A stretch of 64,000 nt of DNA, taken from NCBI GenBank assembly GCA_021324175.1, contig JAJPJP010000422.1:20797-84796 (forward strand), in the 5' to 3' direction. Under the pieces are notes generated by a model. The model searched no databases. It saw only the letters and a list, made by a program, of their open reading frames with translations, and was not told where the DNA came from. This DNA is from Chitinophagia bacterium. Lineage in GTDB: Bacteria > Bacteroidota > Bacteroidia > Chitinophagales > Chitinophagaceae. Below are positions 1-64,000 of this stretch, one piece after another. The position numbers were made by a program, and so were the translations under genes. Within the stretch, counting starts at the first letter, position 1. Each line of letters opens with the position of its first letter.

Positions 1-67
1 TAAAAATAACCGCCAGGGTGCCGAAAAGCAGGTTGATTAAAGTAAACAGGTTAGGCAGATGCTTCAT
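1..67 (-). CDS. pssA: CDP-diacylglycerol--serine O-phosphatidyltransferase, N-terminal fragment (runs off left edge)
   Basis: Minus-strand ATG at 67 reads MKHLPNLFTLINLLFGTLAVIF, typical of the PssA N-terminus; truncated by window edge. Confidence 0.6.
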   Translation of the reverse strand, partial: MKHLPNLFTLINLLFGTLAVIF

Positions 68-152
68 GCAAATCGCAGTTGAGCGTGCGTTGATTTAAAA
101 ATGAATGTACGGGAATTTTCATTGTTACTTTTTTAATTCGCCTGTTAACTAT

Positions 153-1442
153 TCATTTTTTCATAAATGCTTCAATCTCTTCGGTTGTAATTGGAATATT
201 TGCCGTCAGATCTTTGTTTCCGTCGCGCGTAATCCAAACATCGTTTTCGATGCGGATGCCAAGCTGCTCCTCTTCGATATAGATGCCCGGCTCAACCGTC
301 AATACCATTCCCGCTTTAATCGGTTCGGTCTTTGTACCTAGGTCATGTACATCGATACCGAGATGATGCGAAACCCCGTGATACATGTATTTATAATAGG
401 CCGGATTTTCTGGAGTCTCATTTTTCAATTCTGTTTTCTTTAGCAGGCCCAGTTTGAAGAAAACCTGATTGGCTTCCTGGCCGACTTTTTTATGGTATTC
501 ACTAATAGTAATGCCTGGTTTGAGCAGGTTCTTGGCAAAACGATGAAGGTGCAGGCAGGCATCGTACACTCTTTTTTGCCTGCGCGTGAATTTTCCACCG
601 ACCGGAACGGTGCGTGTCAGGTCAGCGCAATACCCCCCATATTCTGCTCCAAAATCCATCAATATCAATTCACCGCTTTTGCATTCCGCGCTGTTGGATA
701 CATAATGCAGTGTCCTCGCCCTGTCTCCTCCGGCAATAATACTTCCGTATGCGGGACCCGTTGCGCGCTGCGAAAGAAACGAATGACAGATCTCGGCTTC
801 TATTTCATATTCCATCACGCCCGGCTTGATAAACCTAAGCAGCCGTTCGAAGGCCCGATGGGTAATATCCACTGCTTGTTGCAGCACTTCGATTTCCAGC
901 GGTGTCTTGATCGTGCGAAGTCTTTTCATGATCTTTGCTGCCCGGTGATAATGGTGAAGTGGATAACGGGCTCGCATGTCATTAGCAAATCGATAATCGG
1001 CAGTTTGAAGCAGGCTGGCCTTTCGGTCATTTTCATTGGAATTCAGATAAATATTTTCGGCCAGGTGAATCCAGGTTTGCAATTGAGCGTCAAGCACATC
1101 CAGCCACACAATCGTTTCAATTCCTGAACTGGCCTTTGCCTCCCCGGCTCCAAGCCTTTTGCCATCCCATTTTTCTTTGAGTTCATTGGGGCGTACCAGG
1201 GCCAGCACCTCCCTGTATCTCGGGTCCGGGTGATCGGGGAACAGGATGACCATGCTTCCCTCCTGCGTGACCCCACTAAGCCAGAACTGGTCGCTATTTT
1301 GCTTAAACGGGTATAAAGCGTCTCCGTTCGAGGGTACTTCGTCATTGCTGACAAAAATCGCTATCGAATTGGGTAGCATTTCCCGGACGAAGCGGCGGCG
1401 ATTCTCGACAAAAATCGCAGGGTTCAGTGGAAGGTATTTCAT
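153..1442 (-). CDS. pepP: Xaa-Pro aminopeptidase (aminopeptidase P, M24B)
   Basis: 429 aa ORF with AMP_N-like N-terminus and metal-site motifs (LMDFGAEYGGYCADLTRTVPVGG, HGVSHHLGIDVHD, VEPGIYIEEE). Confidence 0.93.
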   Translation of the reverse strand: MKYLPLNPAIFVENRRRFVREMLPNSIAIFVSNDEVPSNGDALYPFKQNSDQFWLSGVTQEGSMVILFPDHPDPRYREVLALVRPNELKEKWDGKRLGAGEAKASSGIETIVWLDVLDAQLQTWIHLAENIYLNSNENDRKASLLQTADYRFANDMRARYPLHHYHRAAKIMKRLRTIKTPLEIEVLQQAVDITHRAFERLLRFIKPGVMEYEIEAEICHSFLSQRATGPAYGSIIAGGDRARTLHYVSNSAECKSGELILMDFGAEYGGYCADLTRTVPVGGKFTRRQKRVYDACLHLHRFAKNLLKPGITISEYHKKVGQEANQVFFKLGLLKKTELKNETPENPAYYKYMYHGVSHHLGIDVHDLGTKTEPIKAGMVLTVEPGIYIEEEQLGIRIENDVWITRDGNKDLTANIPITTEEIEAFMKK

Positions 1443-1585
1443 GTCGGCTCATTTTTACAGGCGTGTAAAAATAAGGAGGAATTGATTCCCGTCGCCTCGG
1501 GTATATTTTTCCATGATCATTGCGAGCAATTTTCGAAATTTTTCGCTGACGTTCACCAAAGCAATTGTACGTCTAGACAATCTAT

Positions 1586-1605
1586 AAACTAACAGTCGTT
1601 AGTTT
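1586..1605. promoter_or_regulatory. Palindrome AAACTAAC-AGTC-GTTAGTTT, candidate operator upstream of pckA
   Basis: Perfect 8-bp arms, 4-nt spacer, in the pepP/pckA divergent intergenic region. Confidence 0.35.
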
Positions 1606-1668
1606 TACAAAATCTAAAAATTTGTCATATTAATTGATTTCTTTCAAATTTTGAGTCATTTGGCACGC

Positions 1669-1699
1669 TTGTATTAGAGGAAATATAATTTTACCTTTG
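1669..1699 (+). promoter_or_regulatory. Bacteroidota-type promoter TTG-N20-TACCTTTG upstream of pckA
   Basis: TTG at 1669-1671 and TACCTTTG at 1692-1699 match the -33/-7 consensus (TTG / TAnnTTTG). Confidence 0.6.
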
Positions 1700-1722
1700 T
1701 CGTCTAATAATAATAGGGCCTT

Positions 1723-3327
1723 ATGTCATCTCCGTCGATAGCTTTGCCTCCCCTCAAATTGTTGAGACTTGGACTGAAGTCTACGGATTTTATTCACTAC
1801 CAGGAGACACCTGCCAAACTCATCCGCGAATCCATTCGCAGAAGTCAGGGGCAACTTTGTGATTTAGAAGCCCTTGTGATCAGCACTGGGAAATATACGG
1901 GCCGCTGCCCCAAAGATCGGTTTATCGTACGCGACGTGGTGACCGCTGAATCCGTAAACTGGAATGAAGTCAACCAGCCATTGGACGAAGCCTATTTCGA
2001 TGTCATTTTCAAACGGTCTATCGAACATCTTAATAAGCTTTCCGATATCTGGGTGAGGGACGCACAGGCCTGTGCTGATCCGTCCTTTCGGATGAATATC
2101 CGCGTAATCACGGAATCTCCCTCCATGAATCTTTTCGCGCACAACATGTTCATCCGGCCGACCGAAGATGAATTGGAGGACTTCGAGCCAGGCTGGCATA
2201 TCATTTCCGTTCCGGGTCTTTCACTAAATCCGGCTGAATGCGGCATCAGAAATTCTAACGCGACGGTCATATCATTCAAACGCAAGATGGTTTTGATTTC
2301 GGGTTCCGGCTACACCGGCGAACTCAAGAAAGCGATCTTCAGCGTTCTCAATTTTGTCCTTCCCAATGACTACGGGGTCTTGTCGATGCATTGCTCAGCT
2401 AACGAAGGCCGTGATGGCAATACTGCCCTGTTTTTTGGACTAAGCGGTACGGGCAAGACCACTCTCAGCGCGGACCCGCAAAGAAAGCTTATCGGCGATG
2501 ACGAACATGGTTGGTCGGATGAAGGCATCTTTAACTTCGAAGGAGGATGCTACGCAAAATGCATTAATCTCAGTGAAAATAAGGAGCCCGATATCTATCA
2601 TGCTATCCGCTTTGGATCGATGGTGGAAAATGTGACATTTTATCCTGCTACCAACCGGATCAATTTTGACGACAGCAGCATTACGGAAAACACCAGGGTA
2701 TCCTATCCGCTAAACTTTATTTCAAATGCGCTTGAACCATCGGTTGCCGATGCGCCGGAAAATATTTTCCTGCTTACCTGCGACGCTTATGGCGTCTTGC
2801 CGCCCGTGTCGCGACTGACAGTCGGCCAGGCCATGTACCAGTTCATTTCGGGTTATACAGCAAAGATTGCCGGTACCGAATCGGGTATAAATGAACCGAA
2901 GCCGACATTTAGCGCCTGTTTCGGCGCGCCATTTATGCCCCTGCATCCGGGCCGTTATGCTTCAATGTTTGGCGACAGGGTCAGGAAGGGTTCCGTCCGT
3001 GTGTGGTTTATCAATACTGGGTGGTCGGGAGGCATTTATGGGAAGGGCAATCGGATCAAATTGAACTATACCAGGGCCATTGTTTCAGCGGTACTCAGCG
3101 GCCAGCTTGACCATGCTGATTACGAGCAATTCCCGTTATTTAATTTTTCCATCCCCACCAGCTGCCCGGGAGTGCCTAATGAGATCCTTAATCCTGCAAA
3201 CACCTGGGGAAACAAGGAAGCTTACCGCATGCAGGCCCTCAAGCTAGCGGGTTTGTTTGCCTCAAATTTCAAACAATATGCTGAGGGCGTAACTAAAGAT
3301 GTTCTCGATGCCGCCCCGGTTTTTTAA
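1723..3327 (+). CDS. pckA: Phosphoenolpyruvate carboxykinase (ATP)
   Basis: 534 aa; ATP-PEPCK motifs FFGLSGTGKTTLS, LIGDDEHGW, INTGWSGGIYG. Confidence 0.97.
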   Translation: MSSPSIALPPLKLLRLGLKSTDFIHYQETPAKLIRESIRRSQGQLCDLEALVISTGKYTGRCPKDRFIVRDVVTAESVNWNEVNQPLDEAYFDVIFKRSIEHLNKLSDIWVRDAQACADPSFRMNIRVITESPSMNLFAHNMFIRPTEDELEDFEPGWHIISVPGLSLNPAECGIRNSNATVISFKRKMVLISGSGYTGELKKAIFSVLNFVLPNDYGVLSMHCSANEGRDGNTALFFGLSGTGKTTLSADPQRKLIGDDEHGWSDEGIFNFEGGCYAKCINLSENKEPDIYHAIRFGSMVENVTFYPATNRINFDDSSITENTRVSYPLNFISNALEPSVADAPENIFLLTCDAYGVLPPVSRLTVGQAMYQFISGYTAKIAGTESGINEPKPTFSACFGAPFMPLHPGRYASMFGDRVRKGSVRVWFINTGWSGGIYGKGNRIKLNYTRAIVSAVLSGQLDHADYEQFPLFNFSIPTSCPGVPNEILNPANTWGNKEAYRMQALKLAGLFASNFKQYAEGVTKDVLDAAPVF

Positions 3328-3427
3328 AAAATTTTTTAACAAATAGTGTATTAATCTAAATAATTTCCTGATATTGGCAAATAGAATTTAACTGTTTTAT
3401 TGAGTCTCTAAGATTGTTTGCCAAACA

Positions 3428-3460
3428 GAACTCCATCAATGAATGATTTTGATGGAGTTC
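3428..3460 (+). terminator. Hairpin GAACTCCATCA/TGATGGAGTTC, likely pckA terminator
   Basis: Perfect 11-bp inverted repeat (3428-3438 / 3450-3460), followed by TTATTTT. Confidence 0.7.
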
Positions 3461-3521
3461 TTATTTTAGAGATTTTGACAAAATATTTGCAATTAATTTT
3501 GGCCACCGGAGTTTAATAACC

Positions 3522-4055
3522 GTGAGCAATATTTTTTTTTCGGTTTCGATCGCCTTATTGACATTGACCCGATTTCATTCGCGGGATGATCAGATCGAAT
3601 GGAGCGCAGTCCGGAAACTGACCTGGACGGATTTTAAACAACGCCCCGATCCTTCTTCGCCCAATGCCGCACTGACCAGTTCCATCATCAAATACGATTT
3701 CGGGTACAACGATGTAGACGGGCTTAGTTTTCATATTCACTGCGAATTCGATCCCGAAGCGTCATGGGGCAGAACCAAAACAGATTATATCCTTTCGCAT
3801 GAGCAGGGTCATTTCGACATTACGGAAATATACGCCAGGAAACTGGATAAAGCGTTCAAGGAATATAAGCCCACCCCGGACATCAAAAAGAAAATCAACA
3901 AGATTTATATGGGGTTAATGGCCGAACTGCACGAGTATCAGGAAAAATACGATGCCGCGACCAACTTCTCGTTAAACCACGACAAGCAACAGGAATGGCT
4001 GCAAAAGATCAGCAACCAGTTAAAGGAACTGGAGCCTTACTCGAATTATCATTAG
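3522..4055 (+). CDS. DUF922-like secreted putative Zn-dependent protease
   Basis: GTG start, N-terminal hydrophobic segment, W-x-D-F-K and SHEQGHFDITEIYARKL (HExxH-like) region. Confidence 0.7.
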   Translation: MSNIFFSVSIALLTLTRFHSRDDQIEWSAVRKLTWTDFKQRPDPSSPNAALTSSIIKYDFGYNDVDGLSFHIHCEFDPEASWGRTKTDYILSHEQGHFDITEIYARKLDKAFKEYKPTPDIKKKINKIYMGLMAELHEYQEKYDAATNFSLNHDKQQEWLQKISNQLKELEPYSNYH

Positions 4056-4690
4056 AAAAGACCATATAACTGAGAATCTATGCGGTTGATGATATCTCCA
4101 AGGTGCTCCTCATTTTCCGGGAATTTGTTTTTGTCAATATTAACTACGAGCAGTGGCCCCTCCCGATATTGGTCGATCCATTTTGTGTAGTACTCGTTGA
4201 GTCGCTTTAAATAATCCAGCCGGATATTTTCTTCGTATTCCCTGCCTCTCTTTTGAATCTGGGCGACGAGGGTCGGAACCGATCCCTGCAGATAGATCAG
4301 CAGGTCCGGAGGTTGAACCATCCGTTTCAATGTCTGGAAAAACTGGAAATAATTGTTGTAGTCCCTTTTACTCATCAGGCCCATTTCATGCAGGTTTGGC
4401 GCAAAAATATGAGCGTCTTCATAGATCGTTCTGTCCTGCACGACTGTTTCCATGCCGCTTTGAATTTCCAGGAGCTGATTCAGTCGGCTGTTTAGAAAAT
4501 ATACCTGGAGATTAAAACTCCACCTCGGCATGTCTTCATAAAAATCATTCAGGTAAGGGTTATGGTCTACGTCTTCAAATTGTGGGATCCACCTGTAGTG
4601 TTTGCTCAATAACTGCGTCAACGTCGTCTTCCCTGCGCCAATATTTCCAGCAACTGCAATGTGTTTTGGTTTCTTGCTTTTTGCCATCAC
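4052..4690 (-). CDS. Deoxynucleoside kinase
   Basis: P-loop GNIGAGKTTL, DRTIYED motif, dNK family length (212 aa). Confidence 0.88.
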   Translation of the reverse strand: MMAKSKKPKHIAVAGNIGAGKTTLTQLLSKHYRWIPQFEDVDHNPYLNDFYEDMPRWSFNLQVYFLNSRLNQLLEIQSGMETVVQDRTIYEDAHIFAPNLHEMGLMSKRDYNNYFQFFQTLKRMVQPPDLLIYLQGSVPTLVAQIQKRGREYEENIRLDYLKRLNEYYTKWIDQYREGPLLVVNIDKNKFPENEEHLGDIINRIDSQLYGLF

Positions 4691-4786
4691 CTAAATGTAA
4701 ATTCTTAATTCTTAAATCAAAAAATATTTTTGGTCTCAACTGATTCTTCTCTCAAAGCGTGAGAATTTCGTTCCTTGCGATTGTAA

Positions 4787-5788
4787 TTAGTAGTATTGAA
4801 GGCCAATGGCTTCCCGAACCAACTGCATGGTCTGCCGGGCACTGTTCCTTGCTTTTTCTGCACCTTTTTCCATAATGTCGGCCAGGTATTTTTCATCTTC
4901 AAGGATGGCATTAGTCTTCTCACGGATCGGCCGGACAAAAGCTACCACGTCTTCGGCAAGCTGCTTTTTCAAGTCGCCGTACCGGACCGTGCAATTGTTG
5001 TATTCAATTTCAAACTGGTCGACGATTGTCGGGTCGCTGAATAATCGCATCAGCAGGAAAAGATTCTCGATATAAACTGACTTGGGCGAGTTCAATTTGG
5101 TGGGGCCCTGGTCGGTCGTTGCGCCCATTATTTTTTTCCTGATCCTGTCGTCATCATCGGAGAGGTAAACAGTCGCCATTTGGTTTTCGCTCTTGCTCAT
5201 TTTTCCTGATCCGTCAAGGCTGGGAACTTTGGCCAACGTTTCGCCGAAATTAAAAGCAAAAGGTTCGGGAAAAACTTCGCCATAACGGTGATTAAACCTG
5301 TTGACGAAATTACGGGCCATTTCGAGGTGTTGCTCCTGGTCTTTACCAACCGGAACGAGCTTCGCGCGGTGAATGATGATGTCTGCGGTTTGCAGAACAG
5401 GGTAGGTGAGAAGTCCGGCATTGACGTTATCAGGCTGTAGTCTGACCTTTTCTTTAAAGGTGGGGGTCTTTTCTAATTCGCCCTTGTAGGCAAGCATATT
5501 CAGGTACAGATATAACTCGCCAGTTTCATGCACATGGCTCTGGCAGTACAGGGCAACCTTTTCAGGGTCGAGGCCGCAGGCGATATTCTCAGCAAGCACA
5601 CGCCGCACATGCTGTTTTAACTCACGGGTATCGGGATGAGTGGTCAGGGAGTGCAAGTCGGCCACCATAAAAAAACAATCATATTCATCCTGCATCCTGA
5701 CATAATTCTTTACGGCGCCGAAATAATTGCCCAGGTGCAAAAACCCCGTAGGCCGTATACCGCTCATGACGATTTCTTTTTTGTTCAT
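4787..5788 (-). CDS. trpS: Tryptophanyl-tRNA synthetase
   Basis: 333 aa; class I motifs HLGNYFGA and KMSKS. Confidence 0.96.
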   Translation of the reverse strand: MNKKEIVMSGIRPTGFLHLGNYFGAVKNYVRMQDEYDCFFMVADLHSLTTHPDTRELKQHVRRVLAENIACGLDPEKVALYCQSHVHETGELYLYLNMLAYKGELEKTPTFKEKVRLQPDNVNAGLLTYPVLQTADIIIHRAKLVPVGKDQEQHLEMARNFVNRFNHRYGEVFPEPFAFNFGETLAKVPSLDGSGKMSKSENQMATVYLSDDDDRIRKKIMGATTDQGPTKLNSPKSVYIENLFLLMRLFSDPTIVDQFEIEYNNCTVRYGDLKKQLAEDVVAFVRPIREKTNAILEDEKYLADIMEKGAEKARNSARQTMQLVREAIGLQYY

Positions 5789-5951
5789 AGCACGGCGAAG
5801 ATAAGAACCTGTCGGGAGTTTTACTTTATCAATAGGCCGCCGATGTGTGATGCATTCTAGGGATTTTTTAGTCCTTTTAGCGCCTTTAAGAAAACTATAA
5901 CGCGCGATTTTACACGGGTTCTTTACAAACTCCCATTTTTACATGAGCGCA

Positions 5952-5982
5952 TTGCAAAGTATAGGTGAATCCGTTATTTTTG
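5952..5982 (+). promoter_or_regulatory. Promoter TTG-N20-TATTTTTG upstream of gatC
   Basis: TTG at 5952-5954 and TATTTTTG at 5975-5982, 17 nt before the gatC ATG. Confidence 0.6.
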
Positions 5983-5998
5983 TTTATTACCGAACGCG

Positions 5999-6325
5999 AT
6001 GGACGTAAATGAAAAGCTGATAGACAACCTGGCCGAACTCGCCCGTCTCGAATTCAGTGTGACCGAAAAAGTGGAGATAAAAAAGGACTTGCAGAGAATG
6101 ATTGCCTTTATCGACAAGCTGAATGAACTGGATACGGCGGGAGTCGAACCGCAATTGTCGATGAGCGAAGAAGTCGATGTATTGCGTGAAGACGTTCCGG
6201 GCGGTACAGTGAGCCGTAACGAAGCGCTGCGCAATGCGCCGATGACAGACGGTGTTTATTTCAAGGTTCCCAAAATCATCGCAAATCGTCACGACGAGCG
6301 GAAAAAACCAGGAGAAAACTTATGA
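5999..6325 (+). CDS. gatC: Asp/Glu-tRNA amidotransferase subunit C
   Basis: 108 aa; [15 protein letters not shown] and [20 protein letters not shown] typical of GatC. Confidence 0.9.
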
Positions 6326-7029
6326 GCACTTCCATCATCCATCTCGAGGATATTCAAAAGAGTTATTTTATGGGGAAGCAGGAATTGAAGGTGCTCAAAG
6401 GTGTATCGCTCGGTATTGAACAAAATGAATACGTAGCCCTGATGGGCCCTTCAGGCTCGGGAAAAAGCACGCTGATGAATATACTGGGTTGCCTGGACTC
6501 TCCAACCAGCGGAACTTACATACTCAATGGACAGGACGTAAGCAAAATGCCAGATAACGACCTTGCCGATGTGCGAAACCAAGAGATCGGCTTCGTATTC
6601 CAACAATTCAACCTGATGCCTAGGCTGACCGCGCTCGAGAATGTGGCTCTCCCGCTTGTCTATGCCGGAATTTCCCGCAGGCAACGTAATGAAATTGCCA
6701 TGTCGATGCTTGAAAAAGTCAGCCTCCACGATCGAAGCCACCACAAGCCAAACGAATTGTCGGGCGGCCAATGCCAACGAGTTGCCATAGCTCGTGCTCT
6801 GGTCAATAATCCGTCGCTCATCCTTGCTGACGAACCGACGGGTAATCTCGATACTAAGACCTCGATTGAAATCATGGATATTTTCGGCGCAATCCAGGCG
6901 GCAGGCAATACGGTGGTGCTCGTAACGCATGAAGAAGATATATCCAAATACGCGCACCGCGTGGTACGCCTCAGGGACGGTGTGATCGAAAGTGACAAAC
7001 GAAAGGTGCAAGCCTATCAACCCGCGTAA
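6322..7029 (+). CDS. LolD/MacB-type ABC transporter ATP-binding protein
   Basis: Walker [10 protein letters not shown], signature [15 protein letters not shown], Walker [13 protein letters not shown]; overlaps gatC stop by ATGA. Confidence 0.93.
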
Positions 7030-7030
7030 T

Positions 7031-7591
7031 ATGGCGGTTAAAATTTATACCAAGACAGGAGACAGGGGAAAAACCAGCCTGATCGGTGGCACGAAAGTTC
7101 CCAAAAGCGATCTTCGCATCGAATCCTACGGAACAGTGGACGAATTAAATTCATTCATCGGGCTACTATATGACCAATGTCCCGACGAACACGCGAAAGC
7201 CTCGCTTCGGTTCATCCAGGAACAGCTGTTTACTATTGGCTCTTCCTTGGCCTGCGACCCTCAAAAAAAACCTTCTTTAAAGATTCCCGACCTCAAAGAA
7301 TCGGATGTCACATTTCTTGAAAAGGAGATTGATGCAATGAATGCCGGTCTCCCTCCTATGAAGAACTTTATCCTTCCCGGCGGCCACACCACGGTATCCA
7401 CTGCCCATATTTGTCGTTGCGTCTGCAGGCGTGCCGAAAGAAAATGCGTCGGTCTCTTGGAAGAAGGGTCTTCTGTAGATGCCTTCGTCGTCAAATATCT
7501 GAACAGGCTGAGCGATTATTTTTTTGTCCTCGCGCGCTTTCTCGGCCAGGCGCTTCACGCTGAGGAAATTCCATGGAAGCCGAAGGGTTAA
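7031..7591 (+). CDS. PduO-type cob(I)alamin adenosyltransferase
   Basis: MAVKIYTKTGDRGKTSLIGG...YGTVDELNSFIG, VCRRAER, LNRLSDYFFVLAR; start trimmed from ORF track to ATG 7031. Confidence 0.93.
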   Translation: MAVKIYTKTGDRGKTSLIGGTKVPKSDLRIESYGTVDELNSFIGLLYDQCPDEHAKASLRFIQEQLFTIGSSLACDPQKKPSLKIPDLKESDVTFLEKEIDAMNAGLPPMKNFILPGGHTTVSTAHICRCVCRRAERKCVGLLEEGSSVDAFVVKYLNRLSDYFFVLARFLGQALHAEEIPWKPKG

Positions 7592-7596
7592 TACAG

Positions 7597-8250
7597 TCAG
7601 GAGATAATTCTTCCATCCTTCATATGGAGTATCCTGTCGCTCATTTGGGCCAGTTCCTCATTATGGGTAACAATCAAAAAGGTCTGGTTGAACAATTTCC
7701 GGAGCTCAAGAAAAAGAAGGTGTAGCTCCCTGGCATTTTCGGAATCCAGGTTGCCTGTCGGTTCGTCGGCAAACACGATGTCAGGCTTATTGATCAATGC
7801 CCTGGCCACCGAAACCCTTTGCTGCTCTCCCCCCGAGAGTGCATTTGGTTTATTCTCCAGCCGCTCACCAACGCCAAGGGACTTAAGCAACGCAGCCGCC
7901 TCCATTTCCACATCTTTTCTATTCCTGCCGGCCAGCCAGCCCGGGATACATACATTTTCCAGTGCATTGAATTCGGGCAGGAGGTGATGAAACTGAAATA
8001 CAAAGCCAATATGCCTGTTGCGAAACGCAGCCAGCTTTTTTCCACGCAGGTCACTGATTTTTTTCCCCTGGAGATATACATCGCCGTTACTGGGATCGTC
8101 CAAGGTGCCAAGAATATGAAGCAGAGTACTTTTCCCCGAACCTGAAGGCCCGGCGATTGTCGCGATTTCTCCCTTGCTGATTTCCAGGTCTACGCCCTTT
8201 AATACCCACAAGTGGCCGTAATATTTATGAATTCCCTTTGCAGACAGCAT
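7597..8250 (-). CDS. lolD: LolD-type ABC transporter ATP-binding protein
   Basis: [43 protein letters not shown]. Confidence 0.9.
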   Translation of the reverse strand: MLSAKGIHKYYGHLWVLKGVDLEISKGEIATIAGPSGSGKSTLLHILGTLDDPSNGDVYLQGKKISDLRGKKLAAFRNRHIGFVFQFHHLLPEFNALENVCIPGWLAGRNRKDVEMEAAALLKSLGVGERLENKPNALSGGEQQRVSVARALINKPDIVFADEPTGNLDSENARELHLLFLELRKLFNQTFLIVTHNEELAQMSDRILHMKDGRIIS

Positions 8251-8411
8251 TTGCCAAATTTAGAGTTTGAGGACATTTTCGCAAACCTAATGGTTCCCTG
8301 GGGATAATCTGCCCCGCAAATCTAAAAATGCCGGAATGATTCGCAAAACATTAGAAAATGGCAGGCAACCTTTTACATGCTCCCCCGATACGTGTGCAAA
8401 AACACCCCGAC

Positions 8412-8636
8412 ATGAAATCTTATCTACTTGGCCTCTTTATAGTGGCGATTGTCCCGGCATTTGCCCTGAATACTATTCCTCCCCGTCACAGCCACAAATT
8501 CATCCTGATCAATCCGCTGAAAGAACGCCAGCTTTATTATAAGGGGCATGGCACAGTGGGACTGATCCTGGGCCTGGTTTTAGGCCCTGTCGGCTGGGGC
8601 GCCGCGCATCTTTTTACCCACAATAAGGCTTTCTGA
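8412..8636 (+). CDS. Small secreted/membrane hypothetical protein
   Basis: Internal ATG gives MKSYLLGLFIVAIVPAFA signal-like start; C-terminal Gly-rich hydrophobic segment. Confidence 0.5.
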   Translation: MKSYLLGLFIVAIVPAFALNTIPPRHSHKFILINPLKERQLYYKGHGTVGLILGLVLGPVGWGAAHLFTHNKAF

Positions 8637-8811
8637 GACAAAGCAGCACTTGGATCCGGATATGGTTATGCGCCGCATTTGTAGGTTTTATAGTATATGA
8701 ATCAATCGTCAACCCCAGTCAATTGCTTTATTACACACTTGAGGCGATATTACAGGGCTTAACATCTTAAAAACGTTAGAAAAATACTTTAAGGCCGCGC
8801 AAAACAATTGA

Positions 8812-8842
8812 TTTGGAATTTTCGTTTTAACAGCTACTTTTG
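8812..8842 (+). promoter_or_regulatory. Promoter TTTG-N19-TACTTTTG upstream of DUF2795-like gene
   Basis: Exact match to the Bacteroidota -33/-7 consensus with 19-nt spacer. Confidence 0.65.
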
Positions 8843-8936
8843 CGAAAAAATCGGGGTATACCACCCAAGCACAAAGTACTGATGAATACAGCCGTGAACA
8901 ATCTTTCCGGACTTAATAAAACTAAATTTCGAACAG

Positions 8937-9158
8937 ATGTTTTGGACACTTGAACTAGCCAGCTACCTGGAAGATGCTCCCTGGCCGGCTACCAAAGATG
9001 AATTGATCGACTATGCTATTCGCTCCGGCGCACCCATTGAAGTAGTTGAAAACCTGCAAGAACTCGAGGATGAAGGCGAAATCTATGAAGGAATAGATGA
9101 CATTTGGCCCGATTACCCTTCGCAGGCAGACTTCTTTTTTAACGAAGATGAATACTAA
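8937..9158 (+). CDS. DUF2795-like small acidic protein
   Basis: 73 aa; WPATKDELIDYAIRSGAPIEVVENLQELEDEGE is typical of the family. Confidence 0.75.
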   Translation: MFWTLELASYLEDAPWPATKDELIDYAIRSGAPIEVVENLQELEDEGEIYEGIDDIWPDYPSQADFFFNEDEY

Positions 9159-9175
9159 AAAATCCACAAAGGTCG

Positions 9176-9198
9176 AAAGGTCGCAGATTGCAACCTTT
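9176..9198. terminator. Hairpin between convergent DUF2795-like gene and fabI
   Basis: AAAGGT/ACCTTT plus GCA/TGC stem with one mismatch, GAT loop, T-rich 3' side. Confidence 0.5.
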
Positions 9199-9231
9199 TC
9201 TATTTTATGGCCTATCCTATCAAATTGTAAC

Positions 9232-10044
9232 TTATTTTTCCATCTGATGTATAACGGCCTCGGTCACGCCGGTAAATGAGAAACCGCCGTCATGGAATAG
9301 GTTCTGCATGGTAACCATCCGAGTGAGATCGCTGAAAAGTGTAACGCAGTAGTCCGCGCATTGATCGCCAGTGGCATTGCCCAAGGGGCTCATCTTTTCT
9401 GCGTAAGTAATAAAACCATCAAAACCCTTGACCCCGCTGCCAGCGGTTGTGCGGGTAGGCGACTGCGAGACCGTGTTGACCCTGACTTTTTTCTTCAGCG
9501 CGTAATGATAGCCAAAGTTCCTGGTGATTCCTTCGAGTAGCGTTTTGGCATCCGCCATTTCGTTGTAATCAGGGAATACGCGCTGCGCGGCGATATACGT
9601 AAGGGCTATAACACTACACCATTCATTGAGCGCGTCCATATCCCAGGCGGTACGCAAAAGTCGGTGCAGAGAGATGGCAGAAATATCCATGGTTTTTTGG
9701 TTAAAGCCATAATCGATGGCCGTGTAATGCCGGTTCTTCCGCATATTGAGGCTCATGCCGATTGAGTGAAGGACAAAGTCGATACCACCGCCAAAATGTT
9801 TCATGGATTCTTCGAACAATTTTTTCAGGTCATCCATATTGGTCACATCGGCTCCGATCACTGGGGCCTCCACCGCCGTTGCCAACTTATTGATTTCGCC
9901 CATGCGGAGAGCGACCGGGGCATTCGAAAGAACCAGTTCTGCTCCTTCTTCCCTACAACGCAACGCCGTTCGCCAGGCGATTGACTTTTCGTCGAGTGCA
10001 CCGAAAATGATTCCTTTTTTACCTTTTAGAAGATTGTAAGCCAT
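9232..10044 (-). CDS. fabI: Enoyl-[acyl-carrier-protein] reductase (NADH)
   Basis: MAYNLLKGKKGIIFGALDEKSIAW..., DFVLHSIGMS, GLPFNH-like replaced by YHYALKKKVRVNTVSQSPTRTTAGSGV; start trimmed to 10044. Confidence 0.9.
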   Translation of the reverse strand: MAYNLLKGKKGIIFGALDEKSIAWRTALRCREEGAELVLSNAPVALRMGEINKLATAVEAPVIGADVTNMDDLKKLFEESMKHFGGGIDFVLHSIGMSLNMRKNRHYTAIDYGFNQKTMDISAISLHRLLRTAWDMDALNEWCSVIALTYIAAQRVFPDYNEMADAKTLLEGITRNFGYHYALKKKVRVNTVSQSPTRTTAGSGVKGFDGFITYAEKMSPLGNATGDQCADYCVTLFSDLTRMVTMQNLFHDGGFSFTGVTEAVIHQMEK

Positions 10045-10078
10045 ACACTTCAAAATTTTGAGGTCGTAAAAATAAGGG

Positions 10079-10291
10079 TTAATTATTTGGTAAGGGGAAT
10101 ATGCGCGCAATGACCCATACCACCAGGAACGTATACCCAAACACTAAGGCAAAGGCGCTGACAATATAGAGAAAAAGGCGCGACAGGGACTTTCGCGGAT
10201 TGAGCACGCGTTTTAGCAGCATGTTTATATAAAAGGCCCCGCCGAGGGAAGCGAGGATAATCAGGAGAATGGTAATGGAACGCAGTTTCAT
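10079..10291 (-). CDS. Small membrane hypothetical protein
   Basis: MKLRSITILLIILASLGGAFYINMLL..., two hydrophobic segments. Confidence 0.55.
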   Translation of the reverse strand: MKLRSITILLIILASLGGAFYINMLLKRVLNPRKSLSRLFLYIVSAFALVFGYTFLVVWVIARIFPLPNN

Positions 10292-10301
10292 GGGGAGTGG
10301 G

Positions 10302-11954
10302 TTAACAGACCATTTCCCTGGCATTCGCTAGTGCAGCCGCGGTCGGCTTTTCCCCGCTAAGCATTTTCGCGATGGCCATCACTCTTTCTTCAAGCGTCAA
10401 CTGCCTGATTCCCGTTTTGACTCCAGTTCCCTTCGCGTCCTTGTAGACGAGAAAATGAGCATCCGCTTTGCCTGCTATTTGTGGCTGATGAGTTATACTG
10501 ATAATTTGGCGGCTTAATGAAAGCTTTTTCAGGATGATCCCAACCTGTTTTGCGGCCTCTCCCGAAATTCCACTGTCAATTTCGTCAAAGATCATGGTTG
10601 GGAGATCCACTGTTTCTGCGACCAGTGATTTAATGGAAAGCATGAGCCGGCTTAACTCACCCCCCGAAGCGACCTTGCTGAGATTTTCGAATTTTTGGCT
10701 GTTATTCGCATCGAATAGAAACTGGACCATATCCATCCCATTTTCATTTAATGGAATGTCCTGTATCATGATCTTCAATCTGGCATTTGGCATCCCCATT
10801 TTTTTGAGTAGCCGGTTCACCTCTTCCCCGATTGGTTCAACCTGGCTGTGCCTCTTTCGTGAAAGTTCTTTCGCGCATGCGGCCGCCTGGTCAAGCAGGC
10901 GACGCTCCTGGGACTCTTTATTTTCTATTTCTTCGTCAATGTGGAGGACCGCCTGAAGTTTATCTGAGATCGCATGTTCAACGCCCTTCAGCTCGCGTGT
11001 AGTTTTCACTCCATGTTTTTTGAGGAGCCGTTGCCCGGTTTGTAGCTGTTGGTTAATCTCGTCGATCCTTCCGGGGTCAATGGTAATCTCGTCGCTCATC
11101 GATTCGATTTCTGACGCAATATCTTGCAATTCGATATGGGCTGAACGCAATCGCTCCAACACGCCTCGGAGATTCGGATAAATCGCGACAAAGCCCTGCA
11201 ATTGGTTGACCAGCGATTTCAGTTTTTGCACGAGTGGTTGTTCACTTTCTTTTAGCTGGTAGCATGCACCAGCCAACGCATTTTTGATTCCGTCAGCATG
11301 AGTGAGCAGTTCTAATTCTGCCTCGAGATTTTCTAACTCGTCGCCCTGGTAATTTTCTTTTTCCAGCTCTTCGAAGAGAAACTGGTTATAGTCGTATTCT
11401 TTCGAGAATGCAGCCTTTCTGCCCAGCAGTTCCTGCAATTGCCGGCGCGTGTCCCTGAGTTGGTTGAAGGCTCTTCCATATTCTGAAAGCAGTTGCTCAT
11501 TGCCAGCGATTGCGTCGATAACATCCAACTGGAAGGATGAACTGCCTAGTTCCAGGCTGTCAAACTGTCGATGAAGATCGACGAGCATTGAACTGAGAAT
11601 CCTCAGCTTGTCGAGATTGACCGGCGAATCATTCACAAAAGCGCGCGACTTGCCCTGCGGGCTGATTTCGCGGCGGATTATGAGCTCTTCATCATATTCG
11701 AGGTCATTTGCGCCCAGGAATTTTTTTAAACCCGAGGAATCCGAATCCAGGAAGACACCTTCGACAATACATTTTCTTTTGTCCTCAAAAAGGACGGCCG
11801 AATCCGCGCGGTCACCCAAGATCAGGGACAGCGCGCCGACCAGGATAGATTTTCCCGCTCCGGTCTCACCGGTAATGATATTGAGGCCTTGGGAAAATTC
11901 GATCGAAAGCTCGTCGATGATGGCATAGTTGGAGATTTCCAATTTCCTAAGCAT
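10302..11954 (-). CDS. recN: DNA repair protein RecN
   Basis: 550 aa; LEISNYAIIDELSIEFSQGLNIITGETGAGKSILVGAL, ASGGELSRLMLSIK, FDEIDSGISG. Confidence 0.96.
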   Translation of the reverse strand: MLRKLEISNYAIIDELSIEFSQGLNIITGETGAGKSILVGALSLILGDRADSAVLFEDKRKCIVEGVFLDSDSSGLKKFLGANDLEYDEELIIRREISPQGKSRAFVNDSPVNLDKLRILSSMLVDLHRQFDSLELGSSSFQLDVIDAIAGNEQLLSEYGRAFNQLRDTRRQLQELLGRKAAFSKEYDYNQFLFEELEKENYQGDELENLEAELELLTHADGIKNALAGACYQLKESEQPLVQKLKSLVNQLQGFVAIYPNLRGVLERLRSAHIELQDIASEIESMSDEITIDPGRIDEINQQLQTGQRLLKKHGVKTTRELKGVEHAISDKLQAVLHIDEEIENKESQERRLLDQAAACAKELSRKRHSQVEPIGEEVNRLLKKMGMPNARLKIMIQDIPLNENGMDMVQFLFDANNSQKFENLSKVASGGELSRLMLSIKSLVAETVDLPTMIFDEIDSGISGEAAKQVGIILKKLSLSRQIISITHQPQIAGKADAHFLVYKDAKGTGVKTGIRQLTLEERVMAIAKMLSGEKPTAAALANAREMVC

Positions 11955-11988
11955 ATGTATCTGGATGGGGCAATTTACTAATAAACAA

Positions 11989-13581
11989 TCACTCGGAGCA
12001 GCGCGCGATACCAGCCTTGGCCTTTTGATCGAGGGAATTTTTGTACTCGTGATCTTTCAGATCGAGACATTGCTGGTAATAGCTGATTGCCTGGCTCTTA
12101 TCGCCTTTTGCTTCGTATATGTAGCCAATTTGCAATGCCGACCGGGCGGCAAAATATTGTGGCGCATCAGCCCCTTCACTGAGGGTCAAAAGGTATTTGG
12201 CAATCGCTTCATCTTTACGGTTGAGATCATCATAAATTCTCCCGAGGCGATAGCTGAATTCGAGTTTATCTGCCGGCCGGTTAAAATCCGCTTCGGTTTT
12301 CCCTTCGAGCTGCTGAAGCGCCTTGCGGTGATAGCCACCATCATTCAGCAACCGTGCCCTCAGCAGCGTCTTATCGGGCCAGTAACCGGACAAAGCCTCT
12401 TGCTGCGCTTGCTTTTCGGATTCGGTTTCGGCGCTGCCTTTTTGGAGGATCATTTTTCGGACCGACTCTGCGCGCTTTTGGTCATTTTCGAGATAATAGA
12501 ACCAGCTGAGTTTCTGCAACACGTCTTTCATATAGAACCTGCCCTGGAAATTATTGACAAATCGATTGAGATAAACTGCGGCATCTGGTTCCATGCCGTC
12601 CAGCTTGGCATATCCCATTTCCATATCCCAAGCTGGCATAATCAGGTATTCCGGTCCTTCACTTTTCTGCGATAGTACTTTGATTGTATAGGCAGCCTGT
12701 TGGTCATTGATACCCAAATTTGCCGCGAGATAGGTGAACAGATGATTATTTCTGACGTCCAGATGTTCATCGTTGATAAATCTAAAAACATCATCCTTTT
12801 TGTTCTCGATGTAAAATTTAAGGTATAAATAGTAGAATACAGCTTCATCATGGAAAAGAAGAGCCCATTCATTCTTCTGGTTAAGGAATAGTTCAAGCTT
12901 CGTCATTCCTTCCCGAATGGATCCTTTAATACCAAGCAAATTCCCCAGCCATTTATAACCATCAGGGATCGTACCGGCTGCCACCTGCATCGGACCATAA
13001 AGCATATCGTTGGGGCTAAAGTCACCGAATTTCCTGAGGTTCGATTTGCTCTCCAAAAATGATCGTCGAAATTCCCAGCCTGCTTCCCAGTTGTTTCCAA
13101 ATTTGACATTCACGGCTGCCCATTGAAAATGAATAATCGATTTGGTGAACAGGTAAAGAGGAGAGTTTGAAGGGCCATGGTCGATGAGCTTGAGGCGTTT
13201 CTCACCATTGGACGCACGGAGTTTGAACTCTGCAGGGTCCTCGTTAAAAAAGAGTATAAAAAAATCAATGTAGTTCTCGAGATAAATAGGGATCAAGTTA
13301 TCGGGATGTTTCCTCTTTTCGCTGTCGAGAATTTTCTGGCCCCTGTCCAGTCTCAGCATGATGATTTGCTGGTAGGCCCGCCGGCACTCGTCATTAAAGT
13401 CGAAGACCGGCTGCGCAGCGGTACGAAGGCATGTCAGGACAAAGCATCCAATGATCAGCGAGCGACAGATGGTTCGCGGAAACGACTTCCCAAATCCGGT
13501 CACCCCCCGGGGGTTTGAATAACTTCTTAACAACAAACACAAAAGGCGCGTGGGTGTGCGCCTTAATATATTCTGCATCAA
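11989..13581 (-). CDS. TPR-containing hypothetical protein
   Basis: 530 aa; C-terminal TPR-like repeats (YRLGRIYDDLNRKDEAIAKYLLTL, QIGYIYEAKGDKSQAISYYQQCL). Confidence 0.7.
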   Translation of the reverse strand: MMQNILRRTPTRLLCLLLRSYSNPRGVTGFGKSFPRTICRSLIIGCFVLTCLRTAAQPVFDFNDECRRAYQQIIMLRLDRGQKILDSEKRKHPDNLIPIYLENYIDFFILFFNEDPAEFKLRASNGEKRLKLIDHGPSNSPLYLFTKSIIHFQWAAVNVKFGNNWEAGWEFRRSFLESKSNLRKFGDFSPNDMLYGPMQVAAGTIPDGYKWLGNLLGIKGSIREGMTKLELFLNQKNEWALLFHDEAVFYYLYLKFYIENKKDDVFRFINDEHLDVRNNHLFTYLAANLGINDQQAAYTIKVLSQKSEGPEYLIMPAWDMEMGYAKLDGMEPDAAVYLNRFVNNFQGRFYMKDVLQKLSWFYYLENDQKRAESVRKMILQKGSAETESEKQAQQEALSGYWPDKTLLRARLLNDGGYHRKALQQLEGKTEADFNRPADKLEFSYRLGRIYDDLNRKDEAIAKYLLTLSEGADAPQYFAARSALQIGYIYEAKGDKSQAISYYQQCLDLKDHEYKNSLDQKAKAGIARCSE

Positions 13582-13593
13582 AAAATGATCTTG

Positions 13594-14349
13594 CTACTTT
13601 ACTTCAACGGAATCATTGAGGTCGTTGTCGACCAAGATCCTGCCGCAATTCTCGCAAACGATGATTTTCTTTCGCTGCCTGATTTCACTCTGGCGCTGGG
13701 GCGGGATGGCATTAAAGCAACCACCGCAGGCATCGCGGACAACGGGAACAACGGCGAGGCCGTTACGGTAATTCTTCCGGATGCGGTCGTACGAATGCAG
13801 GATGCGTGGCTCGACTTTTTCTCTCGCTTCCGTTGCCAGTTTACCAAAATGCTTTTCCTCCTTTTCAGTCGTCGCAATGATCTTGTCGAGCTCTTCCTTT
13901 TTATTTTTCAAAACGTTTTCTTTAGCGCCGATATTCTTTTTTGCCCGATCAAGGAGTGCCACTTTTTCTGCAACCTCTTCGTTGGCATCTTTGATGTGTT
14001 TTTCGGCCAGTTTCACTTCGAGCTGCTGCATTTCAATTTCTTTATTGATTGCTTCGAACTCGCGGCTGTTTTTTACATTCTCACTTTGCTTCTCATATTT
14101 CTTTATAAGCGCTTCCGAATCTTTGATCAGTTGTTTCTTTTGATTCATGAATTCCTGGATTCCGTTAATCTCCTCCTCAATGCGTGTTTGCCTGGAATGC
14201 AGGCCCTGGATTTCGTCTTCAAGATCGCTGACTTCCATTGGCAATTCGCCCTTCAATATCTTGTACTCATCCAATTTGGATTCGATTTTTTGAAGAGCAA
14301 GCAAGGAAGCCAGTTTTTCTTCCACTGAAAATTCTTTGACGTTAGACAT
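13594..14349 (-). CDS. C4-type zinc-ribbon / coiled-coil protein
   Basis: Long coiled coil then CGGCFNAIPPQ...VCENCGRIL zinc ribbon; start trimmed to MSNVKEF. Confidence 0.85.
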   Translation of the reverse strand: MSNVKEFSVEEKLASLLALQKIESKLDEYKILKGELPMEVSDLEDEIQGLHSRQTRIEEEINGIQEFMNQKKQLIKDSEALIKKYEKQSENVKNSREFEAINKEIEMQQLEVKLAEKHIKDANEEVAEKVALLDRAKKNIGAKENVLKNKKEELDKIIATTEKEEKHFGKLATEAREKVEPRILHSYDRIRKNYRNGLAVVPVVRDACGGCFNAIPPQRQSEIRQRKKIIVCENCGRILVDNDLNDSVEVK

Positions 14350-14377
14350 ATTTGGCTGAATGTTTATTGATTTCTCG

Positions 14378-15475
14378 CTATACGAAATAATTAACCGGGT
14401 TTGTAGAGATCTCAGTTTTAAGGACCGCAAAGGTAGTAAATTTTTCCAGCAATTTCTCGACCAGGAGATCTATCGTAAACTGCTCACTTTCAAAGTGTCC
14501 GATATCTGCAAGTAGGATCCTATCCTCGGCATCGAAAAATTCATGGTACTTGATATCGGCGGTCAAAAAGGCATCGGCGCCTAATTCCATAGCCCTTGCC
14601 AATAGAAAGATACCCGCACCCCCACACAATGCGACCAGTCTCACGGGTTTATGAAGGATTGCGGAATGCCGAATAACGGGGACATGGAAGGCGTCCCTTA
14701 CCTGTACCAGGAATTCCCTTTCTTCAATGGGACCCGGGAGCTTACCGATGAGCCCAGAACCGACAAGTTCGTTGGCATTGGCCATATCCACGACGTCAAA
14801 TGCCACTTCCTGATAAGGATGAGCCTTGCGTAAGGCCGAAACGACATGTTCCTGCAGGTGGGATGGGAAAACTGTTTCGAAGCGTACTTCTTTTTCATAG
14901 TGGCGAGTGCCGATTTCACCCACGTAAGGATTCGCTCCCTGCTCCGCTTTGAAGCATCCTTCGCCGGGCGAAGAAAACGCTGCTTCGCTATAATCGCCGA
15001 TGCTTCCCGCGCCGGCGATAAATACAGCGGACCGGACTTTTTCAAGATCGGCTGGCGGAACAAAAGTGTACAGCTTTTTTAACGTCGAAGGTTTTGGAAG
15101 AAGTACTTTTCGGTTGACAAGCCCGAGCCGGTCGGCGATCTTACCGTTCACTCCGTTGGGTACATTGTCCAAGTTCGTGTGGATGGCGTATATGGCGACA
15201 TCATTTTTGATCGCTGCAATCACCGTCTTTTCGACATAGTTCTTTCCGTTGAGTCGTTTAAGCCCCTTAAAAATGATCGGGTGGTGCGCTACAACTAGGT
15301 TGCATTTTTTTGTCACAGCCTCGCTTACAACTCCTGGCGTGACGTCAAGCGAAACCAGTACGCCGCTGCATTCGGTATTTGCGCTGCCCGTAAGCAAACC
15401 CGCATTATCATATCCTTCCTGGTATGGCGGCGGGGCAAGCGACTCCAGGTGGGTGACGACGTCTCGAATCTTCAT
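14378..15475 (-). CDS. Nif3-like dinuclear metal centre protein (DUF34)
   Basis: LAPPPYQEGYDNAGLLTG, VVAHHPIIFKGLKRL, HTNLDNVPNGVN, DIGHFESEQF. Confidence 0.92.
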   Translation of the reverse strand: MKIRDVVTHLESLAPPPYQEGYDNAGLLTGSANTECSGVLVSLDVTPGVVSEAVTKKCNLVVAHHPIIFKGLKRLNGKNYVEKTVIAAIKNDVAIYAIHTNLDNVPNGVNGKIADRLGLVNRKVLLPKPSTLKKLYTFVPPADLEKVRSAVFIAGAGSIGDYSEAAFSSPGEGCFKAEQGANPYVGEIGTRHYEKEVRFETVFPSHLQEHVVSALRKAHPYQEVAFDVVDMANANELVGSGLIGKLPGPIEEREFLVQVRDAFHVPVIRHSAILHKPVRLVALCGGAGIFLLARAMELGADAFLTADIKYHEFFDAEDRILLADIGHFESEQFTIDLLVEKLLEKFTTFAVLKTEISTNPVNYFV

Positions 15476-15531
15476 GAGATAAAGGTACATGCTTGCTCAT
15501 TGCAAATTTTCAAACCAGATTGTCAAAAAAA

Positions 15532-15554
15532 ATCCCCTGGAGAAACCAGGGGAT
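15532..15554 (-). terminator. Intrinsic terminator downstream of ftsZ (end of dcw cluster)
   Basis: Perfect 9-bp stem ATCCCCTGG/CCAGGGGAT, 5-nt loop, followed on minus strand by 8 T. Confidence 0.92.
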
Positions 15555-15601
15555 ACCAAAAACAACTAAAAACAAACTGTAAACTTGACTAAACGTAATA
15601 C

Positions 15602-17491
15602 CTAGTCTGGCTTTTTACCATCCAGGAATGTATTGATCGTGCTGATCGAGGAACTGTTCGTATCCTCGGACGCTTTTACCTCGTAATTGCTGTAGAAATT
15701 CTCGACGTTTGAAGACGGATTGTGCAATTCCAAATTACGGCGGACATAGGCCGGCACAGTTTCAAACTCGTTATTCGGATCGGCAGCATTGATATTGAAT
15801 GACAAGTTGCGCAACTTGTGTATTCTCTCCGCTGCCCGGCGTTTTTGGTCCTCTGCCACGTCCTGCATTGCAGGTTCCTCAGCAGGTTTATCCGCCACCG
15901 GAATAGGTTGGGTTTGATGGGCCCAAGGCTCGTCCGCCGCTGGAATTTCTTCTTTAAATACCAACTGCATATCTGTGGTTTCATCGTTTCCGGGAATAAT
16001 CGGATTATTTGCATTGGTACTTAAGATCGGTTCCTTCACAGGTATGTGTTCGGGGGTGGATTGCTGTTCTAACCCTGGTTCTTCTGAGTAAATATTGGCT
16101 GGCCTTGCAAGGTATCCTCCGGACGCTGCAGACGCCGGAAAACTCGTTTCAATCTTTTTTTCGGAGTTCGAATCTTTTTGTGAAGATGAAGTAGGTTCCT
16201 GCGAAAATATCCATTCTATCTTTTCTCTTGATTCTTTTCTTTCCACAGGTTTGTCCACCGTGTTTTTACTAGGCTCAATCGTAGAAAGTACGAGCCTCAG
16301 CGGTGTTTCTTCAATTTTTTCTTCAACAAGAACTGGCGCCATGGATTCCGAAAGTTCCACAACATTCGCAACGATTGCCGGCTCCTGATTTGTTTCTTCA
16401 ATTATGGAGGTAAGCACAGGCCGGGCGTCTGCCTGTTTTTGTTCGACAGGCATACTTAAGCTCATTAGAATCTTATCGTCCTTCTTAGGTTCGAGTTTTC
16501 GGTTTTCGGCTTTGACAAAAGGATCCTTGTATTCAAATCCTGTGGCAATTATGGTAATGCTCAGCTTTTCGTTGAGGTTATTATCATAGCCGAGACCCAG
16601 GATGATATCGGTATCTTCTCCTGCTTGGCTGAGAAGATGGTTTTGGATCACTTCAACTTCGTCCATTGTGAATTCGTGTTCTCCTTCTGCTGAATTAATA
16701 TTAATGAGAATCCATTTCGCTCCGCTGATATCATTGTCATTGAGCAATGGTGAATTGAGCGCTTCTTCAATGGCTTGCTGTGCGCGCTTTTCACCTTTGG
16801 CCTGCGCGCTTCCCAGTATCGCTACGCCGCCACTTCTCATCACGGTGCAAACGTCCGCAAAATCAACATTGATCTGGCCGGTGCTGTTGATCACGTCGGT
16901 GATGCACTTGGCAGCCGTCGCGAGGACGTTGTCTGCTTTGGAAAAAGCTTCCTTCATTTTTAGGTTGCCGAACTGATGACGCAGCTTATCATTGCTGATC
17001 ACCAGCAGCGTGTCAACATATTGTTTCATCACCCTGATGCCGTCTTCGGCCTGCAACTGTCTCTTCTTTCCCTCATAGGAAAAAGGCGTCGTTACGATAC
17101 CCACCGTGAGTATCCCGAGATCCCGGCAAATCTTCGCGATGATCGGGGCGCCCCCGGTACCTGTACCGCCACCCATGCCGGCGGTAATGAATACCATTTT
17201 CGTATTCACTTCGAGAATGCGCTTGATTTCTTCAAGACTTTCTTCCGTGGCTTGACGACCGATGTCGGGATTGGCTCCCGCACCAAGCCCCTGGGTCAGG
17301 TGTGGCCCCAATTGGATCCTGTTGGGCACACGGCTTTGGGCGATGGCTTGTGCATCCGTATTGCAAATAATAAAATTTACGCCCTCGATGCTTTGGCTGT
17401 ACATATAGTTGACAGCATTGCTCCCACCGCCCCCGATGCCAATCACTTTGATGATTGACGACTGTTCTTTCGGTAGATCAAAATGAATCAT
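15602..17491 (-). CDS. ftsZ: Cell division protein FtsZ
   Basis: GIGGGGSNAVNYM, GGGTGTGGAPIIA tubulin signature; long disordered linker; start trimmed to MIHFDLP. Confidence 0.97.
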   Translation of the reverse strand: MIHFDLPKEQSSIIKVIGIGGGGSNAVNYMYSQSIEGVNFIICNTDAQAIAQSRVPNRIQLGPHLTQGLGAGANPDIGRQATEESLEEIKRILEVNTKMVFITAGMGGGTGTGGAPIIAKICRDLGILTVGIVTTPFSYEGKKRQLQAEDGIRVMKQYVDTLLVISNDKLRHQFGNLKMKEAFSKADNVLATAAKCITDVINSTGQINVDFADVCTVMRSGGVAILGSAQAKGEKRAQQAIEEALNSPLLNDNDISGAKWILININSAEGEHEFTMDEVEVIQNHLLSQAGEDTDIILGLGYDNNLNEKLSITIIATGFEYKDPFVKAENRKLEPKKDDKILMSLSMPVEQKQADARPVLTSIIEETNQEPAIVANVVELSESMAPVLVEEKIEETPLRLVLSTIEPSKNTVDKPVERKESREKIEWIFSQEPTSSSQKDSNSEKKIETSFPASAASGGYLARPANIYSEEPGLEQQSTPEHIPVKEPILSTNANNPIIPGNDETTDMQLVFKEEIPAADEPWAHQTQPIPVADKPAEEPAMQDVAEDQKRRAAERIHKLRNLSFNINAADPNNEFETVPAYVRRNLELHNPSSNVENFYSNYEVKASEDTNSSSISTINTFLDGKKPD

Positions 17492-17565
17492 TGTGAATTT
17501 TTTTGGATTAGTAAATGTGTAGCGCGAAGAACTGGCAGCAAACACGCAGCGTCAGTTTCAACGGT

Positions 17566-18939
17566 CTACAAGGCATGGTCTTCCTCCTCTTTAAATAAGT
17601 CTATAATTCCGTCTTTGAATTTGCCCCAGAAATCCTTGATGCCTTTACGGTTTTTCATTTTTTCTCTTGCCACTGATTCCTCGGCAGCGACTGGCTCGGG
17701 ATCCATGGGTTTTTCCTTTAGAATTTCGGGTACGTCAACTTGCACATATTGTGTTTCGAATTGTTTTCTGTTATGTTCGTAATCGCTGTATCCTTTCAGG
17801 ATTAGCCCGATACAGGTCGAGTATGTAGGTTTGGCCAGTTCCTCGATGTGTCCCGCTGCCAGGTGTTCGGTGGGGAAACCGATTCTTGCATTCAGCCCAG
17901 TGACGTATTCAGTAAGCTGGATGAGGTGCTTGAGCTGGGAGCCTCCGCCCGTAAGTACAATTCCTCCATTGAGCATCTTGTTGTCCAGGCCAACCTGCTT
18001 GAGATGGTAAATCACGAAATCCATGATTTCGCTCATGCGCGCCTGAATGATATTAGCCAGGTTTTTCACACTGATTTCCTTGGCCGGCATGCCACGAAGG
18101 CCGGGGATCGTAATAAATGCATTTGTCTTGGCCTCGTTGGAAAGCGCGGACCCGAACTGCACTTTCATTTGCTCCGCCTGTGTTTTTAAGACGCCAAGGC
18201 CGGTCTTAATGTCGTTGCTGATATTTTCGCCTCCAAACGGAATGACCGCTGTATGCTTCAATATCCCTTCGTAGAACACCGCCAGGTCCGTAGTGCCTCC
18301 GCCGATGTCTACGATGGCCACGCCGGCTTCAAGATCTTCCTGTCCCATGACTGCGGCGGCGGAAGCGAGAGGCTGGAGAACGAGGTCTTTGGTGATCAGG
18401 CCGCTTTTTTCAACAGAGCGGTTGATGTTCCGGATAGCGTTCTTGTCGCCGGTAATGATGTGAAAATTGGCGCCGACCTTGACTCCGCCGTAGCCGATCG
18501 GGTTTGGAATATTCTGGAAGTTGTCAACCGTAAACTCCTGGGGGATGACATCGATGATCTGGTCACCGGCGGGGATATATGTTTTGTACTGGTCGGCAAC
18601 CAGTTGGTCGATTTCGCGCTGCGTTATTTCGTCGTCTGTGTTTTGACGGACAATATCGCCGCGCGTCTGAAGGCTTTTGATATGGTGGCCAGCAATGCCA
18701 ACATAGACTTCCGTAAGCGGTACCGTTGGATTGGAAGAATGGCAGTTGTCCAGCGCCATTTTGATTGCCTTGATTGTTTCGTCAATGTTTAGGACTTGTC
18801 CATGCTTAACCCCATTGGAGTTTGCGCGGCCAAATCCCAGGATCTCGAGTTTGCCGAATTCATTTTTTCGTCCGGCAATAGCAGCAATTTTTGTGGTGCC
18901 AATGTCAAGTCCTACAATAATGGGTTGTTCGTGCATCAT
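17566..18939 (-). CDS. ftsA: Cell division protein FtsA
   Basis: IVGLDIGTTKIAAIAG, VDIGGGTTDLAVF, GGIVLTGGGSQL. Confidence 0.97.
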   Translation of the reverse strand: MMHEQPIIVGLDIGTTKIAAIAGRKNEFGKLEILGFGRANSNGVKHGQVLNIDETIKAIKMALDNCHSSNPTVPLTEVYVGIAGHHIKSLQTRGDIVRQNTDDEITQREIDQLVADQYKTYIPAGDQIIDVIPQEFTVDNFQNIPNPIGYGGVKVGANFHIITGDKNAIRNINRSVEKSGLITKDLVLQPLASAAAVMGQEDLEAGVAIVDIGGGTTDLAVFYEGILKHTAVIPFGGENISNDIKTGLGVLKTQAEQMKVQFGSALSNEAKTNAFITIPGLRGMPAKEISVKNLANIIQARMSEIMDFVIYHLKQVGLDNKMLNGGIVLTGGGSQLKHLIQLTEYVTGLNARIGFPTEHLAAGHIEELAKPTYSTCIGLILKGYSDYEHNRKQFETQYVQVDVPEILKEKPMDPEPVAAEESVAREKMKNRKGIKDFWGKFKDGIIDLFKEEEDHAL

Positions 18940-18986
18940 AGCATTTTTTGTTTTTGTTGTTTATAGTAAGGATAATTGTGGCATCG

Positions 18987-20036
18987 TCATTCGGGTTTCT
19001 TCTTCGCGCTGATTTTTTGCGTTTGGTTCTTATTCGGCATGCTGGCAATGATTTTGACGGTACCCTGTTTTACATCCGGTTTGTTGTCTTTTGCATTCGC
19101 GTTGCTTTCTTCATCTCCGCCCGGCTGGTCGGAAGGTGCCGTATTTTCCAGTGGTTTCGTATTTTGCCTTGCGGTGTCGGCCTGCATTTGCTGCGCCGAC
19201 AGGATCATTTGCTGAACATTCTTGATAAATTTGATCGAATCCGCTTTTCCCGATTCGGCTATTCTTCTTGTCCCTATTACCTGTCCCCTGTATTGTATCT
19301 TGATCCGGCTGTACTTGTTGAAACCCGTCTTGCTCAGCACGTCTTTATAAAAAAGGTAGAGTCTTCCGAATTTGTCGAGGCAATCGCCTCCGTCACCGAA
19401 TTCGATTATTTGGTTTCCGATGAGTGGCACCAGTTCAAATTCAAAGTTCCTGTTAATGTCGACCTGGTCGATTTGAGCCATCCAGAAAGAATCCCTCAAG
19501 ATGTAAGCGCCGATTGATCGCATCCCGTTAAGCAACACGCTGTCCTTACCGTGGGTCTGCAATTTTTCATGCGGGTAGCCGGTAATCACCGGCAGTTTGA
19601 CCGGCGGACCCGGCAGAACAGGAAGTTGAACGCCCATGCTGTCTAGGAAAAAAGTAGTGCCTTGAGTGGAGAACACCCGCGCTACGGGTTGTCTTTCCCA
19701 GACATACACCTGCATTACTTCGTTGTTGTCGAAAAAGAGTTCAGCGTTTCTGATCCAGATATTTTTTTTCAGGCTGTCTTCAATTTTTTTCAGATCAATG
19801 CCTGCGATTGGCTGTCCTTCCAGTTGCCTTGTATGATTCAGTGTTATGATGGCCTCCACTGTTTTCACTTCTACGAACGGGCGGCTTCCCGCACCAATAA
19901 TGGAAATGCTAAAAGCCTTGCATGCTTTGCTGTTGCGCTTGTTAATGGCTGCAATCAGGAGCACGACAACACCGGCGCCTGCAACGCACCAGGTAGTTAT
20001 GAAAGCTATTTTCCTGATTTTTTCTTTAAAGCTCAT
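18987..20036 (-). CDS. ftsQ: FtsQ-like cell division protein
   Basis: Single N-terminal TM, POTRA/FtsQ-like region (NAELFFDNNEVMQVYVWERQPVARVF), dcw position between murC and ftsA. Confidence 0.85.
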   Translation of the reverse strand: MSFKEKIRKIAFITTWCVAGAGVVVLLIAAINKRNSKACKAFSISIIGAGSRPFVEVKTVEAIITLNHTRQLEGQPIAGIDLKKIEDSLKKNIWIRNAELFFDNNEVMQVYVWERQPVARVFSTQGTTFFLDSMGVQLPVLPGPPVKLPVITGYPHEKLQTHGKDSVLLNGMRSIGAYILRDSFWMAQIDQVDINRNFEFELVPLIGNQIIEFGDGGDCLDKFGRLYLFYKDVLSKTGFNKYSRIKIQYRGQVIGTRRIAESGKADSIKFIKNVQQMILSAQQMQADTARQNTKPLENTAPSDQPGGDEESNANAKDNKPDVKQGTVKIIASMPNKNQTQKISAKKKPE

Positions 20037-20049
20037 CTTTTACTTTTTT

Positions 20050-20080
20050 CTTCCCGGCGAGAATTACCCGCGCCGGGAAG
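20050..20080. promoter_or_regulatory. Hairpin in murC-ftsQ intergenic region
   Basis: Perfect 10-bp stem CTTCCCGGCG/CGCCGGGAAG with 11-nt loop, 13 nt upstream of ftsQ start. Confidence 0.6.
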
Positions 20081-20164
20081 GCTTCTGAGACCCACCCAAC
20101 GGCCCCGTTTTGACCGTCAGATGGGTACAATATGCCCAGGTGAAAGTCCTGGACACAATTTGGG

Positions 20165-21532
20165 TCAGTATTTTTCTGTCAATATTTTTTTAATTGGTTC
20201 TATCATATTGTCGATGTCCCCCGCTCCTGCCGTCACAAGCAGTCGCGGATCTTCACGGTTAATCCATTCCATCAATTGATCTTTGCTCATCAAGTGCCGG
20301 TCGACAAGGCGCATTTTTTCCAGGATCAAATTGCTACTGATCCCTTCGATGGCTAATTCCCTCGCTGGGTATATCGGCAGCAGAATTACCTGGTCAGCGA
20401 GATCCAAACTCCGGGCGAAATCATCCGCCAGGTCCCTGGTTCTCGAATACAAGTGCGGCTGGAAAACTATCGTGCACCGCAAACCGGGAAACAATTCCTT
20501 TGCACCCCTGATCAGCGCGCTAAGTTCATTGGGATGATGGGCATAATCGTCGATGAGTACATGACGCTCATCACGCAGAATGTATTCAAACCGCCTTTTT
20601 ACGCCCCGGAAAGTCGCAATGGCCTTCCTGATTTTTTCTTCTTCGATGTCGAGTCCGTGCGCGACCGTGATAGCTGCCACGGCATTTTCGACATTGTGCG
20701 TTCCGCCCATATGCAACACCACATCGCCAATCGATGCGCGCCCAATCACAACGTCGAACCGGTAACCACCGCTGGATGTCCGGACGCGCGCCGCATGCGC
20801 GTCGGCGTCCGGCTTGTCCAGGCTGTAGGTGATGTGGTTCTCGTCTCCAAACTCTCTTTCTTTTTGCAGCCCCTTTTTGGTAAGCAACAGGCCATTTTTT
20901 TTCACCTTCTTTGCGAATTCGACAAAAGCATCCTGCATAGTCTCTGTTGTCCCGTAAATATCGAGGTGATCAGGGTCCATCGCCGTGATAACCGCCCGGT
21001 CGGGACTAAGTTTCAAGAAACTCCTGTCGTATTCGTCGGCTTCGACCACACAGACATCTCTCTCGCTGGACCAGAAGTTCGTATCATAGTTGACCGAAAT
21101 TCCCCCCAGGAATGCGTTACAACCGTAATCACTATCTCTGAGAATATGTGCAATCATCGTCGTTATAGTTGTTTTGCCGTGTGTACCGGCGACGCATATG
21201 TTAAATGCGTTCTTGGTTATTTCACCCAACACTTCGCTTCGTTTCCATACAGGGTATTCATGCGACCGGTAATAATTCAACTCTGCATGGTCTTCCGGTA
21301 TAGCCGGAGTATAAACCACCAGTTCGGCATCCATAGGTATGAGTTCCAGATTATCATGATAGTGAATCGAAATCCCTTCCATCACCAGTGTCTTTGTCAA
21401 TGCTGACTCCGTCTTGTCATATCCGCTCACGGTGCAGCCTCTCGACTTAAAATACCGGGCGAGGGCGCTCATGCCGATTCCGCCGATCCCGACAAAATAT
21501 ATGGTTCGTATTTTACTGATGTCTACTTTCAT
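20165..21532 (-). CDS. murC: UDP-N-acetylmuramate--L-alanine ligase
   Basis: YFVGIGGIGMSALARYF, VAGTHGKTTITTMI, DDYAHHPNEL. Confidence 0.97.
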   Translation of the reverse strand: MKVDISKIRTIYFVGIGGIGMSALARYFKSRGCTVSGYDKTESALTKTLVMEGISIHYHDNLELIPMDAELVVYTPAIPEDHAELNYYRSHEYPVWKRSEVLGEITKNAFNICVAGTHGKTTITTMIAHILRDSDYGCNAFLGGISVNYDTNFWSSERDVCVVEADEYDRSFLKLSPDRAVITAMDPDHLDIYGTTETMQDAFVEFAKKVKKNGLLLTKKGLQKEREFGDENHITYSLDKPDADAHAARVRTSSGGYRFDVVIGRASIGDVVLHMGGTHNVENAVAAITVAHGLDIEEEKIRKAIATFRGVKRRFEYILRDERHVLIDDYAHHPNELSALIRGAKELFPGLRCTIVFQPHLYSRTRDLADDFARSLDLADQVILLPIYPARELAIEGISSNLILEKMRLVDRHLMSKDQLMEWINREDPRLLVTAGAGDIDNMIEPIKKILTEKY

Positions 21533-21542
21533 TCAAGTCAAT

Positions 21543-22640
21543 TCATCCAATCGTTTCTAAAATTTTTTTGGCGATCACCTCATCAGCATCTGCTACACCC
21601 AGCTTTCGAATCTCCGCGCTCAAATGTGCCTGCAGCTCGATGTCTTTCGAAAGTGAGACAGTGGTCGAAACCAGCTTCTCGTTCGCTTCGGCATCGTTGA
21701 CCATCAGCGCTGCTCCCTTGTTCACCAGGCTCTTGGCATTGGCAGTCTGGTGATCTTCTGCTGCAAAAGGAAAGGGGACAAAAACAACCGGCTTTCCAAC
21801 CAGGCAGAGTTCCGCAATAGACATGGCGCCCGATCTGGAAATCACGACATCCGCCGCAGCATACCCGTATTGCATTTGCGTAAGAAAGTCGTTGGTCCAT
21901 ATATTCTTCCTCCCTTCCGCGGCTTGCCGCGCTTTCTCTGCAAAAGGCTTCCCGGTTTGCCATACGAGTTGCAGGTTATTTTTTTCGAATTCTCCAAGAT
22001 GCCGTGCAATGGCTTCATTGATTCCTTTTGCCCCGAGGCTACCCCCCGTCGAGAACACCGTTTTTCTTGTCAAATCGAGTCCAAAGAACTTGACTGCTTC
22101 ATCGCGCGGCGGCCGGTTCCGGACGATATCGGTCCGCACCGGGTTCCCCGTGTATACGATCCTGGAAGCTGGAAAAAAAATTTCCATCCCGTCGCTCGCT
22201 ACGAAAATCATGGTCGCTTTTTTGGCGAGCCAGATATTGGATTTCCCAGCAAACGAATTGGACTCGTGGATGAACGTTGGTATTCTTCTCGCCTGCGCAA
22301 ACCGCAGAACCGGGAAAGACGAATAACCTCCCACGCCCACCACTGCGTCGGGTCCGAAATCGCTCACGATGGTCCTCACCTGGAAAAAACTTTTCAGGAG
22401 CTTCCATGGTAATCCGATATTTTTTATCAAAGAACTTCTGTTAAAACTGGTAATGTCAATCCCCTTTATCGCGTAACCGGCTTGCGGAACCTTCTCCATC
22501 TCCATCTTGCCTTTCGCTCCCACGAAAAGGATCTTTATGTTCCCGTCGATTCTCCTGAGCGCATTGGCAATTGCTATTGCCGGAAATATGTGCCCACCGG
22601 TCCCTCCGCCGGCGATTATTATTTTCAAACTAGCTTTCAT
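21543..22640 (-). CDS. murG: UDP-GlcNAc--MurNAc-(pentapeptide) PP-undecaprenol GlcNAc transferase
   Basis: IIIAGGGTGGHIFPAIAIA, STGGSLGA, VISRSGAMSIAELCLVGKPVVFVPFPFAAEDHQTANA; start trimmed to 22640. Confidence 0.96.
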   Translation of the reverse strand: MKASLKIIIAGGGTGGHIFPAIAIANALRRIDGNIKILFVGAKGKMEMEKVPQAGYAIKGIDITSFNRSSLIKNIGLPWKLLKSFFQVRTIVSDFGPDAVVGVGGYSSFPVLRFAQARRIPTFIHESNSFAGKSNIWLAKKATMIFVASDGMEIFFPASRIVYTGNPVRTDIVRNRPPRDEAVKFFGLDLTRKTVFSTGGSLGAKGINEAIARHLGEFEKNNLQLVWQTGKPFAEKARQAAEGRKNIWTNDFLTQMQYGYAAADVVISRSGAMSIAELCLVGKPVVFVPFPFAAEDHQTANAKSLVNKGAALMVNDAEANEKLVSTTVSLSKDIELQAHLSAEIRKLGVADADEVIAKKILETIG

Positions 22641-23913
22641 CCTGTATTTGCTTTTTCCCTTCCAACTGCTCAACATTACGTGCGACACTCAGAATGATCC
22701 CAATGGCGAGGCATGTAAACAAAAACGAACTCCCTCCCATACTGATCAGCGGAAGCGTCACGCCGGTCACCGGGAAGAGGTTTACATTCACCGCCATATT
22801 TGCCAAGGCCTGTATGGCAAGCGTGAAACTCAGCCCCAGAGCCAAAAAGGCACCAAAAGCAAATGGGCATCTCTTAAAAATCCGGATGCTCCTGAACAGG
22901 AATAATAGGTAAATGAAAATCACAAAAGCAGCGCCGGCCAAACCATATTCCTCGATGATGATCGCATAAATAAAATCGGAATAGGGGTGGGGCAGAAAGT
23001 TTCGCTGTTGGCTGTTGCCCGGGCCAAGCCCGATCCAGCCGCCTTTGGCGATCGCTATTTTCGCCTGGTTTACCTGGTAAGCGTCTTCATCGTTCATTAC
23101 CTTGCTTCCATAGATAAATGTCTCCACGCGATTGATCCAGGTGTCGACCCGGATAAAGAGGTGGGACCTGCCCTCCGTCTTCACTACTTCTGTGATGCCG
23201 TCACTCGATCCGTGCCGGACTACTGCTGCACAAATCAGGATAATAACAGGCACGAGTGCAATACCGATCGTAATCAGCAGGTGTTTTGTGCTTACGCGCC
23301 CGATAAACATAAGCATCATGCTTGTAGCTCCGACGAGTAGCGCCGTTGACAAGTTCGCAGGCGCGATCAATAAGCAAACGATCGCTACAGGCGCCATGAC
23401 TGGCAAAAAGCCCTGGTAAAAATCCTTGATGACTTCCTGCTTCTTGCTCAGCAGCCTGCTGAGATACATAAACAACGCCAGCTTCGCCAAATCAGAAGTC
23501 TGGAAAGTCAGGTTGATGATTGGCAGACGTATCCAGCGGCTTCCTTCGTTCAACTTGACGCCGAAGAAAAGCGTGTAGATCAGCAGCGGGATGGAAACCA
23601 GGAAAAGGATCTTAGCCACCTTGGAATAAATGATATAGTTTACCTGGTGTGCGAAATATATAATGAGCACACCGACCACGATAAATGCGAATTGCTTGAA
23701 CAGGTAGATTTCCGTATTGCCCTTGTACATTTTATACGCGAGTAGTCCGGTGGAACTATAAACAGCAAGTAGTGACACCAGGGCAAGCAGGATCACGCTG
23801 GTCCAAATGATTTTGTCTCCCCTGGTCTTCGAACCCAGGCGCTGAAAATGGTTTTTGTCTAAAGTGAGAAAATCGGCCATTTGATTCATGTTCTGTTTAA
23901 CGGGTTGTTCCAA
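22630..23913 (-). CDS. ftsW: FtsW/RodA-family peptidoglycan polymerase
   Basis: Multi-TM; GGWIGLGPGNSQQRNFLPHPYSDFIYAIIIEEYGL, PLISMGGSSFLFTC; overlaps murG. Confidence 0.95.
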   Translation of the reverse strand: MEQPVKQNMNQMADFLTLDKNHFQRLGSKTRGDKIIWTSVILLALVSLLAVYSSTGLLAYKMYKGNTEIYLFKQFAFIVVGVLIIYFAHQVNYIIYSKVAKILFLVSIPLLIYTLFFGVKLNEGSRWIRLPIINLTFQTSDLAKLALFMYLSRLLSKKQEVIKDFYQGFLPVMAPVAIVCLLIAPANLSTALLVGATSMMLMFIGRVSTKHLLITIGIALVPVIILICAAVVRHGSSDGITEVVKTEGRSHLFIRVDTWINRVETFIYGSKVMNDEDAYQVNQAKIAIAKGGWIGLGPGNSQQRNFLPHPYSDFIYAIIIEEYGLAGAAFVIFIYLLFLFRSIRIFKRCPFAFGAFLALGLSFTLAIQALANMAVNVNLFPVTGVTLPLISMGGSSFLFTCLAIGIILSVARNVEQLEGKKQIQDES

Positions 23914-23924
23914 CGCTAAAAACC

Positions 23925-25265
23925 TCAGAGATCCCTGACGGCTTCTTTGAATTGCCTGCCCCTGTCTTCATAATTTTTAAATAAGTCAAAACTGGCACAG
24001 GCCGGGCTCAGCAATACCACATCGCCTTTATTGGCAAAATGGAACGAGGCCTGCACGGCTTCCTGCGCGCTCCTGGTATCCACCATCACCGGCACGTCGT
24101 TTTTGAATGCCTCGTGCAGTTTTCGGTTATCCACACCCATGCATACGATCGCTTTTACTTTTTCCTTGACTAAGTCGCGGATCAGGGAATAATCGTTTCC
24201 TTTATCAACCCCGCCGAGAATCAGGATCGTGGGCTTTGTCATCGTTTCAAGCGCAAACCAGACGGAGTTGACATTGGTCGCTTTGCTGTCGTTGATAAAT
24301 TCGATGCCGCGCACCGTCGCCACATATTCCATTCGGTGTTCGAGAGCTTCAAAACTCTGAATCGCCTCCCGGATTTTTTCCTTGCGTATACCCACAGTCG
24401 CTGCAGCCAGGCTGGCAGCCATCGTGTTATACTGGTTGTGAATCCCTTTTAGCGCAAAGTCATAAATGCTCATTTGCATCTTCTCGCTGCCCGTGACGAG
24501 CGTCATTTGCCCGTTGCGGATAAAGCCGCCTTTTTTTGGTTCATTAAACATGGTAATTGGAAGTGGGTTAGTATGATGGGTATAATTATCGACGTATTGT
24601 TTAGTTACGGGATCGTCTTCGCAATAGATGAATGAGTCATTTGGTCCCTGGTTCATGACTATGCGAAACTTGCTCCGGATGTAATTTTCAAACTTGTACT
24701 CGTACCTGTCCAGGTGGTCTTCTGTGATATTGGTTAATATCGCGACGTCCGCTTTAAAATCCCTGATATCATCGAGCTGAAAGCTGCTGATCTCAGCGAC
24801 ATACCACTGGCGCGGACTTTCAGCCACCTCTTTGGCAAACGAGTACCCTATGTTGCCCACGAGTGCGCAATCATATCCTGCGTGGCGAAAAATATGATAG
24901 GTCATGGCAGTCGTCGTTGATTTGCCGTTGCTGCCCGTGATTCCTACAATCCTGGAATCGCCCTTGTATCTGTAGGCCAATTCGACTTCGCTGACGACCG
25001 GAATATTTTTTTTCCTGACTTGCACGACCATTTCATTTTTTTCCGATATGCCGGGGCTCTTCATGACTTCATCAGCTTGCAGGATTTTCCCGGCGGAATG
25101 CTGGCCTTCCTCGAATTCGATATTGTGCGCCAACAATTCAGTTTTATATTTCGGCTGGAGAAGACTGCTGTCCGATACAAACACGTCATAGCCATTCAGC
25201 TTTGCCAGCAAAGCCGCGCCAACACCGCTTTCTCCGCCTCCGAGAATGACCATGCGTCTTCCCAT
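23925..25265 (-). CDS. murD: UDP-N-acetylmuramoylalanine--D-glutamate ligase
   Basis: ILGGGESGVGAALLA, GITGSNGKSTTTAMTYH, NDSKATNVNSVWFAL, SPACASFDLFKNYEDRGRQF. Confidence 0.97.
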   Translation of the reverse strand: MGRRMVILGGGESGVGAALLAKLNGYDVFVSDSSLLQPKYKTELLAHNIEFEEGQHSAGKILQADEVMKSPGISEKNEMVVQVRKKNIPVVSEVELAYRYKGDSRIVGITGSNGKSTTTAMTYHIFRHAGYDCALVGNIGYSFAKEVAESPRQWYVAEISSFQLDDIRDFKADVAILTNITEDHLDRYEYKFENYIRSKFRIVMNQGPNDSFIYCEDDPVTKQYVDNYTHHTNPLPITMFNEPKKGGFIRNGQMTLVTGSEKMQMSIYDFALKGIHNQYNTMAASLAAATVGIRKEKIREAIQSFEALEHRMEYVATVRGIEFINDSKATNVNSVWFALETMTKPTILILGGVDKGNDYSLIRDLVKEKVKAIVCMGVDNRKLHEAFKNDVPVMVDTRSAQEAVQASFHFANKGDVVLLSPACASFDLFKNYEDRGRQFKEAVRDL

Positions 25266-25374
25266 TTTTTAATGAATAGAATTTTATCTCCGGTTAGGTT
25301 GAAGAGGTAAATAGGAAATTGGATCTGGCGTTTTAGTTTTCAGGGTTGCAGCCTTGTTCACATGACCGGCAGCC

Positions 25375-26655
25375 TCATCTTATTTTTAAAGTCACGATCG
25401 TAAACATCACGCAGAGGATGGTCACGATCCAGAATCTTGTCACAATCTTGCTTTCATTATATCCCAGCTTTTGGTAATGATGGTGCAGAGGGCTCATCAG
25501 GAATATCCTCCTGCCCTCGCCGAATTTTTTCCTTGTGTATTTGAAATAAGACACCTGTATTAGCACGCTGGCGCTCTCCACGAGAAACACGGCGCAAAAA
25601 ATCGGGATCAGCAATTCTTTGCGCACAATAATCGCCAATGCGGCGATGATGCCACCGAGGGCGAGGCTCCCCGTATCTCCCATGAAAACCTGTGCGGGAT
25701 AGGCGTTATACCACAAAAAGCCGATACAGGCTCCTATGAGCGCGCCGATGAATATGGACAGTTCGCCCAGATTCGGGATGTACATGATGTTCAGGTATTC
25801 GGCAAAACGGAGATTCCCGCTGGCGTAAGCGAAGACGCCAAGACAGGCGCCGATGATCGCGCTGACTCCGGTAGCGAGGCCGTCAAGACCATCGGTGATA
25901 TTCGCTCCATTTGAAACTGCCGTAACGATAAAAATGACGATGATGATGTATAAAATCCATGTCGCGCCGCGCAGTGCCGGCGGTAGCAGCTTCGAATAGT
26001 TGAACTCATGGTTTTTGACAAAGGGAATCGTGGCAATCGGCTCTTTTGCCTCGGCAAAATATTTCTCCTTGCCTTCCAGTACCACAGTTTTGAGACCTAT
26101 CGTATCAACGGGCTTTTTGTCACCCACATATTCGCGCCACGCTTTTGTATTGCTGTTAAAATAAAGCGTTGTTGCGACAACAAAACCGAGCACAACCTGG
26201 CCGAGCACCTTAAACCAGCCCGCAAGTCCGTCTTTGTCGCCCTTTTTATAAGGCACGCCCATCTGTTGGGCGATACGTTTTGCGCGCAGTTTCAGGAAGT
26301 CGTCGATAAAACCAATTATTCCAAGCCAAATTGTACAAAAGATCATCAGCCTGATGTAAGCTTTGGTCAGGTTGGCAAGCAGCAGTGTCGGGATCAGGAT
26401 AGCAAGAATAATAATGATGCCTCCCATCGTTGGCGTTCCTTTCTTTTGCTGCTCACCTGCGAGACCAAGGTCTCTCACACTCTCTCCGACCTGTTTGGTT
26501 AGTAGTATGGTAATCAGTCTTTTTCCATATACCGTCGTAATAATAAGTGAAAGGATCACTGCAAGCAGCACGCGGAAGGTGATAAATTGGAATAGGCTTC
26601 CGCCGGGTATTTTTGCACCGTTTTGCCTCAACCAATCAAACAAATGATACAACAT
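25375..26655 (-). CDS. mraY: Phospho-N-acetylmuramoyl-pentapeptide transferase
   Basis: GTPTMGGIIII, GFIDDFLK, NITDGLDGLATG, MGDTGSLALGG, SPLHHHYQKLG. Confidence 0.97.
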   Translation of the reverse strand: MLYHLFDWLRQNGAKIPGGSLFQFITFRVLLAVILSLIITTVYGKRLITILLTKQVGESVRDLGLAGEQQKKGTPTMGGIIIILAILIPTLLLANLTKAYIRLMIFCTIWLGIIGFIDDFLKLRAKRIAQQMGVPYKKGDKDGLAGWFKVLGQVVLGFVVATTLYFNSNTKAWREYVGDKKPVDTIGLKTVVLEGKEKYFAEAKEPIATIPFVKNHEFNYSKLLPPALRGATWILYIIIVIFIVTAVSNGANITDGLDGLATGVSAIIGACLGVFAYASGNLRFAEYLNIMYIPNLGELSIFIGALIGACIGFLWYNAYPAQVFMGDTGSLALGGIIAALAIIVRKELLIPIFCAVFLVESASVLIQVSYFKYTRKKFGEGRRIFLMSPLHHHYQKLGYNESKIVTRFWIVTILCVMFTIVTLKIR

Positions 26656-26695
26656 GCAGTAACTATTTCAATTTTCTCAATCCTCAATTCGGTTT

Positions 26696-28162
26696 CTACC
26701 TGTCCAGCGTCACAAAAACCTGCTGGAGCACTTCCTTGTCATCAAATGGATATTTCACTCCCTTGACGTCCTGGTATTTTTCATGACCCTTCCCCGCAAC
26801 GAGCACGATATCCTCGGGTTGCGCAAGGCTGACCGCTGTTTTGATCGCCTCTCTGCGGTCAGTCATCGCGATGAATTTTTTTTTCGACGTCCCCGTCAAA
26901 CCCGTCTCCATATCCCGGATAATATCCTCGGGAACTTCGCTCCTGGGATTGTCCGAAGTGAAAATTGCCCGGTCGCTGTACTTGCAGGCGACTTCGCCCA
27001 TAATCGGTCTCTTGGTTTTATCCCGGTCCCCTCCGCACCCCACGACAGTGATGATTTGTTCATTTCGTTTGCGTAGATTCTGTATTGTGGAAAGCACATT
27101 GACGAGTGCATCCGGCGTATGGGCGTAGTCGACGATTCCGATAATTCGGTCCTTTGGAGAAACCAGATAGTCAAACCTTCCGTCCGCTCCGGTGAGCACG
27201 CTTAATTGCCTCAATACTTCCTGCTTTTCTGCTCCTATGCAAATCGACGCGCCAAACACAGCAAGCAGATTATAGGCGTTGAACTCACCGATAAGCCTGA
27301 AATGAACCTCCTGGTCATTGACCATCATGTTCAGGCCAGTGATGTCATTTTCTAGGATTCTGCCTTTGAAATCGGCCATGGTTTTCAAGCTGTAGAAATA
27401 TTTTTTTGCGTTGGTGTTTTGCAGCATCACGCGCCCGCGCTTATCGTCTGCATTGGAAATCGCAAATGCAGACGAAGGAAGCGAATCAAAGAATGACTTT
27501 TTCACGCGGACGTATTCGTCGAAACTCTTGTGGTAATCAAGGTGGTCGTGAGTAATATTGGTAAAGAGCGCGCCAGTGTATTTTAATCCCGCGATCCGTT
27601 GCTGATGAATGGCGTGCGAGCTTGTCTCCATGAATGCGTGCGAGCAGCCTTCGTCCACCATTTGCTTGAGAAGCGCATTGAGACTGACAGCGTCCGGCGT
27701 CGTATGGGTAGCGTCGAGTTTTAGTCCCGCGATCTGGTTTTGAACGGTGCTGAGCAGGCCGCATTTATATCCCATCGACGTATACAGCTTAAATAGCAGC
27801 GTCGCGACCGTAGTCTTTCCATTTGTGCCGGTGACGCCTACGAGCTTTAGCTTTTCGGAAGGCTGGCCATAAAAATTGTGGGAGATGATTCCGGCTGCAG
27901 TAGCGCTGTTTTCAACCTGCACATAAGATACACCTTCCTTCATTTGCCCAGGGTCGTTCTCATAAACGACGGTCCTTGCGCCCCCTGCGATCGCCGCATC
28001 GATAAATTGATGGCCGTTTGCTTTGACGCCTTCGACTGCGATGAACAGGCTTCCCTCCGTAGACTTTCTGGAATCCATCTGCACGTCGGTGACTTCAACA
28101 CCAAGTGCTCCCTGGGTCGCTCTGATCTTTACCTTATATAATATATCTTGCAACGTTTGCAT
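26696..28162 (-). CDS. murE: UDP-MurNAc-tripeptide synthetase
   Basis: GVTGTNGKTTVATLLFKL, VDYAHTPDALVNVL, TSDNPRSE, AGKGHEKYQ. Confidence 0.96.
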   Translation of the reverse strand: MQTLQDILYKVKIRATQGALGVEVTDVQMDSRKSTEGSLFIAVEGVKANGHQFIDAAIAGGARTVVYENDPGQMKEGVSYVQVENSATAAGIISHNFYGQPSEKLKLVGVTGTNGKTTVATLLFKLYTSMGYKCGLLSTVQNQIAGLKLDATHTTPDAVSLNALLKQMVDEGCSHAFMETSSHAIHQQRIAGLKYTGALFTNITHDHLDYHKSFDEYVRVKKSFFDSLPSSAFAISNADDKRGRVMLQNTNAKKYFYSLKTMADFKGRILENDITGLNMMVNDQEVHFRLIGEFNAYNLLAVFGASICIGAEKQEVLRQLSVLTGADGRFDYLVSPKDRIIGIVDYAHTPDALVNVLSTIQNLRKRNEQIITVVGCGGDRDKTKRPIMGEVACKYSDRAIFTSDNPRSEVPEDIIRDMETGLTGTSKKKFIAMTDRREAIKTAVSLAQPEDIVLVAGKGHEKYQDVKGVKYPFDDKEVLQQVFVTLDR

Positions 28163-30285
28163 TAGTTCAATTCCAGCGTGATGTTTTGATTTTTGGTTAG
28201 TGCGGCGCCGGGCTGGATCGACTGGGTTTTTACTTTGCCCTTCCCCCTGGTGTTTACTTTTATCTCCATTCCCTCGAGTAAATAGAGTGCGTCTTTCAAA
28301 CCGAGCCCTCTTACATCAGGCACCATTTTCCCCGCGATCGGCTGTTTTTTTAGCACGACCTGGTGACTGGCGGTATAAAGCCGGGACCAGGAATTGCTCG
28401 CTGATGAATCACTGTATACCAGCTCGAATTCGCCCAGCACTTTCTTGATGTCGCGAGTTTCGCCAGCGTAATAAAACTGGCTGCTGTCTTTCTTCAGCTC
28501 CGGGACGCCTTCGGACTCGGCATGAGGATTGTCCCGCGCAAAAAGTTTATCTGCCACTTCGCGAAACACGGGGGCCGCCACTTCGCCGCCCATGTGCTTT
28601 GCCGGATGAGCCTTCGTGCGGATCACCACGATGCAACTGTATTTGGGATGGGCAAAAGGAAAATAACCGACAAATGAAGCCTGGTAGATGCCGTCGTCAT
28701 ACTTGATCTTTGCACCTGTAGATGTTCTCCCTGCGACGTGCGCCGTTCCTGTCTTGCCCCCCGCGTCATATAGCGCCGTTTCGAATGCTTTTTTCCCCGT
28801 TCCGATTTTTGTCACTGCAAGCATGCATTCCTGCGCATCTTTGATGATGCGGCTATCGGCGACGCGCTCCTCGAGCACCTGGGGTTGAATGACTTTTAAT
28901 GTCACACCATTGCTTTGAATGCGGCTGACGAGGTAGGGCTTCATCATTTTGCCATCATTGGCGATAGCATTGTAAAGCATCAGTGTTTGTAATGGAGTTA
29001 CTTCGATCGCGTATCCAAAGCTCATAGTGATCATTGCATGCAAGCCCTCATTTCCCTTGATTTTTGGCAGCACCGGCGACTCCTCGCCCATGAGGTCAAC
29101 CCCCGTTTTTGCATCGAGATGAAATTTGTGCAAGTATTGAATAAAATGCCTGGGTTGTGAACCAAAACTCTGATAAGCAAGTTTGCTCATCCCGACGTTC
29201 GAGCTATGCGCAAAACATTCTTTGACGGTTTCGATCGGCTTCGGTTGGCGTTCTGCGTCGTTCACCATGCGGACTCCCACAAATTCTCGGCCTTCAGAAC
29301 CAACGTTGACTTCATCATTCAACGTTGTATGTCCTTCGCTCAATACTGACAGGAGCGTAACCATCTTGATCGTCGAGCCAGGTTCAGTGGCTCGAAGTGC
29401 GTAATTATAATCTTCCCAATAACTTCCATTGCGCTGCCGGCTTAGGTTGGCAATTGCCTTGATTTTACCGGTCGAGGCTTCCATGACTACGCAGGTCCCC
29501 TGCTCGGCTTCATTTTCTGACATGCCTTTTGATAGCGCATTTTCTGCCAGATCCTGGATATCTACATCGATGTTGGTAACAACATCCTTCCCGTTTTCGG
29601 GCTCGATCTCGTAGCCCTCAACTGGTACATAATTGCCCGCCGCGATATAGCGGACCAGTTGCTTCCCGTTTTGGCCCTTCAGTGCCGTATCGTAGGTGCG
29701 TTCGAGCCCGACATTCTGGGAATTCTCACGGGCTAGGCCAATGGTTCGATTGGCCAATAGCCCAAAAGGATTGAGTCTTTTGTAGTTGGTCCTGACGATA
29801 AACCCGCTCCGGTTTCTTCCAAGCCTGACCAGCGGAAAATTCCTAAGAACTTTGTACTGTTCGAACGAAATATTTTGTTGCAGTGCAAAGTACCGGTCAT
29901 CAGTCTTGTACCCCCGGAGTAATTCCTTTCTGTATGTCGCGGCTGACTGGTCCCTGAACAACCCTGCCAGGCAAATCGCAAGAGAGTCAACATTATCTTT
30001 AAATCTCTTCCCGTTTTTCTCTCTGAGGCCGTCAGCTTCAAAATCAATGTAGATGTCAAAATAGGGAATCGAAGTACTCAGCATGTTTTCATCGTCGCTG
30101 TATATCGTCCCGCGGTCGGCATCCAGTTCGGACCAGCGCTGGTGAACGCTGTCGCTCAGCTTTTTCCAGTATATCCCCTGGAAATTCTGAATGTAGAATG
30201 CTTTACCCAAAACAAGAAAGCAGAGAATGCCTATGCCGATGAAGCATAAATATACACGCCATAATATGTCTCTTTTTATTTCCAA
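28162..30285 (-). CDS. ftsI: Peptidoglycan transpeptidase FtsI/PBP3-like with C-terminal PASTA
   Basis: EPGSTIKMVTLLS (SxxK), SSN (AHSSNVGMSKL), GGKTGTAHVAG (KTGT); PASTA-like PDVRGLGLKDALYLLEG. Confidence 0.94.
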   Translation of the reverse strand: MEIKRDILWRVYLCFIGIGILCFLVLGKAFYIQNFQGIYWKKLSDSVHQRWSELDADRGTIYSDDENMLSTSIPYFDIYIDFEADGLREKNGKRFKDNVDSLAICLAGLFRDQSAATYRKELLRGYKTDDRYFALQQNISFEQYKVLRNFPLVRLGRNRSGFIVRTNYKRLNPFGLLANRTIGLARENSQNVGLERTYDTALKGQNGKQLVRYIAAGNYVPVEGYEIEPENGKDVVTNIDVDIQDLAENALSKGMSENEAEQGTCVVMEASTGKIKAIANLSRQRNGSYWEDYNYALRATEPGSTIKMVTLLSVLSEGHTTLNDEVNVGSEGREFVGVRMVNDAERQPKPIETVKECFAHSSNVGMSKLAYQSFGSQPRHFIQYLHKFHLDAKTGVDLMGEESPVLPKIKGNEGLHAMITMSFGYAIEVTPLQTLMLYNAIANDGKMMKPYLVSRIQSNGVTLKVIQPQVLEERVADSRIIKDAQECMLAVTKIGTGKKAFETALYDAGGKTGTAHVAGRTSTGAKIKYDDGIYQASFVGYFPFAHPKYSCIVVIRTKAHPAKHMGGEVAAPVFREVADKLFARDNPHAESEGVPELKKDSSQFYYAGETRDIKKVLGEFELVYSDSSASNSWSRLYTASHQVVLKKQPIAGKMVPDVRGLGLKDALYLLEGMEIKVNTRGKGKVKTQSIQPGAALTKNQNITLELN

Positions 30286-30299
30286 CTTACCCTGGTTTG

Positions 30300-30635
30300 T
30301 TATGGTTTTTTCAGCGTATCCGGCAGCGCCACCGCGGGTGCCGTCAATTCACGGAGCCCGAGAACTTCCACTGCTTTCGCCAATTCACTTTCTTTGCTCC
30401 GGAACATCACCTCGCTCCTTAACGTTTTATATTCATATTGCAACTCTTTGAGCTGCGTTTGTGCCCTTCCGATTTCACGAATGCTCTTGTCTGCATAATG
30501 CCCATTGTATATATAGATGATTGCCAGTAGTGCCAGGAACAGAAAAAAGGGGACATTTTTCACCATCCAGCGGTGCGTGTAGCGTCTTTTTAATTCGCTT
30601 TTGCTGGATTCGGCCACCTGGCTCTCTTCGCTCAT
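30300..30635 (-). CDS. ftsL: FtsL-like septum protein
   Basis: Short, single TM followed by heptad-like segment, located between rsmH and ftsI. Confidence 0.75.
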   Translation of the reverse strand: MSEESQVAESSKSELKRRYTHRWMVKNVPFFLFLALLAIIYIYNGHYADKSIREIGRAQTQLKELQYEYKTLRSEVMFRSKESELAKAVEVLGLRELTAPAVALPDTLKKP

Positions 30636-30710
30636 GAAATGAAATTTTCCGGTATTTTAAAAAGTTCCAACCAGTATTTGGATTGATTGATTTAGTCTAT
30701 TTTTCTACAG

Positions 30711-31691
30711 TTAGCGTTTTTCGGCTATTCTCAGTTTTGCGCTTCTCGCTCTTGGGTTATTTTTCAACTCAGCTTCCGATGGTCCGATCGGCTTTTTAGT
30801 CACCAGTTCGAAGGGCGGTCGTGCCCTTGCCCCAAAGAGATCACCATCTGCTAAAGAATCATCCCGGTTTCCGTGTTTGAAAAAGTTCTTTACGATTTTG
30901 TCCTCGAGCGAATGAAAGGTGATGATCACTATCCTGCCTCCGGGCTTGAGAATGCCGACCGAATCGCGCAATATGTCTTTAAGGGCATTCAGCTCGTCAT
31001 TGACCTCTATCCTTAAGCTCTGGAAAACCTGTGCAGCATATTTGTTCGGATTCCCTTTGGAAACTGAATTCAGCAGGCTCGTCAAATCGCTCGTCGTTTT
31101 GACCGGCGCTTTCTTTCTTTCCTCCACGATTTTCCTCGCCAGCGTTTTTGAATTGGTCACTTGCCCGTACTGCTCAAAAATCCGGTGCAGGTCCTTTTCG
31201 TCGTAGTTGTTGATGATTTCTGCCGCGCTGAGAACTTGCTGAATATTCATCCTCATATCCAAGGGCCCGTCAAACCGAATGGAAAAACCTCTACCTGCCT
31301 CGTCAAACTGGTGACTGCTGACCCCAAGATCGGCGACGATACCGTCGACTGCAGTCACCTCGTAAAGACGCAAAAAGCGCTGGAGATGACGAAAATTCTG
31401 GCCAATAAACACAATTCGCTCATCATCTGGCAAGTTTCGAGTGGCATCGGCATCCTGGTCAAAAGCGTAAAGCCTACCTTCTTTTCCAAGCTGGCTAAGA
31501 ATCGCCCTTGTATGGCCCGCACCGCCGAGTGTACAATCGACGTAGATCCCGCCCGGTTTGATCTGCAGACCCGACAACACTTCAGGAGTCATGATCGGCA
31601 CATGATAAGCTCCGGACTGTTCTTGTGGTTCAGATTGGGAGTTCCTCTTTTTCATAAGCCAATCCTTAAATGATTCCTCGTCAAGCCTCAC
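30711..31691 (-). CDS. rsmH: 16S rRNA (cytosine1402-N4)-methyltransferase
   Basis: YHVPIMTPEVLSGL, DCTLGGAGHTRAIL, DLGVSSHQFDEAGRGFSIRFDGPLDMRM, FHSLEDKIVKNFF. Confidence 0.96.
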   Translation of the reverse strand: MRLDEESFKDWLMKKRNSQSEPQEQSGAYHVPIMTPEVLSGLQIKPGGIYVDCTLGGAGHTRAILSQLGKEGRLYAFDQDADATRNLPDDERIVFIGQNFRHLQRFLRLYEVTAVDGIVADLGVSSHQFDEAGRGFSIRFDGPLDMRMNIQQVLSAAEIINNYDEKDLHRIFEQYGQVTNSKTLARKIVEERKKAPVKTTSDLTSLLNSVSKGNPNKYAAQVFQSLRIEVNDELNALKDILRDSVGILKPGGRIVIITFHSLEDKIVKNFFKHGNRDDSLADGDLFGARARPPFELVTKKPIGPSEAELKNNPRARSAKLRIAEKR

Positions 31692-32151
31692 CGGGCATCA
31701 TAAACTTCTTGTTCAGGAGCTTATTGGCCATGCTGCTTACTGATTCCGTTGGAAATTCTGCAAAGAACTTGGTGTACTTACTTTTATCCCAGATTTCTAT
31801 GATTCTGCCAGTGGCAAGGAGAACGATGTCCTTTTCCAGTTCGGCATGAGGTTTCAGGTTTGGAGGCACCAAAAGTCGCCCTGCGGAGTCCAGTTCAAGT
31901 ATAGTCGCCCCGTTCAGGAAAAACCGTTTGAATTGTCTAATTTCAGGATCAAAATCACTTAGGTTATTTAAATCATTGAAAATGACCTCCCAAGTCTTCC
32001 ATGGGTACAAGCTGAGGTATTTTTCCATGCCACGATTGACAACAAATCTGCTATCACTTTCATCTTCCATCTGCTTTTTGAAGCCGACAGGGAGAAGGAA
32101 GCGACCTTTTGTGTCCAAAGTAGCTTCATATTCACCAAGAAAACCAGCCAT
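31681..32151 (-). CDS. mraZ: Transcriptional regulator MraZ
   Basis: FLGEYEATLDTKGRFLLPVGFKKQM; ATILELDSAGRLLVPPNLKPHAELEKDIVLLATGRIIEIWDK. Confidence 0.95.
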   Translation of the reverse strand: MAGFLGEYEATLDTKGRFLLPVGFKKQMEDESDSRFVVNRGMEKYLSLYPWKTWEVIFNDLNNLSDFDPEIRQFKRFFLNGATILELDSAGRLLVPPNLKPHAELEKDIVLLATGRIIEIWDKSKYTKFFAEFPTESVSSMANKLLNKKFMMPGEA

Positions 32152-32173
32152 TTATGAAAGGATTTGTTCAAAA

Positions 32174-32198
32174 TTTCCCTTAATTCCTACAATTCCAC
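32174..32198 (-). promoter_or_regulatory. Three TTCC (GGAA on minus) repeats at exact 9-bp spacing upstream of mraZ
   Basis: TTCC at 32175, 32184 and 32193; candidate MraZ autoregulatory boxes. Confidence 0.4.
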
Positions 32199-32320
32199 AC
32201 AAAATAACCTTTTTTACCACAAATAATGGTAATTTGCGAAATTTAATTTTTTCCACAGCGTCTTTTTTGCATGAAATATAGACTGGTACAGGCTTTCAAG
32301 AGAATTATTATTCAACAGTA

Positions 32321-32360
32321 TGTGAATTGCCTGTGAATAACTGTGGATATTTGTGAATAA
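32321..32360 (+). repeat. Tandem array of four DnaA-box-like 9-mers (TGTGAATTG, TGTGAATAA, TGTGGATAT, TGTGAATAA)
   Basis: Starts at 32321, 32332, 32342, 32352; two are exact TGTGnATAA (TTATnCACA on the other strand). Confidence 0.6.
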
Positions 32361-32376
32361 CACTAAAATCGTAGCT

Positions 32377-32787
32377 ATGGCGACCGTAGGTTACTCGGGT
32401 AAACCCCTGTTTAATAAGCTGGGTATCAAGGAGGATATGAGGGTTTTGCTGATCGGTCAGCCCCAGGATTATTTTTCGATTCTTGAAGTCGATATTTCTA
32501 ATCAAATTGTCCCTCCTCATATGAATCCGGATTTCGTCCATATTTTTGCCCGCACACAACATGAATATGAGGTCGCATTGTCAAGGCTCAAAAACAAATA
32601 TGCGGCAAATCCGAAGATGATTATATGGGTTTCCTGGCATAAGAAATCAGCGAAAATACCCACTGACCTAACCGAGGATACCATTCGGAATTACGCATTA
32701 AAAAATGACCTCGTGGATATTAAGGTTTGTGCTGTCAGCGAGCAATGGAGCGGCCTGAAGCTGGTCGTTTCAAAGTCAAAACGCTAG
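32377..32787 (+). CDS. DUF3052-like protein
   Basis: MATVGYSGKPLFNKLGIKEDMRVLLIGQP..., WVSWHKKSAKIPTDLTEDTIRNYAL, WSGLKLV; start taken as ATG 32377 rather than GTG 32353. Confidence 0.75.
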   Translation: MATVGYSGKPLFNKLGIKEDMRVLLIGQPQDYFSILEVDISNQIVPPHMNPDFVHIFARTQHEYEVALSRLKNKYAANPKMIIWVSWHKKSAKIPTDLTEDTIRNYALKNDLVDIKVCAVSEQWSGLKLVVSKSKR

Positions 32788-32813
32788 TTCAAAAACTACC
32801 TTAATGGCAGCAG

Positions 32814-34064
32814 TTGGCTGTTTTTCATATGCATCCGAAAGATATACGCATCGCCGAATTCGATTACTTACTTCCTGATGAATTAATTTCTCGCTATCCC
32901 CTCCCTGAAAGAGATGCGTCACGGATCCTCGCTTACGACCATGCACATATTGAGACCGATGTTTTCCGCAATCTGGCGTCGCGGATTCCGGCTGCATCAC
33001 TCATGATCTTCAATGACACTCGCGTCTTTGCAGCGAGGGTAAAATTTCAAAAGCCTTCAGGAGGCATCATTGAAATCTTTTGTCTTGAACCCGTCGGGCA
33101 TTCCATGAGTCTTTCGCAGTCCATGCATGAGGGCGCACCCGTTGAATGGAAATGCCTTGTTGGAGGCGCCTCCAAATGGAAGCATGGCATGATCCTGTCA
33201 AAATCAGTGATCGACAATGGAAAATCTTATTCCTTGCGCGCATCATTCGTCGCAAAACTGGAAGACTGTTTTGTGATTCGCTTTGATTGGACGCCCGGCG
33301 CAATTCCATTTTCGGAGATTATCCGTTATTTCGGCGAAACGCCCCTCCCTCCCTATATCCGAAGGAATGTGGAGATCAGCGATCGCGAAAGATACCAAAC
33401 GATTTATGCTTCTGCGGAAGGATCGGTCGCAGCCCCAACAGCAGGATTGCACTTTACCAAAAATGTTATTCAATCGTTGGACGAAAAAAAAATTATTAGG
33501 GATTTTGTCACGCTCCATGTAGGAGCAGGGACCTTCAAGCCGGTTAAATCAGCCTTGCTCGCCGGTCATGAGATGCACGAAGAATATATGGAAGTTAGCA
33601 TTCATTGCATTCGGTCTGTCATAGACCATTGCAGCCGCGAAGTAGTCGCCGTAGGCACCACTTCACTGAGAACGCTTGAAAGCGTTTATTGGATTGGACA
33701 AAAATTGGTCGCAGGTATTCCGTTCGATCCTGAAGAAATTGCCGTCGAACAATGGTATCCTTATGAGCCGCGATCCAAAGAGCCAACGTTGTGGGAATCG
33801 CTCGAAGCTCTTGCGGGCTGGATGAAATCAAGAAATAAAGAGCGGCTGATTACGCGAACACGGCTGCTTATAGCTCCTCCATACCGTTTCAGGATCGTAA
33901 ATCGGTTGATCACTAATTTTCATCAGCCAAATTCGACGTTGCTGATCCTGGTCGCCGCTTTCGTCGGGAAGGACTGGAAAAAAATTTACGAGTATGCCGT
34001 GCGGGAAAAATTCAGATTTCTAAGCTATGGCGACGCTTGTTTGTTGTCTTCCGTCAATTCGTGA
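32814..34064 (+). CDS. queA: S-adenosylmethionine:tRNA ribosyltransferase-isomerase
   Basis: DYLLPDELISRYPLPERDASRIL, FNDTRVFAAR, GSVAAPTAGLHFT, THFHQPNSTLL-like NFHQPNSTLLILVAAF. Confidence 0.95.
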   Translation: MAVFHMHPKDIRIAEFDYLLPDELISRYPLPERDASRILAYDHAHIETDVFRNLASRIPAASLMIFNDTRVFAARVKFQKPSGGIIEIFCLEPVGHSMSLSQSMHEGAPVEWKCLVGGASKWKHGMILSKSVIDNGKSYSLRASFVAKLEDCFVIRFDWTPGAIPFSEIIRYFGETPLPPYIRRNVEISDRERYQTIYASAEGSVAAPTAGLHFTKNVIQSLDEKKIIRDFVTLHVGAGTFKPVKSALLAGHEMHEEYMEVSIHCIRSVIDHCSREVVAVGTTSLRTLESVYWIGQKLVAGIPFDPEEIAVEQWYPYEPRSKEPTLWESLEALAGWMKSRNKERLITRTRLLIAPPYRFRIVNRLITNFHQPNSTLLILVAAFVGKDWKKIYEYAVREKFRFLSYGDACLLSSVNS

Positions 34065-35437
34065 TTCGTTCGGAAGGGAAAATCAAGTGTAAAGGTGGTC
34101 CCCTTGCCGATGGTGCTTTCGACGCGAATTTTTCCATGGTGCGCATCGACCATCGTCTTGACGTAACTCAAACCAAGCCCGAATCCTTTTACATTATGAA
34201 GATTTCCGGTGTGCGCGCGATAGAATTTTTCGAAAATGCGCCGTTGGGTTTCTTTATTCATTCCAATCCCGTTGTCTTCGATGCGAAGAACGAAATTCTT
34301 ATTGCTGCTGTGCGTCGTTACCGCGATGTGGACGTGGTCCCTTGAATATTTTACGGCGTTGTCAATAAGGTTGGAAACGAGGCTGGTGAAATGCACTTCA
34401 TCGACCATGAGCTGGTCGTTGGAAGCATTCAGATGCAGTTCCGCTTTGCCGTGTTTGTCCTCCAATTGCAGCTTAAAATTATCGACGACGTCTTTTATTA
34501 TTTCGTGGACATGGACGGGAAAGAGATTCATTTGCATCTCGTTGCGATCTAATAGCGCCGCCTGCAGGATAGTTTCCACCTGCTTATTCATGCGTTTGTT
34601 TTCTTCCTTGATAATGCTGCTGAAATAATTTGATTTTTGCTTGTCCTGCGAGACTTTCTCATTACGTAAGGCGTCAACTGCCAATGAAATCGTGGCCAGA
34701 GGAGTCTTGAACTCATGCGTCATGTTGTTGATGAAGTCATTTTTAATCTCGCTGATTTTCTTTTGCTGCAATAGTGTGCGCACCGTGAGGTAAAATGCAG
34801 CGATGATGACCAGCGTAAAGAAAATCGCAAACATGATCATCACGCGCAGGTCCTTAAGCACGATGCTTTTAAAATTCGGCACAACTACGCAAAGGGCCTC
34901 TTCGGGAGTCAGGTTGTTTATCAGCGTGCCGCTCGCTTCCTGCAGAAGATAAACCGTTGCCGAATTATGGATCGTATCCTCGGCTACCTGGATAAAATTG
35001 GGTGAATGCAATTCGTAGGTGATCAAATTAAAGTCTGAACTGATGCCGAATTCAAAGCGCGTATTTTTCAGCCCGACATTGTTGAACGCTTTCTGGAGTT
35101 TTTCCGCGATTTCGTTTACTGTAAACCGTTGGGCGATCGTCGTTGGTTTAAGCAACTCATTGAAAATTTGGTCCGTCGGATGAAATGCTTCGCCCGGTTT
35201 AAAACGGAAATTCTTGATGCTTGGGAAAGTCGCTTTTTGTTGTGCCAGTTCCACGCCCACGCTCGCAATCGCATTGGAGACTTTTTCTCTGAGCTGTTCT
35301 TCCTTGTTCTCCACCATCGTTCGAACCCAATTGACCTGGATATAGATGATTCCAATAAGGGACAGCGTGATGAGTAAGATAATGACAGGAAAAATTTTTT
35401 TCACCGGCTGCTTTTTTTGTTCGCTGCCCGCTCGCAC
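34025..35437 (-). CDS. Membrane sensor histidine kinase
   Basis: Two TMs, HisKA FINNMTHEFKTPLATISLAVDAL, HATPase N/G boxes (LIDNAVKYS, EDNGIGM, GFGLGLSYVKTMVDAHHG). Confidence 0.93.
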   Translation of the reverse strand: MRAGSEQKKQPVKKIFPVIILLITLSLIGIIYIQVNWVRTMVENKEEQLREKVSNAIASVGVELAQQKATFPSIKNFRFKPGEAFHPTDQIFNELLKPTTIAQRFTVNEIAEKLQKAFNNVGLKNTRFEFGISSDFNLITYELHSPNFIQVAEDTIHNSATVYLLQEASGTLINNLTPEEALCVVVPNFKSIVLKDLRVMIMFAIFFTLVIIAAFYLTVRTLLQQKKISEIKNDFINNMTHEFKTPLATISLAVDALRNEKVSQDKQKSNYFSSIIKEENKRMNKQVETILQAALLDRNEMQMNLFPVHVHEIIKDVVDNFKLQLEDKHGKAELHLNASNDQLMVDEVHFTSLVSNLIDNAVKYSRDHVHIAVTTHSSNKNFVLRIEDNGIGMNKETQRRIFEKFYRAHTGNLHNVKGFGLGLSYVKTMVDAHHGKIRVESTIGKGTTFTLDFPFRTNHELTEDNKQASP

Positions 35438-35650
35438 CCGTACCGGGCCCTAACGGTATTTCGACTGTTTGCAAAATTATTGAATTGGCAGATTGTTTGT
35501 CTTTTTTTATGCAGGCGGCCGATGCCTATTTAACGAAGGTTTCACAGAAAAATCCTGCTCTGAAACAAACCTGCATGACCCCGGCCAATGCCCGTCAGCA
35601 ACTGCTCATTTCCATAGTCATAATTGAAGAAGTTTGACTAATTTACGGGC

Positions 35651-36202
35651 ATGGAAAGTCCTGGAGCTGGTATATTACTGATCGCCGATCCGTTTTTAAA
35701 AGATCCAAACTTTAAAAGGACCGTAGTGTTCCTTTGTGAGCATAAAGAGGAAGGTAGTTTCGGGTTTGTGCTAAATAAAAGTTATAATCACAAACTGGAT
35801 GAATTGGTCAGCGGAGCCGAAGACCTGAAAATTGACGTGTATTTCGGCGGCCCCGTTCAGATGGACACCATACATTTTTTGCATACCTATCCTGACAAGA
35901 TTCCGGGGAGTTACGAAATAACTAATGGCGTTCATTGGGGAGGTGATTTTGAAATGGCCATATCGCTGCTCCGCGCTGGCGAAATCGACCGAAACAGAAT
36001 TCGCTTTTTTATAGGTTATTCGGGCTGGGGAGTCGGCCAGCTTGATGATGAGCTAAAGGAAAAATCCTGGCTGACGGTTCAGGCTACCCGAAAACTCGTC
36101 TTCCACAAACAAATGGATGAAATCTGGAAAGAAGCGCTGAGGATGCTCGGTGGCGACTATGAGGTCCTGATCAATTATCCTACTGACCCCACGCTGAATT
36201 AG
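35651..36202 (+). CDS. YqgE/AlgH family protein
   Basis: GILLIADPFLKDPNFKRTVVFLCEHKEEGSFGFVLNK, FFIGYSGWGVGQLDDELKEKSWL. Confidence 0.93.
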   Translation: MESPGAGILLIADPFLKDPNFKRTVVFLCEHKEEGSFGFVLNKSYNHKLDELVSGAEDLKIDVYFGGPVQMDTIHFLHTYPDKIPGSYEITNGVHWGGDFEMAISLLRAGEIDRNRIRFFIGYSGWGVGQLDDELKEKSWLTVQATRKLVFHKQMDEIWKEALRMLGGDYEVLINYPTDPTLN

Positions 36203-36209
36203 ACGATCA

Positions 36210-36473
36210 TCAGGTCGTTTCTGGTTCCTTTGCGCTTTCGACCAGCACTGTTACGCGATTGTTGATAACTTCGACAAACCCGTTTTGAATGTCGTAAAGA
36301 GCCAGGTGGTTGCTCTTGTCCTTAAGAACTTTCAGGCGGCCGGCCTTCAAGGCGCTTATTAGCGGCGCATGTTTGTCAAGTACTTCGAAAAATCCGCCGA
36401 TGCCCGGGAGTTGGACCCCATAAACATCACCGCTGAATAATTTTTTTTCCGGAGTAAGTATTTCTAGGTTCAT
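36210..36473 (-). CDS. atpC: F1-ATPase epsilon subunit (short form)
   Basis: MNLEILTPEKKLFSGDVYGVQLPGIGGFFEVLDKHAPLISAL. Confidence 0.93.
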   Translation of the reverse strand: MNLEILTPEKKLFSGDVYGVQLPGIGGFFEVLDKHAPLISALKAGRLKVLKDKSNHLALYDIQNGFVEVINNRVTVLVESAKEPETT

Positions 36474-36519
36474 CTTGGTTGATCGTCTTTTGGCTTGTTA
36501 ATCCGTATTGCCGCAGCAT

Positions 36520-38115
<1,596 letters not shown>

Positions 38116-38153
38116 TCATTTGCAGTTATCTCGTTATTTTTGCCCTTTTACTC

Positions 38154-39317
38154 ATGGAATTAATTGAAGTAAATGATAGCAAATCCGCGAGAGATTTTCT
38201 CCGTGTAAATGTTGAGCTGAACAGCATTGATCCCAACTATATCCGGCCGTTGGACAAAGACATCAACGAAGTATTTGATCGCAGAAAAAACAAGGCGTTT
38301 CGTTTTGGCGAATGCGCGCGCTGGATATTGAGAAATGATGAAGGAAAAATGATCGGACGCATCGCGGCTTTTGTCAACACAAAATACAAGAATAAAGGTG
38401 ACGATGTGCCGGTTGGTGGCATTGGTTTTTTTGACTGCATCAATAACCAGGATGCTGCAGATAAGTTGTTCGACGTTGCGAGACATTGGTTGACAGCCAG
38501 GGGCATGGAGGCTATGGACGGACCCATCAATTTTGGCGAGAGAGACCGCTGGTGGGGTCTTGTTGTCCAGGGTTTCGACCCGCCGCTCTATTGCATGAAT
38601 TATAACCCTCCATTTTACCAGGTGCTTTTTGAGACTTATGGTTTCAAAAACTTTTTCAACCAGGTTTGTTTTGGATTGCGAGTCGCTGACCGTGTTGCCC
38701 AAAAGTTCTACGACAGGCACCAGGCATGTGCCAAAGATCCCAATTTCTCATCAAAACATATCCGCAAGAGGGAATTGAAGCAGTTTGCGAAGGATTTTAC
38801 CATCATCTATAACAAGTCTTTCGCGGGCCACGGCGGCATGAAAGAGTTGGCAGAACCGGTTGTCCAGAAAATGTTCCAGTCCATGAAAGCGGTTATCGAT
38901 GAAAAGATCAGCTGGTTTGCATATTATAAAGGTGAGCCGGTTGCGATGTGGATCAATCTCCCGGACCTGAACCAGTGGTTCAAGTACCTGGACGGCAATT
39001 TCGATGCGTTGCACAAATTGCAGTTCTTTTGGCTGAAAATGACCAAGAAGTGTAGCAAGTTCGTCGGACTCGCCTTCGGGCTTGTTCCTGAATTTCAGGG
39101 TAAAGGCGTCGACAGCTACCTGATCATGGAAGGCGCTGAGGTTATCCAATCTGAAGCCCTTTATGACTCATATGAAATGCAATGGATTGGTGAGTTCAAC
39201 CCCAAAATGATCAATATCGCCGAAAACCTGCCGACCCACCGCAGCCGGATCCTGACGACCTACCGGTATCATTTTGACCAAACAAAAGAGTTCAAGCGGC
39301 ACCCCTTTCTTGCTTAA
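38154..39317 (+). CDS. GNAT-like acyltransferase-fold hypothetical protein
   Basis: 387 aa; MIGRIAAFVNTKY and C-terminal GLVPEFQGKGVDSYLIMEGAE acetyl-CoA-binding-like segment. Confidence 0.6.
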   Translation: MELIEVNDSKSARDFLRVNVELNSIDPNYIRPLDKDINEVFDRRKNKAFRFGECARWILRNDEGKMIGRIAAFVNTKYKNKGDDVPVGGIGFFDCINNQDAADKLFDVARHWLTARGMEAMDGPINFGERDRWWGLVVQGFDPPLYCMNYNPPFYQVLFETYGFKNFFNQVCFGLRVADRVAQKFYDRHQACAKDPNFSSKHIRKRELKQFAKDFTIIYNKSFAGHGGMKELAEPVVQKMFQSMKAVIDEKISWFAYYKGEPVAMWINLPDLNQWFKYLDGNFDALHKLQFFWLKMTKKCSKFVGLAFGLVPEFQGKGVDSYLIMEGAEVIQSEALYDSYEMQWIGEFNPKMINIAENLPTHRSRILTTYRYHFDQTKEFKRHPFLA

Positions 39318-39410
39318 ATGTTTTGAATAAACAATCAGGCAGGCAGGGAAATCTTTGCTATTATTGCAATCCCGGAAAACTGGTTCGGCTTTCCGCATGT
39401 TATACTCACT

Positions 39411-41201
39411 ATGGAGAAATTTGTCGTTTCAGCGAGAAAGTACCGGCCGCAGAATTTTTCAACGGTTGTCGGGCAGCGTCATATAACCACCACGTTAAAA
39501 AACGCCATCAAAAACGGGCAGCTTGCTCATGCCTTTCTTTTTTGCGGCCCGCGTGGTGTCGGAAAGACTACCTGCGCGCGGATCCTTGCCAAGACCATAA
39601 ACTGCACGAACCCCACGCCCGACGGGGAAGCCTGCAATGCGTGTGCTTCCTGCCTCTCCTTTAATGAAGGCACCTCACTGAATATTCATGAACTTGATGC
39701 GGCGTCGAACAACTCAGTCGATGATATCCGGACGCTGGTGGAGCAGATTCGATTTACTCCCCAGGCCGGTAAGTACAAGGTTTATATAATCGACGAAGTG
39801 CATATGCTGAGTTCATCGGCTTTTAACGCTTTTCTAAAGACCCTCGAAGAACCGCCGGCATACGCCATTTTTATCCTGGCTACCACGGAAAAGCATAAGA
39901 TTCTACCGACGATCCTTAGCCGCTGTCAGATATTTGATTTCAAAAGAATTACGCTGTCCGACACAGTGAAGCATCTCGCGGAAATCTGTGAGGTCGAGAG
40001 CATCACTGCGCAACCGGATGCACTGCAGGTTATTGCGCAGAAGAGTGAAGGATGCATGCGGGATGCTTTGAGTATCCTGGACAAGATTGTCAGCTTTACC
40101 AACGGGGAGGTAACCTATCAGAACACCCTGGAGCAACTGAATATCCTTGACGACGAATACTATTTCAAGCTCGTTGAAGCGATGCTCAACCAGAAGCTCG
40201 CCGATGCGCTTCTTTTATATGATGACATCAACAGGAAAGGTTTTGAAGGTGACCTTGTCGTCAACGGCCTCAGCGAGTTCCTGCGGAACCTCCTTATTTG
40301 TAAAGACGAAAAAGTAGCAAGGCTTCTTGAAGTGGTGGAAAGCTACCGGGAAAAATACGCCGAAGTCGCTGCATCGACTGACGGGGAATATTTGGTTACC
40401 GCTTTGAACGTCCTGAATGAAACGGAAATCAACTACAAGGCTGCGAGAAACAAACGTCTGCACGTCGAGCTCGCCTTGATCAAACTTTGTTACCTCCGGC
40501 AGGTACTTGACCTTACAAAATACTCCGATGTCGCCGGTCGAAAAAAGCCCGCTGAACCGGTTCGCCCCGTCTCCTTCAGGATCATTCGACCAATTGAAAT
40601 CGCGCAACAAAAACCCGCGACAAAGAGAAGCAGACCGCCAACGGTAGAATCTGATTCGCCGAAACTTATAATCGAGGAGGAGAGACCTGCACCCCCACCC
40701 GTCCGGGATAGTGAACCCGTACTGGTCGAGGCGCATAAGCCCGCCGTGGCCACGATGGGGGCGCTGAATAAGATTCGCGAGCAGCTGGCTAATCGTAAGG
40801 TGGCTGCTGGTGGAGAAGTGTCAAAACCCCTTGACCACGAGACACTGCTTGAAACTTGGAATCAGTACACTGCGCAACTTGTGCAGGCCAAAAGTTCGGC
40901 GGCGAAAAGTTTTGAACTCGCGGAGCTTGTCATCAAAAATGAGACCCTTGTTGAAATCATCAGCAATAACAGCCTTGAACAAAAGTTTATTGAACAGGAA
41001 AAACGCAGTTTTTCGGACTTCATCCAAAAAGGTTTCAACAACAAAAAGCTAGTTTTCAGTGTGAGTGTCAGGGAATCTGCAGCCCAGGCAGAAAAAGAAC
41101 CCCTCATACTCAGCAAACGTGACCAGTACGAGAAAATAATAGAAAAATACCCCCTGGTCGAAGAATTGAGAAACCGGCTTAGATTGGAACTCGATTACTG
41201 A
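39411..41201 (+). CDS. dnaX: DNA polymerase III subunit gamma/tau
   Basis: KYRPQNFSTVVGQRHITTTL, GPRGVGKTTCARILAK, four Cys zinc module, IIDEVHMLSSSAFNAFLKTLEEPP. Confidence 0.96.
   Translation: MEKFVVSARKYRPQNFSTVVGQRHITTTLKNAIKNGQLAHAFLFCGPRGVGKTTCARILAKTINCTNPTPDGEACNACASCLSFNEGTSLNIHELDAASNNSVDDIRTLVEQIRFTPQAGKYKVYIIDEVHMLSSSAFNAFLKTLEEPPAYAIFILATTEKHKILPTILSRCQIFDFKRITLSDTVKHLAEICEVESITAQPDALQVIAQKSEGCMRDALSILDKIVSFTNGEVTYQNTLEQLNILDDEYYFKLVEAMLNQKLADALLLYDDINRKGFEGDLVVNGLSEFLRNLLICKDEKVARLLEVVESYREKYAEVAASTDGEYLVTALNVLNETEINYKAARNKRLHVELALIKLCYLRQVLDLTKYSDVAGRKKPAEPVRPVSFRIIRPIEIAQQKPATKRSRPPTVESDSPKLIIEEERPAPPPVRDSEPVLVEAHKPAVATMGALNKIREQLANRKVAAGGEVSKPLDHETLLETWNQYTAQLVQAKSSAAKSFELAELVIKNETLVEIISNNSLEQKFIEQEKRSFSDFIQKGFNNKKLVFSVSVRESAAQAEKEPLILSKRDQYEKIIEKYPLVEELRNRLRLELDY
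40541..40547 (+). other. dnaX: dnaX slippery heptamer A_AAA_AAG (predicted -1 frameshift site)
   Basis: Zero-frame CGA AAA AAG CCC; -1 frame reads GCC CGC TGA (stop 40553-40555). Confidence 0.7.
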
Positions 41202-41300
41202 TTACTAACTTCCTTGGAAATAGCTTCATTTGTGTTAAATCGGACCCTCCTGTTTTGAGATACACATAAATGGTTGGAAATTTGCACTTCGAAAAACGCC

Positions 41301-44300
41301 ATGGCGGGTAACTCTACATATCAGGTCTTTCAGACGAGCTCTACGGGAAGATGGCAACGGTTTAAATGGGCAGGAAGATTCATTCTTTTTTTGCTCATCA
41401 TGGGTGTTGCTGTCATTGTCATCACGCTTTCCCGGACCAACATTCCCGACCTTCCGCGATTCGCCAATGCGCAGGAAAAACAGGTTCTGCTAGATACGAA
41501 CAGCAGCTGGCTAAACAAGAAAAGCCGAATCCTAAAACAATACGACGGATTCAGAAAATATATCACAGAAAAGGAGGCTTACAAATCAGGAGCATATCCA
41601 ATTCCGCGTCGCTTTCGGAAAAAGAATGGCGTCCTTGTCCAGGCCGACTCAAGCTTTTACTCTTTTAAGAAATTTACGACCGGCATTCGTGCCGCTTTTT
41701 ATGTCAACTGGACGCCGGAGTCTTTTGTTTCGCTGCAACAAAACATCTCGCACCTGAACATGGTGATGCCCGAATGGCTTTTCCTGGACCCGAATGCGGA
41801 TACCCTGACCACTGACATTGATAAAAAAGCCTACGAAGTGATGAACAAGTCCGGTGTTAAGATTCTCCCCCTGCTTACCAATAATGCAAAGGGCGTGTTT
41901 CACGGTGAAGTGGTGCACAGGATTATTACTGACCAGAAAAAAAAGGAGCGATTGATCAACGATATTATCGCCGTCCTGAAGAAGGATAGTCTCGATGGGA
42001 TCAATATAGACTTTGAGGAATTGCAGGAAAAACAAAACGAAACCCTGGTACTGTTCGAGCGCGAACTATACCAAAAGCTACATGCGAAAGGCTTCCTGGT
42101 AACACAGGACATTGAACCATTCAATGACGATTACAATCTTTCGGAGCTGGCCAAATACAATGATTATTTATGCCTCATGGCCTATGACCAGTATTCGGAA
42201 AGTACGCAACCCGGCCCCATTTGCCACCAGAAGTGGATTGAAGCTGCCGTTGACCAGGCAGCCAGGAAGGTCCCGCCGCAAAAAATGATCCTGGCTCTCG
42301 CAGCCTTCGGCTATGACTGGAAACTTGACGCGGAACAAAAAGCGATTCCCGGCGCAGCCAGGCCCGTTAGTTACCAGGAAGCGCTCAGCATTGCCACCAG
42401 CTTTGACGCGCAGAAAGACATCGATTTTGATAACGATTCCTACAACCTGCACTTCCCTTATGGCGACGACCGGGGTGACGATCACGAAATTCACTTCACC
42501 GACGCCGCAACAACTTTCAATACCTTAAGATTCGCGGTGGAATATGGCCTGGCCGGTGTTTCACTCTGGCGTCTGGGTTCCGAAGATTCAAGAACATGGG
42601 AATTCTATGACCACGACATGGGAAAGGATAGCATTAAGCATTTTGATTTCTCTAACCTGAGTATTATCAAATCGTTCAACAAAGGTGAAGTGCCTGCATA
42701 TCATGGTGAAGGCGAAGTCCTGGATATCGTCGGTGGGCCGCTCAGCGGACGCATTACGCCTGAAGTAGACACAAGCGAATTGCTCATAAGTGAAGAACAA
42801 TATGACAGCCTGCCATCCAAGTGGGTAGCGAGGAAGTATGGAACCAAGGATAAGAAAAAACTGGTTCTCACCTTCGACGACGGTCCTGATCAAAAGTATA
42901 CGCCGCGCATCCTGGACATTCTTGCCAAAGAAAAAGTGCCTGCTGCCTTCTTTCTGGTAGGCATAAATGCCGAAAATAATATCCCGCTCGTCAAAAGGAT
43001 TTACCGTGAGGGGCATGAAATCGGGGATCACACTTTTACGCACCCGAACATCGCCAAGGTTGGACGAAAACGCGCCATCCTGGAAATGGAATCGACCCGC
43101 CTGCTGATCGAATGCATTACGGGGCATTCGACGATCATGTTCCGCGCGCCGTTTAACGCGGACTTTGAACCTCAGACCTCCGAAGAACTCGTTCCTGTGG
43201 CGATTGCCCGCCAGCTGAATTACCTGGATATCGGCGAATCGATCGATCCGCTTGATTGGGAACCGGGAGTTTCGAGTGATTCCATTGTGGATCGCGTGAT
43301 ACGAAGAAAGCGTGAAATGACCGCGCAGAACTTAAGCGGCAATATTATTCTATTGCATGATGCTGGCGGTGAAAGCCGGGAAGCCACCGTTGAAGCGCTT
43401 CCGCAGATTATCCACTATTTCAAGGCAAGAGGTTATACGTTCACGACCATAGCGGATTTGCTCGGTAAGAAAAAAGACGAACTGATGCCGCCGGTCGCCA
43501 GAGGCAGCGGTTATTTTTTGTTGCAGATCAACTATTACCTGGCCGAGTTTGGTTACTGGGGTGGAAATATTCTTTCCTCCCTGTTCATCGTTTTTATTAT
43601 TTTTTCTGTTGGACGCATCGTTGTTTTGGGCATTATTGCGACTGACGAGTATTTCCGTGAAAAAAAGAATCCGCTCACGCCGATCCCATTCAAAGACAAA
43701 TCAAAAGCTCCGCTCGTCAGCATCATCGTTCCTGCTTTTAACGAAGAAGTGAATGCCGTAAGTTCCGTGAAGAATTTGCTGCTGGTTGATTATCCCAATT
43801 TCGAGATTATTTTCGTCGACGATGGCAGCCGGGATAACACCTTTGCCAAGGTATCAGTTGCATTCAAGAATAAAGACCAGGTGAAAGTATTTACAAAGCC
43901 GAATGGCGGGAAGGCTTCGGCTCTGAATTATGGCATTTCGCGTTCTGAGGCAAACTACGTCATATGCATTGACGCCGATACAAAACTCTTGCCCGACGCC
44001 GTATCTAAACTGATGATGCATTTCCGTTGGGCCAATGTAGGCGCAGTCGCAGGAAATGTAAAAGTCGGCAACCAGGTAAACCTGCTCACTCGGTGGCAGG
44101 CGATAGAATATGTGAGTAGCCAGAACTTCGATCGTAGGGCTTTTGCGAGTTTAAACGCCATTACTGTTGTCCCCGGCGCGATTGGAGCGTTCACCAAAGA
44201 GGCACTCGAAGACGCCGGCGGGTTTACCACCGATACGCTGGCCGAAGACTGCGATCTGACCATTCGTATTCTCAGGTGCGGATATATCGTAACCAACGAA

Positions 44301-44792
44301 CCAAACGCAATTGCGCTCACGGAATCTCCCGAAACGCTTAAAATGTTTTTCAAGCAACGTTTCCGTTGGAGCTATGGAGTCATGCAAACTTTCTGGAAAA
44401 ATCGTGATATTTTATTCAACTGGAAATACAAATGGCTCGGCTGGGCCGCTTTGCCTAATATCCTGATCTTTCAGTTTATTATTCCCTCAGTCATTCCGTT
44501 GGCCGACTTCTTTATGTTCATCGGTATTTGGACAGGCAACACAGAAAAGATACTCTGGTATTACATTGTGTTTATGCTGGTGGATGCAGCTGTGGCCCTG
44601 CTGGCCTTCAGCTTTGAACGTGAGAATAAATGGAAACTGCTTTGGCTGATTCCACAGCGTCTTGTCTGGCGCTGGCTCACATGGATTGTTCTTTTCAAAT
44701 CGATACGCAGGGCGTTCAAGGGCGAGTTGCAGCACTGGGGTGTATTAAAACGCACCGGTAATGTGAAGGACATTTCGCCCGTACGGGCCTGA
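41301..44792 (+). CDS. Fusion: GH18-like domain + polysaccharide deacetylase (CE4) + membrane GT2 synthase
   Basis: DGINIDFEE (GH18), LTFDDGPD and GDHTFTHPN (NodB), VSIIVPAFNEE, DDGS, DADT, EDCDL, QRFRW (processive GT2). Confidence 0.9.
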   Translation: MAGNSTYQVFQTSSTGRWQRFKWAGRFILFLLIMGVAVIVITLSRTNIPDLPRFANAQEKQVLLDTNSSWLNKKSRILKQYDGFRKYITEKEAYKSGAYPIPRRFRKKNGVLVQADSSFYSFKKFTTGIRAAFYVNWTPESFVSLQQNISHLNMVMPEWLFLDPNADTLTTDIDKKAYEVMNKSGVKILPLLTNNAKGVFHGEVVHRIITDQKKKERLINDIIAVLKKDSLDGINIDFEELQEKQNETLVLFERELYQKLHAKGFLVTQDIEPFNDDYNLSELAKYNDYLCLMAYDQYSESTQPGPICHQKWIEAAVDQAARKVPPQKMILALAAFGYDWKLDAEQKAIPGAARPVSYQEALSIATSFDAQKDIDFDNDSYNLHFPYGDDRGDDHEIHFTDAATTFNTLRFAVEYGLAGVSLWRLGSEDSRTWEFYDHDMGKDSIKHFDFSNLSIIKSFNKGEVPAYHGEGEVLDIVGGPLSGRITPEVDTSELLISEEQYDSLPSKWVARKYGTKDKKKLVLTFDDGPDQKYTPRILDILAKEKVPAAFFLVGINAENNIPLVKRIYREGHEIGDHTFTHPNIAKVGRKRAILEMESTRLLIECITGHSTIMFRAPFNADFEPQTSEELVPVAIARQLNYLDIGESIDPLDWEPGVSSDSIVDRVIRRKREMTAQNLSGNIILLHDAGGESREATVEALPQIIHYFKARGYTFTTIADLLGKKKDELMPPVARGSGYFLLQINYYLAEFGYWGGNILSSLFIVFIIFSVGRIVVLGIIATDEYFREKKNPLTPIPFKDKSKAPLVSIIVPAFNEEVNAVSSVKNLLLVDYPNFEIIFVDDGSRDNTFAKVSVAFKNKDQVKVFTKPNGGKASALNYGISRSEANYVICIDADTKLLPDAVSKLMMHFRWANVGAVAGNVKVGNQVNLLTRWQAIEYVSSQNFDRRAFASLNAITVVPGAIGAFTKEALEDAGGFTTDTLAEDCDLTIRILRCGYIVTNEPNAIALTESPETLKMFFKQRFRWSYGVMQTFWKNRDILFNWKYKWLGWAALPNILIFQFIIPSVIPLADFFMFIGIWTGNTEKILWYYIVFMLVDAAVALLAFSFERENKWKLLWLIPQRLVWRWLTWIVLFKSIRRAFKGELQHWGVLKRTGNVKDISPVRA

Positions 44793-44865
44793 TTTATTTC
44801 GGGTAGCCGCTTCATTCTTTTTTCCTAATTTCGGGACTCGCTAATCAATAAAACATATTCGAATT

Positions 44866-46545
44866 ATGGCTGAAGTTATATTGATGCCAAGACTGAGTGA
44901 TACGATGACTGAAGGCGTGATTGCCGAATGGCACAAGAAGGTGGGTGATCCGGTGAAAAAGGGAGACCTCCTGGCCGACGTTGAAACGGATAAAGCAACA
45001 ATGGAGCTGGAAAGTTATAAGGATGGTACGTTGCTGCACCTGGGTGCCGACAAGGGCGCCAAATTGCAGGTCAATGATTTACTTGCGATCATCGGCAACC
45101 CGGGCGAAGATATTTCTTCACTTCTGAAGGCAAATAGCACCAAAACGCAGCCGGAAGCTAAAGATGCGACTCCTTCGCCAAAACCGGAAACGCCCCCTGC
45201 GCCAAAGACCGAGACCGCTCCTGCCCCGGCACCATCCGCCGATGTGTCTAAAATGGAAGAAGTGATTCTTATGCCGCGCCTCAGCGATACAATGACAGAA
45301 GGCGTCATTGCAGACTGGCACAAAAAAGTAGGTGATGACGTAAAAAAAGGAGACGTGCTTGCCGATATCGAAACAGACAAGGCAACCATGGAACTTGAAA
45401 GCTATAAAACGGGGAAACTTTTATATATAGGCGCTCAGAAAGGTGACAAAATTGCTGTAAACGATTTGCTCGCCATCATTGGAGATGATAAAAAAGTTGA
45501 TGTGCAAAAGATCGTTCAACTGGCTTCCGGAAACAAGGCACAGGCAGCGGCCCCGGCACCCGTCACGCCTCGTGCACAAGGTCCGCAACAGCAACAGGCA
45601 TCGCCAACTCCCGCTCCCGCAGCACCCGCAGAATCCCCAGGCGAAATGCAACATTCAGTCAATGGCGACGGCAGAATCAAAGCGTCCCCGCTGGCAAAAA
45701 AATTGGCGCAGGAAAAGGGGATCGATATTTCCAAAGTTCCCGGATCAGGCGATGGTGGGCGAATTATAAAAAGCGATATCGATAACTACAGACCCGCTGC
45801 GGCTGCCGCCAGTGCTGCGCCTGGTGCAATCAAACCGACGGTACCCACGGCTCCGGTCGGCCAGGTCAGCTTTGATGAAGTCCCCATTTCGCAGATGAGA
45901 AAAGTGATTGCGAAGCGTCTGGTGGAGAGTAAATTTTCTGCTCCTCATTTTTATCTCACCATGTCGATTGACATGGACAAGGCCGTCGATGGCAGGGCCA
46001 GACTCAACGAAGTGTCAGCCGTCAAAATCTCATTTAACGATATCGTGCTAAAGGCAGTCGCCGTTGCGCTCAGGCAGCACCCCGCCGTCAATAGCAGCTG
46101 GCTTGGTGACAAGATCCGCTTCAACCACCATATCAATATTGGCGTAGCCGTTGCAGTGGAAGACGGTTTATTGGTTCCTGTCGTACGATTCGCCGATGCC
46201 AAATCGCTTGCCCAGATTGCAATAGAAGTAAAAGACCTGGCCCAAAGGGCTAAGAGCAAAAAACTCCAACCTGCAGAATGGGAAGGAAGCACATTCACGA
46301 TTTCGAATCTAGGCATGTTTGGGATAGAAGAATTCACAGCCATCATCAATCCCCCTGATTCCTGCATATTGGCGGTAAGTGCCATACAGCAGGTGCCTGT
46401 TGTCAGAAACGGCGCAGTCGTTCCTGGCAATGTCATGAAAGTTACGCTCAGTTGCGACCACCGGGTAGTGGATGGTGCGACCGGCTCCGCTTTCCTGCAG
46501 ACGCTTAAGTCCCTGCTTGAAGAACCATTGAGGATGCTTATTTAG
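44866..46545 (+). CDS. Dihydrolipoamide acetyltransferase (E2) with two lipoyl domains
   Basis: Two ETDKATMELESYK lipoyl motifs, Pro/Ala linkers, peripheral binding domain, catalytic SCDHRVVDGATG. Confidence 0.94.
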   Translation: MAEVILMPRLSDTMTEGVIAEWHKKVGDPVKKGDLLADVETDKATMELESYKDGTLLHLGADKGAKLQVNDLLAIIGNPGEDISSLLKANSTKTQPEAKDATPSPKPETPPAPKTETAPAPAPSADVSKMEEVILMPRLSDTMTEGVIADWHKKVGDDVKKGDVLADIETDKATMELESYKTGKLLYIGAQKGDKIAVNDLLAIIGDDKKVDVQKIVQLASGNKAQAAAPAPVTPRAQGPQQQQASPTPAPAAPAESPGEMQHSVNGDGRIKASPLAKKLAQEKGIDISKVPGSGDGGRIIKSDIDNYRPAAAAASAAPGAIKPTVPTAPVGQVSFDEVPISQMRKVIAKRLVESKFSAPHFYLTMSIDMDKAVDGRARLNEVSAVKISFNDIVLKAVAVALRQHPAVNSSWLGDKIRFNHHINIGVAVAVEDGLLVPVVRFADAKSLAQIAIEVKDLAQRAKSKKLQPAEWEGSTFTISNLGMFGIEEFTAIINPPDSCILAVSAIQQVPVVRNGAVVPGNVMKVTLSCDHRVVDGATGSAFLQTLKSLLEEPLRMLI

Positions 46546-46588
46546 CTGAACGCAGGACGCGTGTAGGAGTATTTGTGTAACTTGATGG

Positions 46589-47443
46589 ATGTTCCAAACC
46601 TCGACCCTGCAACTACTCAGGTTTCATTTTTCCTTTTTCCTGATGCCTGTCTATTGGTTCGCACTGGGACAGATAAAACACGTTGACATTTTTGCCGCCG
46701 TATTAATATTTATCATTCTCCATATGCTTGTGTATCCGGCAAGCAACGGATACAACAGTTACATGGATCGCGATGAGACATCCATCGGCGGTCTTAAAAA
46801 CCCGGCACAGCCTACCAGGCAACTATTTTACGTGACGCTGTTGATGGATTTGGCAGCGCTTGCGTTGAGTTTTTTTATCAGCATCATTTTCGTCTTGGGG
46901 ATTTTTACGTATATACTTGCATCAAGGGCATATAGTTACCGTGGAATCAGATTGAAAAAGTATCCGGTCGCTGGCTACCTGACCGTAGTCTTTTTTCAGG
47001 GCGCTGTTGTTTTTTTCCTAGTCTGCCATGGAGCTTCGGTGGGTAGGAGCCTGGATTTTCCGGTGTGGTGCGCCATTGGGGCTTCGCTACTGATCGGAGG
47101 GTTCTACCCGCTGACGCAAATATATCAGCATAAGGCAGACCTAAACGATCAAGTGAAAACCATCAGCTATTTGCTGGGATACAGGGGAACTTTCATTTTT
47201 TGCGCTATGGTATATACCGGGGCATTTGCAATTCTTGCTGGTTATTTTAATTATTCAAACCAGGAAAGTCGTTTCCTGGTTTTCGCGGTTTCAATGCTAC
47301 CTGTCATCATCTACTTTATAAAATGGGCATTATCTGTCTGGAAAGATATGACTGAAGCCAACTTTGCAAATACCATGCGCATGAACTATCTGGCTTCGAT
47401 CTGTACCAACATTGGCTTTATTGTTGTGCTTTTAACAAGGTAA
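46589..47443 (+). CDS. UbiA-family prenyltransferase-like membrane protein
   Basis: Multi-TM; NGYNSYMDRDETSIGG and YQHKADLNDQVKT acidic motifs; sits 5' of T3PKS. Confidence 0.75.
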   Translation: MFQTSTLQLLRFHFSFFLMPVYWFALGQIKHVDIFAAVLIFIILHMLVYPASNGYNSYMDRDETSIGGLKNPAQPTRQLFYVTLLMDLAALALSFFISIIFVLGIFTYILASRAYSYRGIRLKKYPVAGYLTVVFFQGAVVFFLVCHGASVGRSLDFPVWCAIGASLLIGGFYPLTQIYQHKADLNDQVKTISYLLGYRGTFIFCAMVYTGAFAILAGYFNYSNQESRFLVFAVSMLPVIIYFIKWALSVWKDMTEANFANTMRMNYLASICTNIGFIVVLLTR

Positions 47444-47465
47444 GAACATCAAATAAAAAGATCAA

Positions 47466-48554
47466 TTGAGTAAAATAATTTCTATTGGAACGGCAAATCC
47501 CCCTTACCGCCATGAACAGCGGGAGATACTGAAATTCATGCAAAATGTATTTGCCCTAAATGATTCGGACGCCAGGAAAATCGGATTTCTTTACAGGCAA
47601 AGCGGAATTGAAACTCGCTACTCCGTGATCGCGGACTACAGCAGAAATATCAATGATTGGAAATTTTACCCGAAAACAGAGAACCTGGAACCATTCCCTT
47701 CGCTCGAGCAGAGGATGACCTGGTTTGCTAAATATGCTGCACCATTATCTGTGGATGCCATTCGTCGATGCATCAATAAGAAAATTCGTTCTGAAGAAAT
47801 TACACATCTGATTACTGTAAGTTGCACCGGCATGAGTGCACCCGGTCTCGATCTGCAAATAATCGAGTTGATGCAACTTCAAAAAAATATATTTCGTACG
47901 TCGATAAATTTCATGGGCTGTTATGCGGCGATCCATGCGCTAAAATTGGCGAATTCCATTGCCATCTCCGAACCGGAAGCCAGGATCCTGATCGTTTGCA
48001 CAGAACTGTGCACGCTGCATTTCCAGTATGAGCCTTCCATGGACAATATTTCTTCCAGTCTTCTATTTTCTGATGGTTCCGCAGCCGTTCTGGTAGTCAA
48101 TGACGGCGATCCTGCAAAAGGGTTGAGGCTGGAGAGCTTTCACGCCGAAATCCAGTCGAAAGGGAAAAAAGACATGGCTTGGGAACTTTCCTCCACTGGA
48201 TTTCTCATGACCCTGAGCAACTATATCCCAGAGCTTATCCAGGAGGATTTCAAGGCCTTTACAATGAACGCGCTCTCAAAAGCCAGCCTGGCTCCTTCCA
48301 GCATCAGCCACTGGTGTATTCATCCGGGAGGAAAAAGAATACTCGATGTGGTCGGCAACAGCCTCGGAGTTAGCGATAAACTCGGCCTGTGTTATGACGT
48401 CCTCCGGCTTTTCGGCAACATGTCTTCCGCCACTATTCTATTCGTGCTGGAAAAAATATTGTCGGAAATCGAACACTCAAAGCGCAACCGGGTTTTTGCC
48501 GCGGGGTTTGGGCCCGGGCTGACCTTAGAAAGCTTCATTGCTGAAGCATGCTAA
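47466..48554 (+). CDS. Type III polyketide synthase (chalcone/stilbene synthase family)
   Basis: Catalytic Cys (VSCTGMSAPGLD), His (WCIHPGGKRILD), Asn (LFGNMSSATILFVLE); TTG start. Confidence 0.93.
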   Translation: MSKIISIGTANPPYRHEQREILKFMQNVFALNDSDARKIGFLYRQSGIETRYSVIADYSRNINDWKFYPKTENLEPFPSLEQRMTWFAKYAAPLSVDAIRRCINKKIRSEEITHLITVSCTGMSAPGLDLQIIELMQLQKNIFRTSINFMGCYAAIHALKLANSIAISEPEARILIVCTELCTLHFQYEPSMDNISSSLLFSDGSAAVLVVNDGDPAKGLRLESFHAEIQSKGKKDMAWELSSTGFLMTLSNYIPELIQEDFKAFTMNALSKASLAPSSISHWCIHPGGKRILDVVGNSLGVSDKLGLCYDVLRLFGNMSSATILFVLEKILSEIEHSKRNRVFAAGFGPGLTLESFIAEAC

Positions 48555-49303
48555 GCTCACAATCAAAATCTATGGACCTCACTTTTCGCTCCGATAAAAA
48601 AGAGCTTCTCGACTCCGATGGAATTCCGTTTGATGCCATCAGGGCAAACATGGAAGAACTCGATCTAATCAACAGTCGGCTGGGCGGCCATAGGACAACA
48701 ATCAATGGTTTTAAGCAACTATTGAAAAATCAAAAGGAAGTGGTTGTTTGCGAAATCGGTTGCGGCGGCGGAGATAACCTGATGGCAATCCATCGGTGGT
48801 GCAAAAGAAGAGGTATTGCTGCCCGTTTTATTGGCATCGATATCAATCCTGATTGCGTTGCGATAGCCAGGGCGGCATGCGATCTGTCAAACTTTATATT
48901 CATAGCTTCGGATTACAGGCAGATCAATTTCGATAAAGACAGACCCGATATCATCTTTTCATCATTATTTTGCCACCATTTCAGTCACGATGAACTGGTG
49001 TACATGATGCAATGGATGATAGAGAATTCATCGAAAGGTATTTTTATTAATGATCTCCACCGTCATGCCATCGCCTATTATTCGATTTTTTGGCTGACAA
49101 GAGCTTTTTCAAACTCGTACCTGGTGAAAAATGACGCGCCGCTCTCAGTTTTGAGGGGATTTAGAAGAAAAGAATGGCTCGAAATCCTGGGCGATGCGGG
49201 GTTCACGCCACAAGAGCTCAGTTGGCGCTGGGCATTCAGGTGGCTTATCGTGATTAGGAAGAAAAGTACGGATTGTAATGGACCTGGAACAGGAAACATA
49301 TGA
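48548..49303 (+). CDS. SAM-dependent methyltransferase
   Basis: Motif I VVCEIGCGGGDNL, FIGIDINPDCVAIA; overlaps T3PKS stop. Confidence 0.88.
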   Translation: MLSSQSKSMDLTFRSDKKELLDSDGIPFDAIRANMEELDLINSRLGGHRTTINGFKQLLKNQKEVVVCEIGCGGGDNLMAIHRWCKRRGIAARFIGIDINPDCVAIARAACDLSNFIFIASDYRQINFDKDRPDIIFSSLFCHHFSHDELVYMMQWMIENSSKGIFINDLHRHAIAYYSIFWLTRAFSNSYLVKNDAPLSVLRGFRRKEWLEILGDAGFTPQELSWRWAFRWLIVIRKKSTDCNGPGTGNI

Positions 49304-50420
49304 TGTGGGCCTTGTCGGCGGCGGCCTGGCAGGGCTTGCACTGTCGATTCTTTTGGCCAGGTCGGGTTACCGGGTTGCACTATTCGAAAAAGAAAAATAT
49401 CCCTTCCATAAGGTTTGCGGTGAATACATCAGCTTTGAAAGCTGGAATTTTTTGGAAGATTTAGGCATCCCGTTAAGCGACTGGAATCTGCCCGTCATCC
49501 GGCGGCTGCTCGTGTCCGCACCCAATGGGAACCATCTGGAGCAGGATCTTCCGCTTGGTGGATTCGGGTTGAGCAGGTACAGGCTTGATGCTTTTCTTGC
49601 GGAACTGGCAAAAAAAGCCGGCGTCGTTTTCTTTGAGCAGACACGCGTCAACGATGTTGTCCGTGAAGGAAATTCATTCAACATCCATCATGCTGCGGGG
49701 CTAAGCTATGCGAAAATAGTCTGCGGTACATTTGGAAAGCGCAGCAACCTCGACGTCAAATGGAAACGTGAAAATCACCAGGCTAAGAAAAGCAAGCTCG
49801 ACAACTATGTAGGCGTCAAATACCATATTCTTGCTGACCAGCCGGAAGATCTCATTGTCCTCCATAATTTTCAAAATGGCTATTGCGGCCTTTCACAAAT
49901 AGAAGACGGGAAACATTGTCTTTGTTACCTGACTTCTGCAGATAATCTGGCCAAATGCGGAAATTCGATAGCACAAATGGAATCTGATATTTTGCGAAAA
50001 AACCCCTTCATCGATAAAATTTTTACCACTGCCAATTTTATCTTCAGAAACCCTGTCACTATTTCCCAAATAAGCTTTGCAAAAAAAGATCAGGTCGGGA
50101 ATCACATTCTTTTTGTTGGTGACGCCGCTGGAATGATCACGCCTCTTTGTGGGAATGGCATGAGCATGGCCCTTCATGGCGCGAAAATCGCTTTTGATTG
50201 CATGCTTCCTTACCTGCAAGGCAAACTAAGCCGTGAACAGATGGAAGCAGGATATTCCCGCCAATGGCATAAGATTTTTGCTGTCCGCCTGCGAACAGGA
50301 AGGGTCATTCAAAGGTTTTTCGGAGACGAGACTTTTTCAAATATTCTTATTGGCACAGTTAAGCCTTTCCCACGATTTTTTTCTTTCCTGGTTAGGAAGA
50401 CACATGGCGGGGCATTTTAG
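49278..50420 (+). CDS. FAD-dependent oxidoreductase (geranylgeranyl reductase/hydroxylase-like)
   Basis: VGGGLAGLALSILLARSGYRVALFEKEKYPFHKVCGEY; GDAAGMITPLCGNGMSMALHGA; overlaps the methyltransferase ORF. Confidence 0.88.
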   Translation: MDLEQETYDVGLVGGGLAGLALSILLARSGYRVALFEKEKYPFHKVCGEYISFESWNFLEDLGIPLSDWNLPVIRRLLVSAPNGNHLEQDLPLGGFGLSRYRLDAFLAELAKKAGVVFFEQTRVNDVVREGNSFNIHHAAGLSYAKIVCGTFGKRSNLDVKWKRENHQAKKSKLDNYVGVKYHILADQPEDLIVLHNFQNGYCGLSQIEDGKHCLCYLTSADNLAKCGNSIAQMESDILRKNPFIDKIFTTANFIFRNPVTISQISFAKKDQVGNHILFVGDAAGMITPLCGNGMSMALHGAKIAFDCMLPYLQGKLSREQMEAGYSRQWHKIFAVRLRTGRVIQRFFGDETFSNILIGTVKPFPRFFSFLVRKTHGGAF

Positions 50421-50672
50421 TATTTTGCGGAATTTGACACTTTAGCTAATCAAAAGCAACGCAGCCTAAAGGCCATAACAAACTACGATTCGAACGAATA
50501 AGGTGAACAGAACAAAGTATGCGCGCCGGACTTGCAGAAACTTATCAAAAGTCGTAGTTTACAAGACTTCAGAAAATCAACCGTTAACGTCAGGACTAAA
50601 CCAGCCCATTTTGTTCAAGCTGGAACAGACACAAAAATTGAACTTCGTTTTGCCTAAAACGTTATACCTGTT

Positions 50673-51044
50673 ATGAATGATTCAAAGAAAAAGACACTGG
50701 TGATCGGGGCCTCGCCCAATCCGCAACGATACAGCTTTCTTGCTGTGAACAACCTTCGGGAGCATCAGCATCCGGTTGTTGCCATTGGCCGGCGGCAATC
50801 GACGGTCGCTGATGTAAATATTGTGACTGCCAGGGAAAACTTCAAAGACGTCGATACGGTAACGATCTACCTCAATCCCGCAAATCAAAAAGAATATTAC
50901 AACTACATTTTATCCCTTCATCCGAAGCGAATCATCTTTAACCCGGGAGCAGAGAATAAAGAATTGTACGATCTGGCCAAAGCCAATGGCATCAAACCTT
51001 TAGAAGCTTGCACCTTGGTGTTATTGAGTACAAATCAATTTTAA
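50673..51044 (+). CDS. CoA-binding domain protein (YccU-like)
   Basis: TLVIGASPNPQRYSFLAVNNLREHQHPVVAIGRR; 123 aa. Confidence 0.8.
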   Translation: MNDSKKKTLVIGASPNPQRYSFLAVNNLREHQHPVVAIGRRQSTVADVNIVTARENFKDVDTVTIYLNPANQKEYYNYILSLHPKRIIFNPGAENKELYDLAKANGIKPLEACTLVLLSTNQF

Positions 51045-51401
51045 ATACAATATTTCACTTAGCTCTTCGTTTAATATTAAGAACGATATTCAGCTTATCC
51101 TTAGAATAAATTCCAAGACTATCCCATGACGAACAGGCATTTTTCGCCGGCCGCAGCCAGCCATATTTTTTGGGCTGTAACAAAACACCTCAGTTCCTAC
51201 TTACGAACAGTTTCTTTTTCGATCCAGGCCAGACTGGAATTTTGTCATTCGTTTCACGCTATTTTACTGCCGTTGCTATCGTCTTCGTTCACCACTATAA
51301 CACCGAAGCCTAAACGTTTTTTTGTACCCGGATTTAATCCAAAACCCTAAATCTTATGATCGATCTGTACCCATGAAAACACCCTTAACCTTGGATCACA
51401 G

Positions 51402-51474
51402 CCGGCAAAAATCATAAAACGCTAACATGCGTCATTTTGCCGGTAACGGGTTTTTCGTTAAATTCGAAAAACCC
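51402..51474 (+). promoter_or_regulatory. Two consecutive hairpins immediately upstream of ykuK-like gene
   Basis: CCGGCAAAA/TTTTGCCGG (51402-51410/51435-51443) with nested ACGC/GCGT, then GGGTTTTTCG/CGAAAAACCC (51448-51457/51465-51474). Confidence 0.6.
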
Positions 51475-51484
51475 ATTTTATTTT

Positions 51485-51958
51485 ATGCACTGGAGAAAGT
51501 TTAACGGAGATCCGATTGAATTACCGATTACCGACGCAGTTGAAAATGCGATACGCCGTGAAACCGAGAAAGGCCACCACCTCAAAGTTTGTATTGGAAC
51601 CGACTCGCAGGTTAAAGGCACTGAGACGGAATTTGCCACCGTAATCGTTTTTCTTCGAGAAGGCCATGGCGGATTCATGTTCATCCACAACGAAAAAACG
51701 AAGCAACAATTCAGTATCAAGGAACGCATGCTGGTGGAAGTTGCCAAATCCATTGAGATCGCCTATGAATTATGCGATTTGTTCAACAAGTATGACGTGG
51801 ACATGGAGGTACATGCAGACATCAACACAAATCCCCACTTTAAGAGTAACGACGCACTTAAAGAAGCCATGGGGTATATATTGGGAATGGGTTTCGCGTT
51901 TAAAGCAAAACCCGAGGCTTTTGCAAGCAGCAGCTGCGCAAATAAAGTCGTGAACTAA
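51485..51958 (+). CDS. YkuK-like ribonuclease H-like protein (DUF458)
   Basis: MHWRKFNGDPIELPITDAVENAI...VCIGTDSQVKG; start trimmed to 51485. Confidence 0.8.
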   Translation: MHWRKFNGDPIELPITDAVENAIRRETEKGHHLKVCIGTDSQVKGTETEFATVIVFLREGHGGFMFIHNEKTKQQFSIKERMLVEVAKSIEIAYELCDLFNKYDVDMEVHADINTNPHFKSNDALKEAMGYILGMGFAFKAKPEAFASSSCANKVVN

Positions 51959-51962
51959 GTAT

Positions 51963-52589
51963 TCAATCCTTCGGATGCATCTCCTTCAGTTCAATGAAGT
52001 CATTATTGAGCCTTTCTATCAGCCCAAGAATTTCGCCTTTCCCCAGTTTTGTTGTTGTACTTGTCACAAAATGATCGGGCAATGGTTCCCAGGTTTTGCC
52101 TAGCTTATCCAGAAGGGCGCTGATATTGGCATGTAAAACCTTCCGGCTGACCTTATCGGCTTTCGTAAAAACCAAACTAAAGGGAATCCGCCATTTACCA
52201 AGCGAATCGATAAAATTTAGATCAAGTTGCTGCGGCACGTGACGACCGTCGATTATTAAAAACAGGTTAACCAGGTTTTGGCGTTTTCTGAGATAATCTT
52301 CGATCATCCTTTCCCACTGCTTCCGTTGCGATTGCGAAACTTTGGCGAATCCGTAACCGGGGAGGTCAACGATATAGAATTTATCGTTCACAAGAAAATG
52401 GTTGATCAACTGGGTTTTCCCTGGGGAAGCGGAAGTTTTGGCAAGAGAACTCTTATTACAGAGCATGTTGATCAGGGACGATTTCCCCACATTGCTACGA
52501 CCCACAAAAGCATACTCGGGTTTATCCGGCTTTGGACATTTGTCCTGGCTTGGACTGCTAATGAGATATATCGAAGACGTGATATTCAT
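51963..52589 (-). CDS. engB: Ribosome biogenesis GTP-binding protein YihA/YsxC
   Basis: EYAFVGRSNVGKSSLINML, DLPGYGFAKV, FTKADK. Confidence 0.94.
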   Translation of the reverse strand: MNITSSIYLISSPSQDKCPKPDKPEYAFVGRSNVGKSSLINMLCNKSSLAKTSASPGKTQLINHFLVNDKFYIVDLPGYGFAKVSQSQRKQWERMIEDYLRKRQNLVNLFLIIDGRHVPQQLDLNFIDSLGKWRIPFSLVFTKADKVSRKVLHANISALLDKLGKTWEPLPDHFVTSTTTKLGKGEILGLIERLNNDFIELKEMHPKD

Positions 52590-52694
52590 GTAATGCCTGC
52601 AAGATAACGACTGCTGTTGTCTTTGGATCAGAACAAAGTCCCCGATGCTGGCGACCGCCGGAACTGACGCGAATCGTGCCTATCTTCGCAGGCG

Positions 52695-53438
52695 ATGGAA
52701 GAGTATAGGCACGATAAAGTAATCCCGTTCAAAAGTTCGACCAATTCAAAAAAGCAACAGGTTGCGGAAATGTTCGATAAGATCGCCTTTCGCTATGATT
52801 TTCTGAATCATTTGCTCAGTGCGGGGATTGACGTCTATTGGAGAAGAAAAGCCATCACGGAACTAGCCGCCGCCGGGCCGCGGAAAGTCCTTGATGTGGC
52901 CACAGGTACCGCCGATATGGCAGTAATGATGGCAAGATCCCTTAAACTGGAAAAAGTTATCGGTATAGATATCTCAGCCTCAATGCTTGAGATCGGCCGA
53001 ATTAAAATTGCAAAGCTGGGGTTAAATGACAAAATCGAGGTCCAAACCGGTGATTCCGAAGCAATAAACTTTGTTAATGACACGTTTGATGCGGTAACAG
53101 TAGCCTTTGGTGTACGCAATTTTGAGAACCTCGAAAAAGGACTTTCGGAAATGCGTCGAGTCCTAAAGCCGAAGGGCAAGCTTGTAGTACTCGAATTTTC
53201 AAGACCCAGCCATCCAATCCTCTGCAAACTGTATAATCTATATATGCGAACGGCAGCCCGGAGAGTTGGTAAATGGGTAGCGAAAAATTGTGAAGCCTAT
53301 GAATATTTGCACGAGTCAGTTAAAACTTTCCCTGAAGGAAACAATTTCGCGGACATCCTGCTAAAGACCGGATTTGTTAACGTTTACTTCAAAAAGCTCA
53401 GCTTAGGAATATGCACGATTTACTGCGGATCAAAGTGA
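52695..53438 (+). CDS. ubiE: Demethylmenaquinone/ubiquinone methyltransferase
   Basis: MFDKIAFRYDFLNHLLSAGIDVYWRRKAI, VLDVATGTADMAV, FGVRNFENLEKGLSEMRRVLKPKG. Confidence 0.94.
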   Translation: MEEYRHDKVIPFKSSTNSKKQQVAEMFDKIAFRYDFLNHLLSAGIDVYWRRKAITELAAAGPRKVLDVATGTADMAVMMARSLKLEKVIGIDISASMLEIGRIKIAKLGLNDKIEVQTGDSEAINFVNDTFDAVTVAFGVRNFENLEKGLSEMRRVLKPKGKLVVLEFSRPSHPILCKLYNLYMRTAARRVGKWVAKNCEAYEYLHESVKTFPEGNNFADILLKTGFVNVYFKKLSLGICTIYCGSK

Positions 53439-53440
53439 GG

Positions 53441-54157
53441 ATGCTGCTTCGTTTTTGTATTTTTTCCATTATTCTTCTTATTACTCAAAAGTCCGGCGCT
53501 CAATTTCTTCGTGACGGCTTTAATCAACCCGATCATGACAGCAAATTCTATCATATCGGGATTTCTCTTGATTACAACAACTCCCATTTCCAAGTCAGTG
53601 CACACCCGTCTTTTCTGCAAAGCGACAGCGTGATGTATGTTAATCCGAAAAATACGGGCGGATTTGGACTGGCGGGTATTCATACCCTGCATTTTTCGCC
53701 ACATTGGGAAGCGAGAATTGTCTTTCCGCAGTTGATGTTTGCCTATAAGCAGTTGGAATATAGCATTACCTACCCGCAAAGTGGTGAGAAGCCCATCGCG
53801 ACAAAGGAAGTTGAATCCATTTTGCTTGGTTTTCCCGTCGAAGTCAAATTTTTATCTGACAGAATTGGCAATTTTAGGATTTACATGCTCGGGGGCCTGA
53901 ATTATCAATACGACCTTGCGTCGAATGCCACGTCCCGCAAAGCACAGGATCTTGTGAAGCTAAAGCCCTATGATTTCAGCATCGAGGCAGGCGTTGGCTG
54001 TCAAATATTTTTTCCCTTTGTCATCGTGTCGCCTGAACTAAAGATCAGCGACGGACTCATCAACGTGCACAGTCGCGACCCAAACCTTATTTATTCGAGC
54101 GTTATCGACAAGCTCAATTCCCGCATGGTTGTTTTCTCTCTTATTCTGGAAGGTTAA
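53441..54157 (+). CDS. PorT-like outer-membrane beta-barrel protein (T9SS-associated family)
   Basis: Signal peptide, beta-barrel pattern, location directly after ubiE as in other Bacteroidota. Confidence 0.75.
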   Translation: MLLRFCIFSIILLITQKSGAQFLRDGFNQPDHDSKFYHIGISLDYNNSHFQVSAHPSFLQSDSVMYVNPKNTGGFGLAGIHTLHFSPHWEARIVFPQLMFAYKQLEYSITYPQSGEKPIATKEVESILLGFPVEVKFLSDRIGNFRIYMLGGLNYQYDLASNATSRKAQDLVKLKPYDFSIEAGVGCQIFFPFVIVSPELKISDGLINVHSRDPNLIYSSVIDKLNSRMVVFSLILEG

Positions 54158-54186
54158 TTCGCGAATCGGGATTTTCGTTCAAAGCC

Positions 54187-55902
54187 TCAATAATCATACT
54201 GTCTCCTAAACGCATTCAACCTGATTCCGACCGTGAAAATCGTAGAATTCGATGCTGAAATCCCCGCGGCTACAGGATCGGCAACCGAGAAATTCCTCAC
54301 GGTGACAGATGCGTCAAGAAACAGGTTTTCTCTCAACTCGTAGGAAGCCAAAAGCGAAGTGTTGAAACAGCTCGACTGCACTCCTGAAGCAATTTTGAAC
54401 CCGTAATCCCTCGGGCGCGTATCATAGTTCTCCAGGACATTGCTGCCAAAGTTCACACCGGCAGAATCAAGGCCCTGCCGATAATAAATCATCTTGCCTT
54501 CAAAGCTCAGCTTCGTCGACGGCCGGTACCTGGCAATCGTGATAAATTCAAGAAAATTCGCTCCGAGTGGATGAGCCAGTGGCTGATTATAGTTAGAAAA
54601 GTTGGAAACACTGTCGTTGTGCTGGTAGGTATAGGGTCGCACCACGTTCGTTTCCAACTGCAGATCAAAATTTTTTAGGTCAAAGGCGTTAATATATTTT
54701 ACTCCAAGTTGGAAGCCCTGCTTGTTGGCCCAATAGCCCCTGGAATAGTGTATGATCTGGTCCAAAATAAATTCATTGATCAATAATTGCCCGTAAAATT
54801 GGGTGGTATGTCCAACGTTAGCCTTGAAATCGAGGCCCGCAGTCGTCTTATCGGGGCTGCCTGCCTGCTGCTGTGCCGAGACCAGGAAAATCACGGGGTT
54901 CAAATAGGAAAAATCAAAATAGTCAGGCCGGCTGAATGTCACGTTCTCATATAGCCCAAGGTTCAGCCAGCTTGCAGCATTAAAACTGAGATGGTGTACC
55001 ACCGCGTATTTCCTCGGGTAGTAGTAGTCGCCCAACTGGTGCTGGCTGATCAGCTCCATAAAAATATTCTGGTAATCCAGTTTCCAGATTTTCGTCTCCA
55101 GTTTCAGGAACAGGTAGGGCGCCGCATAATCGCTAAGAAACAGGCTTCTGTATCCGTCACCGATAAAGTTCTTATCATATCCAAATTGAAAGTCAAAATA
55201 CTTCCACACCTTAAAAAATATGGAAGCCCGGTTCTCAAAATAATCGAAGGCAGTTTTCTTGAAAGCTTTGTAATACCCAAAACCAGGAACCGCTGGAAAT
55301 CCAGACTGGGTCACCCGCTGCTGAAAATAGGTGGGGCCTCTTTCCTGGTTGTCCGTCAGGTAGGCTGAAAAACCCACTTTGTCGGCAATCATTCCCCGAA
55401 GCGTTAGGCCCTTCGAATTGAGAAATACTCTTGCGCTGTTGCCGGTTTCTACCGATTGGGTTTGCTGAACAACCGGATCAATCACCAGGAAAAAATCCTT
55501 TTCGTTGACCTCATAAAAATTCGCCTTATGAATATAAAACGTGCTCCAAACATTATTAGCACTGAGGAAATTATTTTTGTTCCCATGATACCATTCAATA
55601 TTGTTCATGAGCAGCGACTGCAGGTCATATTGGTCAATTTTTGACAGCCGGTAGAAATAGTCATAAGGGTAATGATGATGAAGGGAATCCGAAAGATCGG
55701 CAATTTGCACAGCCAGCTGCCGGCTCATTGGCCTCACGGTAGTGACATTGAGATCCGGGTTGGTCTGAAGAAGAATTTCCATCCTGTCGAGGAAATGGTC
55801 GGATTTTGATTCCTGAGGCAAAAGAGTGGATTGTGAAAAACCACTGTAAGGGACTCCTAAAATTATCAAACCCCTTACAAGGGTTTTTATAAATTGCGTC
55901 AT
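54187..55902 (-). CDS. Predicted outer-membrane beta-barrel protein (possibly Wzi-like)
   Basis: Signal-like N-terminus, aromatic/alternating beta pattern, C-terminal strand ending RLNAFRRQYDY. Confidence 0.5.
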   Translation of the reverse strand: MTQFIKTLVRGLIILGVPYSGFSQSTLLPQESKSDHFLDRMEILLQTNPDLNVTTVRPMSRQLAVQIADLSDSLHHHYPYDYFYRLSKIDQYDLQSLLMNNIEWYHGNKNNFLSANNVWSTFYIHKANFYEVNEKDFFLVIDPVVQQTQSVETGNSARVFLNSKGLTLRGMIADKVGFSAYLTDNQERGPTYFQQRVTQSGFPAVPGFGYYKAFKKTAFDYFENRASIFFKVWKYFDFQFGYDKNFIGDGYRSLFLSDYAAPYLFLKLETKIWKLDYQNIFMELISQHQLGDYYYPRKYAVVHHLSFNAASWLNLGLYENVTFSRPDYFDFSYLNPVIFLVSAQQQAGSPDKTTAGLDFKANVGHTTQFYGQLLINEFILDQIIHYSRGYWANKQGFQLGVKYINAFDLKNFDLQLETNVVRPYTYQHNDSVSNFSNYNQPLAHPLGANFLEFITIARYRPSTKLSFEGKMIYYRQGLDSAGVNFGSNVLENYDTRPRDYGFKIASGVQSSCFNTSLLASYELRENLFLDASVTVRNFSVADPVAAGISASNSTIFTVGIRLNAFRRQYDY

Positions 55903-55929
55903 GTTGGCCAATAAGTTAAGGTTCAAGTT

Positions 55930-57270
55930 ATGCAAAATTACCTGATAAAAAACATTTCAATAGTCAATGAAGGAAGCATTAATGTCGGCGATGTTCTTAT
56001 TAAAAACAGCCGCATTGAAAAAGTATCCGCGAATATACAACCGACGAATCTTTTGGAGGAAATCAACGGCGAAGGAAAATTTTTATTGCCCGGTGCTATT
56101 GATGACCAGGTTCATTTCCGCGAGCCCGGACTTACACACAAAGCAACTATATATTCGGAATCAAAGGCGGCGGTTGCGGGTGGGGTGACTTCCTTCATGG
56201 AAATGCCAAATACCATTCCGCCGGCATTCACGCAGGAACTTCTCGAGGACAAATATGCTATTGCAGCTGCTACTTCCCTGGCCAATTACTCATTTTTCAT
56301 GGGTACTTCGAATACGAATACTGAGGAAGTCCTTAAAACGAATAACAAAAAGAAGGACGTATGCGGCATCAAGATCTTTATGGGCTCTTCCACGGGGAAC
56401 CTTCTGGTTGATAACTTTCTGACCCTTGACCGCCTGTTTCGCGATTGTGAATTGCTTATCGCCACCCACTGTGAAGAAGAGCGAAGGATTAAGTCGAACC
56501 TGGATCGCATCAAAAAGGAAAAAAGTGAGCTCACTGCTGCCGACCACCCTTTAATTCGTGATGATGAAGCCTGCTTTGAGTCATCACTCACGGCGGTTCA
56601 GTTCGCAAAAAGGTATAACTCCCGCTTACACATACTGCACATTTCAACGGAAAGGGAATTGCAACTCTTTTCCAACCTGATGCCCCTGAAGGACAAACGA
56701 ATTACTGCCGAAGCCTGCGTTCACCACTTGCATTTCACCAGCGATGATTATGGCCGCCTGGGTAACCTGATCAAGTGTAATCCGGCAATCAAATCTCCCG
56801 ATAATAAAGAGGCGCTATGGAATGCATTGACAAGCGATCGCCTGGACGTCATTGCTACCGATCATGCGCCGCACACCTGGGTCGAAAAGAATGAACCTTA
56901 CGAGAAAGCGCATGCGGGCTTGCCGCTGGTCCAACATTCCGTATTGTTGATGTTGCATTACGTAAAACAGGGTCGAATATCCTTACAGGATATGGTTCGA
57001 AAGATGAGTCATAACGTAGCCACTTGTTTCCAGATTGAGAATCGGGGCTTCATCAGGGAAGGGTATTTCGCCGATCTCGTCATCGCCGACCTTGATGATT
57101 CCACTACTGTCACGAAAAACAATATCCTTTATAAATGTGGCTGGAGCCCGCTGGAAGGGTTTACTTTCCCCGCTTCAATTACTCATACATTTGTGAACGG
57201 CCATCTTGCTTATGGAAAAAGACACTTTAATGAATCTCAGAAGGGAAGCCGGCTGCGCTTTGACCGATAA
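55930..57270 (+). CDS. pyrC: Dihydroorotase (class I)
   Basis: GAIDDQVHFREPGLTHKATI, HILHIST, IATDHAPHTWVEKN. Confidence 0.92.
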   Translation: MQNYLIKNISIVNEGSINVGDVLIKNSRIEKVSANIQPTNLLEEINGEGKFLLPGAIDDQVHFREPGLTHKATIYSESKAAVAGGVTSFMEMPNTIPPAFTQELLEDKYAIAAATSLANYSFFMGTSNTNTEEVLKTNNKKKDVCGIKIFMGSSTGNLLVDNFLTLDRLFRDCELLIATHCEEERRIKSNLDRIKKEKSELTAADHPLIRDDEACFESSLTAVQFAKRYNSRLHILHISTERELQLFSNLMPLKDKRITAEACVHHLHFTSDDYGRLGNLIKCNPAIKSPDNKEALWNALTSDRLDVIATDHAPHTWVEKNEPYEKAHAGLPLVQHSVLLMLHYVKQGRISLQDMVRKMSHNVATCFQIENRGFIREGYFADLVIADLDDSTTVTKNNILYKCGWSPLEGFTFPASITHTFVNGHLAYGKRHFNESQKGSRLRFDR

Positions 57271-57299
57271 AATTTCAAACCAATTGACTGCGCCCTTTC

Positions 57300-58616
57300 A
57301 TGGATATAGATAACACCACATATCACGATCTGTCGGTATTCAACCGGGATGATGAGTTTTCTTTATTTCATAAATTTGATTTCACAAATACCGTTGGAGG
57401 TCGGGATTGCCTTGCCCGCATGCTCTATGAGCCATTCAGCGATCTGAAAAAAATCCTGCAGACTCAGCAAATTATCTCCCTGATCATCACAAAGGTGGAA
57501 AAATGGCCGGCAACAATCACCAACGGCACCATTATGGTGATGCAGAAATTTTACGAGACACCAATTGACGATATCCCGGCCGGCCATGACGTTGTTAACG
57601 CTTTTCTTTACCGGGCGCTGCACAAATCCGATCACTCCCTGGTACGATATTCAATCACCCATTTTGCAGAGTTTATTCGCGGCATGACCGGGCTGATAGA
57701 AACATTTGACGCGGATGATGCACCTGACTTGCTGCGAAGCCTTTTGCAACGCGCGAGGAAGTTACTGGATAATGATGTGCTTCTGGACCTTGGCAAAATC
57801 GCCAAAGACCAAAAACTGTTACCGATTCAGGTGGTGACCTTTGGAAATTTTATACGCAACCGATTTAAGAGTGGCGCGACCGAGCTGATGGAAATATTCT
57901 CCAGGCTGGATGCATGGTATTCCATGGCGATGGCCACTAAAACCCTGGCGTTGGCAATACCTGTTCTCCACGAGAGCGACGAGCCGGGCATCGACGCCAA
58001 ATCGCTCTATCATATCCTCCTCCCCCAACCTGTTGCCTATGACGTAAGTCTTAATCCGAATAACAACTTCTTATTTCTTACGGGCGCGAATATGGCAGGC
58101 AAAAGTACCTTTATCAAGGCTGTCGGCGTCTCTGTCTACCTCGCGCATCTCGGCATGGGTGTGCCAGCCAAAGAAATGAGGCTTTCCCTTTTTGACGGAC
58201 TGCTAAGCAATATCAATATCGAAGACAATATCTCGAAAGGCGAGAGTTATTTCTTCAACGAGGTCCACCGCGTTAAAAATACCATCCTCAAAATAAACAA
58301 CCGCCGGAAGTGGCTAGTGCTGATTGATGAACTTTTCAAAGGCACCAATGTCGAAGACGCCATGAAGTGTTCGTCCGCAGTCATCAAAGGCCTGATTAAA
58401 ATCCGCAACTCCCTTTTTATTTTGTCTACGCATCTATATGAAATTGGCGAAGACCTCAAACAATATCCCAACATCAATTTTAAATACTTTGAAACGACCG
58501 TCAATGGGGAGCAATTGGAATTCAACTACCAGTTGAAAGACGGCATCAGCAATGACCGGCTGGGCTACCTCATTCTAAAAAGGGAAAAGGTTGTGGATTT
58601 ATTGGAGAAATTGTAA
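57300..58616 (+). CDS. MutS-related ATPase lacking the mismatch-recognition domain
   Basis: LFLTGANMAGKSTFIKAVG, SYFFNEVHRVKNTI, LIDELFKGTN, LSTHLYEIGE; only 438 aa. Confidence 0.88.
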   Translation: MDIDNTTYHDLSVFNRDDEFSLFHKFDFTNTVGGRDCLARMLYEPFSDLKKILQTQQIISLIITKVEKWPATITNGTIMVMQKFYETPIDDIPAGHDVVNAFLYRALHKSDHSLVRYSITHFAEFIRGMTGLIETFDADDAPDLLRSLLQRARKLLDNDVLLDLGKIAKDQKLLPIQVVTFGNFIRNRFKSGATELMEIFSRLDAWYSMAMATKTLALAIPVLHESDEPGIDAKSLYHILLPQPVAYDVSLNPNNNFLFLTGANMAGKSTFIKAVGVSVYLAHLGMGVPAKEMRLSLFDGLLSNINIEDNISKGESYFFNEVHRVKNTILKINNRRKWLVLIDELFKGTNVEDAMKCSSAVIKGLIKIRNSLFILSTHLYEIGEDLKQYPNINFKYFETTVNGEQLEFNYQLKDGISNDRLGYLILKREKVVDLLEKL

Positions 58617-58628
58617 TTTGTCGCTACA

Positions 58629-59837
58629 ATGCGCGACTTTCCACGAGTCCTACTATTGCTGTTTGGGTTTCTTCTGCTCTTCGCTGCTGAAATTCTTCGA
58701 GTTTATTTTATCATGCCCTTCCCGGGCAGCCAAAAAGCCAACACCATCCACCTTGCTTACTTCATCGACAGAAACATCGTTTGGATTCGCCTCGTTGCAG
58801 TACTGATGATTTTGTATCCATTGGCTTACATCCTGCGGCAAGGAAAAATCTGGAAAAAAGTATTGCTTACCATGGCAATCGTTGCCTACCTGCTCGTCGC
58901 TTACGCATTCAATTTTAAGTTCCTCGCTGATAAGATGTTTTATCAGCCTAAGAATAAATTGATGGTTTCCGTGATAGACAATCGGGTTGATACGAATTCG
59001 CTGGTGATTGCCACTGAATTGCAAGGGCAATCGAAAGCCTACCCAATAGAAATCATTGGCTATCATCACCAGGTTCAGGATACGATCGGCGGCGTCCCAG
59101 TACTGGTGACCTATTGCACCGTCTGCAGGACGGGCGCCATTTTCAATCCTTACGTTCATAACAAATACACGCATTTCCGTCTGGTCGGCATGGATCATTT
59201 CAATGCCATGTTCGAAGACGAGGAATCAAAGTCATGGTGGCGGCAGGTAAATGGCGAAGCGATAGCCGGACCATTGCGCGGGGAAAAGCTCCGGGAGTTT
59301 TCATCTTTCCAAATGCGCCTTGGGGCATGGATCCGCGAACATCCGAATACACTGATCCTCCAGCCTGATACCGTTTTTCAAAAGGATTACGATGACTTAA
59401 TCGGATATGACTCGGGCACGATAAAAGGCAGCCTCGAGAAGAGGGACAGCGGTTCATGGAACAATAAATCGTGGGTCGTGGGATTGGTCGAGCGACAGTC
59501 GGCAAAAGCCTATGATTGGAACGATCTGCAAAAACTTAAAGTCATTAATGATACCATGAACGGGGATCCGGTATTGCTGACCCTCGAGCCTGATTCAGAA
59601 ACCTTTCATGCCTTGGGTCGGCGAGTTAATGGTATGGTTTTATCTTTCACTATAAATGACAGTTCGAAACTCCTTTTTGATGATCAAACCCGCTCGACGT
59701 GGACGCTAACAGGTAATTGTGTAGCAGGTCGGTTAAAAAGTACAACGCTCCAGCCTGTACAATCCTATCAGCAATTCTGGCATTCCTGGAGGACGTTCCA
59801 TCCAAACACGACCGTCTTTAATACAGGCAAGCCTTAA
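58629..59837 (+). CDS. DUF3179-like membrane-anchored protein
   Basis: GGVPVLVTYCTVCRTGAIFNP, GMDHFNAMFEDEESKSWWRQVNGEAIAGPLRGEKL, N-terminal TMs. Confidence 0.85.
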   Translation: MRDFPRVLLLLFGFLLLFAAEILRVYFIMPFPGSQKANTIHLAYFIDRNIVWIRLVAVLMILYPLAYILRQGKIWKKVLLTMAIVAYLLVAYAFNFKFLADKMFYQPKNKLMVSVIDNRVDTNSLVIATELQGQSKAYPIEIIGYHHQVQDTIGGVPVLVTYCTVCRTGAIFNPYVHNKYTHFRLVGMDHFNAMFEDEESKSWWRQVNGEAIAGPLRGEKLREFSSFQMRLGAWIREHPNTLILQPDTVFQKDYDDLIGYDSGTIKGSLEKRDSGSWNNKSWVVGLVERQSAKAYDWNDLQKLKVINDTMNGDPVLLTLEPDSETFHALGRRVNGMVLSFTINDSSKLLFDDQTRSTWTLTGNCVAGRLKSTTLQPVQSYQQFWHSWRTFHPNTTVFNTGKP

Positions 59838-59885
59838 GATTCGAGGGAGACTTGCGCATTCAAGTTTGGCCGCAGCATCATAAAT

Positions 59886-61505
59886 TTGGACTCTATGAAG
59901 TGGAAAAGTCTCATTATCGCGCTTTTCATTTTACTTGGCGCACTGAGGGCTGCGTCCCAGGCAGGAGCCAGCTACAATTTCAGCATCCGTCATTATATAT
60001 TTAATGTGCACCTCTCCGATCTAACGAACATTATTGTCGGGAGAGCCACCATAACCGTTGAATTTTCCAGGCAATCCACTTCCATTTCATTTGACCTCAC
60101 TGGCGAAAAACACGACGGCAGGGGAATGTCTGTCGCGGGAGTTACCCGTAATGGCAGGAACGTAGGCTATTCCCATTTAAAAGACGTCGTTACCATCCAG
60201 CTTGAACCAGCCGCCGAAAAAGGTGAAGTATGCGATTTCGAGGTCGCTTATGCGGGCGAGCCGGATGATGGCCTGATCATTTCAGAAAACAAGTACCATC
60301 ACCGGACTTTTTTTGCGGACAATTGGCCGAACAGGGCCCACCATTGGATTCCTTGCGTAGATGATCCCTCCCTCAAAGCACCGGTTGATTTTTTTGTTTC
60401 TGCGCCGCGAAAATATGATGTCATTTCAAATGGGTTGCTGGAAGAGACGAGCCCCCTCGACACTGTTTATAAGATGTCGCACTGGAAGGAACTAATTCCA
60501 CTCCCGACCAAGGTGATGGTCATCGGCGTCGCTGAGTTCGCCATCAACCACGCGGGTGACGTCGGTTGCATTCCCGTGTCCAGTTGGGTCTTTCCCGAAA
60601 ACAAAATAGAAGGGTTCTATGATTATGGGCAGGCGCTCGAGATACTCCCTTACTTTATTGAAAAAATTGGAGCTTACCCGTATTTGAAACTAGCCAATGT
60701 TCAGTCAAAAACGATATTTGGCGGAATGGAAAACGCCGGAGCCATTTTCTACGGCGAAAACTCCATCACCGGTGCCAGAAAGACGGAAGGAGTGCTTGCC
60801 CACGAAATTGCGCATCAATGGTTTGGCGATTTTGCAACTGAAACTGCATTTAGTCATGTATGGTTGAGCGAAGGCTTCGCGACCTATATGGCCGATCTTT
60901 ATTTCGAGCATAAGTACGGAACGGATACGCTGGTAAAAATTCTAAAGCAACAAAGGAACGAGGTCATCAGTTTCGCCAAAAAAAGCTCCAGGCCCATCGT
61001 CGATTCGCTAACGGCCAATCTTATGGACCTCCTTAATCCGAACAGTTATCAAAAAGGCGCATGGGTTCTTCACATGCTCCGAAGAAAAATAGGCGACGCT
61101 CTTTTTTGGAAAAGCATCCGCGCTTATTCGGCGGCTTATGGCGGGAAAAACGCCAGTACGATCGATCTCGAACACGTCATCGAAACCGCCAGCCATAAAG
61201 ATCTCGGACGCTTTTTTCAGCAATGGCTTTTTGGATCCGGATACCCCAATCTCGCCATCGCCTGGAAATACAATACGAAAAAAAGAATTGCCACGGTGAA
61301 CATACGTCAGCTCCAGGATTCAGTTTTTGAATTTCCCCTTGAGCTCTCATTTCGCTCAGATGACAATAACCAGCTTCATTCAATCAATATCAGGGAGAGG
61401 ATTACGACATTTGATTTACCGGTCAAATTCTACCCCGGCGAACTTGTGCCTGACCCCTACACGAGCCTGCTATTTACCTACTCGATTGATCGAATAATGC
61501 GATAG
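59886..61505 (+). CDS. M1-family metallopeptidase
   Basis: GGMENAGAIFY, HEIAHQWFGD...LSEGFATY (HExxHx18E). Confidence 0.93.
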   Translation: MDSMKWKSLIIALFILLGALRAASQAGASYNFSIRHYIFNVHLSDLTNIIVGRATITVEFSRQSTSISFDLTGEKHDGRGMSVAGVTRNGRNVGYSHLKDVVTIQLEPAAEKGEVCDFEVAYAGEPDDGLIISENKYHHRTFFADNWPNRAHHWIPCVDDPSLKAPVDFFVSAPRKYDVISNGLLEETSPLDTVYKMSHWKELIPLPTKVMVIGVAEFAINHAGDVGCIPVSSWVFPENKIEGFYDYGQALEILPYFIEKIGAYPYLKLANVQSKTIFGGMENAGAIFYGENSITGARKTEGVLAHEIAHQWFGDFATETAFSHVWLSEGFATYMADLYFEHKYGTDTLVKILKQQRNEVISFAKKSSRPIVDSLTANLMDLLNPNSYQKGAWVLHMLRRKIGDALFWKSIRAYSAAYGGKNASTIDLEHVIETASHKDLGRFFQQWLFGSGYPNLAIAWKYNTKKRIATVNIRQLQDSVFEFPLELSFRSDDNNQLHSINIRERITTFDLPVKFYPGELVPDPYTSLLFTYSIDRIMR

Positions 61506-61683
61506 ATAAAAGGTTTTATGAAAAAATCGCCTTGAAATCATGCGTCATGGCTCACTCTTTCCAAAAAAAATACGCTTAACATCCGGAATTACCACAATAA
61601 CCTTATATTTATTTGTGGTAAGGCTGTCCGGATACAGTCGCAAATACATAAGAAAGCGCTACCACACTGAAAAATATACATTT

Positions 61684-62418
61684 ATGGGCCTGCTAATCTT
61701 TTTTATCTGTCACTGGTATATATCCCTATTTTTTCAATCTTTTTTCCATCATCGTTACGCAGCCCACCACATGTATTCCATGTCCAGGGGCTGGGAGAAA
61801 TTCTTCCACATATGTTGCTTTCTTACTCAGGGGTCATCCTATATCAGCGCATCTACTTATGCCATGATGCATCGGTTGCATCACGCTCATACCGATAAAG
61901 AAGGAGATCCGCATTCGCCGCGATTCAATGCCAACGTCTTTATGCTGATGTGGCGGACCCGTAATTATTATTATAGTCTTTACAAAAACTGTGAAGGAGT
62001 TGAAAATAAATATAAAAAAGATCTCCCCGAATGGGAAGCCTTTGATCGCTTCGCGCATAATTGGATTTCCCGGGTCTTATGGGGGGCCTTTTACCTCCTT
62101 GTTTACCTGCAATTGGCTACAGCCTGGTGGATGTTCCTGTTTTTGCCTTTGACGTTCTCAATGGGTGCCCTGCAGGGGTCGGTAGTCAACTGGTGGGCGC
62201 ACAGGTTCGGGTACAAGAATTTCAAGCTGAACAATACATCCAAGAATATCATCCCCCTTGATTTCTTCTTTGTAGGCGAATCCTATCATAACAACCACCA
62301 CATGTATCCTGGCAGGCCCAACAACGCAGTACGGTGGTTCGAATTTGATATTACCTTCCAAATTGCGCGACTTTTTCAATGGATGCGTATCTTGCGTATC
62401 AACCATATCCCCGCCTGA
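61684..62418 (+). CDS. Fatty-acid (acyl-CoA) desaturase
   Basis: His boxes HHRYAAHH, HRLHHAHTD, ESYHNNHH; start probably ATG 61684. Confidence 0.88.
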   Translation: MGLLIFFICHWYISLFFQSFFHHRYAAHHMYSMSRGWEKFFHICCFLTQGSSYISASTYAMMHRLHHAHTDKEGDPHSPRFNANVFMLMWRTRNYYYSLYKNCEGVENKYKKDLPEWEAFDRFAHNWISRVLWGAFYLLVYLQLATAWWMFLFLPLTFSMGALQGSVVNWWAHRFGYKNFKLNNTSKNIIPLDFFFVGESYHNNHHMYPGRPNNAVRWFEFDITFQIARLFQWMRILRINHIPA

Positions 62419-62443
62419 CTGTTATGTCTTGAATTGATCTGTT

Positions 62444-63451
62444 ATGAATGAACAGACACGAAGAATCAGCACTTCCGGTTTCTACTCATTTATTCTAAAC
62501 AAGCAGGTATCCTGGCATGAAAATGTCTGGACCGCTTCCGACCGTTTTCTAACCATTCATGAAACACTCTCGCTCATTCGCGCGGGGATGGTTCGAGATC
62601 AGGTTCAGCAATTACGAAGTTTGCTGGGAAGTGGTCAAGACGAGGAATATAATAGTATGAAACTAACACTGCCCGCAGTGACGTTCTCTGCCCGCTTCGA
62701 GGGCGGAAGAAAAAAAACGAACCTTGAACACTACAATTCCATCTTGTCTTTTGACATTGACGGTCTCGGGTCTGCAGCGCTGGCAAAAGCGAGAAACAGC
62801 CTTTGGGAGGATGAGCTTGTATTCTCTTACTTTGACTCGCCCTCACGCAGGGGCCTTAAAGGCCTCGTTGCCATAAATTTCAGGTTTGCACTAACGGAAC
62901 ATAACCTTGAAGCCGCCCACAAGCTCGCCTTTACCAAGCTTGCAGATCGTTTCGAAGACTGGCACGAGCTCCGTCTCGATCCGAGCGGCAGCGACATTAC
63001 CAGATTGTGTTTCTTATCTTGGGATTCGAAACTCGTTTTGAAGGAAAAGATAGTTCCCTTGGAAGTAACCAAAGAGGAGATGCTTTCTTTCCTGAAACCG
63101 AACAAAAATGCAAAAGCAATCTCTTCACCTGGCGATCGCCATCTGGGAAAAACGATCGATGAGCCAAAGAATATCGAGACCATGGAATCGATCATCGAGT
63201 TCCTGAATAAAACTGGCGCCAGCATTACCGAATCTTATCTTGACTGGTTTAAGGTGGCCATGGCTCTTTGCAATTCATTTTCCTACCAGTTCGCCGAGGG
63301 CTTTTTTCTGAGGCTGAGCAAAATGGACGTAAATAAATTTGTACATGAAAATTGCATTCGATTCATCAGGCATTGCTATCAAACTAATAATGGAGCTCTT
63401 AAATTCAACTCGATTGTCTACTTCGCACAGAATAAAGGCTTTAGAATATAG
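62444..63451 (+). CDS. VirE-N / primase-C-terminal-like (BT4734/BF3469-type) protein
   Basis: LPAVTFSARFEGGRKKTNLEHYNSILSFDIDGL, YFDSPSRRGLKGLVAINF; C-terminal PriCT-2-like YLDWFKVAMALCNSF. Confidence 0.75.
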   Translation: MNEQTRRISTSGFYSFILNKQVSWHENVWTASDRFLTIHETLSLIRAGMVRDQVQQLRSLLGSGQDEEYNSMKLTLPAVTFSARFEGGRKKTNLEHYNSILSFDIDGLGSAALAKARNSLWEDELVFSYFDSPSRRGLKGLVAINFRFALTEHNLEAAHKLAFTKLADRFEDWHELRLDPSGSDITRLCFLSWDSKLVLKEKIVPLEVTKEEMLSFLKPNKNAKAISSPGDRHLGKTIDEPKNIETMESIIEFLNKTGASITESYLDWFKVAMALCNSFSYQFAEGFFLRLSKMDVNKFVHENCIRFIRHCYQTNNGALKFNSIVYFAQNKGFRI

Positions 63452-63795
63452 CTCAATTGACGTAAAAAATCCTGAATCTGGAATAGTTCTCCCGCCTAGA
63501 GAAATGTAAAAAAATTGGACAAAATGCTTGCATTAATAAAAAATCGTGAGTAAGTTTAATCCACCATTCAAGATCGAATCATCCTACAAAAGACGCTCTG
63601 TTGAAATCCGTACCGGCTTAAAGCTCGACGACATCATATTCAACTGCGGTACGATTTTAACTTCATCCACTATCTCACAAGACTGACGCTTACATCAATT
63701 ATCAATCCCTTCCTTCGAATAGCCAGACTGTAATTCACTATCGCGAAAAGCCATGTCGCCTTGGCAATTCATTTTAAACATTTAAATAATAGTGT

Positions 63796-63909
63796 ATGAA
63801 ACAAAAGTTACAATCTGCAAAAATTAACAACATGGCGATTACAACGTTGGTCGTCGTTGCATTTCTTGGTATCGTCTTGACGCTGACTTTCTTAACCTGG
63901 AAGAGTTAA
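63796..63909 (+). CDS. 37-aa single-TM small protein
   Basis: ATG 63796 to TAA 63909: MKQKLQSAKINNMAITTLVVVAFLGIVLTLTFLTWKS; below ORF-track cutoff. Confidence 0.5.
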   Translation: MKQKLQSAKINNMAITTLVVVAFLGIVLTLTFLTWKS

Positions 63910-63956
63910 TCAAGTAGACCCCTAATCTTTAACTTAAAGCGCAAATTCGACCCTTT

Positions 63957-64000
63957 ATGAAATCGCTCGCCCTACTCTCAACCATTCTTTTCATGTTGGC
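63957..64000 (+). CDS. 5' end of a probable exported protein (truncated by window)
   Basis: MKSLALLSTILFML..., signal-peptide-like start. Confidence 0.45.
   Translation, partial: MKSLALLSTILFML

Follow-up and report, generated by a model that had tools for sequence, protein, structure and literature searches.

A set of four genes is found in a 5.1-Mb draft genome whose closest named relatives are Chitinophagaceae. A gene for a UbiA-superfamily membrane protein (UbiA) precedes those for a type III polyketide synthase (T3PKS), a methyltransferase (MT) and an FAD-dependent oxidoreductase (FAD). The genes are located in the 64,000-nucleotide stretch of DNA analyzed here (the window), and they raise the question of whether the four proteins serve one pathway and what such a pathway would make. 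The initial annotation read the locus as a T3PKS/MT/flavoprotein tailoring set with an additional UbiA step and equated it with the srsABC genes of Streptomyces. The tailoring set with its added step is supported by the conserved gene order and by the co-occurrence of the genes, and the unit points to an undescribed lipid of many environmental Bacteroidota. The comparison with srsABC requires correction (see below).

Layout, conservation and co-occurrence of the four genes

The list of open reading frames places the four genes in tandem at positions 46589-50420, all on the + strand, as the initial annotation had described.

46589..47443, + strand: UbiA-superfamily integral membrane protein (284 aa, ATG start)
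47466..48554, + strand: type III polyketide synthase (362 aa, TTG start)
48548..49303, + strand: class I SAM-dependent methyltransferase, PRK06202-like (251 aa)
49278..50420, + strand: FAD-dependent oxidoreductase with the group A monooxygenase / halogenase / geranylgeranyl-reductase fold (380 aa)

The spacing is +22 nt between UbiA and T3PKS, -7 nt between T3PKS and MT, and -26 nt between MT and FAD, which bears out the overlaps of 7 nt and 26 nt noted earlier.

A scan of named species genomes gave 40 independently retrieved loci. The order UbiA-T3PKS-MT-FAD, on the same strand, is observed in 36 of these 40 named loci of other genomes, with median intergenic gaps across the named loci of -8, +1 and -4 nt. 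The carriers include Niastella, Longitalea, Agriterribacter, Parafilimonas and Solitalea. The four exceptions are two loci without UbiA at a contig end (L037 and L070), one without MT (L055) and one without FAD (L074). Since 36 of the 40 loci preserve this order, the four-gene unit is a genuine operon. The set is found in many soil and water Bacteroidota. A larger conserved cluster was considered and rejected, as the unassigned gene c4, the MarR regulator c6, the band-7 protein c11 and others recur in close relatives only and hence appear to be local synteny.

The distribution of the genes was also determined by profile searches, one per protein, in 297 genomes of the same phylum, with the UbiA search repeated with a broader profile. 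The UbiA subfamily is present in 49 of the 297 genomes (above 160 bits, the next-best background being 55 bits). Every one of them also carries a T3PKS, as do 136 of the 297 genomes overall, and owing to the shared ancestry of the genomes these co-occurrences do not represent 49 independent events. Both proteins are of the window type in 21 of the 49. In the other 28 (family f43) the UbiA and T3PKS proteins are both more diverged, and the UbiA gene is located elsewhere in the genome in the cases read. UbiA was not detected in 8 of the 36 T3PKS-positive genomes of f43, so not all T3PKSs of this wider group depend on it. Each of four further families (f1, f19, f23 and f30) includes genomes that have both window-type partners as well as genomes that have neither. 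In five genomes (G205, G225, G130, G217 and G247) the UbiA gene is far from the T3PKS gene or on a separate contig, yet it is present. Conservation of the four genes had been suggested earlier as a check on the proposed cassette, and it is seen both in the order of the genes and in the presence of UbiA with T3PKS even where the two are unlinked.

In the tree, the T3PKSs of the UbiA-positive genomes other than those of f43 (21 of the 49) group in one clade (33 rows, SH-aLRT 96), which stands apart from the T3PKSs of genomes without UbiA. UbiA is the only lineage-specific part of the four-gene unit. A search of plasmids for the UbiA subfamily found none.

A divergent UbiA-type protein

The UbiA protein matches Pfam PF01040 with 50.6 bits (cut-off 34.2). 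Structure prediction, which the initial annotation had recommended, produced an AlphaFold2 model of high confidence (pLDDT 93.7) with the all-helical UbiA fold. Its closest folds are the archaeal UbiA homologues AfUbiA (4tq4 and 4tq3) and ApUbiA (4od5), with TM scores of 0.70-0.72 and sequence identities of 17-19%.

There is a clear difference, however, in the metal-binding motifs. Canonical UbiA proteins have two Asp-rich motifs, NDxxDxxxD and DxxxD (PMC7839719). The corresponding segments here are N56-S57-x-x-D60-x-D62-x-T64 and Q180-x-x-x-D184, in the register obtained when a profile is aligned with ApUbiA and with the host genome's own canonical UbiA. The canonical residues N56 and D60 (motif 1) and D184 (motif 2) are retained. 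Three canonical Asp residues, which AfUbiA and ApUbiA have, are replaced: the Asp after the Asn by S57, the Asp at +4 by T64, and the first Asp of motif 2 by Q180. The signature of the family is Y-P-x-S-N-x-Y-N56-S57-x-x-D60-x-D62 together with Y-P-x-T-Q-x-Y-Q180-H-x-x-D184. No variation is seen at N56, S57, D60, D62, R121, K123, Q177, Q180 and D184, and this holds also for the f43 members (about 25% identity). Fold and profile score place the protein in the UbiA superfamily, and the altered Asp motifs make it a member of a distinct, divergent subfamily and not a typical prenyltransferase. The initial annotation had mentioned neither these altered motifs nor the lineage specificity of UbiA.

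With three Asp residues replaced, the diphosphate chemistry of the protein may differ, and ordinary two-metal chemistry is uncertain. It is conceivable, if unlikely, that the protein does not carry out ordinary aromatic prenylation, and that its metal site instead supports another reaction on the T3PKS product or on an isoprenoid, such as a cyclisation or one with another donor, or that it holds the soluble enzymes at the membrane as a scaffold without catalytic activity. The presence of Q180, S57 and D62 (in place of the +4 Asp) in all members, including those with only about 25% identity, would fit such a role. On the other hand, the fold resembles those of prenyl-diphosphate-bound UbiA homologues, with the TM scores given above, N56, D60, D184 and the basic residues R121 and K123 remain in place, and D62 could stand in as a ligand. 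A diphosphate substrate is favored by the predicted fold and by the conserved basic residues. The host genome has two polyprenyl synthases, a possible source of the donor. Prenylation of the ring is the likelier function of the UbiA step. The subfamily can be regarded as a natural experiment on catalysis: it has the usual fold but fewer of the canonical metal-binding aspartates, and its co-occurrence links it to a single type of aromatic substrate.

Probable formation and tailoring of the ring

The T3PKS matches the Pfam families Chal_sti_synt N and C with 89 and 69 bits. All 24 relatives compared share the catalytic residues Cys152, His286 and Asn318; the Cys-His-Asn motifs recognized earlier are thus kept, and the protein belongs to the type III polyketide synthases. 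The N-terminus that follows from the TTG start aligns with the start of the relatives, and this is the only T3PKS found in the host genome. The closest solved sequences are Steely1 (2h84), a PKS III (4b0n) and PKS18 (1ted). The product class is not decided by the sequence, and the neighboring genes and the precedents favor an alkylresorcinol synthase.

The ring could also be built from a short starter or from malonate only (phloroglucinol- or orcinol-type), with the prenyl group as the sole lipid tail of a ubiquinone-like isoprenoid quinone. A set of prenyltransferase, methyltransferase and flavin hydroxylase mimics the tailoring of ubiquinone, and the four genes resemble such a set. Moreover, Steely1 and 4b0n are not typical long-chain alkylresorcinol synthases. 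However, the characterized T3PKSs that have MT and FAD neighbors in other phyla produce long-chain alkylresorcinols (PMC10896814, PMC8086630). In addition, one family of the phylum (f25) has FAD-MT-T3PKS without UbiA, followed by genes for an SDR, a dehydratase-like protein, a ketosynthase and a phosphopantetheinyl-transferase, which is consistent with a dedicated acyl starter. We regard the short-starter ring as improbable.

The MT matches Methyltransf_25 in Pfam (48.2 bits) and scores 122.9 bits against NF004851, under the cut-off of 243. The stretches SSLFCHH and LGGH are invariant across its relatives. It is classified from its sequence as a Rossmann class I enzyme, and the Pfam search gave no match to ICMT, the isoprenylcysteine carboxyl methyltransferase type to which SrsB belongs.

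The FAD protein matches FAD_binding_3 (36.5 bits in Pfam). Its model (pLDDT 86.3) resembles PltA, Bmp2 and 3-hydroxybenzoate 6-hydroxylase, and its sequence and fold matches together are mixed, with halogenases, 3-hydroxybenzoate hydroxylase, PqsL, UbiI and a geranylgeranyl reductase-like protein. The top sequence and fold matches are halogenases, but none of the 37 family members has the WxWxIP motif, and halogenation was rejected as the function.

A competing function for this protein is reduction, with the enzyme saturating the prenyl chain added by UbiA instead of hydroxylating the ring. UbiA-type enzymes and geranylgeranyl reductases share pathways in the biosynthesis of archaeal lipids and chlorophyll, and a similar pairing can be envisaged here. 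The best NCBIfam family is indeed GG-red-SF (TIGR02032), with 99.1 bits. However, this score is under the family cut-off of 158.8 and does not place the protein in the family. Close homologues moreover adjoin MT and T3PKS in genomes without detected UbiA: the f25 proteins have identities of 42% (FAD), 33% (MT) and only 27% (T3PKS) to those of the window. For this reason prenyl reduction was rejected as the main reading. The same association is seen in other phyla. The T3PKS, MT and FAD genes adjoin one another in Psychrobacter, Deinococcus and Roseomonas plasmids and, by annotation, in Microbacterium plasmids, and a T3PKS-FAD pair is found in Novosphingobium; no UbiA neighbor was found at the T3PKS-MT-FAD clusters examined there. 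The profile of the window MT matches the MTs of Psychrobacter, Roseomonas and Deinococcus, and that of the window FAD matches the proteins of Novosphingobium and Roseomonas, that of Psychrobacter more weakly, and that of Deinococcus barely. Finally, a full-length FAD_binding_3 protein of the PHBH type occupies the FAD position in f43, pointing to hydroxylation. A role as prenyl reductase is thus doubtful, even more so than the short-starter ring. As MT and FAD persist across two types of T3PKS, with or without UbiA, their substrate is probably the polyketide ring and not a prenyl tail.

Proposed pathway and comparison with known systems

The possibility that UbiA serves an unrelated pathway and lies beside the T3PKS module by chance would agree with its unlinked position in some genomes, but is very remote given the tightly spaced operon in 36 of 40 loci and the co-occurrence in 49 of 49 genomes, the unlinked cases included. 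It is very likely that the four genes act in one pathway.

We lean slightly toward a pathway for an alkylresorcinol-type lipid with methylation, ring hydroxylation and UbiA prenylation. The T3PKS would condense a fatty acyl starter with malonyl units to a cyclized alkylresorcinol (or alkylresorcylate). The MT would place a methyl group on a ring carbon or oxygen, and FAD would hydroxylate the ring to a (hydro)quinone. Within the membrane, UbiA would use a prenyl diphosphate to attach a polyprenyl chain to the ring. The end product would be a two-tailed phenolic lipid or quinol with alkyl and prenyl chains, following a logic like that of cannabigerol or plastoquinone. The operon, its conservation, the UbiA-T3PKS co-occurrence, the folds and the catalytic residues of T3PKS are computed directly; the starter, the mode of cyclisation, the methyl position, the prenyl donor, the order of the steps and the product are those we infer. 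More tentatively, at somewhat less than an even chance, a Bacteroidota T3PKS clade has recruited a UbiA subfamily in which the metal site is rearranged, and the subfamily makes a class of membrane lipid undescribed in bacteria. This would be a methylated quinone or quinol with alkyl and isoprenoid chains, possibly redox-active beside menaquinone.

The three-gene core of T3PKS, MT and FAD is already known and widespread, and is tied to methylated and oxidized alkylresorcinols. The new element is UbiA, with its altered motifs. The published equivalent of the core is the cyanobacterial hidABC (hierridin) cluster (PMC8086630). In a planctomycetal MT-FAD-T3PKS operon, the T3PKSs made alkylresorcinols, and co-expression of MT and FAD added one methyl group (PMC10896814). 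Both systems are compact, with one T3PKS, one MT and one oxidoreductase, and are likened to the window by this gene set; in both, the T3PKS product is a long-chain alkylresorcinol that is the substrate of the MT (PMC8086630, PMC10896814). Unlike the window, the standard hid and planctomycetal operons have no UbiA, and the gene order also differs. An exception among the hid clusters is one from Raphidiopsis, which includes a prenyltransferase (PMC8086630).

The srsABC genes of Streptomyces griseus encode a T3PKS, a methyltransferase and a flavoprotein (monooxygenase), and produce methylated, hydroxylated phenolic lipids. The analogy drawn in the initial annotation stands for this set of activities and fails for the methyltransferase family, as SrsB belongs with the isoprenylcysteine carboxyl methyltransferases (PMC6669644) and the window MT with the Rossmann class I enzymes. 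There is no UbiA in srsABC, and hidABC and the planctomycetal operon are the nearer precedents (PMC8086630, PMC10896814).

The loseolamycin BAC (MT904273) is a further, partial precedent, absent from the initial annotation (PMC7587189). In the losA locus of Micromonospora endolithica, UbiA and methyltransferase genes are located 2-3 genes from a proven alkylresorcinol synthase. An acyl-CoA dehydrogenase is found instead of the FAD gene, and the published description of the compounds includes no prenylation (PMC7587189). No characterized UbiA/T3PKS cassette in Bacteroidota was found in the literature, which is weak evidence since it covers open-licence papers only.

Bacterial prenylated alkylresorcinols, if found, would be kin of the plant cannabinoids in chemical logic. 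In the cannabinoid pathway the ring is made by a T3PKS and is then prenylated by a UbiA-type aromatic prenyltransferase. The pathway proposed for the window would follow this logic, by analogy only; the plants add a separate cyclase and do not have the MT/FAD pair.

Clusters without UbiA

FAD-MT-T3PKS clusters that lack UbiA were found in three coded families of Bacteroidota genomes (f25, f23 and f30).

L171 6003-12360 and loci L175-L181, FAD-MT-T3PKS cluster without UbiA

The cluster also contains genes for an SDR, a FabA-like dehydratase, a ketosynthase and a phosphopantetheinyl transferase (Pfam, L171), which possibly constitute a dedicated acyl starter supply for the T3PKS of these clusters.

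Organization of the f43 loci

Loci L168-L170, L174 and L195 (coded family f43), T3PKS-MT-PHBH-type hydroxylase, with a MATE transporter ahead

Ahead of its T3PKS-MT-hydroxylase genes, L195 also encodes a histidine kinase-like protein of 1290 aa, and ORFs near this size are present in most of the other loci just listed. The UbiA homologue of these genomes is located elsewhere than the T3PKS locus, often adjoining a thioredoxin-like gene.

Additional UbiA-like and FAD genes

G000:C449:2745-3251 (L004), fourth UbiA-like protein of the genome that holds the window (G000)
G130 C23:509283-510413 and C26:37978-39099, cassette-type FAD gene present twice

The fourth UbiA-like protein scores 27.7 bits, under the Pfam cut-off, and a clear N-x-x-x-D motif is absent from it. 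The two FAD copies of genome G130 are on separate contigs, and the T3PKS adjoins only one of them.

Other genes in the window

41274-44792 (+), single ORF for a 1172-aa GH18, polysaccharide deacetylase and family 2 glycosyltransferase protein
44866-46545, pyruvate dehydrogenase E2-like gene
15602-32151 (-), dcw-like cell-division/cell-wall gene run

The first gene is directly upstream of the second, which is followed by the cassette. MraZ opens the dcw-like run and FtsZ closes it; between them come first a penicillin-binding protein and then a Mur ligase. Four genes of the run have Pfam assignments.
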